DNA from: Candidatus Binataceae bacterium
GTDB lineage: Bacteria > Desulfobacterota > Binatia > Binatales > Binataceae
Direction: 5' to 3'
Length of the DNA: 42,400 nt
Assembly (NCBI GenBank): GCA_030038355.1
Contig: JASHPB010000149.1
Location: 1-42,400, forward strand
Shown: positions 1-42,400 of the stretch, in pieces
Layout: each line of letters begins with the position of its first letter
Numbering within the stretch: position 1 is the stretch's first letter
Translations under genes and position numbers: made by a program
The notes under the pieces: model-generated
Databases searched by the model: none
Told to the model about the DNA's origin: nothing
What the model saw: the letters and a program-made list of their open reading frames with translations, nothing else

Positions 1-69
1 AGCCGGTGACGCCGACGCGGTTGCCGTTCTCGGTGACACCGAGCGTGCTGCTCCGGCCTTGACGAGATA

Positions 70-1017
70 TCAGCGGACGAGCCGCCCGGATGAGCTGCCG
101 CATCCGACGAGCCCCGGTGCAAGCACGACACTGATCGCGGCGATCACGGCGCTCCGACGCCGCATCAAGGTGCCCAGCGGAAGTATCGCGAAGCCGAAGC
201 TGCTCAGCGCGAGCGCGAGATTCGCGTCGTCGAGTCGTCCGCGGTTGGCGATGCTCGGAGCAGCCAGCGAATAGCTCGTAGACTGGCCACTGCTGACCAC
301 GTGGCGTCCCCCAATCACCCCGCTCAGAATGAAGGCGAGCGACTCTCCACCGCCTGCTGGAATCGTCAAGGGTGGCGAGAACGTTGAAGATCCTCGACGA
401 TGTGATCTCGGGAGCATCGACGGTCGAGGTGCCGTTCTGCTCGCCATCGATCGAGCCCGTCAGCGTCAGCGAACTGAACAAGTTTGGCCGGCGGACGGAG
501 ACCGTCGCTGCGGAAGGATCTGCTGGATCGAATCGGTTGGCGTGCAGGCGAAGCCCCCCAGGTCGCCGCTCGATCCCGGTTTGACACCGCCGCTGCCCCC
601 TTATCGATGAGCGAGGCGTCGCCGTGGCTGTAGCGTCGCGGTCGATGTGGGACTTGGTGTTGCGGACCTCGTCGCAGTGGCAGTTGGCCTCGCGGTCGAG
701 GTTGATGTGGTGGCAGCTGTTGGCGTCGCGGTTGTCGTGGCTCGTGCCGTCGATTTTGGAGTTGCGGTCGGCGTGGCTCCTATACTGGGTGCTAGGAGGT
801 CGAAATTTGCGTTGGTCCAATCGAAGGCGCACTGATGGCAAGTGCTCCGGTAGACGCTTGATGTGACCGGCCGGTTCGGATCGGCAGTTCCGCCTGCGCA
901 ATAGATGTCGTTACCGAATGCAGCGATTGCAGCATCTGTGAAGGCTGACAGAGCGAAATCGTCCTGATCGCCGACGCGGGTTGAGAACACCAGTTGGTCG
1001 GACTTAGGTTGGATGTG
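70..1017 (-). pseudogene. Broken Thr/Pro-rich secreted protein (Kelch-type style), at least two frameshifts
   Basis: Read on the minus strand, one protein-like sequence continues through all three frames. About 601-1017 gives a piece with an AGG strand followed by a Thr/Pro-rich tract (TPTAT-type). At about 610-635 the frame must shift to continue into a stretch reading SLTLTGSIDGEQNGTSTVDA (about 390-490). Near 375-385 it must shift again to join the piece beginning LTIPAGGGES, which runs on through a hydrophobic segment to GLVGCGSSSG and stops at 70. No single frame is open, and there is a stop just upstream at 1018-1020. The tail style resembles the intact Kelch protein at 36904-38406. I infer a decayed or frameshifted gene; sequencing error cannot be excluded. 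The function of the C-terminal part is not recognised. Confidence 0.5.
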
Positions 1018-1095
1018 TTATTTCCGACCCTCTGCGATCGGCGGCTCTCGATATTGGCGCATTTCAAACGACATAGAGTGGGAGCTCGTACCAAC

Positions 1096-1662
1096 ATGCG
1101 AAAACTCATTGCCTTCAACAATGTCACCTTGGACGGCTACTTCACGGGCGCCGACGGCGACTTCCGCTGGGCGCACGACGACAGCGATGATCCAGAGTTC
1201 AGCGCGTTCGTTGCGGAAAATGCGCGCGGCGGCGGGGAATTGTTGTTCGGCCGCATCACCTATGAATTGATGGCCGCCTATTGGCCAACTGAGATGGCGA
1301 TGAAGAATGATCCAGTCGTCGCCGAGCGGATGAACAAGATGCCAAAAATCGTATTTTCAAGAACGCTCGGCGAAGCGTCGTGGAGCAATTCGAGATTGAT
1401 GAATGGCGATCTTGCCAGCGAGGTACGCAGAATCAAGAACGCATCCGGCGAAGGGATCGCGATTCTCGGCAGTGGCAGTATAGTTGCGCAACTGGCGCCG
1501 CACGGATTGATCGACGAATATCAGTTGGTCTTAAATCCCGTAATTCTGGGCGGCGGGCGCACGATGTTCGAAGGTCTCAATAATCGCCCCAAGCTGAAAC
1601 TCACTCAATCGCGCAGCTTCAACAACGGAAAAATCTTTCTACGCTATGCGCCCGCGAGTTGA
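1096..1662 (+). CDS. RibD C-terminal / dihydrofolate-reductase-like family protein
   Basis: This is a 188-residue protein of the RibD_C superfamily (YwjB/YyaP type), NAD(P)H-dependent reductases with a dihydrofolate-reductase fold and mostly unknown substrates. Family features visible are the N-terminal MRKLIAFNNVTLDGYFTG strand and loop, the LLFGRITYELMA helix, KIVFSRTL, the nucleotide-loop-like AILGSGSIVAQL, and the C-terminal ELVLNP-like YQLVLNPVILGGG strand. The ATG at 1096 is chosen because the family begins directly at this motif; the frame stays open upstream to 994 but that extension is not protein-like. The 3' end overlaps the convergent GNAT gene by 24 nt. It is unrelated to the polysaccharide locus. 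Confidence 0.85.
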   Translation: MRKLIAFNNVTLDGYFTGADGDFRWAHDDSDDPEFSAFVAENARGGGELLFGRITYELMAAYWPTEMAMKNDPVVAERMNKMPKIVFSRTLGEASWSNSRLMNGDLASEVRRIKNASGEGIAILGSGSIVAQLAPHGLIDEYQLVLNPVILGGGRTMFEGLNNRPKLKLTQSRSFNNGKIFLRYAPAS

Positions 1663-2253
1663 AGCAGCGCGCCACATGAATCGATTGCTGATGCCAAGAA
1701 TCTTTTCCTCGCCAACTACCTCGAAGCCGAACTTTTCGTAGAGCTCGACGTTCTTGTCGACGTCGGTCTCGAGGAAGGCAGGCGATCGATGCTCGTCAGC
1801 CATGGCGAGGAAAGCATTGAGCAGGGCCTTGCCTACGCCGCGGCCCTGAGCTGCAGGATGAACGCCGATTGGCCCCACGTGCCAGTGGCGCTCGCGCGGG
1901 TCGTGGCCGGCGCGCGCGCCGATTAACTTGAGCATCCGCGGCAATGCCACGCCCATGATCCGGATCATTGCAAATGCGCTCGGGATCTTCTCACGCATGG
2001 ACATTTGACATCCGGGCCACTCCGCCGCGTTGAGCACGCCGACGGCTCGCCTCGCATCGCTCGCAACGAGCGCGCAACTGCACGGCCTATCGAATTTCGC
2101 GATTCTGACCCCGGCTCGCATAATCCGCAACGCGCTCGTCCGATCGCCGGCGACCGCCAGCGTGCTCGGGTTGTCGGCGAACGCGAGTCCGACTATTTCG
2201 CACGCTTCGTCGACGTCGGCCCCCTGCATCCTTCGAATGGTGATGCCATTCAT
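1639..2253 (-). CDS. GNAT family N-acetyltransferase
   Basis: This 204-residue protein has the acetyl-CoA binding motif A of the GNAT fold at about residues 125-145 (HVGPIGVHPAAQGRGVGKAL, with the QxxGxG pyrophosphate loop). Motif B follows (ETDVDKNVELYEKFGFEVV), typical of small-molecule or protein N-acetyltransferases. The substrate cannot be told. Its ATG (2253-2251) overlaps the TGA (2252-2250) of the upstream DUF2147 remnant, so the two were probably translationally coupled before the upstream gene decayed. It converges on the RibD-like gene with a 24-nt overlap. Confidence 0.85.
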   Translation of the reverse strand: MNGITIRRMQGADVDEACEIVGLAFADNPSTLAVAGDRTSALRIMRAGVRIAKFDRPCSCALVASDARRAVGVLNAAEWPGCQMSMREKIPSAFAMIRIMGVALPRMLKLIGARAGHDPRERHWHVGPIGVHPAAQGRGVGKALLNAFLAMADEHRSPAFLETDVDKNVELYEKFGFEVVGEEKILGISNRFMWRAASTRGRIA

Positions 2254-2524
2254 TGTTTAACTTCGATTCGTTTCCAGGGTCGCGTCCTGCCGGGAAAACT
2301 GAAGCCCACATATCCGCTGACGCGCAAGGTGTTCACATCGATCACCGTGATCGATCTTGCGGGAATAGGTCCGGCCGTCGTCGCGGTCGTAGATCGTGCC
2401 GCGCGCATCGCTCGATTTTGAGCCGCGATTGGCCATCCGGCGGCGCCCAAGTTCCAATCGGGCTCGGCGCCGAGGCTAGAGCCGGCGGCGCAATCCCGCA
2501 GAGTGCCAGCAAGACGACAACCAC
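2250..2524 (-). pseudogene. DUF2147 family protein remnant (frameshifted, internally deleted)
   Basis: Three minus-strand frames together reconstruct a DUF2147 protein. A GTG-initiated signal peptide (MVVVLLALCGIAPPALAS) is followed by PIGTWAPPDGQSRLKIERC in the first frame. GTIYDRDDGRTYS comes in the second, and TVIDVNTLRVSGYVGFSFPGRTRPW to the stop at 2250 in the third. DUF2147 proteins are small periplasmic beta-barrel-like proteins of unknown function. The middle segment normally found between the KIE-C strand and the GTIYDP-DGKTY strand is missing, and two frameshifts separate the remaining parts. That combination argues for real decay rather than a single base-call error. The stop overlaps the start of the GNAT gene, which points to a former two-gene operon. 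Confidence 0.7.
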
Positions 2525-2584
2525 CAGGCATCTGCTTCTCGGGGTACTTGCTACCGGGACCTGGGATCGAATATGAGACTGGAG

Positions 2585-2628
2585 GTAACATCACAGCGTT
2601 ACATATTGCTGTGACATATCACTGTTAC
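2585..2628 (+). promoter_or_regulatory. Paired palindromic operator-like sites upstream of the TetR gene
   Basis: Two 18-bp imperfect palindromes of the same design lie at 2585-2602 and 2611-2628 (GTAACATCACAGCGTTAC and GTGACATATCACTGTTAC). They match at 13 of 18 positions and start 26 bp apart. They end 21 bp before the ATG of the TetR-type gene and start 61 bp from the DUF2147 remnant on the other strand. The position and half-site symmetry fit an autoregulatory TetR operator pair; binding by this regulator is inferred. Confidence 0.55.
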
Positions 2629-2649
2629 GTCAGTCAAGGGATTAGCAGC

Positions 2650-3252
2650 ATGCCTAAGACAGTCGATTGCGATCAACGACGCGCAGAATTCGTTGACGCG
2701 ACTTGGCGCATTATCAGAAATGAGGGCTTTCGCGCTGCTACGCTTCGGCGCGTCGCCGCCGAGGCCCGATGCACGACCGGAGCACTAACTCACTATTTCA
2801 ATAATCGGGAGGCGCTGCTGCTCGGCGCGCTTAAGCGCACGCACGCGGCAGCGGCCCAGCGCATGCTCGCCGCCGCGCGCGAGTTCGCGAGTGGACCGCG
2901 TGAGCTCGAGGCCGTGGTGCTCGAGGCGCTGCCGCTCGACGACCAACGGATGGATGAGTGGAAGACGCGCCTGGCGTTTTGGGACGCCGCGTCGGAAAGC
3001 GATTCTCTACGCCGCGAGAATTTGAAGCACTTCAACGAATGGAGCGAATTCTTGCGCGAATGCCTGGCGCCGCTCGAGCCGAATTTTAGAATCCGAAACC
3101 GCGAGGTGATGCTACTGGCGGCACTGGTCGACGGCCTCGCAATGCGGCTGCTGACGCAATGCCGGACTAGCGAGCAGCTTCGGACCGCGGCGCCGGAAAT
3201 CGTCGCCGCGGTCCGCGATTACATTGAAGCAGTGAAACAGCGCTGCGCGTAA
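2650..3252 (+). CDS. TetR/AcrR family transcriptional regulator
   Basis: This 200-residue protein has an N-terminal TetR helix-turn-helix at about residues 10-55. Recognisable parts are FVDATWRIIRNEGFRAATLRRVAAEA, then CTTGALTHYFNNREALLLGA, the classic TetR recognition-helix region ending in the HYF-(N/K)-K/R-EALL signature. The C-terminal two-thirds is helical and resembles the BetI-type ligand/dimerisation domain. The ATG at 2650 is preferred because the operator-like palindromes lie immediately upstream and would fall inside a longer version starting at 2503. The ligand is unknown. The likely targets are its own promoter and possibly the divergent, now broken, DUF2147-GNAT unit. Confidence 0.88.
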   Translation: MPKTVDCDQRRAEFVDATWRIIRNEGFRAATLRRVAAEARCTTGALTHYFNNREALLLGALKRTHAAAAQRMLAAAREFASGPRELEAVVLEALPLDDQRMDEWKTRLAFWDAASESDSLRRENLKHFNEWSEFLRECLAPLEPNFRIRNREVMLLAALVDGLAMRLLTQCRTSEQLRTAAPEIVAAVRDYIEAVKQRCA

Positions 3253-3274
3253 TCGATCGTGGCGGTCGCGATCA

Positions 3275-4643
3275 CTATTGCCACGGCTGGCTCGCGACGT
3301 ATTCCTGGATCTGCGCAACGTACCAGAGCGATCCGGAATCGTCCCAGTTACCGCTGTACCAATCGCCCATGCATCCCCATAGCATCTGCGTCGCGCTCCC
3401 ATTCGGATAGGTGGGGTAACCCGATGTCGGCGTCTGATCGGCAAGGTAGCTGATATCGCCGTTCATACAAGCGCGCTGATAAGCCATCCGGAAGTCGGCA
3501 TTGAACGCAGTGCTATTTACCGCCTCAGGATAGGTGTTGAAGTCGAGCAGCTTGACAGAGTAGATACCCCAGCTCTGGTAACATCCGCTGCCATTCCATC
3601 CGTCCCAGTTGCCGCGTTAGCATTGGCTAAGCGTGGTCTGCCAATCGCCGTTATCGTCCTGTCTCCATCCGCTCTCAACCCACGCTTCGGCGCGTGCGAT
3701 GTTCTCGTCGATTCCCCATTTGCACGCAGTCCACCTGATAATCATGTCGGTCGAGCCGGAGTAATCGCCATCAACCCGTGCGAAGTCAGACGCCGGCACC
3801 CACGTGGCGTTGTATACGGGCGCAGGTGTGTACCCCGGCTAGTTCCGCCGCACTTGGAATGGCGGAAGCTGAGTTGTACGTAACGTTAGAAGCGATCGTC
3901 TCGGGGGTGGAGCTGATCTCCGAAGCGCACTGCGAATCCGACGGTAGCGATGCATGAGGCGGGAGTGTTGAAAAATAGACTGAGCTGGCCGTACCGGAAC
4001 CATTTGCCACAGTCAGATTTATTGAAGCGGTTGCTAGCGGTGAGCTACCTCCATAAGCGAATGCACCGACCGAGAGCGTATGGCTTCCATTCGCTACGCT
4101 GGCAGAGTTCCAGCTGAAGCTGTACGGCGGCGAAGTCTCAATTGCTTGGCCATCTACATACAGCTGGGCCCACCAGACGCCGGGACCAACCGCGGCGACT
4201 ATCGTTACCTGACCGCTTACCGATGAACCACTTGCGGGCGAGGTGATTTCCACAACTGAAGAGGAACCTGAGCCGGCTGATCCGTTCGCCACAACTACAG
4301 TTATTGAAGCGGTGGCTAGCGGTGAGCTACCTCCATAAGCGTAAGTGCTAACTGAAAGCGTATGGGTTCCATTCGATACACGGTTAGAGTCCCATCTGAA
4401 ACTATACGGAGGCGAAGTCTCAACTGCCTGACCGTCTACTAAGAGCTCGGCCCACCAGACGCCGGAACCAACCGCCGCAACTATCGTTACCTGACCGCTT
4501 ACCGAAGCACCGTTTGCGGGCGAGGTAATCGCCACCGTTGAAGCAAGGCAAACGCTCCTAGCGAAGCAGATTACCACTGCAGCGACGGCGGCAATGAAGG
4601 TTCGTCGGACCGTCGCACGCACACATCCACGTCCCTTTGGCAT
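3275..4643 (-). pseudogene. Secreted lysozyme-like protein with two Ig-like repeats, broken by a frameshift and a nonsense codon
   Basis: From about 4643 the minus strand encodes a signal peptide (hydrophobic FIAAVAAVVICFA) and two near-identical Ig-like modules (GQVTIVAAVG, WWAxLxVDGQA, NGxHTLSV, YGGSSPLATAS). A linker follows that resembles the N-terminus of the intact protein at 32519 (TLPPHASLPSDSQC versus TLPPHAALPSGAEC). Near 3800-3835 the frame must shift to continue as YTPAPVYNATWVPASDFARVDG. In that frame the lysozyme-like core reads RAEAWVESGWRQ, is interrupted by an in-frame TAA at 3617-3619, then continues through QRACMNGDISYL and MLWGCMGDWYSGNW to the stop at 3275. Two independent lesions favour a pseudogene. 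It is a paralogue of the intact 32519-33367 gene, which lacks the Ig-like modules. Confidence 0.75.
4006..4542 (-). repeat. Tandem direct repeat, 282-bp period, encoding two Ig-like modules
   Basis: Two copies begin at 4006 and 4288 on the plus-strand coordinate, 282 bp (94 codons) apart. They share long near-identical stretches, for example the region around gctagcggtgagctacctcc. Each encodes one Ig-like beta-sandwich module with the same WWA, VDGQA and NGxHTLSV strands. The high nucleotide identity suggests a recent in-frame duplication before, or with, the decay of the gene. Confidence 0.8.
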
Positions 4644-4667
4644 ACATTCTCCCGTCTGGCAGGGCAC

Positions 4668-5112
4668 AGTCCTACGCGCCCCGCGTGGTATGCGCTCCTT
4701 TGGGTAGGGCCGGCCACCCTTGCGAGCTGCAGTTCGCGCTATGCGCTGTTAGTCAGCGCAGGCGGCTCTTACGAGCAGCGGTTATACGATCAGGGAGCTT
4801 TCAGGCAGATGACGAATTAACGAGGAAGTACTGACAAGTACCCAACAGAAACAGGAGCCACTCCCACAGCGATGTAGCCGAGCACCACACTCATGTAGTG
4901 AGCGCAAGTCGAACGTTTGTGGGGAAGGTTTCCCTGGTCTTTCGCAGTCCCTGCTCGCGATGAGTGTTCATGTTAAAACGTTATATCACAGGTAAATGTT
5001 GCTATTCGCTTGTGAGTGGCTGACGAAAATTTTATTCGCCGCCAGCAGCATTTAAACGCCGAGATTCGAACTCCTGATCCTCTTTCTCTTCGCTGCTTCG
5101 CAAGCCTTTCCC
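4668..5112. other. Intergenic stretch without a supportable gene
   Basis: No protein with recognisable features is encoded on either strand here. A stretch around 5057-5085 reads, on the minus strand, like the T-arm of a tRNA (AGGAGTTCGAATCTCGGC) but no acceptor, anticodon or D-arm partners could be found, so no tRNA is called. The segment from 5113 onward is the control region of the rightward polysaccharide unit. Confidence 0.5.
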
Positions 5113-5125
5113 TGTAACTCTTACA
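5113..5125 (+). promoter_or_regulatory. Possible upstream activator site (TGTAA-N3-TTACA palindrome)
   Basis: A perfect 5-bp inverted repeat with 3-bp spacer lies 108 bp upstream of the sigma-54-type promoter at 5221. Related GTAACT-containing sequences lie at 11701 and 30826, also about 100-150 bp upstream of sigma-54-like promoters. This is the distance at which NtrC-type activators usually bind. The motif is short and degenerate in the other copies, so the assignment is tentative. Confidence 0.3.
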
Positions 5126-5220
5126 ATCGATAAGGCCAACTTGCAGGTTAGCAACTTGCGCGAAGGTCTCTTTTGGTCCGTCGAGCATCGCGTTTTCAAC
5201 GGCTCGCGATTTGACACAGA

Positions 5221-5236
5221 TGGCATCGCGTTTGCT
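5221..5236 (+). promoter_or_regulatory. Sigma-54 (-24/-12) promoter of the rightward polysaccharide unit
   Basis: The sequence TGGCATCGCGTTTGCT matches the sigma-54 consensus TGGCACG-N4-TTGCW. GG is at 5222-5223, GC at 5234-5235, and the spacing is exactly 10 bp. It differs at a single base from the promoter at 30925-30940. Transcription would start near 5246, placing the deacetylase ATG at 5280 about 34 nt downstream. The NtrC-type activator at 11933 is the obvious candidate regulator. Confidence 0.7.
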
Positions 5237-5279
5237 CGCTAACAGATGGCAACGAATCGCGACGCCCAGTCCTGTAAAA

Positions 5280-6290
5280 ATGAAATCGCATCAGAGCGCA
5301 AAGTCACGGCAGCGAGTCGAAAATCTGCCAAATCGTCATCCCGGAATTGATCATTCGCGTGTTGATCCCGATCAGTCGTTGCTGCTCGAGCAATCGCTTC
5401 GCATGTTCAAACTCGCAGGCTCGCTCTGCTTCTACGCACTTACCGAACCCTATCGCGCCCTCGGAAGAAAATTAGGATGGCCTTCCTCCGGAACCTCAGT
5501 GGGGCTCTTTTATCATCAGGTAAAAGCCGAAGAGCATGATCGCTTCGCACGACAGATGGCAACGTTGTTGCGGACCGCGACTCCAGTCGGCGCAGGCGAT
5601 TCCACTGCCACAGCTTCATGCCAACGTTCCGTGTTCGTAACCGCCGACGATGGTTGGAAGAGCTTCGTAGAGAATGCGCTTCCGGAAATGGAGCGTCGGT
5701 CGATCCCGTGCACCATATTTGTCATTGCAGATCGCCTCGGTGATCGGATCGGAGATTCGTCAGATCGCATCATCTCTGAAAGTGAACTTCATGATCTGCG
5801 TTCGAATTTAGTCACGATCGGTTCGCACACACTTACGCACGCGCGGTTGACGGCGCTTTCTGACGAGGCCGCGCGCCAGGAGCTTCTGGAGTCGCGCCTG
5901 AAACTCGAGGCAATTCTGGATCGAAAGGTCGATCTTTTTTGCTTTCCGTTCGGCGCATATGACCAACGCATACTCCGCCTGTGCGACCAAACGGGTTATC
6001 AACGGGTTTTTTTATGCCGTCCTGAATCGGAATCCCATCGCACTGACTCTTTTGTCGCCGGCCGGATACGTGCCGATCCGAGCGATTGGCCTATCGAGTT
6101 TTATCTCAAGCTGGTCGGCGCCTACGACTGGCTCGCGAGCGTGCTCAGGCTGAAGAAAAAGATCGTGTCATGGCTTAAGCCGGCGCGAATTGAATCGCCG
6201 ACGCGCCTCGAAACCCCGAGTGCAGGCATCGGAAGCGGCACCTCAGGATCTCTTAGGTTCTCGGATCGTATCCACCAAGTTGATCAATAG
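5280..6290 (+). CDS. Polysaccharide deacetylase (CE4 / NodB-homology)
   Basis: This 336-residue protein likely removes acetyl groups from an amino sugar during export or maturation of the polymer. Three NodB-homology motifs are visible: TADDGW (about 121-126, catalytic base and metal Asp), SHTLTH (182-187, the two metal-binding His), and FPFGAYD (222-228, substrate-groove motif). The ATG at 5280 is chosen because the sigma-54 promoter at 5221-5236 lies inside the longer frame that begins at 5211. A later ATG at 5404 (MFKLAG) is also possible. There is no clear signal peptide, only a weakly hydrophobic stretch near the start of the shorter version. It is the first gene of a rightward unit leading into the FkbH/ACP module. 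Confidence 0.85.
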   Translation: MKSHQSAKSRQRVENLPNRHPGIDHSRVDPDQSLLLEQSLRMFKLAGSLCFYALTEPYRALGRKLGWPSSGTSVGLFYHQVKAEEHDRFARQMATLLRTATPVGAGDSTATASCQRSVFVTADDGWKSFVENALPEMERRSIPCTIFVIADRLGDRIGDSSDRIISESELHDLRSNLVTIGSHTLTHARLTALSDEAARQELLESRLKLEAILDRKVDLFCFPFGAYDQRILRLCDQTGYQRVFLCRPESESHRTDSFVAGRIRADPSDWPIEFYLKLVGAYDWLASVLRLKKKIVSWLKPARIESPTRLETPSAGIGSGTSGSLRFSDRIHQVDQ

Positions 6291-6315
6291 AGAGTCGCTT
6301 GTCAGGGAGTCGCTC

Positions 6316-8067
6316 GTGCGGAACGGCAAAGGACCGGCGAAATTTCTTCTCGTGTCGGACTTCAATGTGCATAATCTTGCGCCATTGCTTGCTCGAACTG
6401 GCGATATTGAACCGATTGTCGCTCCCTTCGGACAAGTAGTTCAGATCCTTCTCTCGCGTGACAATGGAACATGGAACGACGCCGCAGGTGCGATCGTGTG
6501 GACTTCACCCTCGTCGATCACCGGCTACGAGCGAGCGTGCCAAAACCAGGAGTGGAACCTCGAGGAAACGCTGAACGAAGTCGATCGTTTCGCACACGCT
6601 CTGACTGCACTGCGTCCGGAGATTCACCGGGTCTTCGTTGCGAATTGGTCGCCGCTTCATCGCGCCGAGAATCGCCGCGGCCTTCTCGACATGGATCCAA
6701 GTTACGGTCTTGTGGAACTCCTGATGCGCATGAATCTGCGCCTTTGCGAGGGCGTGCGCAGCGATACCCGCATCCATGTTTTCGATTCCGCGCGTTGGGC
6801 TTCTTCGCTCGGCGCCCGCGCCTACGATGCACGGCTATGGTACTTGACGAAAACTCCATTCGCGGTGGACGTATTCCGCGAAGCAGCACGCGATTTTCAG
6901 GCGGCAGTCCGCGGTATCAAGGGCGGCGCGCGTAAATTGATCGCGCTCGACCTCGACAACACACTGTGGGGTGGAGTGGTTGGTGATGTCGGATGGCAGA
7001 AGCTTCGCCTGGGCGGTCACGACGCTATCGGCGAAGCGTTCCTCGACTTCCAGAGAGGATTGAAGGCGCTGACGCGGCGCGGCGTCCTGCTGGGACTGGT
7101 CAGCAAGAACGATGAGGCAATCGCCCTTGAGGCAATCGCATCGCACCAGGAAATGGTGCTCAGCGGGGAGGACTTTGCGGGCTGGCGAATAGACTGGAAT
7201 GACAAAGCTGCGAACCTTGCCGCACTGGCTGATGACCTCAACCTGGGACTCGAATCAATCGTCTTCATCGACGACAATCCCGCCGAGCGCGCGCGCATCA
7301 GCGAGACTCTGCCAAAGGTGCTCGTGCCTGACTGGCCTTCGAGCCCACTCGAATTTCCAGCCGCTCTCGCTGCGCTTGACTGCTTCGACGCTCCGTTCGT
7401 AAGCCTCGAGGATCGTATCCGTGCGAAGTCATATGTCGCCGAGCGAAAAAGGCGCAAAGCCCGCGATCAGGTTCAATCGCTTGACGACTGGCTCGACACT
7501 CTCGAGATCTCGGTCATCGTGGAGGAGTTAAATGAAAGCAACCTGGAACGAGCAAGCCAGCTTCTGAACAAGACCAATCAGTTCAATTTAAGGACGCGCA
7601 GACTCACCTCCAACGAGCTCTCGACGTGGGCCGCTGCGAGCGGTAACGAGTTAATGGTTTTCAGAGTTGCGGATCGTTTCGGCGACTATGGCCTGGTTGG
7701 CATCGCTGGGTTGAGCATCGATTCCACAGAACGCACGGCCTACATCGAAGACCTGGTTCTCAGTTGCCGCGTGATGGGGCGCCGCGTGGAGCAGACGATG
7801 CTCTACGTGATTGCAAAGCGGGCGCAAACGCTCGGCGCAAAACAGCTGATTGCCGACTTCCTACAAACGCCTCGCAATCAGCCTTGTCGATCCTTTCTCG
7901 AACAAAGCGAAATGCGGTCAGAACCTCGCGGAACTCGTTACTGGCGCGATCTGAGCAGTCGATTATCAAAGCCCAAGGCCGTTGATCTGATTGAAAGAGC
8001 AACTGAAGCTCAATCGTCAAGGGTTGACTCTAAGATAGGCGCGGGCGACGACAAAAGCGCGGTGTGA
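6316..8067 (+). CDS. FkbH-type HAD-superfamily protein (glyceryl-ACP forming)
   Basis: This protein of about 583 residues has the full FkbH layout. The N-terminal part (about 1-190) is SGNH-like and starts FLLVSDFNVHNLAP. The HAD domain follows, with nucleophile motif DLDNTLWGG (from about 212), SKND (263-266) and FIDDNPAER (about 317-325). The C-terminal GNAT-like part includes LLNKTNQFNLRTRR. Characterised FkbH proteins take 1,3-bisphosphoglycerate, dephosphorylate it and load glycerate on an acyl carrier protein. The ACP two genes downstream carries the matching family signature. The GTG at 6316 has an AGGGAG ribosome site 7 nt upstream and avoids the 101-nt overlap that the TTG at 6190 would create. 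Confidence 0.85.
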   Translation: MRNGKGPAKFLLVSDFNVHNLAPLLARTGDIEPIVAPFGQVVQILLSRDNGTWNDAAGAIVWTSPSSITGYERACQNQEWNLEETLNEVDRFAHALTALRPEIHRVFVANWSPLHRAENRRGLLDMDPSYGLVELLMRMNLRLCEGVRSDTRIHVFDSARWASSLGARAYDARLWYLTKTPFAVDVFREAARDFQAAVRGIKGGARKLIALDLDNTLWGGVVGDVGWQKLRLGGHDAIGEAFLDFQRGLKALTRRGVLLGLVSKNDEAIALEAIASHQEMVLSGEDFAGWRIDWNDKAANLAALADDLNLGLESIVFIDDNPAERARISETLPKVLVPDWPSSPLEFPAALAALDCFDAPFVSLEDRIRAKSYVAERKRRKARDQVQSLDDWLDTLEISVIVEELNESNLERASQLLNKTNQFNLRTRRLTSNELSTWAAASGNELMVFRVADRFGDYGLVGIAGLSIDSTERTAYIEDLVLSCRVMGRRVEQTMLYVIAKRAQTLGAKQLIADFLQTPRNQPCRSFLEQSEMRSEPRGTRYWRDLSSRLSKPKAVDLIERATEAQSSRVDSKIGAGDDKSAV

Positions 8068-8090
8068 TGTTCGCGCGACGATAAACATTA

Positions 8091-8666
8091 GTGAACAAAG
8101 TCGTGAACAAGCCCCGTCCGAAATCTCTGCCGCGACGAATCGTCAATCGCGTATTGCACGCGATGGCGAGGACGCTGCCCGGCAGCAAGAGTATCCGCCC
8201 GATGCTGCATCGATGGCGTGGCGTGCGGATCGGCCGCAACGTCTTTATCGGCGACGATGTGTATCTCGAGAATGAATATCCCGAGTGCATCGAAATTGGT
8301 GAGAACGTTGAAATTGCACTTCGGACCATAGTGCTGGCACATCTCCGTGGACCCGGAAAGGTCGCGATCAAACGCAACGCGTGGATCGGAGCATGCTGCC
8401 TCATCTCGGTCGTCAACGACCGCACTCTAACCATCGGCGAGGGTGCTGTGGTCGGCGCCGGTTCGATCGTCACCAGCAGTTTGCCGGATCGCGTCTTCGT
8501 CAGGCCTGAACCGCCTTCGCCCGCGGCCACGGTGTCAACGCCACTGGCGATTGCGCCCTCGTATCTTGCGTTTCTACGGGGCCTGCGGCCGCTGCGGCGA
8601 ACGGTTCACAGCAATGGCCAGCCGGCGGCGCACGGGACGAATCTGGAACGAGGGGAAACGAGCTGA
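8091..8666 (+). CDS. Hexapeptide-repeat acyltransferase (left-handed beta-helix)
   Basis: This 191-residue protein has imperfect hexapeptide repeats in the middle (VRIGRNVFIGDDVYLE, IEIGENVEI, VAIKRNAWIGACCLI, LTIGEGAVVGAGSIV), forming a left-handed beta-helix typical of trimeric O- or N-acyltransferases. It starts with GTG at 8091; an ATG at 8163 is an alternative. It lies between the FkbH gene (23-nt gap) and the ACP gene (stop and start share TGATG). It is therefore the candidate enzyme for moving the ACP-borne acyl group onto a sugar. That role is inferred from position; many relatives use acetyl-CoA. The C-terminal 45 residues are basic and low in hydrophobicity. Confidence 0.8.
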   Translation: MNKVVNKPRPKSLPRRIVNRVLHAMARTLPGSKSIRPMLHRWRGVRIGRNVFIGDDVYLENEYPECIEIGENVEIALRTIVLAHLRGPGKVAIKRNAWIGACCLISVVNDRTLTIGEGAVVGAGSIVTSSLPDRVFVRPEPPSPAATVSTPLAIAPSYLAFLRGLRPLRRTVHSNGQPAAHGTNLERGETS

Positions 8667-8995
8667 TGGATTCTGTAACGACTTCCAATCAATTTCGCCG
8701 CGACCAGCTTGAGGCCGCTGTGTTCCGCGCCGTGGACAAGCTGAACGAGTTGTTGCCGGAGGACCAGCAGATCGCAAAAGATCACGCCGCGATCCTGATC
8801 GACGAGGGCACCAACCTCGATTCACTATCGGTTATCAACCTGCTGGTCTTTATCGAGGACGAAATCAGCGGCGCGTTCGAAATCGAACTATCGCTCACCG
8901 GGGAAGACGATACCGTGCAGCTTCCCGGTGAGGCGCTTCGCACTCTGGGCAATCTGGTCGACGCCATCGACGAAATCGTCTCTGCTTCTGACTGA
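8666..8995 (+). CDS. Acyl carrier protein (FkbH-associated type)
   Basis: This 109-residue acidic, helical protein has the phosphopantetheine attachment motif DSL at residues 52-54 (Ser53), in the context NLDSLSVINLLVFIEDEI. That context is characteristic of the stand-alone ACPs found beside FkbH proteins. It would carry the glyceryl or related acyl unit as a thioester. The start ATG overlaps the stop of the acyltransferase gene (TGATG), implying coupled translation. The next gene starts only 5 nt after its stop. It is somewhat longer than a fatty-acid ACP because of an extended loop (TGEDDTVQLPGEA). Confidence 0.85.
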   Translation: MDSVTTSNQFRRDQLEAAVFRAVDKLNELLPEDQQIAKDHAAILIDEGTNLDSLSVINLLVFIEDEISGAFEIELSLTGEDDTVQLPGEALRTLGNLVDAIDEIVSASD

Positions 8996-9000
8996 GAGTC

Positions 9001-10743
9001 ATGTCTGCCGAAATCGCTATCGTATCTTCGAGCCCTAGTAGAGAACGGGACTGCAACCTCGCAAAGCTGGCCGAATTCGTCGGACTCGCGCCGACGCCGG
9101 TCACATCGCTAGCCGAGGCGGCGTCATTGCGATGCGAAGCGGCCGCGATGCACAGCAGCGTCGTTGCCCAGGCGCTAGACGGTTGCACAGCGCGCGAGGA
9201 CGACGACTCAATCTTCCACGGAATCAAAGCTGCATTCGTGTACGGCTTTCCGCTTGGCGGCTGGGACACGACAGCGCATGCGCTAACCGGGAAGGCATTC
9301 TCGGGTGCGAGTGAGATCGATTTCCCCGGCGTCGAATATAGGTTCGCTGACGATGCAATCTGTCGACAGCTCCGAGGCCTCGGTTTTCAGACAGACTGGG
9401 ATGAAAGGAACCGCACCTTCGACCAAACAACTGCGAGCAATTCGATCACTACGCTGATAAGCGCCAACGAACGTCCTTACTTTGCTCATACGCGGCGCGG
9501 CGGATGTGAGGTCTTCCTTTGCGCTGGCGCTGATATCGCTGACCTCGATACCTTCGCGAGGCCCGAAGATCCTCGGCTGGAGATTCTGCCATCGCTGTTG
9601 CCGTTTCTGATGTTTGTGAAACACGCTTTCGCCGGCGCCTGCTGGGAAAATCCGTATCCGTGCGCGACTCTGATCATCGACGATCCACTGCTCAGGCGCC
9701 GCTACGGGTTCCTCGAACACGACAAGCTGCTCGCAAACCTCGAGTCTCACGGTTTTGCGGCAACTATCGCCTTCATTCCATGGAACTACCGGCGCAGTTC
9801 ACGCGGTATCGCTGAAATGTTCAGTCAGCACAGCGACCGGCTGTCGATTTGCGTGCACGGTTGTGATCACACCGGGGCGGAATTTGGCGACACCAACGAG
9901 GTGGTGCTTCGCGCCAAGACCAGCATCGCGCTTGAGCGGGTTCGATTACACGAGCAGCTGACTGGACTCAGCGCCGAACCGGTCATGGTGTTCCCGCAAG
10001 GAGTCTTTTCGCGAGCTGCGTTGGCTGCACTGCAGGCAGGCGGGTTCCTGGCAGCCGTGAACAGCGAGCTTTTTCCTTGCGACGCGCGTGAACAGGAACT
10101 CAAGTTACGCGACCTGCTTTCGGTGGCGATCGACACCGGCGGCTTCCCACTGTTTGGCCGGAGATATCCCGAGTCGTTGCTCGGTTTTGCAGTCGATCTC
10201 TTCTTCGGAAAGCCCGCATTGATCGCCGCGCATCACGATACCTTCCGCTCCGGCTATTCACAGATCTGTTCATTTGCCGGGGGACTTAGAGCAGCCGAAC
10301 CAGCACTTCGATGGACGCCGCTGCAGCAGACGCTCGAATCAACCGCGCTCTATCGACGAACTTCAGCAACGAACGCACAGGTCAGATCGTTCACTGACAC
10401 TTTGCGACTGAAGAATCCGTACGGCGAGCGGGTGACATTCCATATGAGGCGAAACGTCGGCTCGAGTATCCCCGTGCGGGAAATTCTCGTCGACGGTCTG
10501 CCGACCCAGCACGAGATTGAACACGGCTGCCTCGCAATCGACATTACGCTGGATGCCGGAGCGAGTGCGAACGTGAAGCTCGTGCGACGGGCATCAGCCG
10601 ATACCTATTCGGTCGGAACTGCACGCTATGACGTGCTAGTCGCAGCGCAACGACTGCTCTCGGAATTTCGCGACAACTATCTTGCGAGCAATAATGCGTT
10701 GCTTCGGTTCTCGCGAACGGCAGCGCGAATCCTCTCGCACTAA
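9001..10743 (+). CDS. Two-domain protein with polysaccharide-deacetylase-like barrel
   Basis: The first ~190 of 580 residues look like an alpha/beta domain ending in EVFLCAGADI. The region at about 215-400 resembles a NodB-type barrel: IIDDPLLRRRYG supplies the Asp pair, CVHGCDHTGAEF gives a H-x3-H metal pair, and MVFPQGVFS aligns with the groove motif. The C-terminal ~150 residues form a probable beta-sandwich (RVTFHMRRNVGSS, LVDGLPTQHEIE, ASANVKLVRR). The metal triad looks intact, so hydrolase activity is plausible; the substrate is unknown but presumably the locus polymer. It sits between the ACP and the methyltransferase in the same unit. Another protein of similar plan lies at 15180-16580 on the other strand. 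Confidence 0.65.
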   Translation: MSAEIAIVSSSPSRERDCNLAKLAEFVGLAPTPVTSLAEAASLRCEAAAMHSSVVAQALDGCTAREDDDSIFHGIKAAFVYGFPLGGWDTTAHALTGKAFSGASEIDFPGVEYRFADDAICRQLRGLGFQTDWDERNRTFDQTTASNSITTLISANERPYFAHTRRGGCEVFLCAGADIADLDTFARPEDPRLEILPSLLPFLMFVKHAFAGACWENPYPCATLIIDDPLLRRRYGFLEHDKLLANLESHGFAATIAFIPWNYRRSSRGIAEMFSQHSDRLSICVHGCDHTGAEFGDTNEVVLRAKTSIALERVRLHEQLTGLSAEPVMVFPQGVFSRAALAALQAGGFLAAVNSELFPCDAREQELKLRDLLSVAIDTGGFPLFGRRYPESLLGFAVDLFFGKPALIAAHHDTFRSGYSQICSFAGGLRAAEPALRWTPLQQTLESTALYRRTSATNAQVRSFTDTLRLKNPYGERVTFHMRRNVGSSIPVREILVDGLPTQHEIEHGCLAIDITLDAGASANVKLVRRASADTYSVGTARYDVLVAAQRLLSEFRDNYLASNNALLRFSRTAARILSH

Positions 10744-10770
10744 CAAACTCATCGGGGAGTTCCCTGCATT

Positions 10771-11628
10771 ATGCTGTTACGAAAGATCCGTCATCAGAAG
10801 AGTGCTCGCTATCGCATATTACGCGAGCGCCTCACCGAGCCGATGCATCTAAACTTTGCCGCGCTGGCGGTCGCTCTCGGCGGATCGCTTCGTGCCAGGA
10901 TCGATTTCGACATCGTGCAGAGGCCGCACTATGCTTACGGCTTGTTGGCTGCCGCCGACCAGGCAGCCGAGCAAGGACTCAAGGCGTTCACTGCGGTGGA
11001 ATTCGGCGTCGCCGCGGGCGAAGGGCTGCTCAATCTCTGTTCGATAGCGAAGCGAGTCGAGCAGGCTACTGGTATTGCGGTAAAAATCGCCGGCTTTGAC
11101 AGCGGATGCGGAATGCCTCCGCCGATCGACTATCGTGATCATCCCGAAGAGTTTCAGTTCGGCGATTTTCCGATGGATCACGATCGGCTGCGTGCACAGC
11201 TTCCCTCCAACTGCCAGTTAGTTCTTGGAGCGGTGAATCAAACGGTGCCGAACTTCCTCGCTCACAGGTTGGATGCCGAGGCGCCGCTCGGCTTCGCCGC
11301 GTTTGATCTCGACTATTACACTTCGACTCGTGAGGCACTCGCGCTGCTGGCCGATCCGGATCCATCGAAGTATGTATTTCTGCCGTTACTCTATTTCGAT
11401 GACATAGTATTGCCTAACTACAATGGTTGGGCAGGTGAGTTATTGGCCGTGCACGAGTTCAATCATTGTCACGAACTACGCAAAATCGAAGCTTACCGTT
11501 TTTTGCGCTCTCGCCGCATCATGAAAAACGCGCGCTGGATTGATCAAATTTATTTGCTTCATCTTTTCGATCATCCAAGGTTGAAGCGAAGACGAGAAAT
11601 CCGCACAATGCCCAATGTGTACTTCTGA
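10771..11628 (+). CDS. Class I SAM-dependent methyltransferase-like protein
   Basis: This 285-residue protein has a glycine-rich motif I (AVEFGVAAGEGLLNLCSIA, about 70-88), an acidic loop (KIAGFDSGCGMP), and a later motif II/III region (VLGAVNQTVPNFL, FAAFDLDYYTSTREALALL). These fit a Rossmann-fold methyltransferase of the macrocin/TylF-like or cephalosporin-hydroxylase-like group acting on sugars. A GGGGAG ribosome site precedes the ATG. It is the last gene of the rightward biosynthetic unit before a 304-nt gap. An O-methyl sugar or O-methyl glyceryl decoration is inferred, not shown. Confidence 0.7.
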   Translation: MLLRKIRHQKSARYRILRERLTEPMHLNFAALAVALGGSLRARIDFDIVQRPHYAYGLLAAADQAAEQGLKAFTAVEFGVAAGEGLLNLCSIAKRVEQATGIAVKIAGFDSGCGMPPPIDYRDHPEEFQFGDFPMDHDRLRAQLPSNCQLVLGAVNQTVPNFLAHRLDAEAPLGFAAFDLDYYTSTREALALLADPDPSKYVFLPLLYFDDIVLPNYNGWAGELLAVHEFNHCHELRKIEAYRFLRSRRIMKNARWIDQIYLLHLFDHPRLKRRREIRTMPNVYF

Positions 11629-11849
11629 ATTCGCCGCTTTTCAATGCCGAGATTGCGATAGTTAGTCGCTTTCGCGACGGTGTAGCTGATCAGGCGAACA
11701 GTAACTACTCAGTGGATTGCCGCGGCATTACTTTGTTGGTGGGGATGTAAACGGAAGCCACTTTTGTTTCGTCAGTAGCGCAGCCCAACCACTGTAATTA
11801 TTTCGTGGTCAAAGGTGGAGCCAATGGTTCGACTTTCCGCGCCACTTAC
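11629..11849 (+). other. Control region between methyltransferase and regulator genes
   Basis: There is no gene here. It holds a short GC hairpin at about 11665-11678 (GTCGC-TTTC-GCGAC) without a T-run, so it is only a weak terminator candidate. A GTAACTACT sequence at 11701-11709 repeats exactly at 30827-30835. A second related half-site lies at about 11793 (TGTAATTATT). These could be activator sites for the promoter at 11850. Confidence 0.3.
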
Positions 11850-11866
11850 TGGTACCCCCTTCGCAC
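11850..11866 (+). promoter_or_regulatory. Weaker sigma-54-like promoter of the regulator-kinase pair
   Basis: The sequence TGGTACCCCCTTCGCAC keeps GG (11851-11852) and GC (11863-11864) 10 bp apart. It matches the consensus at TGG-AC and T-GCA but has mismatches in both elements. A start near 11875 would lie 58 nt before the ATG at 11933. If real, it implies sigma-54-dependent autoregulation. Confidence 0.4.
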
Positions 11867-11932
11867 CAACGTGCATTGAATCGCGACCTGGTTGAATCTG
11901 CTTCTTGTTTTGCTTCTAAGGCGTCGTCTGTC

Positions 11933-13312
11933 ATGAAAGAAGTCAAAAAAATCTTGGTCGCCGAAGATGATCTCGGCACGCGCCGGGGTTGGGTCGAACT
12001 CATTACTTCATGGGGTTATGCCGTCGACGCCGCCGAGGACGGCGTGCAGGCTCTGGAATTCATCGAGCGCTTCGAACCCGACATCCTGATGCTCGATCTG
12101 AAATTGCCGCGCAAAGATGGACTCGAAGTTCTTGCGCATCTGCATGAGCGAAACCTTCCACTGACGACGATCGTAGTGTCCGGTGAAGGCGAAATTCGCG
12201 ACGCGGTGAAATCCATGAAGCTTGGGGCATACGAATATATCCAGAAGCCGGTTGATCTACCCCACTTGAAGCTGCTCCTTCGTAGCGTTAGTGACACGAT
12301 CGATGTCGCGCCGGAAAGCCGCGGACCCCGGCAGAACACGTCGCAGGATGGCGAACTAGGAGATCTGGTCGGCCACTCGGCCGCGATGCGCAAGGTGCTC
12401 GACGCGATCGAGCAAGTTGCCCCCAGCGCGGCGCCGGCAATAATCACCGGTGAAAGCGGTTGCGGCAAAGAAGTCGTCGCGCGTACGATTCACAAATTGT
12501 CTCCGCGGCGCACTGGTCCATACGTCGCCGTCAACTGCGCCGCCCTGCCCGAGTCATTGATGGAAAGCGAACTCTTCGGCCACGAGCGCGGAGCTTTCAC
12601 CGGCGCCGAGCGCCGGCGCGAAGGCTGTTTCGAACTGGCACGGGGCGGCACGCTTCTGCTCGACGAAATCACCGAGATGAAGGTCGAGCTACAGGCGAAA
12701 CTGCTCCGGGTGCTCGAGGATCAGAAGCTGCGCCGCCTCGGTGGGGCCGCTGAAGTTCCCCTCGATGTAAGAGTGCTCGCTTCTTCCAATCGCGACGTCG
12801 CAACGGCGATCCGCGAAGGAAGATTTCGCGAAGACCTGTTCTTCCGGTTGAGCGTATTCTCGATCGAGGTGCCGCCGCTCAGGCGCCGCAGCGATGACCT
12901 GCCGGTTTTGATCGACTGCTTCCTCAGTCGGTTCGCGCGCGCGGACGGCAGGTGCATCACCGGCATCGAGCCTGACTGCTTTGAAGCGCTCGCCGCCTAT
13001 CCGTGGCCCGGAAACGTTCGCGAGCTGCGCAACGTTGTTCAGCGTGCGACGGTGGTTACGAGCGGGCCATTGATCAAGGTCGACGACCTACCTCCCGAAA
13101 TACTGCGACGGCCGCGCGAGGCCGGCGCTGACCTTGAACTGCGGCTCGGCGCGTCGCTAGCAGAAGCGGAACGCGAACTGATCCTGCGGACGCTCGATTC
13201 GGTTCAAGGCAACAAGGCGCGCGCGGCAGAAATCCTCGGTATCAGTCTCAAAACGCTCTACAACCGTCTCGGCAAATATCGTGCGCGCGAGAATTCCGAG
13301 GAATTCGAGTAG
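11933..13312 (+). CDS. NtrC-family sigma-54-dependent response regulator
   Basis: This protein of about 459 residues has three domains. The receiver (about 1-120) carries the acidic pair in LVAEDD, phospho-acceptor Asp at about 55 in MLDLKLPRKDG, and Lys in IQKPVD. The AAA+ domain has Walker A GESGCGKE (about 173-180), the sigma-54-contacting loop GAFTGA (220-225) and Walker B LLLDE (241-245). A C-terminal Fis-type helix-turn-helix reads NKARAAEILGISLKTLYNRLGKYR. GAFTGA is intact, so it should activate sigma-54 RNA polymerase. The ATG at 11933 starts at the receiver domain; a TTG at 11876 would add 19 unlikely residues. The kinase follows after 24 nt. Sigma-54-type promoters at 5221, 30670, 30925 and 35335 are its likely targets. 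Confidence 0.93.
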   Translation: MKEVKKILVAEDDLGTRRGWVELITSWGYAVDAAEDGVQALEFIERFEPDILMLDLKLPRKDGLEVLAHLHERNLPLTTIVVSGEGEIRDAVKSMKLGAYEYIQKPVDLPHLKLLLRSVSDTIDVAPESRGPRQNTSQDGELGDLVGHSAAMRKVLDAIEQVAPSAAPAIITGESGCGKEVVARTIHKLSPRRTGPYVAVNCAALPESLMESELFGHERGAFTGAERRREGCFELARGGTLLLDEITEMKVELQAKLLRVLEDQKLRRLGGAAEVPLDVRVLASSNRDVATAIREGRFREDLFFRLSVFSIEVPPLRRRSDDLPVLIDCFLSRFARADGRCITGIEPDCFEALAAYPWPGNVRELRNVVQRATVVTSGPLIKVDDLPPEILRRPREAGADLELRLGASLAEAERELILRTLDSVQGNKARAAEILGISLKTLYNRLGKYRARENSEEFE

Positions 13313-13336
13313 CCCCGTTGGCACCTGAATTGAGCC

Positions 13337-15160
13337 ATGGGTTTGCGCTCAAAGCTCGCGGCTTCGTTTCTGCTTCTACTGATTGCAACGGTAGTAGCGA
13401 TTGGAGCGATCCAGATCGATCGTACCGCGACTCTGATGATCGATCAGCTCGCAAACTCAGGCAGACTTCTCGCGGGCCAGGTGTCCGCGCAGGTTCGTGC
13501 CAACCTGCAGTCAACTGGCGACCCGACCAGCGCGCTCAGAAATGATGTAGCGCTGCACACGCTGCTCGGGTCTTACCGCGAGTACAGCGACTCGGTCGTG
13601 TATGCGCGCCTCGAGAGCCCCGACGGAAACCTGATCGCCTCGGCGCCACCGCCCGCGGCGGCGAGCGTACGTCCGCGAGTGCTGCCTTTCGATACGCTTT
13701 CTATCCGCGACATGTCGTGGTTCGATTTGGCGCGCGTATTCTTCGTGCAAGGTGATACCGTCTACCAGTTTTCGCGCCCGATCGACTATCGAGGCGTGCC
13801 AGTCGCAGTTATCAAGATCGGCCTCTCGACGGCGCTGGCAGCCGCCGAGCTGCGACATTCGGCGCGAATGGTCGTAACCTTCGCCGCGATTGCGGTTGCT
13901 CTCGGAATTGCCAGCGCCATGGTGCTCGGCGGAACCATGTTGCGGCCGGTTGCCGCGATTGCCTCGGGCGTGGATGAATTGGCCGGCAGTATCGAGAACG
14001 ATGGCGCCCGCGTAATCGGACGTGACGAACTGGGCACGCTGGCCGAGAAATTCAACCAGCTTTCCGAACGTCTCAATCGTGATCGCTCGCGGTGGGAAAC
14101 GGAGCGCGGCCAGCTTTTCAGCATCTTCCGCTCCATCACAGACGCGGTCCTGCTGCTCGATTCGTCCGGTGCGATCCTGTTCGCAAATGCAGAAGCGACG
14201 GCGCGCCTGGGCCTACCTGCCGGCGGAATCACCAACGGCAAGCATCTCTCGTTATTGATTGGCCGCAGTAACCCTTTGACCCGAATGATCGACGCGGTGT
14301 ATTCGACCGGCACCGAGGTCCATGATGTCGCGCTTCAACTCGGCGATAGTTCGAGCGACCGGCTGCTCGTTTCCATTTTTTCACTCGGTGATGCGCGCGT
14401 TCCTGCCGGATTGCTGGTCATCGTCCGGAATCTCGAGCCGGTGCGCCAGCTCGAGAGTGTTGTCGATCAATCCGATCGCCTCGCCCAGTTGGGTGGACTG
14501 GTCACCGGAATTGCGCATCAGGTTCGCGACCCGCTGAACGCAATGAACCTGCAACTCGAGCTTTTGACGCAGGATGCCGAGGCAAATCGTCCGCTCCAGG
14601 ATCGTCTGGGCGCGGTGCGCAGTGAAATGCAGCGCGTTGATGAAGCGGTCTATGCGTTGACGCGATTGGTCCGTCCCCAGAGCCTGCATCTGGAAGCGGT
14701 AGATTTGCCGGAGCTCATTCAAGAGATCGGTTCGCGCGTCCAGCGTCCACAGATCGCAGTTGCCTACGACTTGGACCCGCGCTCGACGCATATTACAGCC
14801 GACCGGGCGCTGCTCAGTGAGGCAATTCGCAACATCGCGAGCAATGCGGCAGATTCGATGCCTGAGGGAGGAACGATCACGATCCGCAGCGTGGTCGTCG
14901 CCGCCGGCGTGGTGGAGATCGCGATCATCGATCAAGGTCAAGGGATACCGGCCGAACATCTGAACAGCGTCACACAGCTGTACTTCACGACCAAAGCCGA
15001 TGGGACCGGGCTAGGGCTTGCACTTGCGATGCGTGCAATCGACCTGCAGCGCGGCACTATCGAAGTCGCGTCTGAAGTGGGTCGGGGAACTGCAGTAACA
15101 ATCCGGATGCCCGCAGCGCGGCCACTTTCAATGGATGCTCTGACTAAGACAGATGAATAG
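13337..15160 (+). CDS. Membrane sensor histidine kinase (HAMP-PAS-HisKA-HATPase)
   Basis: This 607-residue protein has a first membrane helix at about 9-27, an extracytoplasmic sensor of about 145 residues, a second helix at about 177-200, HAMP (about 200-252), and a PAS-like domain (about 255-365). The H-box is GIAHQVRDPLN with His394. The N-box is EAIRNIASNAADS (about 495-507), and the ATP lid motifs are IDQGQGIP and GTGLGLALA. It phosphorylates a partner response regulator, most simply the NtrC-type protein encoded 24 nt upstream. The signal is unknown; the periplasmic domain shows no family I recognise. It is the last rightward gene and converges on the minus-strand polysaccharide unit 20 nt away. 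Confidence 0.92.
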   Translation: MGLRSKLAASFLLLLIATVVAIGAIQIDRTATLMIDQLANSGRLLAGQVSAQVRANLQSTGDPTSALRNDVALHTLLGSYREYSDSVVYARLESPDGNLIASAPPPAAASVRPRVLPFDTLSIRDMSWFDLARVFFVQGDTVYQFSRPIDYRGVPVAVIKIGLSTALAAAELRHSARMVVTFAAIAVALGIASAMVLGGTMLRPVAAIASGVDELAGSIENDGARVIGRDELGTLAEKFNQLSERLNRDRSRWETERGQLFSIFRSITDAVLLLDSSGAILFANAEATARLGLPAGGITNGKHLSLLIGRSNPLTRMIDAVYSTGTEVHDVALQLGDSSSDRLLVSIFSLGDARVPAGLLVIVRNLEPVRQLESVVDQSDRLAQLGGLVTGIAHQVRDPLNAMNLQLELLTQDAEANRPLQDRLGAVRSEMQRVDEAVYALTRLVRPQSLHLEAVDLPELIQEIGSRVQRPQIAVAYDLDPRSTHITADRALLSEAIRNIASNAADSMPEGGTITIRSVVVAAGVVEIAIIDQGQGIPAEHLNSVTQLYFTTKADGTGLGLALAMRAIDLQRGTIEVASEVGRGTAVTIRMPAARPLSMDALTKTDE

Positions 15161-15179
15161 GCATGATCCTGGGCGGGGT

Positions 15180-16580
15180 CTAAGGCACGGAGCTTTCGTT
15201 CGAGGAGCAGGCCTCAACTGCGATTTCCTCGAGTGAACGGGACCTCAGCCCCTTCGTTAGGGCGAATTCCAGAACCCGATCAAGGTCGTCGAGGCAGTCA
15301 TTGTTCCATGGCGCCCGTGCAAATGTGTTCAGCGCAAGGTCGTCGGGGGTGGCCATCGTCAACAGGGGCAAGCCCAACGCCGTCCGCGCCAGCATCCAGT
15401 CGTAGTCAATCTGCTGCAGGAATTTGCAGTGAAGCACGGCAAACCTGTCAAATTGTTCGGGACAATCAACTTGCGATGCTTTGAGGTAGTCGCGCTGCAT
15501 CTCGGCGGAGTTGTCGGCCGAATCGATCCACTCGACTTTGGCGCGAAACCCGGTCTCGTGCAGGACGTTGGTGCAAAGCGCATTGTCCCGGGAGAATGGA
15601 AACAGCATGACGGGTTGAAATCGAACTCCGTATTTTCGTGAGATTCCCTCTACGAGGCGAAACCCTTCGGCCAGTTCCGCGCGAGGATTGAGCAGCCGGC
15701 GATGGTCGATGCGGCGGCAGAAGCCGTGCCATATGAAGCCAGTGTTGTAACGTTTCAGCGCGTCGATGTAACGATGACCGGGATGCGATTGGTTAGGCGT
15801 CCATGCGAAATCCACATGTGCTTCAGGAAAGTGCTCAATGACCCGATCCATCAGCCGCACGACCTTTGCCACGTTGAAGTAGTCGAGATTCACCGGCCTA
15901 TCATCGAGAGTCAGATTGAATGCGGGGCGATAGCCATGCGGGACCGCTGCGGCCTGATTAGCTGCCATTAGGGCGCCAATATTTCCGGCGCGCGCGACTG
16001 GATTCGCGATACGATCGATGATCGGCGTGTTGGGCGCGGTCTCGTCGGAATTCAAGTCATAGATCACGGTCCCGCGGCCAACTCCGACCGTGAAAATCAG
16101 CGGCCGCTCGCGGCCGTCGTCGGACCGTCCCACCAGAGCACGTTCAATGCGGTCGCCCTGCAATCGATCGGCTCCGGCGAGCATATACCTGCCGGCGACC
16201 TCTTCGCCCGCCAGCGTGGTCGGTACCAATGGATGAGTCTCGACGCGATAACTGCACGCCGGGTATTCGGGAATCGCAGAAAAGTCGCCGGACGCGAAAG
16301 GAGCAAGACCCACGCGGGCGCCAGGTGTCAGTCCTCCTCGCAGATAAAGTGTCGCGCCGGCCGAAACGATGTCGTTAAGCCGCGCACGAGCGCTTGCGAC
16401 TAATTGCCGCAACCGATCGAAACCCATGGCGATGAGCGAGTCTTCCGCCGCCTTAATCGGCGGCAGGTCGCCGTCCGTGATGGTGCAAAACTCGGCCTCG
16501 ATATTCCGAAGGCGTGCGTACTGTCCGGCCATCAACGGAAGGCGGCCAGTCCAATCACCGATCAGCCAACACCTTGCCAT
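15180..16580 (-). CDS. Deacetylase-like two-domain protein (uncharacterised)
   Basis: This 466-residue protein is the last of the leftward unit. Its N-terminal ~220 residues have alternating strands and helices ending in GVGRGTVIYDLNSDE, like a glutamine-amidotransferase-type domain. The C-terminal half resembles a polysaccharide-deacetylase barrel: FNLTLDDRPVNLDYFN supplies an Asp pair, FIWHGFCRRIDHRR holds His in an altered spacing, and QPVMLFPFSRDNA aligns with the FPxG groove motif. The second metal His is not in the usual H-x3-H position, so activity is uncertain. Its plan is similar to the 9001-10743 protein. The gene overlaps the preceding dehydrogenase-like gene by 26 nt. I cannot assign a specific function. 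Confidence 0.65.
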   Translation of the reverse strand: MARCWLIGDWTGRLPLMAGQYARLRNIEAEFCTITDGDLPPIKAAEDSLIAMGFDRLRQLVASARARLNDIVSAGATLYLRGGLTPGARVGLAPFASGDFSAIPEYPACSYRVETHPLVPTTLAGEEVAGRYMLAGADRLQGDRIERALVGRSDDGRERPLIFTVGVGRGTVIYDLNSDETAPNTPIIDRIANPVARAGNIGALMAANQAAAVPHGYRPAFNLTLDDRPVNLDYFNVAKVVRLMDRVIEHFPEAHVDFAWTPNQSHPGHRYIDALKRYNTGFIWHGFCRRIDHRRLLNPRAELAEGFRLVEGISRKYGVRFQPVMLFPFSRDNALCTNVLHETGFRAKVEWIDSADNSAEMQRDYLKASQVDCPEQFDRFAVLHCKFLQQIDYDWMLARTALGLPLLTMATPDDLALNTFARAPWNNDCLDDLDRVLEFALTKGLRSRSLEEIAVEACSSNESSVP

Positions 16581-17355
16581 TGCCGCTCAGGTTTGACCCC
16601 GAAGGTGCAGCCGGTTTCGGCGCCGCAGGCCATTTGTCGACTTCTGCCGCTCTGTTGCGGTTCGAATCGAGCACCGCATCAAGCATCGCCGAGTTTCTAA
16701 GCTGCAGCATCAGGTTGATATTTGGGACCACGCAGTGCCCACCGATGAAGCCCGGAAAATAGCGGACGCGGGGCAGAAAATCGATCTCGTCGAAGAAATT
16801 CGTTGCTTCGTAATAATCGCCATCCACTTCTTCGCAATATCGATTGAGCTCCTGCGCGTAAGCAATCAGGATTCCGAAGTAGGTGGTCTCAGCCAATTTC
16901 GAAAGTTCAAGTGTCTCGACCCGATTCATGCGGCGGGTCTCGATTCCACCGCGCTCGAAATGCAGCTCTGCCATCCGCGCCGCGTCGACGTCGACTGCGG
17001 AAACGAACTTTCGATAGCGCACTAGGTCATCGGCCATATGTGCATGCTTGCCGCGGACCGGGCTGTAAGCGATTGGAACTTTTGTCGCGGCCGTAATCCT
17101 GCGCGTAGTTCCAGGCAAAACAGTGCTGTTGATGATCGCCAGCTTAGGGCGAAATCGTTCCAGGTAGCCAATGGCGATTTGCTCGAACTGCTCGCGCGAC
17201 TGAAAAGGGAAGCACAAATGCGCGACACCGATCGGCTCTTCGATCTTCATCGGTTCGATATCCTGGCGAAGAATTCGCTGCGAGCGCTCGAGCACCTCGG
17301 CCAGCGCGCCTCCTACCTCGCCGAGACCTATTACCAGGGTGGTACCTTCTATCAC
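16555..17355 (-). CDS. Truncated UDP-sugar-dehydrogenase-like NAD-binding protein
   Basis: At 266 residues this is far shorter than the ~430 of UDP-glucose/GDP-mannose dehydrogenases. It has the N-terminal Rossmann motif (VIGLGEVGGAL), the STVLPGT loop, the central helix with LSKLAETTYFG (family K-x3-N, here Thr replaces Asn), and PGFIGGHCVVPN aligning with the catalytic GGSCFPKD loop. Cys is kept but the following K-D is replaced by P-N. The whole C-terminal UDP-binding domain is absent. The GTG at 17355 is chosen because AGAAGGAGAA precedes it; a TTG at 17373 would bury that site. It may act on a different substrate or serve a non-catalytic role. It overlaps the downstream gene by 26 nt. 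Confidence 0.7.
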   Translation of the reverse strand: MIEGTTLVIGLGEVGGALAEVLERSQRILRQDIEPMKIEEPIGVAHLCFPFQSREQFEQIAIGYLERFRPKLAIINSTVLPGTTRRITAATKVPIAYSPVRGKHAHMADDLVRYRKFVSAVDVDAARMAELHFERGGIETRRMNRVETLELSKLAETTYFGILIAYAQELNRYCEEVDGDYYEATNFFDEIDFLPRVRYFPGFIGGHCVVPNINLMLQLRNSAMLDAVLDSNRNRAAEVDKWPAAPKPAAPSGSNLSGNGKVLADR

Positions 17356-17369
17356 TGTAGTTCTCCTTC

Positions 17370-18569
17370 TCAATAGCGACGTTGAGCCGCCGCCATCTCC
17401 GCGCGTGCGCTCGGTTCAAGCAGCGCATCGATCGCTCGAAAGTAATGCATCCGCTCTTCGCGCCAATCGATCAGCTCCATCGTGCGTTGCGTCTCCTTCA
17501 CCATTCGCCAGCGTATCGAGGGATTGTCATGAATATCGGCGATAGCGGCCGCCAGCGCGACGGGGTCGTCGGGCTCAAAAAACCGCACCGCGCCGTCGCT
17601 GAAATAGTGCTCGATCGTGCGCAACTTGGAGGCTATCACCGGCAAACCGAGCACTGCGTACTCGAGGAGTTTCACCGGCAGCATGAGGTGAGTCGCAGGG
17701 CTCGCATGATTGGGAACCAAACCTACCGATCCGCGCTGGATGATTCCGGGCAGTGCCTCGACCGGGACCGGCGGAACGAATTCAACCAATCGTTCCACTC
17801 TCAGTTCGTTGGTGAGACTCCTGAGCTCCGCTAGGTAATCACCGCCGCCGACGACGATTAGACGCGCGTCGGGCAACCGCTCACGCAGCAGAGCAAGCGC
17901 CTTCAGCGCAACATCTACCCCTAACCGCTTAGTAATCGTCCCATGACAAACCAGGGTGAAGTTTTCACTGCTGACGCTCGTGTGCCGCTTTTCTCCGAAG
18001 ATCTTTTGATCGGGAGCATTCAGCACTACGCTTATCTTTCTGCCAGAGATTCCTGCCTGCTCGAGTCTTCTCCGGTGCAGTTCGTGGACTGCAAGCACGT
18101 GATCGGCAAGCCACGCGCTGATCCGCTCTTCGAGCCTAAGCAGCATCACGCCTAGCTCGCCACGCTTTCCATCGCGTTTGTCCAGGTAGAGCTCAGGCAT
18201 TGTGTCATGAATGTCTAGTATGACTCTGGTTCCGAACAAGCGGAGTGGAAGTGTACTCATCACCGCAGCGTCGGGCATTGAGCAGGCGATGGCAACTTCA
18301 TAAGGGCGCTTCAAAGCCCGACGAAAGCCCTTCCACGCAGCGAGCACGAAAAACCTCAGATAACTCAAAAAATAGCTAAGCCTGTTATCACCTCGGTATC
18401 GTGGGATTTCGATGCCGATAACATTTACGCCGTCACATTCGCCTTCTTGTTCATTGCGCAGACAGATAACATCGATCGCGTCGCCGCGATCGGCCAGTGC
18501 TTGCGCTTGTCTTTTTACACGTGCATCGCTGGCGTACCCCGTGTAGGCAATCATCAATATGCGAGCCAC
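17370..18569 (-). CDS. Glycosyltransferase family 4
   Basis: This 399-residue GT-B-fold protein starts GTG-initiated with ARILMIAYTGYASDARVKRQAQALADRG. The acceptor domain carries ILDIHDTMPELY, and the hinge before the donor domain has SVVLNAPD. The donor site reads HLMLPVKLLEYAVLGLPVIASK, with the conserved K-x2-E pattern that binds the nucleotide-sugar phosphate. It would add a sugar from a nucleotide donor to the growing lipid-linked repeat unit on the cytoplasmic face. It lies 7 nt after the deacetylase-like gene and 14 nt before the dehydrogenase-like gene. Donor and linkage cannot be told. Confidence 0.87.
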   Translation of the reverse strand: MARILMIAYTGYASDARVKRQAQALADRGDAIDVICLRNEQEGECDGVNVIGIEIPRYRGDNRLSYFLSYLRFFVLAAWKGFRRALKRPYEVAIACSMPDAAVMSTLPLRLFGTRVILDIHDTMPELYLDKRDGKRGELGVMLLRLEERISAWLADHVLAVHELHRRRLEQAGISGRKISVVLNAPDQKIFGEKRHTSVSSENFTLVCHGTITKRLGVDVALKALALLRERLPDARLIVVGGGDYLAELRSLTNELRVERLVEFVPPVPVEALPGIIQRGSVGLVPNHASPATHLMLPVKLLEYAVLGLPVIASKLRTIEHYFSDGAVRFFEPDDPVALAAAIADIHDNPSIRWRMVKETQRTMELIDWREERMHYFRAIDALLEPSARAEMAAAQRRY

Positions 18570-18576
18570 TTAGACC

Positions 18577-19758
18577 TCACTGGAATATAGGCACTTCGCT
18601 AAGTCTTCGGACCACAAGTTCGCCAGCATCAGCTCCAACCACCTGAGGTTGGTCCTGGCAAACTACCAGAGCTGCTTCGTCACGATGCCTCCACCAGGCA
18701 GCGATCTCAGAGGGCAATGCATGCCAAGCGTCCAACCTTGCCAGATGGCTCAGCAAATCCTTATAAGCGCTAAGATGTGGCTCAATCGACACATACCTTG
18801 GCTCGGTGGCCAACAGAATCATCCCTCCTGCGTTCGCGATCCAGTCGGCTTTGAGCGACCAGGTTGCCAAAGGGTTGCGGCGCAACAACCGGATCAACGT
18901 GTGGTCCCGCGCCAGAGTTAGTGGCAGCTCCACCGATCCTCCAATGAAGAACGGGAAAATGCTGCAGGTTCCACCCGGTCGTGATTCGAAGGGATCTGTA
19001 TCACAGAAGGATGATTCGAAATCGCAATTCAGACCGCTGACCCGACCTACATCACGGCAAGCCGAGGGGCTGCGGAAGCCCTTTAGCTGACAATCGCGGA
19101 CGGCTCGCTCCAGCCTGGGCTTTAATCTTCGAATCTCGTCTTTGCCATCGGCGGAGGCATCTCGGACACCAAATTCGACACCCCGCGATCGCAACTCCTC
19201 GATCCGGCGAAGGTTGCACTCTAAGTCTTCGAGCGGCAAGTACCAAGCTGATCGAAATCCAAATGCTCCTTCGAGCGTGGAAATTGCCTCAATCTGCTCA
19301 CAATCAGCGGAATTGCAGATGTCATGTGTGAGCACTATCGAGCACCTAGCGCCTTTCGGCCAGAACGCCAGATGCCAACCGTCATTGATTTGGAGCTCTT
19401 CGAGAACCTGGCGAAGCCAACGGCGCCAATACTCGATGAGCGCCGTCTCGCAAGGCCAGTGCGGAAAGTTGAGACGCGCTCGGCTTCGAGCCTCAATTCG
19501 ACTTGAGAACCTGGACGTGAATTGATCGCTCTTGTCGCCCGGTAACGTAGATCGTTGTCGTCGTCGCTCCATGAACGCGACGTATCGTTCGAACAGAAAA
19601 TGCTCGGCCTGGATTCTTGACTTGTCGATCGAGTCCGTGACCGTTTCGCGCCAGTCTTCGGGAAGTTTCCAAAACGAGAAGGCATCATTGCGCGCGCGCA
19701 ACGATTTTCCATCGCTCGATTGGACATGCTGGAGACGACGATCCGCTGCTAGTGCCAT
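18577..19758 (-). CDS. Polysaccharide-deacetylase-like protein with lost metal histidines
   Basis: This 393-residue protein matches the deacetylase-like family of exopolysaccharide loci. That family typically carries a HDxD motif, a GVH-x3-H-DGK motif and GFRSP. Here LTHDIC (143-148) and GFRSPSACRD (227-236) are kept, but the central motif reads GVRDASADGK (197-206), with Arg and Ala at the positions where His is expected. Without those ligands a normal metal hydrolase mechanism looks unlikely. It overlaps the GT2 gene by 10 nt and precedes the GT4 gene by 7 nt, so it is co-expressed with the sugar-transfer machinery. It could bind the polymer rather than cut it. Confidence 0.65.
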   Translation of the reverse strand: MALAADRRLQHVQSSDGKSLRARNDAFSFWKLPEDWRETVTDSIDKSRIQAEHFLFERYVAFMERRRQRSTLPGDKSDQFTSRFSSRIEARSRARLNFPHWPCETALIEYWRRWLRQVLEELQINDGWHLAFWPKGARCSIVLTHDICNSADCEQIEAISTLEGAFGFRSAWYLPLEDLECNLRRIEELRSRGVEFGVRDASADGKDEIRRLKPRLERAVRDCQLKGFRSPSACRDVGRVSGLNCDFESSFCDTDPFESRPGGTCSIFPFFIGGSVELPLTLARDHTLIRLLRRNPLATWSLKADWIANAGGMILLATEPRYVSIEPHLSAYKDLLSHLARLDAWHALPSEIAAWWRHRDEAALVVCQDQPQVVGADAGELVVRRLSEVPIFQ

Positions 19759-20606
19759 CGCGACTCTCTTCCTAACAACCGCGAAAGCTGTTGCTCGCGA
19801 ATAAATTTCTGCAAGTCCGGAGGCGCGGCTTTGGGCAGACCGAGAAGGTAACCCTCCACATATCCGGCAAGCAGTGCCGCGCTGCCTACGATTACGGGCG
19901 GCTGAAACATCCGATGAACCGAACGGGCCAACATGAATGTCGGAGAATAGCCGATTCGGTATGCGGCGCGTCCCGCAGCGAGCCGCCCCTTCACCAATCC
20001 CTCGGCAGAGCCCTGGGGACGATGGTGACGCGCCTGGATGTGGCGGAAAGAACGCGTGTGATAGCCATGCATCATTGCCCGCGCTTCATCCAAAGTGTCC
20101 CATCCGAGACCGGCGTCCAGACCACCAATCGTGCTGAAACAGTCGCGACTGTACATCTTGAGAGCCCCGCGAGTATGAAAGGAAGGTTGTCGCGATTCCG
20201 ACCATCTTCCTTCTGACCGCTCATACAGAGTCGCGCCCGCTATACCTAACTGTGAATCACGCGAGAATTCTCTTAGTAGGAGAGCAACTAGTGTCGACTC
20301 GAACGTCAGATCGGCGTCGAGACGGAGAACAAAGTCGTAACGACTCCATGTTTCGCGGCGAAGAAAGCTCATGATCACGGACTCGCCGCCAGCCGCGCGA
20401 GGTCGCGATCGCTCGAGATGATGAACTTCAATCCAGGGATGCTCGTCAGCCGCCTGCTCAAGGAGTTCTCCAGTTCGGTCCGTCGAACCATCGTCGATAA
20501 CGATCCATAGAGCGGGTGGGCATGTTTGATTGCAGAGAGAGGCGATCAAACCGGGGACAAGAATTTCTTCGTCCCGAGCGGGTGTAACAGCAACGTACGA
20601 ACTCAT
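19749..20606 (-). CDS. Glycosyltransferase family 2
   Basis: This 285-residue GT-A protein starts YVAVTPARDEE. It has IVIDDGSTDRT (nucleotide binding) and the metal-binding D-x-D in VLRLDADLTFE. Its acceptor region has GGLDAGLGWDTLDEARAMMHGY, which holds the ED-like catalytic-base region of family 2. A hydrophobic segment near the C-terminus (PPVIVGSAALLAGYVEGYLLG) suggests membrane association. ATG 20606 is preferred because GGAG lies 7 nt upstream. An ATG at 20645 overlaps the flippase stop (ATGA) and is the alternative. It adds one sugar of the repeat unit. Confidence 0.85.
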   Translation of the reverse strand: MSSYVAVTPARDEEILVPGLIASLCNQTCPPALWIVIDDGSTDRTGELLEQAADEHPWIEVHHLERSRPRAAGGESVIMSFLRRETWSRYDFVLRLDADLTFESTLVALLLREFSRDSQLGIAGATLYERSEGRWSESRQPSFHTRGALKMYSRDCFSTIGGLDAGLGWDTLDEARAMMHGYHTRSFRHIQARHHRPQGSAEGLVKGRLAAGRAAYRIGYSPTFMLARSVHRMFQPPVIVGSAALLAGYVEGYLLGLPKAAPPDLQKFIREQQLSRLLGRESRWH

Positions 20607-20641
20607 TTGATCAGCTCCGAGAACTTCTTTCCTACTTGCTG

Positions 20642-22156
20642 TCATCGCGTTTCGCTATAAGAGTCAACCGTTCCGAATGAAGTGTTCCCGAAGGCGGCCG
20701 AAATCATGCCAATCAGCGTGCGGCCTTCGAGGCAACCGTACGCGACAAGTGTTGCAGAAATGATCAGAAGCAATGCGACCAATCCTTCAAACCCGGCATC
20801 GAGAGCCGCCGTCTTGGCGATCAGTGCGCAGACCGCGCAGACGGCTGCCAGCCTGGCGCCTGGCAGTGCCGCAGCAACCAACTGTGAGATCTCGAGGTCG
20901 ATTAGGTAGCAGGCGAACCACAATCCGACTATGGTCACAAGTCCTTCGGCGACGCTCACTGCGGCGCTGACGCCGAGAAGGCCATATCGACTGCAACTTG
21001 TAACAGCGATAACAATGAGAACAATCCGAAAGGTGTGCAGATATATGTCGATAGAAGGATAGCCCTTACTATAGTAGACCGACCCGATCGCGACTCTGAG
21101 CCCGCCGACTCCAAGACCTGCCGCGAGTAATCTCAATGGTTCGGACGCAGGCAACCACTTGTGGCCATAAACGCTGGTCACTATTTCCGGGGCAGCGACC
21201 ACAGATACCGCGACAAAGGGAAGCACGACACGGGAAACATAGTTGAAGAAATCGAGATAAGCCTTCGAGAGCGCTTGGTTGTCGTCCTGGAACTTGCAAA
21301 AGGCAGGATAGAGCACTCGACCTGCGACCTGATGCAGCCTATCGGGTACGAATCGGAGGAGATCCAAGGCGATTGTATAAAAACCGAGCGCAGCGCTGCC
21401 CAAAATACGACCTATCAAAATAAACGACACGTTGCTGGAAATCAGATATAGGAACTGGCCGCCGGAAACGCTTGTGGAAAACTGAAGAAGGTCCTTCGCG
21501 GCAGTGAGTCGCGGGAGTCCTAAATTACCTCGAGGTTCTCCGATCCAAATTGCGAGTGCGTGGGTTGCCAAGCGCGCCGCCAGCGCAATCGGCAGGGCCA
21601 AAGTTGGCTTCCCGTGAGCAGCTACTGCGAGGGCGACGCCCAGAAACACAATTGCGCCGACAAGGTCTGCAAGCGCGAGCATCCCGAAGCGGAGTGAGCG
21701 CTGAAGTCGCGCATTCGAGATAACTACACTGCCTTCGAGCAGAATTGGAATGCAAAGCAGCCGCGCCCCGATTGTTAACTGCGGCATTTTCATCGACGCC
21801 GCGATAATTGGAGCGCCCATCCATAAGCAACCGGCGCTCAGCAAGGCGAGGGTGCAGCTCATGCACCAGGCGGTGCTCTCGTGCTCGCGCTTCAGCACGC
21901 GTTGTTTGATCAGCGAGGCTGGTATTCCCGCCTCGTAGATGAGAATGCCTATCATGCCAACGATGACCAGGATCTTGAAAACACCGAAGTCGTGCGGTGT
22001 CAGCTCGCGCGCCAGAATGATCATCGCGGAAACCCGGATCCCCTGGATCGCTACTTCCGCGAGAACGTTGTCACGCACGCTGCGCGCAAACGCGGACCAA
22101 ACCGTTGCGCTTTCGACGGGTTTGGGTGCAGCAAGCTCGGTCTCGCGAGCCCTCAT
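20642..22156 (-). CDS. Lipopolysaccharide/exopolysaccharide flippase (Wzx-like)
   Basis: This 504-residue integral membrane protein has roughly a dozen hydrophobic helices. Its N-terminal signature is of the polysaccharide-synthase/MVF-like flippase family: AEVAIQGIRVSAMIILARELTPHDFGVF and EAGIPASLIKQ. It would move the undecaprenyl-linked repeat unit across the inner membrane. The ATG at 22156 overlaps the TGA of the sugar transferase (ATGA) and is preferred over the frame extension to 22225, which would overlap by 73 nt. It works between the initiating transferase and the polymerase/ligase at 30982. Confidence 0.87.
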   Translation of the reverse strand: MRARETELAAPKPVESATVWSAFARSVRDNVLAEVAIQGIRVSAMIILARELTPHDFGVFKILVIVGMIGILIYEAGIPASLIKQRVLKREHESTAWCMSCTLALLSAGCLWMGAPIIAASMKMPQLTIGARLLCIPILLEGSVVISNARLQRSLRFGMLALADLVGAIVFLGVALAVAAHGKPTLALPIALAARLATHALAIWIGEPRGNLGLPRLTAAKDLLQFSTSVSGGQFLYLISSNVSFILIGRILGSAALGFYTIALDLLRFVPDRLHQVAGRVLYPAFCKFQDDNQALSKAYLDFFNYVSRVVLPFVAVSVVAAPEIVTSVYGHKWLPASEPLRLLAAGLGVGGLRVAIGSVYYSKGYPSIDIYLHTFRIVLIVIAVTSCSRYGLLGVSAAVSVAEGLVTIVGLWFACYLIDLEISQLVAAALPGARLAAVCAVCALIAKTAALDAGFEGLVALLLIISATLVAYGCLEGRTLIGMISAAFGNTSFGTVDSYSETR

Positions 22157-23589
22157 ATACCCGAGCCTCGCAAAAGTGCGGGAAGTGTTCGCATCAGAAT
22201 CTTCAGATCTCCCACCAAAGACCAATCTTCCAGGTACTGGACGTCGAGCCGCACCATGTCATCGAAGGAAAGAGCATTTCGCCCGCTAACCTGCCATAGG
22301 CCTGTGATACCTGGTACTGCGTCGAGCCGGCGCCGATGCCAGTTCTCGTACAGTTCAATCTCGTAAGGCAGACCGGGGCGCGGACCTATCAAGCTCATCT
22401 GGCCGCGCGCAACGTTAATCAACTGAGGAAGTTCGTCGATGCTAAAGCGGCGTAAGATACGCCCGATGCGTGTAATGCGATGATCATTATTCAACTTGTA
22501 GATGTGATCCACGGAGCTGCTACTAACAAAGGCCTCGGGTTGGTTGCGAATCCACTTAGCGGTAAAGGCACGATGAACCGTGTCGTCCGATGCTACCTTC
22601 ATAGTTCTAAGCTTCAGCATCTCAAATGGCTCACCATGTGCGCCGATTCTTAGCTGGCGGAAAAAAATCGGCGCTCCGTCATCGAGCAGAATAAGCAGCG
22701 ACGCCGTGAGAAGTACTGGCGATGAAAAGATCAGCAGAATGGAAGCAAGTGCGACATCAAATGCCCTCTTGATTGCGAAATTGAGACCTTCGATCTTGCT
22801 GCCCCGGCGGCCGATTAAAGGGATTAGTCCGATCTGTTCAATCTTAAGCCCTGCCGCCAACGAAGGCAGCAGCCATGGAACGAGCCACCAGTCGAGACGC
22901 GCCTCGTCGCAAAGCCTAGTGACCTTCTCAATTTCCTCGCGCGAACCCTCCGGTATCGCGACCGCGACTTCCGCGCCGGGAAAGTGAGCGCGGATCTCAT
23001 CGAAGCGCTCTGGCACGGAAAGAACTGGAAGTCCGCGGTACTGGTGCACGCCGCCAACGGAGTCTATAAACATTACAGGCTCATAAGGACCTACTTCGTC
23101 GAGGACCTGATCGCAGAGGTACTTCCCGACATCGTTGAATCCTACGAGTACCAGTGGCACGGAGATTTTCGGATTCGCATAAAGTCGTACGATTAAGAAC
23201 CGCAACCAGGTTCTAGCGGTAATCACGAACAGCATCGCCAGAAGGCAGGCGATGGCCACGGTAATACGCGCGACCGCAACATGCAGGAGAAACCCGCCGA
23301 GCAAAGTAAGCAGCGTCCCTTCGGCGCATGCGAGAACGACGGCTAGAATTTCCTTCGAACCGCCATTACGCATACGATAGAGATCGTTCCATCGAAAAAC
23401 GGCCACCCACAGCACGATCACGGACCCGACGCCCAGAGCATCGATTGCCGGGCCTTGCTCGAGGAATCGGTGCTCGATGGCCTGCGAAGGATCATGAAGA
23501 CTTAGTGCAGCGACGAACGCGGCTAGCAAAGCAAGCATGTCGCCACATGCGAAGATCGCTTTCTGCTTGCGAAGTTCGTCAGCCAGCAT
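22153..23589 (-). CDS. Exopolysaccharide polyprenyl glycosylphosphotransferase (initiating enzyme)
   Basis: This 478-residue protein has four or five N-terminal membrane helices and a CoA-binding/Rossmann-like middle (VPLVLVGFNDVGKYLCDQV). A bacterial sugar transferase domain follows: NFAIKRAFDVALASILLIFSSPVLL, FEMLKLRTMK, RRFSIDELPQLINVARGQMSLIGPRP and VPGITGLWQVSGRNALSFDDM. It resembles WcaJ/WbaP-type enzymes, which transfer a sugar-1-phosphate to undecaprenyl phosphate to start the repeat unit. The first sugar cannot be told. It is preceded by the aminotransferase gene (6 nt) and coupled to the flippase by ATGA. Confidence 0.92.
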   Translation of the reverse strand: MLADELRKQKAIFACGDMLALLAAFVAALSLHDPSQAIEHRFLEQGPAIDALGVGSVIVLWVAVFRWNDLYRMRNGGSKEILAVVLACAEGTLLTLLGGFLLHVAVARITVAIACLLAMLFVITARTWLRFLIVRLYANPKISVPLVLVGFNDVGKYLCDQVLDEVGPYEPVMFIDSVGGVHQYRGLPVLSVPERFDEIRAHFPGAEVAVAIPEGSREEIEKVTRLCDEARLDWWLVPWLLPSLAAGLKIEQIGLIPLIGRRGSKIEGLNFAIKRAFDVALASILLIFSSPVLLTASLLILLDDGAPIFFRQLRIGAHGEPFEMLKLRTMKVASDDTVHRAFTAKWIRNQPEAFVSSSSVDHIYKLNNDHRITRIGRILRRFSIDELPQLINVARGQMSLIGPRPGLPYEIELYENWHRRRLDAVPGITGLWQVSGRNALSFDDMVRLDVQYLEDWSLVGDLKILMRTLPALLRGSGI

Positions 23590-23595
23590 GATTCC

Positions 23596-24792
23596 TCAGC
23601 CGCGTGCGAACGATGCTTCGCCTGTGGAGACCGGATTCCCGACGATCGGTGTGCTCGCCTTGGGCTCAAGGCAGCTTCGAATTGTTTTGACGACTTGGGT
23701 CACGTCCGCGTCCTGCATATGAGGATGTATCGGAAGCGACAGGATGCTGTCGGACCAATTTTCACTGACTGGAAAGTCGCCCGCATTGTATCCCAGTGAT
23801 CGAAGTGCCGGTTGGAGGTGAAGTGGAACAGGATAGTGAATTCCGCATTCGATCTGGTTCTCGAGCAGCGCCTGCCGAATGGCGTCACGCCTTTGCGATC
23901 TGATCACGAAAAGATGATACGAGGATTCGACATCGTCCAGATGATTTGGCGTCTGCAGATCGCAATCGATCAACAAGTGACGGTATGTGTCCGCGATCTC
24001 ACGGCGTCGTGCATTCCAAGCATCCAGCCTTTTCAGTTTGGCACTCAGCACCGCGGCCTGGATGGTATCGAGCCGCGCGTTGTAACCGCAGTCCTGATGC
24101 GCAAAGTGAGACATCCGGCCGTGATTGCGAAGTCGGAGCACCCGTTCCGCGATGCCCTCGTCGTTGGTGGCTACCGCACCTGCCTCGCCCCACGCTCCCA
24201 GGTTTTTGCCGGGATAGAAGCTGAAGCATCCGGCCTCGCCAATCGCGCCCGCCATCTTCCAACGGCCCGCGCTGAAGATGCGCGCGCCGTGTGCCTGGCA
24301 GGCATCCTCGATTACCGCCAGCCGAAACTGCTTTGCAATTTCGCCGATCTCGTTCATCGCCGCAGGCAGTCCGTAGAGATGGACCGGCACAATCGCGCGA
24401 GGTCCGTTCTTTGACCTGAAGCGTCCGGCTTCCAGATACGAAGCCAGAGCGCGCGGATCCATAGTGCCCATCATCGGATCGATATCGACGAAAGAGGGCG
24501 TCGCGCCGGCCTGAATGATCGCAGCCGCGGTCGCGATAAAGGTCGACGGCACTGTGATGACTTCGTCGCCCGCGCCGATTCCAGCCGCTATCAGAGCCAA
24601 CCTGAGCGCATCCGTTCCGCTGCCGACGCCGATCACTCGCCGAGCGCTCAGATAGGCGGCGAACTCGGCTTCAAATTCGGCTACCTGCGGGCCGTCAATG
24701 TAGCTTGTGTTGTGATGGATTTGTGCGAACTTACGTTCTACGTCCGAAGTGATTTCGCTGTTCTGCCGAGCCAGGTCGAGAAACTTAATCAT
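23596..24792 (-). CDS. DegT/DnrJ/EryC1-type sugar aminotransferase (WlbC/WbpE-like)
   Basis: This 398-residue PLP enzyme carries the family signatures VGSGTDALRLAL, VPSTFIATAAAI, IEDACQAHGA and the lysine loop SFYPGKNLGAWGEAG, with the Schiff-base Lys at about 196. It also has RLRNHG and the NARLDTIQAAVLSAKLKRLD dimer region. It converts a keto-sugar nucleotide to an amino sugar. Directly upstream are an oxidoreductase and a hexapeptide acetyltransferase. Together these form the set used to make UDP-2,3-diacetamido-uronic acids in the Wlb/Wbp pathways, which suggests position 3 as the amination site. That assignment rests on context. Confidence 0.9.
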   Translation of the reverse strand: MIKFLDLARQNSEITSDVERKFAQIHHNTSYIDGPQVAEFEAEFAAYLSARRVIGVGSGTDALRLALIAAGIGAGDEVITVPSTFIATAAAIIQAGATPSFVDIDPMMGTMDPRALASYLEAGRFRSKNGPRAIVPVHLYGLPAAMNEIGEIAKQFRLAVIEDACQAHGARIFSAGRWKMAGAIGEAGCFSFYPGKNLGAWGEAGAVATNDEGIAERVLRLRNHGRMSHFAHQDCGYNARLDTIQAAVLSAKLKRLDAWNARRREIADTYRHLLIDCDLQTPNHLDDVESSYHLFVIRSQRRDAIRQALLENQIECGIHYPVPLHLQPALRSLGYNAGDFPVSENWSDSILSLPIHPHMQDADVTQVVKTIRSCLEPKASTPIVGNPVSTGEASFARG

Positions 24793-24804
24793 CGAAGTAT
24801 GTCC

Positions 24805-25302
24805 TTATGATTCAAGAATTCGACGGATGCGTGCCGGCTCGCCGGCGACGATCGCACGATCGGGTACATCGTGTGCGACGATCGCCCCCGCACCTACAAG
24901 CGCGCCCGGGCCGATTTCAATGCCGCACATGATAACCGCACCGCTGCCAATCGAAGCACCTTTGCGAATGATCGTGCGTTCGAGCTCCCAATCGCTTTCA
25001 TTCTGCGGCGACCCGTCGGCCTTGCTTGCACGGGGGCGCCGGTCGTTGATGAAGACGACGCCATGCCCAATAAAAACCTCGTCCTCGATAGTGACGCCCG
25101 AACAGATGAAGCTGTGGCTCGAGATCTTGCAGCGCTGGCCAATCGCAGCGTCGCGCTGCACTTCGACAAAGGCGCCGATGCGCGTGTCGCTACCGATGCG
25201 GCAACCGTAGAGATTGACGAAGGGCGCCAGCCTCACGTTTTCGCCGAGCACCACGTCACTAGCGACCATCGCGGTCGGCGCTATGCTTTCTTGTTCACTC
25301 AT
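24805..25302 (-). CDS. Hexapeptide-repeat N-acetyltransferase (WlbB/WbpD-like)
   Basis: This 165-residue left-handed beta-helix protein has clear hexapeptide repeats (VVLGENVRLAPFVNLYG, CRIGSDTRIGAFVEVQ, AAIGQRCKISSHSFICSGVTI, EVFIGHGVVF, ASIGSGAVIMCGIEIGPGALVGAGAIV). It has a typical end, RAIVAGEPARI. It fits the acetyl-CoA-dependent acetyltransferases that act on amino-sugar nucleotides. ATG 25302 lies 2 nt after the oxidoreductase stop. It sits between the oxidoreductase and the aminotransferase, the same trio composition as in wlb/wbp clusters. Confidence 0.87.
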   Translation of the reverse strand: MSEQESIAPTAMVASDVVLGENVRLAPFVNLYGCRIGSDTRIGAFVEVQRDAAIGQRCKISSHSFICSGVTIEDEVFIGHGVVFINDRRPRASKADGSPQNESDWELERTIIRKGASIGSGAVIMCGIEIGPGALVGAGAIVAHDVPDRAIVAGEPARIRRILES

Positions 25303-25304
25303 GG

Positions 25305-26405
25305 TCAATCGATCGACGGTCGCACCACAGGCACGAGTGTCCCTCCGTTTTGGAGCGATTGGTTGGCTGCCTCGAGCACGCTTACGACTCGAATGCCAAC
25401 CAGCCCGTCAGTCCGCGGTTCCTGACCGTGCTCAATGCAGTCGATGAAGTGTTCGCACTCGACGTGCAGCGGTTCAGTTTCCTCGACTCGCGGGCTGTGA
25501 ACGTCACCGTAGCGATACGAGAGCTGAAAATCGGCGTAAGTGTCGTAGTAACGCTGTACTGAAACACCTTTATCGTAAATTCGAACCTTCTCGTGCAGGT
25601 CGGTATCGTCGTAGACGAGCATCTTGCGCGAGCCCACGATCGTTGTGCGTCGAATTTTGTTCGGATCGAGCCAGCTAACGTGAATGAAAGCTATAACGTT
25701 TCCCGAGAAATGGAGCTCGAGCATCGCCACGTCTTCGACGCCTTCGCGGTAATGGCTTCGGCCCTGGCAGCTCACGGCCTCGGGCGTCCGCCCCATCAGC
25801 ATCAGGATGATTGAGATGTCGTGAGTAGCGAGATCCCAGGCGACATTTACGTCTCGTTGGAAGAGACCAAGGTTGGCGCGAGTTGAGCTGATGTAGAAGA
25901 TCTCGCCGATCTCGCCCGTAGCGATAACTTCGGCGAGCTTCAACACTGGCGCGCTGTACTCGAACGTGTGACCTACCATCAGTACCGCGCGGTTGCGGCG
26001 CGCGACTCGGACCAGATCTTCGCCCTGAGCCACCGAGGTCGCGAGCGGCTTCTCGACTAGGACGGATTTACCGGCCTCCAGCAGCTGACGCGCAATCGGG
26101 TAATGGGTGCCGACTGGTGTAGCAACCACGACGCCTTCGATGTCGGGATCCTCGATCACATCGTCGAGCGAGCTTGACAGCTCAACTCCCGGAAACATGT
26201 TTCCGATTCGCTCGCGGCGTTCGCGATCCAAATCGCAGGCGACCAGCCGCTCGGCGCGCTGGAGCTGGTTGAGGTTCCGGATCCAGTTTGGACCCCAGTA
26301 ACCGAGTCCAACGACGGCGACCCCACGCAGTCCAGTTCGCTCGCTGAGAGCGCTGTTCACGCCTCGATAGTCGCCATCGACCCGAAGTTCAGAGTTTTGA
26401 TTCAT
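25305..26405 (-). CDS. Gfo/Idh/MocA family oxidoreductase (WlbA/WbpB-like)
   Basis: This 366-residue NAD-dependent sugar dehydrogenase has the N-terminal Rossmann motif (VAVVGLGYWGPNWIRNL), VVVATPVGTHYPIA and the catalytic-region signature LVEKPLATS. These are followed by MVGHTFEYSAP and WDLATHDISIILMLMG in the substrate domain. In Wlb/Wbp pathways this enzyme oxidises position 3 of UDP-N-acetylglucosaminuronic acid before amination. The ATG overlaps the stop of the upstream kinase-like gene (ATGA), and the acetyltransferase starts 2 nt after its stop. The UDP-GlcNAc 6-dehydrogenase needed before it is not present as a full-length gene in this window. Confidence 0.9.
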   Translation of the reverse strand: MNQNSELRVDGDYRGVNSALSERTGLRGVAVVGLGYWGPNWIRNLNQLQRAERLVACDLDRERRERIGNMFPGVELSSSLDDVIEDPDIEGVVVATPVGTHYPIARQLLEAGKSVLVEKPLATSVAQGEDLVRVARRNRAVLMVGHTFEYSAPVLKLAEVIATGEIGEIFYISSTRANLGLFQRDVNVAWDLATHDISIILMLMGRTPEAVSCQGRSHYREGVEDVAMLELHFSGNVIAFIHVSWLDPNKIRRTTIVGSRKMLVYDDTDLHEKVRIYDKGVSVQRYYDTYADFQLSYRYGDVHSPRVEETEPLHVECEHFIDCIEHGQEPRTDGLVGIRVVSVLEAANQSLQNGGTLVPVVRPSID

Positions 26406-27181
26406 GACCTTTTGAGACTCCTCAGTAAGTTGAAGGGGGGAGCACTGGCGCCGTTCAGGATCACCCCCGCCGTTGAGCGGTTCGCTGCACGAAGCGCCAC
26501 TGCCGTGGTCGACAACTCCTGGCGTCGAGTAACGCCGTATCTGACAACCAGCAGCACCGGATCAGAACTGCGTGCGAGCGGCAGCATGCGAGCGTCCAGA
26601 CGCGGCACGCCCAGGTCGAGGATAACTGCCTGATAGTCAGAAAAGAGATTTTCAAAATCGTTGATCACTTCGGCGCACTGACGTTCATCGTCGCCCAGAT
26701 AACAGGTGGCGATATCCAGGCGCGGCCAGCCACTGCCGCGGATCTGCAGCGTACCCTCCAGCAGGAGCTCGGATGCCCGCTCGCGTCGCAAGCTGAATAC
26801 CCGATGCAGCGCGGGACGCCGAATGTGCGCGTCCACGATAATCGTCCTGAGCGACAGCCTTTGGCTCATATCGAGAGCGAGCGCCGCAGCGACCGTTGTC
26901 ACCCCGTCCCCGGGACGGCACCCCGCCACGGCGAGGCGCAGACTCTGATCAACGACTGCTAGCGGTGCAACGCGCTCCGCTATGGCTCTGAGTGCGTCGA
27001 GTTTGGCCAGCGAGTCGGGAAGATCGGCAACCGTCGGCAGCGCCACGAGCGACCTGGAGCGCGTGCCCGGAGTCGCCTCACTCTCTTGTTGTGTATTCCG
27101 CTCAGGCTGCAGATTAGGCGGCGGAATCTCCTCGACAGATTCGCTGGCGAGCCGCGCCATCGCGTCGGAATATCTGCCCAC
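26402..27181 (-). CDS. CpsD/CapB-like tyrosine-kinase homologue with degenerate Walker A
   Basis: This 259-residue protein has the P-loop fold of bacterial tyrosine kinases that pair with Wzz/GumC-type proteins. The Walker A region reads GCRPGDGVTT (about 88-97), where Val takes the place of the catalytic Lys of GxGKS/T. The Walker A-prime motif is IIVDAHIRRP, with His instead of the usual Asp in VDAD. No tyrosine-rich C-terminal cluster is present. It probably does not phosphorylate like Wzc but may still contact the chain-length protein. It starts with GTG, preceded by GGAGG. It lies 2 nt after the ExeA-like gene and overlaps the oxidoreductase start. Confidence 0.78.
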   Translation of the reverse strand: MGRYSDAMARLASESVEEIPPPNLQPERNTQQESEATPGTRSRSLVALPTVADLPDSLAKLDALRAIAERVAPLAVVDQSLRLAVAGCRPGDGVTTVAAALALDMSQRLSLRTIIVDAHIRRPALHRVFSLRRERASELLLEGTLQIRGSGWPRLDIATCYLGDDERQCAEVINDFENLFSDYQAVILDLGVPRLDARMLPLARSSDPVLLVVRYGVTRRQELSTTAVALRAANRSTAGVILNGASAPPFNLLRSLKRS

Positions 27182-27183
27182 GA

Positions 27184-28230
27184 TTACCGCACCTCCGGAT
27201 TGGTCGCCGCGCGCGGCGACCCCGCTATCGAAATGTCAGACGAAATGGTGCCCCGATGAATCCTGTTCACCGCATTGCGAATCTCGCGGACGGCGCCGTG
27301 GCGCTGGCCTCCGACGAGGCTGGCCAGACCGACAGCGGATGCGACCGCAACCGAAGCGCCGAACATCCACAGCCGGTGCCGCGACGGCTGCTTTTTTACT
27401 GCGGTGGCAGTGCCGACCGATGCACGCTGGTTTTCAAATTCTTCGATCGTCGACTGAACCTGCCGAGCGGTAACCTTTCGCTGTCCAGCCGCGTACGCGG
27501 CGAGCATCGCGTTGTGACACAGTACGTTGACGCGTCTGGCGATGCCGTTGGAGTGCGCGACGATCAGTTTCAGTGCGGCGCGCGCAAAGACCTGATCGGC
27601 CGCGCCGTTCGCGGTATGAATGCGATGGCGGATGTACTCAACGACTTCCCGCTCGCTCATCGGTCTGAGCAACACCCGTGCGCCTATGCGTTCGTTTAAT
27701 TGCCTGAGCATCGGCGCTTCGAGTCGCTTCAGAATCGAAGGCTGGCCAACGAATATGACCTGGAGCCGCCTATCGCCGAGCACGGCACAATTTCCGAGCA
27801 GCCTTAGTTCCTCGAATAGAAGGGGACTTAGCGCCTGGGCTTCATCGAAAACCAACGCGACGCGTTGCTCGGGTCCAACCTCGCGCAAGAGGTCAACGAA
27901 CGCCTCGGCGCACTCAAACTTCGATATTTGCGAGGAGCGGCTGCCAAGCTGGCGCAGGGCGCTGCGGAAGATTTCGAGCGGCTCTGCCTTGGGATAGTTG
28001 AGGAAGGCACTAATAGCCTCCGCCCGATACCGTTCAAGCACCGCCCTGACGATCGTGCTCTTGCCCGTGCCGGGCTCACCGATCAATAGGGTGTAGCCAG
28101 TAGGCTCGTGCAATAATCCCCAACCAAGCGCCGCCATCGCTTCGTTCTGCTCGCGGCCTCGATAGATCGCGCGCGGCGTGACGGTGAACTGAAACGGCGC
28201 GCTGCTCAATCCGAAGTGGCGATAGTACAT
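27184..28230 (-). CDS. ExeA/GspA-like AAA ATPase of polysaccharide loci
   Basis: This 348-residue protein begins MYYRHFGLSSAPFQFTVTP, the usual N-terminus of ExeA-type ATPases. It has Walker A GEPGTGKST (about 51-59), Walker B VALVFDEAQ, and the sensor region IFVGQPSILKRL. One membrane helix follows (about 288-306), and the remaining ~40 C-terminal residues lie beyond it. Relatives lie in exosortase (XrtA/PEP-CTERM) exopolysaccharide clusters as an associated ATPase; no exosortase is seen here. The role is probably in assembly or energising of the envelope machinery. It sits between the Wzz-like gene (13-nt gap) and the kinase-like gene. Confidence 0.82.
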   Translation of the reverse strand: MYYRHFGLSSAPFQFTVTPRAIYRGREQNEAMAALGWGLLHEPTGYTLLIGEPGTGKSTIVRAVLERYRAEAISAFLNYPKAEPLEIFRSALRQLGSRSSQISKFECAEAFVDLLREVGPEQRVALVFDEAQALSPLLFEELRLLGNCAVLGDRRLQVIFVGQPSILKRLEAPMLRQLNERIGARVLLRPMSEREVVEYIRHRIHTANGAADQVFARAALKLIVAHSNGIARRVNVLCHNAMLAAYAAGQRKVTARQVQSTIEEFENQRASVGTATAVKKQPSRHRLWMFGASVAVASAVGLASLVGGQRHGAVREIRNAVNRIHRGTISSDISIAGSPRAATNPEVR

Positions 28231-28243
28231 CTTAAGCCTCGGC

Positions 28244-29764
28244 TCAGTTCTGATCGGCGAGCGTCGCGACCACGTGAAGCCCGCTCTCCCTGGCGATCGT
28301 CACGGTCGAATAGATGTGTGCGTCGTTGCGCTCGTCGAATTCGGCCGCGGCGATTCCGAGACCTGCCGCCAGCACGAGACCCACGATAAAGTTCAGCAAC
28401 ACGATCGGAAACACGGGGCGGAGGGGCCGGTTCGGCGGCTGCGCCACGCTCACGTTGAGAATCTTGCTGGTGTTGAGGGCGCCGGCGGCGCGCGCCTCCT
28501 CGGTTTTCTTTACGTATGAGATCAGGGCTTGTTTGTCTGTCGCGACCTGACGCTCAAGGCTGTCATATTCGGTTTCGTTCTTGATCAAGTAATCGATACG
28601 CTGCTTACTCTTGGAGATTTCTTCATCCAATTTCTGCTTGGTTCCGTTTAATGCCGCGACGTTCGTTTTGCTCTGTGCGAGATCGGAAGCGACACTCACC
28701 CAGACAGGATTAAGGTCGGTGCTTTTTTCGCTGACCTCGAGATGATTCTCCTGGTCGAGGATTCTCTGCGCAGCGGCCAACTTGTCGTCGATTTCTCGGA
28801 TCCTCTGGCTGTTTGGTTGATAGCGGCTCAGCAGGTCGGCGCGTTCGGTCTTGAGCTCCATCACTTGCGGCTTCAACTGGGCCAGCGCCATATCCTGGAC
28901 CTGTCTGACTTCCTTGCCGATCCGTTCGGGGGTCTTGGTGAACTCGGTCTGGAGCGCGGAGGTCTGCTGTTCCGCGGCGCCGAGACTCGCGTTGTTCTTG
29001 CTGTCCTCGAGTTGGAGGTCCGAGAGCCGCGAAATCAGGGCCTGACGCTGCTGATCCAGATCGCTGATGCCGGTCTGCAGTTGAAATGCTCGCATTTGTT
29101 GCTCGGACGCAGCCAACTTGTCCTGAAGTAACTTCGCCTGCTGTTGAAAGAACAGCTCAGCCTGAGGGTCATGCGAAATGCGCGCATGAACCTCTTGATA
29201 GTGAGAAATCAAGAGCTCCAAGAACTGCTGCGCCCACTCAGGGTCATAAGACTTGAAGCTTATCTCCAAGACGTTCGAGCGCTTCACCACGTTTGCATCG
29301 AGGTGGCTCATCAATTCCAGCGCCCAATGGTCTTTCGATGTCATCGTGGGAGCATCGTGCAGTGCGCGATAGCAGCGCCCGGGCAGCGACATAAGAGTTT
29401 TCGCGCCGTCGATAAACGCCGCTCCTGGACCGTCGTAGCGCTCAGGCTCCTTCAGGCTGGAGATTGCCTGGCTGACAAGGTACTCGCTGGTCAGCAGTTC
29501 CTTCTCGGAGTTGAGGTCCTCTTCAGTCACCGGATTGGAAACGAATGCGGGCCGCTCGGCTGATTCGCCCTGCTCCAAGTCGGGCGAGACGAGGAACTGC
29601 GCGCGATTGTCCTGCACTAGAATTTGCGCGGTCGACTTATAAATTGGCGGCCAAAAGATCGTCGCTACGGCCACCAGGCCGAAGACAATCGCGCCGACGG
29701 TAATTACTCGTCTGCGTCTTCGGCACACGAGTTCTAGCCAGTAGTTCAGATCTCTTTTTTCCAT
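28244..29764 (-). CDS. Chain-length determinant / GumC-like Wzz family protein
   Basis: This 506-residue inner-membrane protein has one helix near the N-terminus (about 20-40) and a long extracytoplasmic region. That region is rich in coiled-coil heptads (about 190-410, QQQAKLLQDKLAASEQQMRAFQ and similar). A second helix at the C-terminus is preceded by the proline-rich Wzz signature QPPNRPLRPVFP. It controls polymer length and bridges to the outer-membrane Wza channel. ATG 29764 starts MEKRDLNYWLEL; the frame is open a little further upstream without homology. Unlike Wzc it carries no fused kinase; the separate kinase-like protein two genes downstream may serve instead. Confidence 0.9.
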   Translation of the reverse strand: MEKRDLNYWLELVCRRRRRVITVGAIVFGLVAVATIFWPPIYKSTAQILVQDNRAQFLVSPDLEQGESAERPAFVSNPVTEEDLNSEKELLTSEYLVSQAISSLKEPERYDGPGAAFIDGAKTLMSLPGRCYRALHDAPTMTSKDHWALELMSHLDANVVKRSNVLEISFKSYDPEWAQQFLELLISHYQEVHARISHDPQAELFFQQQAKLLQDKLAASEQQMRAFQLQTGISDLDQQRQALISRLSDLQLEDSKNNASLGAAEQQTSALQTEFTKTPERIGKEVRQVQDMALAQLKPQVMELKTERADLLSRYQPNSQRIREIDDKLAAAQRILDQENHLEVSEKSTDLNPVWVSVASDLAQSKTNVAALNGTKQKLDEEISKSKQRIDYLIKNETEYDSLERQVATDKQALISYVKKTEEARAAGALNTSKILNVSVAQPPNRPLRPVFPIVLLNFIVGLVLAAGLGIAAAEFDERNDAHIYSTVTIARESGLHVVATLADQN

Positions 29765-29795
29765 GATTTCGCGGCGGTGCTTTGAGTCAGTAAGG

Positions 29796-30587
29796 TTAGA
29801 ATGCCAGTGGCGCATCCGCTGCTATGTAAGGATTGACCGGCAGCATCTCGCGAACGTATTGGTTCATCCACTTATCGAGATTGGCGATGGTGCTCTTCGG
29901 CACGACGACGATATCGCGCGTCTCGAGTGCGAGGTCTTCGCCCGCGTCCGGGCTGTTCGTCGCAGACTTGAGATCGATCGGCATGGCCCGCGCGACACCG
30001 CAGGCGTCGCGGCGGATCAATACCGCCTTGTTGCCAGCGTTGTCGGTTAGGCCGCCGGCATCTGCCACTGCCTGCAGCACGGTCATACCGTTATCAAGGG
30101 AAAGGCCGCCCGGCTTTTGTACTTCGCCTTCGACGAACACTTCGCGGCTGGGCATGTTCTTGAGACTCACTGAAATGTCGGGATTGCGAAGTTCACTCGA
30201 ATAGTCCTTGTTCAACTCGTCAGCGAGTTCCTGCGGCGTGAGCCCCGCCGCCGGCGCGCTGCCGATCAGCATTAATGAGATCTGACCATCCGGTCGCACG
30301 GTCGCATCCTGATTGAACTCGGTGTTCAAGTAAGAGGTGATACTGACCTGATCGCCACGCTGTATGACGTACCTATCGTCCTGTTGCGCGGCCTGAACGA
30401 TTTGTCCGTTGGCCGCGCACTGCTCGGGCGACATTGCAGCTTGAGCACCGCTGGCGCGGTCCGCTTCGGTCGTTTCATTGCTCGCGCTTGAGGAGCATCC
30501 GGACAAGACGGCGATTGAGCAGCAAAGAGAGATCGCGATTCCCAACCAACAGCATTTCGACCGCGGGTTACAGTGCTCGTTTGGCAT
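29796..30587 (-). CDS. Polysaccharide export outer-membrane lipoprotein (Wza-like)
   Basis: This 263-residue protein has a lipoprotein signal peptide (hydrophobic AISLCCSIAVL, lipobox LSGC at about 26-29). The Poly_export domain follows (YVIQRGDQVSITSY, ATVRPDGQISLMLIGSAPAAGLTPQELADEL), then a SLBB domain (REVFVEGEVQKPGGLSL, TVLQAVADAGGLTDNAG). It forms the outer-membrane exit channel. ATG 30587 is chosen because it begins the signal peptide and lies about 57 nt after the predicted start of the sigma-54 promoter at 30655-30670. It is the first gene of the 14-gene leftward unit. Confidence 0.92.
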   Translation of the reverse strand: MPNEHCNPRSKCCWLGIAISLCCSIAVLSGCSSSASNETTEADRASGAQAAMSPEQCAANGQIVQAAQQDDRYVIQRGDQVSITSYLNTEFNQDATVRPDGQISLMLIGSAPAAGLTPQELADELNKDYSSELRNPDISVSLKNMPSREVFVEGEVQKPGGLSLDNGMTVLQAVADAGGLTDNAGNKAVLIRRDACGVARAMPIDLKSATNSPDAGEDLALETRDIVVVPKSTIANLDKWMNQYVREMLPVNPYIAADAPLAF

Positions 30588-30654
30588 GGCGTTTTGAATC
30601 CCTCGTAAGCTGGGCCGTTTGGTACACGAGCCATCGACTGCGCAGAGCCACAGG

Positions 30655-30670
30655 CGCAACGACTGTGCCA
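30655..30670 (-). promoter_or_regulatory. Sigma-54 (-24/-12) promoter of the 14-gene export/biosynthesis unit
   Basis: On the minus strand the sequence reads TGGCACAGTCGTTGCG. It matches TGGCAC and TTGC of the consensus completely, with GG (30669-30668) and GC (30657-30656) separated by exactly 10 bp. Transcription would begin near 30645, leaving a leader of about 57 nt before the Wza-like ATG at 30587. The NtrC-type activator encoded at 11933 is the likely regulator. Confidence 0.75.
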
Positions 30671-30825
30671 TCGGAGCAAGCCACGACTTTTCCAACAATT
30701 TTCGACTTCGGGCATTCTGAGCGCGGAAGGAACTACAAAACTCGATCGTTAGAAATTACAAGAGGGAGGCTCTTTACCCAGGCGGATGCCAAGCAGCACA
30801 CGGCCCCGACGGGTATCTGCTAGTT

Positions 30826-30838
30826 TGTAACTACTACT
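30826..30838 (+). promoter_or_regulatory. Possible shared activator site between the divergent sigma-54 promoters
   Basis: TGTAACTACTACT shares GTAACTACT with 11701-11709 and GTAACT with the palindrome at 5113-5125. It lies 99 bp upstream of the plus-strand promoter at 30925 and about 156 bp upstream of the minus-strand promoter at 30670, within usual NtrC-type enhancer distances. A related inverted half-site (TTACAA) lies near 30757-30763. The evidence is a short shared word only. Confidence 0.28.
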
Positions 30839-30924
30839 ATCCTGAGTTTCCGATTACTCAATTAGTATTCGGTATTATTCGATGCATTCACCAGCGCCAT
30901 TGGCGTTTCACCAACGAATGCTGA

Positions 30925-30940
30925 TGGCATCGCGCTTGCT
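30925..30940 (+). promoter_or_regulatory. Sigma-54 (-24/-12) promoter of the polymerase/ligase unit
   Basis: TGGCATCGCGCTTGCT has GG at 30926-30927 and GC at 30938-30939, 10 bp apart. It differs by one base from the promoter at 5221-5236. A start near 30950 would leave about 31 nt before the ATG at 30982. It diverges from the minus-strand promoter at 30670, 255 bp away. Confidence 0.72.
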
Positions 30941-30981
30941 GCCAATTTGGAGCGCACGCACGATTGTGCGCCAGCTTGCCC

Positions 30982-32490
30982 ATGGCTTCTACATTCCAAG
31001 CCTTTGCGCCCGTAAGCAATCGACGACGTCAGCCTGCTTCGCGATCAGGAATGTTCGCAGCGATCGCCGCGCTGACTCTCGTCGCTCTCGCATTGTTGCT
31101 TACAGATTCGAAGAAGCCGGCGCTGGCAATCGCTGGGGTCGCAGCGATCGCAGCGATCTGGTGGGGTACGTTGTACACATCGAAGCATCACGACTGGATA
31201 GTATTTCCAATCGAGTTGGTATTTGCGGTGATCGCGTTCGACTTCTTAAGCGAAGAAGTTCGTGCTCCGCTCCACTATGCCCTGCTTACTGTCTTTTGCG
31301 TCCCTTTGATTCCCACTGCTCTCCGCTCGGGAATCTTCCGGCGAGGCGGGTTTCGGAATTACACCTTCTATTTGGCTTTTGCGGCGATAACAATCATCTA
31401 CTCGATTGCTCCGATGTACTCGGCCGCACGATGGTACTGCGCAACGATCGTTATTCTTGCGCTAGGAGCAATGGTATCGGAATTGAACGATGCGGACGGC
31501 GTGGAACGAATTCTTTCGCACTTTTTCTTGGCCTGCTCGGTTATCGTCGCGATCATGGTGCTATCGCTCGGACTGCCCCACTCAATGTGCTGGGTGAGCC
31601 CTGCCGCCAGCTTCGAACCTAGCATGCTGCAGGATATGCAGAAGATGGGAGTCCGCCCCGATGGTATCGAGCGCTTTCAGTCGTTGTTTAGCGGACCCAA
31701 TGACGTCGGCGCGATCATGGTCGTCACGGTAGGCACGGGCCTCATGCTTTGGTCGTGGGCCACGTGGCGGCGGCGGATGCTGATTGCCGCTGTCATTTTA
31801 TGCGCAGTTTTATGCGCGGCCTTGGCAGATTCACGATCGCCCTTCGTCGCGCTGACGATCGGCATTAGCGGCTATCTTATCTGGCGCTATCGGTGGCGTG
31901 GCATTCTGTACCTATTTGCGGTGGCAGCGTGCGTATTCACAACGCTAGCTGCAAGCGGCCTTGATTTCTCCGCATACATCGATCGCGGCAATGTCACCAC
32001 GCTAACCGGTCGAACAGAGATGTGGATGTTCGTGGTTCACCAAATCGCTAGCAATCCCATCCTCGGCTACGGCTACGAAGTTAACGGCGCAATTTTCGAC
32101 AATCGCTTCTTCCCCTTGTGGTGGGGACCCTGGGAGCTGGGAGTCCACGTATCAGTTCACAACGGATACCTGGCGCACGCGGTCAGCGTCGGCGTGCCTG
32201 TAACCATCTTCTGGCTCTACATCATGCTGCGTCCGTGGAATTTTATCATGCGGCGCTCCAGCAACGAGTGGCGGCTCAAGCAAATGTTCTTCCTGCTGCT
32301 GATTCCGATCCTGGTGCACAATATGAGCGAGGTCATGGCTGACGATGCTCTGGGCACCGTTGGACTTATGTTCGGTCTGAGCTGGGTCATCGCCGAGCGT
32401 TATCGATTAACGAGCCTTGCGCGCGATGAAGCCGCGATCGCGAAGGAACGAGCCGCCATGCCGCGGGCGGTCGCGGCGTTCGCACCGTAG
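30982..32490 (+). CDS. O-antigen ligase / Wzy-type polymerase family membrane protein
   Basis: This 502-residue protein has about ten to twelve hydrophobic helices. The Wzy_C-type region is seen in the large loop after SRSPFVAL: TGRTEMWMFVVHQIASNPILGYGYEV and HVSVHNGYLAHAVSVGVPVTIFWL, the usual periplasmic loop with the conserved HN-x-Y. It polymerises repeat units or ligates the polymer at the periplasmic face. ATG 30982 is chosen over the upstream TTG (30964); there is no strong ribosome site. It diverges from the Wza-Wzz unit and is followed after 28 nt by a secreted lysozyme-like gene. Confidence 0.87.
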   Translation: MASTFQAFAPVSNRRRQPASRSGMFAAIAALTLVALALLLTDSKKPALAIAGVAAIAAIWWGTLYTSKHHDWIVFPIELVFAVIAFDFLSEEVRAPLHYALLTVFCVPLIPTALRSGIFRRGGFRNYTFYLAFAAITIIYSIAPMYSAARWYCATIVILALGAMVSELNDADGVERILSHFFLACSVIVAIMVLSLGLPHSMCWVSPAASFEPSMLQDMQKMGVRPDGIERFQSLFSGPNDVGAIMVVTVGTGLMLWSWATWRRRMLIAAVILCAVLCAALADSRSPFVALTIGISGYLIWRYRWRGILYLFAVAACVFTTLAASGLDFSAYIDRGNVTTLTGRTEMWMFVVHQIASNPILGYGYEVNGAIFDNRFFPLWWGPWELGVHVSVHNGYLAHAVSVGVPVTIFWLYIMLRPWNFIMRRSSNEWRLKQMFFLLLIPILVHNMSEVMADDALGTVGLMFGLSWVIAERYRLTSLARDEAAIAKERAAMPRAVAAFAP

Positions 32491-32518
32491 TCTCTCGCTC
32501 ACCCGCACCGGAGCTCAC

Positions 32519-33367
32519 ATGAAAATAAGATTTTCAAGAACACTAAGGCGGACTTGTGCCTTCGCCACCGCGATGGGCATCTGCCTGGTCGAGGCCTTCG
32601 CATTCGCCCAAGGGTTGAACCCAGAGCACTTCCCAACCTTGCCGCCCCATGCTGCGCTGCCGAGTGGTGCCGAGTGCGCGGCTGCTGTACGAGCCACAAA
32701 GGATCCCGTCGATCGGGTCACCGAACAGCTCCGACCAGCCAACGCAGCCGCCAATCAAACTATGCCGACACCCGAAGAGCTCGAGGCGTTTCACGCGCGC
32801 CCTGTGAAAGGTACTTTCGTGCCGGTCTCCGATTTCCTTCGCGTCAACGGTCAGTTCACAGGCACCACCGATCAGATACTGCGCTGGGGAGCATGCAAGT
32901 GGGGAGTCGATGAGGATGTAGTCCGTGCCGAGGCGGTAGCGGAATCACATTGGCGCCAATATGGCACAGGCGACCGCACCAGCAATCAGAGCCTCTGCCC
33001 TCCCGGTGATGGATTCCGTGGGGCATGGGACGGCAGCACCTGTATGCAGAGCTACGGCATCTTGCAGATGAAGTACTCAAGCTTCGGCGGCTTTCCCGCT
33101 TCCAAGGACAGCACGGCCTTTAACGTCGACTTCCGGCTCGCCTATCAGCGCGCGTGCATGAACGGCGACATCAATTACCTGCCCCGCCGCATACCGCCGG
33201 CCGGCTATCCGATTTATCCAAACGGCCCGACCGACCAGATGCTGTGGGGATGTATGGGCGACTGGTTCTCAGGAAGCTGGTTTGACCCCGGCGCGATTAA
33301 GTACATCACCGAGGTCAAATCTGATATGGACACGCGAGCCTGGCTGCAGCTGCCTCCAGACTACTAG
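32519..33367 (+). CDS. Secreted lysozyme-like (transglycosylase-fold) protein
   Basis: This 282-residue protein has an N-terminal signal peptide (CAFATAMGICLVEAFAFAQG). The core resembles the lytic-transglycosylase/lysozyme fold: a helix with RAEAVAESHWRQ, where Glu142 would be the catalytic acid, followed by MQSYGILQMKYSSF, like the GxMQ motif. Then come ST-FN-DFRLAYQRACMNG and MLWGCMGDWFSGSW. Several Cys pairs suggest disulfides. It could cleave peptidoglycan to allow export or act on the polymer itself. ATG 32519 has GGAG 6 nt upstream and begins the signal peptide. Its stop overlaps that of the ABC exporter (CTAG). A broken paralogue lies at 3275-4643. Confidence 0.75.
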   Translation: MKIRFSRTLRRTCAFATAMGICLVEAFAFAQGLNPEHFPTLPPHAALPSGAECAAAVRATKDPVDRVTEQLRPANAAANQTMPTPEELEAFHARPVKGTFVPVSDFLRVNGQFTGTTDQILRWGACKWGVDEDVVRAEAVAESHWRQYGTGDRTSNQSLCPPGDGFRGAWDGSTCMQSYGILQMKYSSFGGFPASKDSTAFNVDFRLAYQRACMNGDINYLPRRIPPAGYPIYPNGPTDQMLWGCMGDWFSGSWFDPGAIKYITEVKSDMDTRAWLQLPPDY

Positions 33368-35262
33368 AGCGACGCCCGCTTGGCGACGAAATCGCGGTCC
33401 GCCGACTGAGGATCGAGTGCGAGACCTCGCGCCTGCTCATTGTAGAGCCTTGCGTACGCGCCGTGCCGGCCGATAAGCTCGCCATGGCCGCCTGTCTCAA
33501 CTATGCGGCCACCGTCCATGACAACGATCATGTCGGCTGTCACAGCACTGCGGAGCCGATGGGCTATCAAGAAGACGGTGCGGCCGCGCATGAGCCGCTC
33601 CATCGCTTCATGAATCAGGTTCTCCGACTCTGAGTCCACTGCCGAAGTCGCCTCGTCGAGGATCACGATCTTTGCGTCCTTGAGGAACGCGCGCGCGATC
33701 GCAAGCCGCTGCCGCTGGCCGCCCGAGAGCTTGAAGCCGCGTTCACCAATAACGGCATCGAGGTCGCCAGGCAGCGCTTCCACGAACTCGCGAAGGTTCG
33801 CCATCCCGAGTGCGCGCCAAAGCATCTCATCGCTCGCGTCGGGCCGCGCATAGAGCAGGTTGTTCCTAATGCTAGCGCTGAAGAGCAGCGCATCCTGCGC
33901 CACGAGCGCGACGTGCGAGCGCAGCGATTTAAGCGTGTAATGGCGCACATCGCGGCCGTCGATCAGCACGCGGCCACGCACGGCTTCGTAGAAACGGGGG
34001 ACCAGATTCGCCATCGTGGTCTTGCCCGCGCCCGACCGGCCTACCAGCGCGACGCGCGCGCCGCCGGGAACGTCAAGATTTAGTTCCTTGAGTACCAGCG
34101 GTGACGATTTCCCGCCTCGGCCGTCGTAGCTGAACGATACGTTGTCGAACTGAACGCGGCCGTTACGAAGCGCAAATGGCCGGCTTAGCGGATGATCCTG
34201 AATTTCTGGTTTCAGGTCGAGGAAGGCGAAGATTCGCTCGATTGCCGCCATCGAAGTTGAAACCACCACCGACAGCTGCGCAAATCGCTCGAGCGGCAGA
34301 TAAAGGAAGCCAAGGTACGAAAAGAAGGCGATCAGCGTGCCGAGCGTCATCGTTCCGCGAACGATCATTAGCGCGCCGACCCAGATCACTACAGTCGGCG
34401 CTGCACGAGTGAGAAGCTGGATCAGCATTTCCTGACGCGCGGCCAAGCGGACTTTATCGACCGTGCGATCAAAGAGCCGCTGCGTCTGAATGCGGAACTG
34501 CTCGACCTCATGCTCCTCGCGACAGAACGATTTGACCGTGCTGGCGCCGGCCACGCGTTCATGAACTTCGCCGGCGATCTCTTCGATGGTTTCTTGCATC
34601 CGATGGCTTACGGATTTGATTCGCGGCGCGAAGAACCGCATGAACGTAACCCACATCGGCGCGATGCAGAGCGCGACAAGGGCAAGCCTCCAATCGAGCG
34701 CGAACAGCGCAACAATCACGAGGAGCAGCGAGATCCCGTCCATCCAGACGTCGATTATTGCTGAGCCCACCAGCTCGTTCGCCTGCTGCACGTCGTTGAG
34801 TACGCGCGAGACGATTGCGCCGACGGGATTGTGATCGAAAAACGAATGCGGCAGTTGCTGGAGATGCGAAAACAGCCGGCATTGCAAACCGAAGATCAGC
34901 CTGTTACCAGCGATCCCAGCCCAATAGTTGCGATAGTAGCTCGCGATCGATTGCAGCGCGTACAACGCTAGCATCACAATACTAAGTGCCGCCAACTTGC
35001 TCGTCGGCGTGGCGGCAAACCCCGCGAATTTCGTAAGCGTGATAGCCCACGCGTCAATCAAGCGCGTGATCTGGTCGAACTTCGCGGGCGAAGAAAGTAG
35101 AACGTCGACGACGTATTTGAATGCGAGCGGGAACGCGAGCGGCAAGGTGAATTTGCCGACGCCCATCAACGCCGCGCCGATCACTAGTTTCAGGTGCGGC
35201 CTGATGCATCCGAGAAATCGAGAAATTACAGAGTGTGAAAACTTTTCCTGATCCGGATTCAT
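33364..35262 (-). CDS. ABC transporter, fused permease-ATPase (MsbA-like)
   Basis: This 632-residue half-transporter has six membrane helices in the first ~340 residues and a nucleotide-binding domain at the C-terminus. The ATPase motifs are Walker A GRSGAGKTT, signature LSGGQRQRLAIARA, Walker B VILDEATSAVD and the switch LIAHRL. It resembles lipid/polysaccharide exporters of the MsbA type and works as a homodimer. ATG 35262 has AGGAA upstream. A sigma-54-type promoter lies about 60 nt further upstream. Its position beside the polymerase suggests export of a lipid-linked or envelope glycan component, but the substrate is not shown. Confidence 0.9.
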   Translation of the reverse strand: MNPDQEKFSHSVISRFLGCIRPHLKLVIGAALMGVGKFTLPLAFPLAFKYVVDVLLSSPAKFDQITRLIDAWAITLTKFAGFAATPTSKLAALSIVMLALYALQSIASYYRNYWAGIAGNRLIFGLQCRLFSHLQQLPHSFFDHNPVGAIVSRVLNDVQQANELVGSAIIDVWMDGISLLLVIVALFALDWRLALVALCIAPMWVTFMRFFAPRIKSVSHRMQETIEEIAGEVHERVAGASTVKSFCREEHEVEQFRIQTQRLFDRTVDKVRLAARQEMLIQLLTRAAPTVVIWVGALMIVRGTMTLGTLIAFFSYLGFLYLPLERFAQLSVVVSTSMAAIERIFAFLDLKPEIQDHPLSRPFALRNGRVQFDNVSFSYDGRGGKSSPLVLKELNLDVPGGARVALVGRSGAGKTTMANLVPRFYEAVRGRVLIDGRDVRHYTLKSLRSHVALVAQDALLFSASIRNNLLYARPDASDEMLWRALGMANLREFVEALPGDLDAVIGERGFKLSGGQRQRLAIARAFLKDAKIVILDEATSAVDSESENLIHEAMERLMRGRTVFLIAHRLRSAVTADMIVVMDGGRIVETGGHGELIGRHGAYARLYNEQARGLALDPQSADRDFVAKRASL

Positions 35263-35319
35263 GATGGATTCCTAGTTGGAAATCGATGCGAATGCGGAAA
35301 ATGTCTTGGTGACAGAGGC

Positions 35320-35335
35320 AGCAACGCGCATGCCC
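35320..35335 (-). promoter_or_regulatory. Sigma-54 (-24/-12) promoter of the ABC exporter
   Basis: On the minus strand the sequence reads GGGCATGCGCGTTGCT. GG is at 35334-35333 and GC at 35322-35321, 10 bp apart; GGCA and TTGCT match the consensus. The first base is G instead of T. A start near 35310 leaves about 48 nt before the ATG at 35262. It is the fourth good match in this locus. Confidence 0.6.
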
Positions 35336-35399
35336 GTCGTATTGCCACACTTATTCGTGCGTCTTTGGTCTACGGTGAAGCGCATCGCACCGCGCACGC

Positions 35400-35430
35400 A
35401 CGATATCGTGTGTGGCTCACACGATATCGT
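35400..35430. promoter_or_regulatory. Perfect 13-bp inverted repeat (operator-like)
   Basis: ACGATATCGTGTG (35400-35412) and its exact complement (35418-35430) flank a 5-bp spacer. Each arm itself contains the palindrome ACGATATCGT. There is no T-run, and it lies between divergent genes 110-138 nt from each start, so an operator is more likely than a terminator. It is about 65 bp upstream of the minus-strand sigma-54-type promoter and could also control the MFS gene. Confidence 0.5.
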
Positions 35431-35539
35431 TAGCTCCTGATTCGCTCGGGCAGCCGGCGGTTTTGGAACGCCCTGACCGCGTGAGCAGCCGCCTGCGCCG
35501 CCCGCACTGGCTTGGATTTCGCTATCTGTTGGCCTTCTG

Positions 35540-36907
35540 ATGTTGGATGCGATGCGAGATGTGATCTCCATCCTGAAGCGCGGCAACTCGGCGTCGTCGA
35601 TTCGGCCCTCAACTGCAGCGACGATTGGGGCGATCGTGATCCTGCTGCTCTACCAGGGCTACACCTTGTCTATCGTCGGTGTCGCGTCTCCCTGGATCGC
35701 AAAGAGCTTCGCCCTCGATGAGGGCAGGCTCGCGCGTCTCTTCGCCTGGATGGCGGTGTCGGCCTTCGGTTCCTTGCTGCTCGCGCGCCTTGCGGATCGA
35801 ATCGGGCGTCGCCTGGTGATCTTGACTAGCCTGGTGCTAGCGCCGGTGTTCTCATTGGGTGCGGCGCTGGCGCCGACTCCGGCGATATTTGCGCTGTTCG
35901 AGATTTTGGTCGCAGCGCTGCTTGGCGGATCGGTCTCGTCGGCGATCGTGTTGCTGGCAGAAGAGCTTCCGGTTAACCGGCGCGCGCGCGGTCAGGCCTT
36001 CGCCGCGTTTGCGAGCGCAATTGGTGGGATGCTCGGCTATCTCCTCGTGCCGTTTCTGCTCGCCTGGGGATATTCGTGGCGATGGCTCCTGGGACCATCG
36101 GCCTTAGGCGTACTGCTCGTCCCACCCGTCGCTGCGATGCTTCCGGCTGAATCGAACTGGTCGCGTGCCGCGTCCAGCGGCTCCGCGCGACGCAGCCACA
36201 TCTACGACATCTTTCATCCACTATATCGGCGGCGCTCGATCGCGCTGCTCTCGTGCGCGGCGCTCGATACGGTCGCCGGTACGGCGGTGAACGGCTGGCT
36301 CTACTTCGAGGCTGTCTCGATTCTGGGGCTTTCAGCGCTAGCCGCGAGCACGCTCGTAGTCAGCGGAACTGCAGTAGGGATGCTCGGCTTTCCAATCGGC
36401 GCATGGACGTCCGAGCGTTTCGGACGCGTTCCGACTGTCGCGCTGATGGGCGGGGCGGCGTGGTTTGGCGCATTCGCTTTCTTTCAAGGACCTCCCCCAT
36501 CGATAAGCTGGCCGATGCTTTGGTTGGCATCCGCGTATTGCTGGTTCAAAGTCGCTTCCGACATTATGACCGTAGGCGCGAACTCGGCGGCGACTGAACT
36601 TTTTCCGGCAGCGCTGCGTACCACGATGGTCGGCTGCCAGCAAATCACGGCGGCGGTGTTCGGGATGCTCGCACAGATTCTGATCGCCGCGCTCATCGCG
36701 CCCCTTGGCGGACTCGCCCGCGTCATTCGCTATCTCGCACTCCTGGGGATACCAAGCGCTCTTGTCTTCTGGTTGTTCATCGATGAAACGCGCGGCCTTA
36801 CGCTCGAGGAGGCTTCGCGCGAAGACCAGTGGAATGAAGTCCGTCACAATCCGGTCGCGCATGATACCAAGTCGCGTGAGCAGGCCGCGGATCGGGTGCG
36901 CCGATGA
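35540..36907 (+). CDS. MFS transporter (sugar-porter-like)
   Basis: This 455-residue protein has twelve predicted membrane helices. The loop 2-3 signature is present (ARLADRIGRRLVIL), with a related copy after helix 8 (GAWTSERFGRVPTVAL) and ETRGLTLEE near the C-terminus. The ETRG motif is typical of the metabolite/sugar porter subfamilies. The substrate cannot be told. It is divergent from the ABC exporter, and its stop overlaps the start of the Kelch gene (ATGA), so the two are co-translated. Confidence 0.87.
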   Translation: MLDAMRDVISILKRGNSASSIRPSTAATIGAIVILLLYQGYTLSIVGVASPWIAKSFALDEGRLARLFAWMAVSAFGSLLLARLADRIGRRLVILTSLVLAPVFSLGAALAPTPAIFALFEILVAALLGGSVSSAIVLLAEELPVNRRARGQAFAAFASAIGGMLGYLLVPFLLAWGYSWRWLLGPSALGVLLVPPVAAMLPAESNWSRAASSGSARRSHIYDIFHPLYRRRSIALLSCAALDTVAGTAVNGWLYFEAVSILGLSALAASTLVVSGTAVGMLGFPIGAWTSERFGRVPTVALMGGAAWFGAFAFFQGPPPSISWPMLWLASAYCWFKVASDIMTVGANSAATELFPAALRTTMVGCQQITAAVFGMLAQILIAALIAPLGGLARVIRYLALLGIPSALVFWLFIDETRGLTLEEASREDQWNEVRHNPVAHDTKSREQAADRVRR

Positions 36908-38406
36908 AGGTTCGTCCGATCATCGTGCTCATGCGCATAATCATTTTGTTGACGCTGGCGGCGGCTCTCTGCTCGTCAGTTGCGCTCGCTCGCCAGCACC
37001 GAACTTCTCATCGCGCGCATCGTCATGCTGCGATGCCGACGCCTTCAGCGACTCCCACCCCGCTCGCCGCAGTAGTCTTGATCGCCGGCGGCTCGGGCTA
37101 TGTGGAGCACACCACGGGCTTGACCCCCAGCGTGCTGAATACCGCGGAGATTTATGATCCGGCCGAGCACCGCTTCTTGCCTATCGCCGCGATGAAGGAA
37201 CCGCGCGACCAGTTCGCGGCTGCAGCGGCAGGCTCCGGAAAGGTCTTGATGGTCGGCGGAATCAACACGCTACTGGTGCCGCTGATAGTCTTCCCCGGAC
37301 CAGCAATGCCTTGGGTTTTGCGCAGTGCGGAAGTCTTCGATCCTGCCGCGGGTCACTTCCTTCCGGCCCCAAGCATGTCAGTCGCGCGCGATGAACCGAC
37401 AGCGACCGCTTTCAGGAACGGCAAGGTACTGATCGTCGGCGGCGATTCGAGTTCCGCCGAGCTTTACGATCCTGCTTCCAACACCTTCTCCGCGACCGGC
37501 GCGATGGCCGCGGCGCGTCACGGTCAGACCGCGACTCTCCTTCGAGACGGCAAGGTGTTGATCGCTGGCGGAGGGTTTCTGAAGGTCGAAGTCTATGATC
37601 CGGTGCTGGGCAAGTTTCATTTTGCGGGCAAGCTAAGTGAGAACCGCTTTTATCATACCGCGACCCTGCTCAGCGACGGCCAGGTACTGATCGCGGGTGG
37701 TAGCCCGTTCGCGCGCAGCAACGCGGTCGATACGAGCGAGGTCTTTGACGAGTCCCAGGGAGTGATCCGTCCCGGACCAAAGATGATAGAGCGCCGTGCC
37801 GGCCAGACGGCGACGCTTCTGCGTGACGGACGCGTGTTGATTGCCGGCGGCAGCACCGACAACTCGACGGAGTTTTATGAACCCGCGTCACACAAGTTCG
37901 TGCCCGGTGCGAAGATGATCGAATCGCGAACAGGACATTGCGCGACCTTGCTAGCAGATGGAACCGTACTGCTCGCCGGAGGATGGAATCCGGACTACAA
38001 GCCGCTCGCGAGCGCCGAGATCTTCAATCCTTCGACAAACAAGTTCATTGCGACGGGGTCGATGATTGAGCCGCGCGCCGGAGAGAGCGCAACACTGATT
38101 CACGTACCTAAGCCGATCAGCTGGATTAGACCGACGCCATCGCCAACCCCAACCCCAACCGAAACCGCGACTCCTACAGCGACTACGACCGTGACGCCAA
38201 CAGCGACAGAAACTCCGACTGCGACCGCAACTTCTACCGAGGCCTCGACTCCTACGACAACGCGGACCGCGTCGCCAACGCCAACCGTCACAGCAACCGA
38301 GACCTCTACTGCGACGCCAACCAATTCGCCGAGCGTGACGGCGACGGCCTCAGCCAGCGCGGTTCATCGGCCGACTACGTCAGCGACACCGACACCCGGC
38401 AGGTGA
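36904..38406 (+). CDS. Secreted Kelch-repeat protein with Thr/Pro-rich tail
   Basis: This 500-residue protein has a signal peptide (IIILLTLAAALCSSVALA). Seven Kelch strands follow, each with a VL-I/M-A/V-GG core (AGGSG, VGGIN, VGGDS, AGGGF, AGGSP, AGGST, AGGWN), between about residues 55 and 400, predicting a seven-bladed beta-propeller. The last ~95 residues are a low-complexity Thr/Pro/Ala/Ser tract. This layout suggests a surface or periplasmic binding protein with an extended, possibly wall-spanning tail. It is coupled to the MFS gene by ATGA. No catalytic residues of galactose oxidase are evident. A broken protein with a similar tail lies at 70-1017. Confidence 0.85.
   Translation: MKVRPIIVLMRIIILLTLAAALCSSVALARQHRTSHRAHRHAAMPTPSATPTPLAAVVLIAGGSGYVEHTTGLTPSVLNTAEIYDPAEHRFLPIAAMKEPRDQFAAAAAGSGKVLMVGGINTLLVPLIVFPGPAMPWVLRSAEVFDPAAGHFLPAPSMSVARDEPTATAFRNGKVLIVGGDSSSAELYDPASNTFSATGAMAAARHGQTATLLRDGKVLIAGGGFLKVEVYDPVLGKFHFAGKLSENRFYHTATLLSDGQVLIAGGSPFARSNAVDTSEVFDESQGVIRPGPKMIERRAGQTATLLRDGRVLIAGGSTDNSTEFYEPASHKFVPGAKMIESRTGHCATLLADGTVLLAGGWNPDYKPLASAEIFNPSTNKFIATGSMIEPRAGESATLIHVPKPISWIRPTPSPTPTPTETATPTATTTVTPTATETPTATATSTEASTPTTTRTASPTPTVTATETSTATPTNSPSVTATASASAVHRPTTSATPTPGR
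38128..38400 (+). repeat. Low-complexity Thr/Pro-coding tract
   Basis: Irregular short repeats of ac(t/g/c)cc(a/t) and gcgac-type codons encode a TPT/TAT/TET-rich tail of the Kelch protein. It is not a CRISPR-like array: there are no constant repeats or unique spacers of fixed length. Such tracts are prone to slippage and may explain the frameshift in the similar tract at 610-760. Confidence 0.75.
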
Positions 38407-38412
38407 CGCGCG

Positions 38413-40623
38413 TCATAGTTCGACGCGCACGCCCGATGATTTTTCTTTGACTTCGATCGCGGCGCCGCTCTGCGATCGCCTCAGTACAAACGAGACGCGG
38501 CCATCGCCGACTTTAAGCCCATCGATACTCATCCAATCCAGCCACGATGGAATCAGGTGCGTGCCGAAAACGACTTTGCGCTCGAAACCATAGACGCGCA
38601 TCCCCAGCATCGCCTGCAGAATCATGAAGATGCTGGCCGCAGACCACGCCTGCGGATAGCACGCGACTGGATATGGCACTGGACCGAGCCCCGCCTCGCG
38701 CCGAAAGCCACAGAAGAGTTCGGGCAGGCTGGCCGAGTTGAACTGAACGCTCGCATCGAAAAGCCCTTCCAGTACCTTCACCACGCCGGCGTGATCGCCA
38801 GCCTCGGCGAGTCCCAGAGCCGCGAACGCGTTGTCGTGCGGCCACACCGAACCATTGTGGTAGCTCATCGGGTTGTAGCGTTTTTCCTTGCGCGAGAGTG
38901 TGCGGACGCCCCATCCGGTATACATGTCATCGGCGAGCAACCGACGGCTCACCATCGCGGCACGCTCGCCACCAATTATCCCGGTCGCAAGGCAGTGCGC
39001 GCCGTTCGACGCCATCACCCGGCACGGACGCCCATCGGCGTCGAGCGCAAGCGCGATGATCCCCTCGCGCTCGAGCCAGAAATCGCGCTCGAACGATCGC
39101 TTCAGGTCCTCAGCTCGTTTCAGCAGCCGCTCCGCAACTTCTTGATGTCCGAGCCGCGTCGCAATCGGCGCGACACTGGTGCACGCGGCGTACACATAGC
39201 CCTGGACTTCTGCCAACGCGATCGGCGGGCGCGCGAGTTCGCCATCTTCATGCGAGATCGCGTCGTCAGAATCCTTCCAGCCCTGGTTGGCGAGGCCGCG
39301 TGGCGTCTCACGGTAATACTTGACGTAACCGTCACGATCGCGATCGCCCCACTTCTCGATCCATTCGATTGCGCGCTCGACGTTGGGCCACAGCTCGTCC
39401 GCGAGCGCCATATCTCCGCTGGATTCTACCGCGCGCCCGTAGAGCCAAACGAACAGCGGCGTCGCATCGACGCTGCCATAATAGCGGCCAAATGGAATCT
39501 CTCCGGTCGCGGCCATCTCGCCGCTGCGGATCTCGTGCACGATTTTGCCCGGCTGCTCGTCGCTTTGCTCATTGATTGACGTACCCTGTAGCCGCGCCAG
39601 CGTGCGCAAGGTCCGCGTTGCAACTTCAGGATGAAATGGCAGGATCGAAAGCGCCGTGATGATACTGTCGCGGCCGAAGAGTGTCGCGAACCACGGCACG
39701 CCAGCCATGATAAACACTCCGCCATCATCTGCGTGCGTGATGATCGAAGTCAGGTCGACCGCGGCATGGTCGATCATCGAGGCGAACTGGCTGTTGCTGG
39801 CCGCGATTCCTGCCCATCCGGCGCGAAACTTCGTCAGTTCAGCATGCCGCGCCTCGAGCGCGGCGCTGAAATTCTCTCCGCCACGGTCCGCGCGGCGGCG
39901 CTGCTGCGAATGCGTGCTGGCGGTAATTCGGCATTCAATCCGGCGGCGCCGGCCAGGCTCGAGCCTCACGACGAAAGTCGCGCAGCGCTCGTCAATCGAG
40001 GCCGGTGGCGTATCGAAGTGTATTTCGGTCGAGCGCGCTACGTGGTCGAGACCCATGTAGCGGAGTAGCACACGCCGGCCATCGACCGTGGAGCTCAGCG
40101 GATGCCCGCGACGCTCGCGATGCAGCCCGCGCACTTCGAAAACGTCGGCGAAGTCAACGCGGTAGAAGAATTCGATCTCGATGTCGACCGGCGTGCGCAC
40201 GTAGTTACCGAGCGTCACGTGATGACAGAGCGACGCATCGTCGAGGACCCATCCGCGATCGACGCGGATGGAGTTGCGCGGCAGCCAGGTTGCGCTCCCA
40301 CGTTCGTCGAGATCTGCGTTGGTCAGAGTCGCGCGAAACTGCGAGCGATCCTCGCTAAGATAGGAATTGAGGAAGTATGGCTCCGCGCCCGCAATCAGCA
40401 TCTCGAAGCGGCTCAAGTGGCGCGTGTCGCGATTGAAGAATCCGAGCGCCTCGACCGGCGAGTCGATGATGTCGCCCGCCGCGTCGAAGACCGCAAAACT
40501 CCGCCCGTTGGCGAGCACGCGGCTGGTGCGCCGCGACGCTAGCGATGATGCGAGCACATAGTAGTCGGAGCCGAGCTTGACTACCGTTTGCGCCGCCTGC
40601 GGAGTCGCCCTTGGACGTGCCAT
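38413..40623 (-). CDS. Glycogen-debranching-type enzyme (amylo-alpha-1,6-glucosidase family)
   Basis: This 736-residue protein has an N-terminal GDE_N_bis beta-domain (LANGRSFAVFDAAGDI, ALGFFNRDTRHLSRFEM). The C-terminal (alpha/alpha)6 glucosidase-like domain has VPWFATLFGRDSIITALS, EIPFGRYYGSVDATPLFVWLYG, YNPMSYHNGSVWPHDNAFAALGL and CYPQAWSA. Enzymes of this type trim alpha-1,6 branches of glycogen or hydrolyse related glucans in the cytoplasm. It converges with the Kelch gene (6-nt gap). It follows, in transcription order, the GT4 gene at 40682, with a 58-nt gap. That pair suggests storage-glucan or trehalose-type metabolism rather than the export locus. Confidence 0.88.
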   Translation of the reverse strand: MARPRATPQAAQTVVKLGSDYYVLASSLASRRTSRVLANGRSFAVFDAAGDIIDSPVEALGFFNRDTRHLSRFEMLIAGAEPYFLNSYLSEDRSQFRATLTNADLDERGSATWLPRNSIRVDRGWVLDDASLCHHVTLGNYVRTPVDIEIEFFYRVDFADVFEVRGLHRERRGHPLSSTVDGRRVLLRYMGLDHVARSTEIHFDTPPASIDERCATFVVRLEPGRRRRIECRITASTHSQQRRRADRGGENFSAALEARHAELTKFRAGWAGIAASNSQFASMIDHAAVDLTSIITHADDGGVFIMAGVPWFATLFGRDSIITALSILPFHPEVATRTLRTLARLQGTSINEQSDEQPGKIVHEIRSGEMAATGEIPFGRYYGSVDATPLFVWLYGRAVESSGDMALADELWPNVERAIEWIEKWGDRDRDGYVKYYRETPRGLANQGWKDSDDAISHEDGELARPPIALAEVQGYVYAACTSVAPIATRLGHQEVAERLLKRAEDLKRSFERDFWLEREGIIALALDADGRPCRVMASNGAHCLATGIIGGERAAMVSRRLLADDMYTGWGVRTLSRKEKRYNPMSYHNGSVWPHDNAFAALGLAEAGDHAGVVKVLEGLFDASVQFNSASLPELFCGFRREAGLGPVPYPVACYPQAWSAASIFMILQAMLGMRVYGFERKVVFGTHLIPSWLDWMSIDGLKVGDGRVSFVLRRSQSGAAIEVKEKSSGVRVEL

Positions 40624-40681
40624 GATGCGCGAACTTCAGCCCTGGAAGAAGCCCCTCCGCGAAACAGTCTACCAGCGGCCG

Positions 40682-41806
40682 CTACCGCGCGGCAGCGGCC
40701 TGCTGCGAATGAAGTTCTTCAGTCTGCATCGCTTTCTGCTCGATCAGGCGCTGATAGACGCGCTCGTACTTCGCGACCATCACCTCTGAAGTGAAACGCT
40801 GCTCGAACTCGCGGCGGCATTGCTCGCGCGAAATCGAATCGACGTTTCCGACCGCAGCCACCAGCTCGTCGACTTCGCGCGCGATGAAGCCGGTGACGCC
40901 TGGACGAATCACCTCCGGCACCGAGCCACACGGGCGCGCGATGACGGGCGTCCCGCAAGCGAGCGCCTCGATCATGGCGAGGCCGAACGGCTCGGGCCAA
41001 TCGATTGAGAACATCAGCGCCAGCGCGCCACCGAGGAACTCGCTCTTTTGCTGATCATTGATCTCGCCAATGTACTCGACCATCGGCGGCTTGATCCGAG
41101 GCTTGACGACCTCGGCAAAGTATTCGCGATCGACGACGTCGACCTTGGCCGCGATTTTGAGTGGCACCGCCGACTTGAGTGCGACGTCGATCGCGATGTC
41201 GAGGCGTTTCTCCGGCGAAATCCGTCCAATGAAAGCGAGATATTCGCCGCGCCGCGGGTTGAAACTCAGCAGATGGCGCGGCATCCCATGATAAACAGTT
41301 GCGACCCAATTGACGTTCGGCAGTGGTCCACGCTGCGCGTCGCTGATCGAGACCATCGCGGCTTCGGGAAACTGATGGTAAACGGGATGAAAATCCGGAA
41401 GATCAAGCCGCCCATGCATGGTCGACACCGATGGCATATTGCTCATCCGCGAAAATGGAAACGACCAGAAGTCGATATGCGAGTGTATGATGTCGAAGCG
41501 CTCGTGCGCCGATTTGAAGATTTGGGCCAGCATCGCGAGCTGCAACGGTATGCCAATTTCAGGCTTACCCAAAAGGCGCAGCGCGCGTTCGCATCCTGGT
41601 GCTAGCGTTGCCCGCGTCTCGGAGTCACCAGAGGCAAACAGCGTAACGTCGTGACCACGCCGCACCAACTCCTCGGTGACGTAACTGACGACGCGCTCGG
41701 TGCCGCCATATAGCTTGGGCGGCACGCTCTCGTAGAGCGGCGCGATCTGCGCGATACGCAGTCGTTTAGTGGGACTTCCGGAACTCTCGTTGGTTGCCAA
41801 TTTCAT
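40682..41806 (-). CDS. Glycosyltransferase family 4
   Basis: This 374-residue GT-B protein starts RIAQIAPLYESVPPKLYGGTERVVSYVTEELVRRGHDVTLF, with the GGxE/TER loop of family 4. It contains the donor-site region EPFGLAMIEALACGTPVIARPCGSVPEVI, with the conserved E-x7-E pattern. It has no membrane helix and is probably soluble. It precedes the debranching enzyme gene in the same direction, so a role in a cytoplasmic glucan or glucoside pathway is plausible. Acceptor and donor cannot be told. A weak sigma-54-like element at 41887-41900 is too poor to call. Confidence 0.87.
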   Translation of the reverse strand: MKLATNESSGSPTKRLRIAQIAPLYESVPPKLYGGTERVVSYVTEELVRRGHDVTLFASGDSETRATLAPGCERALRLLGKPEIGIPLQLAMLAQIFKSAHERFDIIHSHIDFWSFPFSRMSNMPSVSTMHGRLDLPDFHPVYHQFPEAAMVSISDAQRGPLPNVNWVATVYHGMPRHLLSFNPRRGEYLAFIGRISPEKRLDIAIDVALKSAVPLKIAAKVDVVDREYFAEVVKPRIKPPMVEYIGEINDQQKSEFLGGALALMFSIDWPEPFGLAMIEALACGTPVIARPCGSVPEVIRPGVTGFIAREVDELVAAVGNVDSISREQCRREFEQRFTSEVMVAKYERVYQRLIEQKAMQTEELHSQQAAAAR

Positions 41807-42059
41807 CTCTCCTGCTCTTCGCCGATAGGGAGGACAAATAGACGGAGGTCAGCCTCCCGAGCGAAAAGCGCCAAAAGCTCCAAAATGCAAACAGATTTCC
41901 GCCTATGCGAAGCTATATTCGTGCCGTGGCGAAAGTCGATTATTCCGCGCGCGGATACTTGCGGACAGCTGGGCCAATAACCTGCCCTTTTCCATGTAAG
42001 CATGAAGATTTTACCCGGCGACTGAATGGCGAAGCCTTAAAATTCCAATGGTCCGAGTG
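41807..42059. other. Intergenic region between GT4 and CsbD genes
   Basis: No gene with recognisable features is seen on either strand. It holds the divergent control regions of the GT4 gene (minus) and the CsbD-like gene (plus), and a small GGAGG-TCAG-CCTCC hairpin at 41844-41857 of unknown meaning. Confidence 0.4.
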
Positions 42060-42075
42060 TGGTCCCGCTATTGCT
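42060..42075 (+). promoter_or_regulatory. Possible sigma-54-like promoter of the CsbD gene
   Basis: TGGTCCCGCTATTGCT has GG (42061-42062) and GC (42073-42074) 10 bp apart and a full TTGCT -12 element. The -24 element matches at only four of six positions. A start near 42085 would leave a leader of about 45 nt, which contains a 5-bp hairpin at 42095-42110. Confidence 0.38.
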
Positions 42076-42129
42076 CAATTCAACTCCACGATCACTGCCC
42101 CATAAGGCAGGCATAGGCGTTAGACCTGA

Positions 42130-42324
42130 ATGAACACCGATCAGATGAAAGGAAAACTGAAACAGCTTGGTGGCGAGATCAAGAAGAAATGGGGAAAGGT
42201 TAACGATGATGACCTGACCGCCGCGTCAGGCGATCTCGATGTTTTGATGGGCAAAATTCAGGAGCGCTCCGGCGATTGCCACGAGGCAATCGAGAAGTGG
42301 TTCAAGTCGACAGGAATGGACTGA
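42130..42324 (+). CDS. CsbD family stress-response protein
   Basis: This 64-residue, highly charged protein matches the CsbD family along its length: MNTDQMKGKLKQLGGEIKKKWGKV, then DDDLTAASGDLDVLMGKIQERSG. Family members are small general-stress proteins, induced for example by the sigma-B regulon in Bacillus; the biochemical role is not known. It has the usual family length, so it appears complete. A further small gene begins 57 nt after its stop. Confidence 0.88.
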   Translation: MNTDQMKGKLKQLGGEIKKKWGKVNDDDLTAASGDLDVLMGKIQERSGDCHEAIEKWFKSTGMD

Positions 42325-42380
42325 TACCGCGGCGATCCGTCGGGCATTCTGATCAAGCTAACCGTGAAGGGAGACAAAAG

Positions 42381-42400
42381 AATGCTCTTTCGTAAGATTA
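42381..42400 (+). CDS. Start of a further gene, cut by the window end
   Basis: An ATG at 42381 follows a good ribosome site (GGGAG about 10 nt upstream) and opens MLFRKI before the sequence ends. Too little is present to name a product. Its position directly after CsbD suggests a small stress-related operon. Confidence 0.4.

Follow-up and report, generated by a model that had tools for sequence, protein, structure and literature searches.

The window, that is, the whole stretch of 42,400 nucleotides that was analysed, comes from an uncultured soil bacterium of the family Binataceae and contains a locus for the synthesis and export of a cell-surface polysaccharide, with three structural units. 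The first (5280–11628, plus strand) encodes a polysaccharide deacetylase, an FkbH protein, an acyl/acetyltransferase, an acyl-carrier-like protein and two unknown proteins. The second, of 14 genes (15180–30587, minus strand), encodes Wza-like and Wzz-like proteins, an XrtA-type ATPase, a BY-kinase, Gfo/Idh, acetyltransferase and DegT proteins, a polyprenyl glycosylphosphotransferase, Wzx, glycosyltransferases and others. The third (30982–33367, plus strand) is composed of a Wzy_C polymerase/ligase gene and a gene for a secreted protein that resembles a lysozyme-type lytic enzyme; this resemblance was judged by eye, and neither Pfam nor NCBIfam gave a match. Secreted proteins at 3786–4667 and 32513–33367 have a common segment, FSTLPPHASLPS/FPTLPPHAALPS...CA, and related proteins recur beside wza in relatives.

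Two intact reading frames are placed between the deacetylase unit and the 14-gene wza unit. From Pfam and NCBIfam matches and motifs, the product of the first (11933–13312, plus strand) was assigned as an NtrC-type enhancer-binding response regulator, with a receiver domain, an AAA+ domain with Walker A (GESGCGKE, residue 173) and GAFTGA (residue 220), and a Fis-type HTH; KTLYN is found at residue 440. Its partner (13337–15160, plus strand; Pfam/NCBIfam) is a membrane sensor histidine kinase with HAMP, PAS, HisKA and HATPase domains.

Predicted sigma-54 promoters of the three units

Two divergent -24/-12 elements were found in the intergenic region between wza and wzy. The wza unit is preceded by TGGCACAGTCGTTGCG (30655–30670, minus strand; 14.7 bits) and the wzy unit by TGGCATCGCGCTTGCT (30925–30940, plus strand; 14.4 bits). 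Both fit the consensus context TGGCAC-N5-TTGCW with GG-N10-GC spacing and lie 5′ of a gene. With the start of transcription set at 12 nt after the GC of the -12 element, +1 is predicted at 30644 for wza, 57 nt before the ATG at 30587 (a lipoprotein Wza homologue), and at 30951 for wzy, 31 nt before the ATG at 30982 (Wzy_C). The initial annotation had described this pair, with exact GG-N10-GC spacing and 31–57 nt between predicted starts and gene starts, and its sequences, strands, coordinates and distances were all reproduced. Both sites are confirmed in the sequence, but the count of two was short, since a third of equal quality had been overlooked, namely TGGCATCGCGTTTGCT before the deacetylase/FkbH/acetyltransferase/ACP unit (5221–5236, plus strand; 14.4 bits, intergenic, predicted +1 at 5247). 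With this addition, predicted sigma-54 promoters precede all three structural units of the locus (5.4–11.6 kb, plus strand; 30.6–15.2 kb, minus strand, 14 genes; 31.0–33.4 kb, plus strand).

Scores were calculated with a sigma-54 matrix of 12 columns, whose frequencies are approximate. The window holds three matches of at least 14 bits, compared with 0.45 expected from Markov shuffles, and the highest score corresponds to the wza site. Matrix scores in intergenic and coding DNA, a comparison proposed in the initial annotation, place the strongest matches outside genes: the top four are all intergenic, while non-coding DNA amounts to 9.8% of the window. A degenerate pattern with two mismatches was not enriched (25 in the window, 19.7 expected), so the information is carried by the strongest sites only. 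Spacing was controlled on 387 kb (the window and 20 related stretches). With the correct spacer, 14 out of 20 matches of at least 14 bits were upstream of genes, against 0–1 such matches when the spacer was lengthened or shortened by 1–3 nt. In addition, rpoN, whose absence had been named as evidence against these promoters, is present in the same genome (contig C88, E 3.5e-63, above the curated cut-off).

A palindrome upstream of the promoters and its conservation

Upstream of all three strong promoters, TGTAA-N3-TTACA occurs as a palindromic candidate enhancer (UAS), in exact or degenerate form; it too was overlooked in the earlier reading. The copy before the third promoter, TGTAACTCTTACA (5113–5125, plus strand), is a perfect palindrome centred 102 nt upstream of the -24 box and, by pattern search, the sole perfect TGTAANNNTTACA in the genome. 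In the divergent region, the UAS centres lie 84 nt (TGTAATTTCTAAC, 30748–30760, minus strand) and 93 nt (TGTAACTACTACT, 30826–30838, plus strand) upstream of the -24 boxes of wza and wzy, respectively; each promoter has one UAS at this near position and the other at a distal one (about 162/171 nt). Because the two palindromes are placed near-symmetrically, each could serve both directions. The distance from the conserved palindrome to the promoter fits the 80–150 bp expected for NtrC-type activators, whose binding is predicted here.

Since the palindrome was first noticed in the window, the motif search was redone on relatives without it, counting frequent 5-nt half-sites with gaps of 0–8 in ten promoter regions. 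TGTAA-3-TTACA ranked first, in 7 of the 10 regions, tied with GTAAA-1-TTTAC, which is the same core one base inward; shuffled controls reached a maximum of 6, once in 60. A UAS matrix derived from relatives matched all three promoters of the window, with about 0.007 matches expected per promoter, its training sites having been chosen after the palindrome was noticed in the window, while the de novo run retrieved the palindrome from relatives alone. None of 3000 shuffled sets had a UAS at all three promoters.

Specificity at genome scale was evaluated by pattern searches in the 5.05-Mb genome. The strict composite TGTAA-N78-108-TGGCA-N6-TTGC is present exactly three times, always within the window, which represents 0.8% of the genome, and the backwards control gave 0. 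Across 41 genomes of the family, the same composite was found 31 times and its backwards control 16 times; with this twofold excess, lone matches elsewhere in the family are not trustworthy without context.

The relatives of the source genome are Candidatus Binataceae, of the phylum Binatota. Of 40 wza loci compared, 19 have a sigma-54 site with a UAS upstream of the gene, and every one of these belongs to the 30 loci from Binataceae. In 20 shuffled control sets the combination did not occur. The UAS distance in relatives is 86 nt on average (s.d. 11). The composite is missing from 11 of the 30 Binataceae wza loci, some of which are paralogous loci. In the closest relative (L032), the divergent wza/wzy layout is the same, with two sites of 14.7 bits, and alignment of its intergenic region with that of the window confines conservation to the surroundings of the wza -24/-12 site. 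Outside Binataceae, the sigma-54 site is kept at several wza loci (L022, L023, L028, L029 and L031), and the UAS is present at none of them.

In at least nine loci of relatives, an activator orthologue (54–62% identical) and wza share a contig, 7–31 kb apart, for a chance expectation of about 1.5% per genome, and in most of these linked loci the kinase adjoins the activator. Activators outside Binataceae reach at most 47% identity among the matches listed.

A predicted locus-encoded switch and competing readings

The reading we favour, at a probability of roughly 0.8, is that all units of the polysaccharide locus form one sigma-54 regulon under the local kinase and activator, with three promoters and a shared UAS. 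As deduced from the sequence, the membrane kinase (13337–15160) would sense an envelope or external signal and phosphorylate the NtrC-type activator (11933–13312). The activated oligomer would bind the TGTAA-N3-TTACA palindromes, about 85–100 bp upstream of the three -24/-12 promoters, and remodel the sigma-54 RNA polymerase through ATP hydrolysis via its GAFTGA loop. The predicted transcriptional output is co-activation of the deacetylase/FkbH unit, the wza-to-glycosyltransferase unit and the wzy unit, and the pair of palindromes between wza and wzy may be shared by both promoters. The initial annotation, which had noted an NtrC-type activator and a kinase in the locus (both found here with intact domains), had spoken of a self-contained switch for the whole export system. 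A locus-encoded sigma-54 switch is supported by the conserved palindrome, its conservation upstream of wza and the linkage of activator and kinase to wza, but "self-contained" is too strong, since at least one matching promoter lies elsewhere in the genome, before an OmpA-family lipoprotein gene (L198/L072).

Alternatively, the promoters could be real and the palindromes bound by another activator, with the local pair controlling something else. The same genome encodes on contig C291 a paralogue, accompanied by a kinase of its own and by sigma-54-like sites close by; with activator paralogues about 55% identical in the genome, the sites of the locus could be served by a different activator, and the recognition helices of the family resemble each other. 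This is unlikely, however, because the activator linked to wza in many relatives is of the locus type and not the paralogue, and outside Binataceae the UAS and activators of such similarity are both missing, among the matches listed.

Identity with the PrsK/PrsR circuit of PEP-CTERM/exosortase bacteria appears very improbable. The logic is the same, with a Fis-type response regulator, an upstream box and a sigma-54 site at an EPS locus (PMC1569441), and the best NCBIfam models for Wza, Wzz and the ATPase are PEP-CTERM/XrtA-associated, all below cut-off. However, the activator scores 406.3 bits with the PrsR model TIGR02915 (cut-off 502.6), where the 26 genuine PrsR genomes give 659–755 bits and unrelated generic activators up to 445, and the kinase scores 67.1 bits with the PrsK model TIGR02916 (cut-off 300). 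The locus has no exosortase gene: PF09721 was found neither in the window nor in most relatives, and its one partial match in the own genome (29.8 bits) is a 121-aa frame on contig C83. The box derived here directly from the genuine PrsR genomes, TGTCRA-N5-TTTACA (17 nt), has the same TGT/ACA ends but is 4 nt longer than the 13-nt Binataceae site, and the recognition helix is SLKTLYNRL in this activator compared with [ST]RPT[LIM]Y in PrsR. With the activator below the family cut-off and both helix and box different, the identity was rejected. In both systems a kinase and a Fis-type response regulator are encoded in tandem close to EPS genes, and the box is made of TGT/ACA half-sites. The PEP-CTERM box is located about 63 nt upstream of the sigma-54 motif, with roughly 71 nt from that motif to the start codon (Haft 2006, PMC1569441). 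PrsR acts on PEP-CTERM protein genes, whereas the predicted targets of the activator of this locus are EPS assembly genes.

Chance -24/-12-like pairs in GC-rich intergenic DNA, with true transcription from other promoters, can hardly account for the data, as the unenriched two-mismatch pattern would suit this explanation but conservation, the spacing control, the UAS and the genome-wide specificity are all contrary to it, and a search for a sigma-70-type promoter in the wza/wzy intergenic region gave no match.

By analogy, the most likely mechanism of the locus-encoded switch is one that works like SypG/syp and PrsK/PrsR in logic. According to PMC4517449 (citing Ray et al. 2013) and PMC10162802, the syp locus of Vibrio fischeri depends on the sigma-54-dependent response regulator SypG and an enhancer upstream of the locus promoters. 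The architecture is common to both, with a sigma-54 response regulator within the polysaccharide locus and several promoters with an enhancer, control being predicted for the locus described here; V. fischeri uses a phosphorelay with the hybrid kinases SypF and RscS, whereas the kinase of the present locus is a simple HAMP-PAS-HisKA-HATPase protein. The Bep exopolysaccharide of Burkholderia cenocepacia is under RpoN/BerB control (PMC5552954), where, again, RpoN is joined by an enhancer-binding protein whose gene neighbours the EPS cluster. BerB, however, is a c-di-GMP effector whose target is the regulator gene berA; the activator of the present locus belongs to a two-component system, and its predicted sites immediately precede the structural units. 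More generally, Francke 2011 (PMC3162934) predicts sigma-54 and AtoC-like activators near EPS genes in many phyla, under a theme of sigma-54 control over the bacterial exterior that the Binataceae switch fits; that work describes a broad statistical trend and gives no circuit or enhancer specific to Binatota. The type of switch is already known, and the activator and control site are newly described and differ from their best-known relatives. In-locus sigma-54 control of EPS, known from Vibrio and PEP-CTERM bacteria, would extend to Binatota with an activator and a site of its own. For this little-studied phylum, represented here by metagenome-assembled genomes only, the analysis predicts a regulon and specifies its enhancer sequence and transcription starts.

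Sites outside the locus and weaker elements

A looser composite pattern revealed one further convincing element in the own genome, on contig C39. It consists of the UAS TGTAACTTTTTCC and the site TGGCATGGCGTTTGCG before an OmpA-family lipoprotein gene (L198 2248–2370, G000:C39), which is likely a regulon member outside the locus, as judged from these elements. In two other genera (L211 near 1515, minus strand; L055 11879, plus strand), composites also precede secreted proteins that were judged RlpA-like on inspection of their sequences.

In the Binataceae genus g2, the same UAS and a strong sigma-54 site precede a 90-nt structured element without an evident gene (L067 6692–6846, plus strand; L227 1601–1755, plus strand; L228 1515–1103, minus strand). 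This C-rich element has a long GGTTCGCCGGCGAAC stem, an inner hairpin with loop CCCCCUCCC and then a T-run (fold z -7.3). One copy is found in G002, near activator/kinase genes, and three are in tandem in G018. Strong matches to its model are restricted to this genus, neither the window nor the own genome contains a significant match to the model, and comparison with Rfam returned a sub-threshold match to ar14 only. The element is a candidate sigma-54-dependent C-rich small RNA.

We lean, with some reserve, towards an undescribed Binataceae sigma-54 regulon, with its own activator clade and the TGTAA-N3-TTACA enhancer, which would drive EPS assembly genes, envelope lipoproteins (OmpA-family in the own genome, RlpA-like in two relatives) and the tandem, C-rich, structured small RNA of the one genus.

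Within the window, a possible fourth sigma-54 site, GGGCATGCGCGTTGCT (35320–35335, minus strand; 13.5 bits, intergenic), lies before an ABC exporter gene; a matching UAS was sought for it and no composite was found. Upstream of this site, in the gap that separates the ABC exporter gene from the MFS gene, lies a perfect 13-nt inverted repeat, ACGATATCGTGTG/CACACGATATCGT (35400–35430), which may serve a different regulator as operator. Before the activator gene, a weak UAS-like sequence, TGTAATTATTTCG, and a weak -24/-12-like sequence, TGGTACCCCCTTCGCA (10.2 bits; together 11793–11865, plus strand), make autoregulation of this gene a marginal possibility. The equivalent sites are strong in some relatives (L056, L058, L059 and L069), where a sigma-54 site with a UAS-like copy before the activator gene suggests autoregulation.
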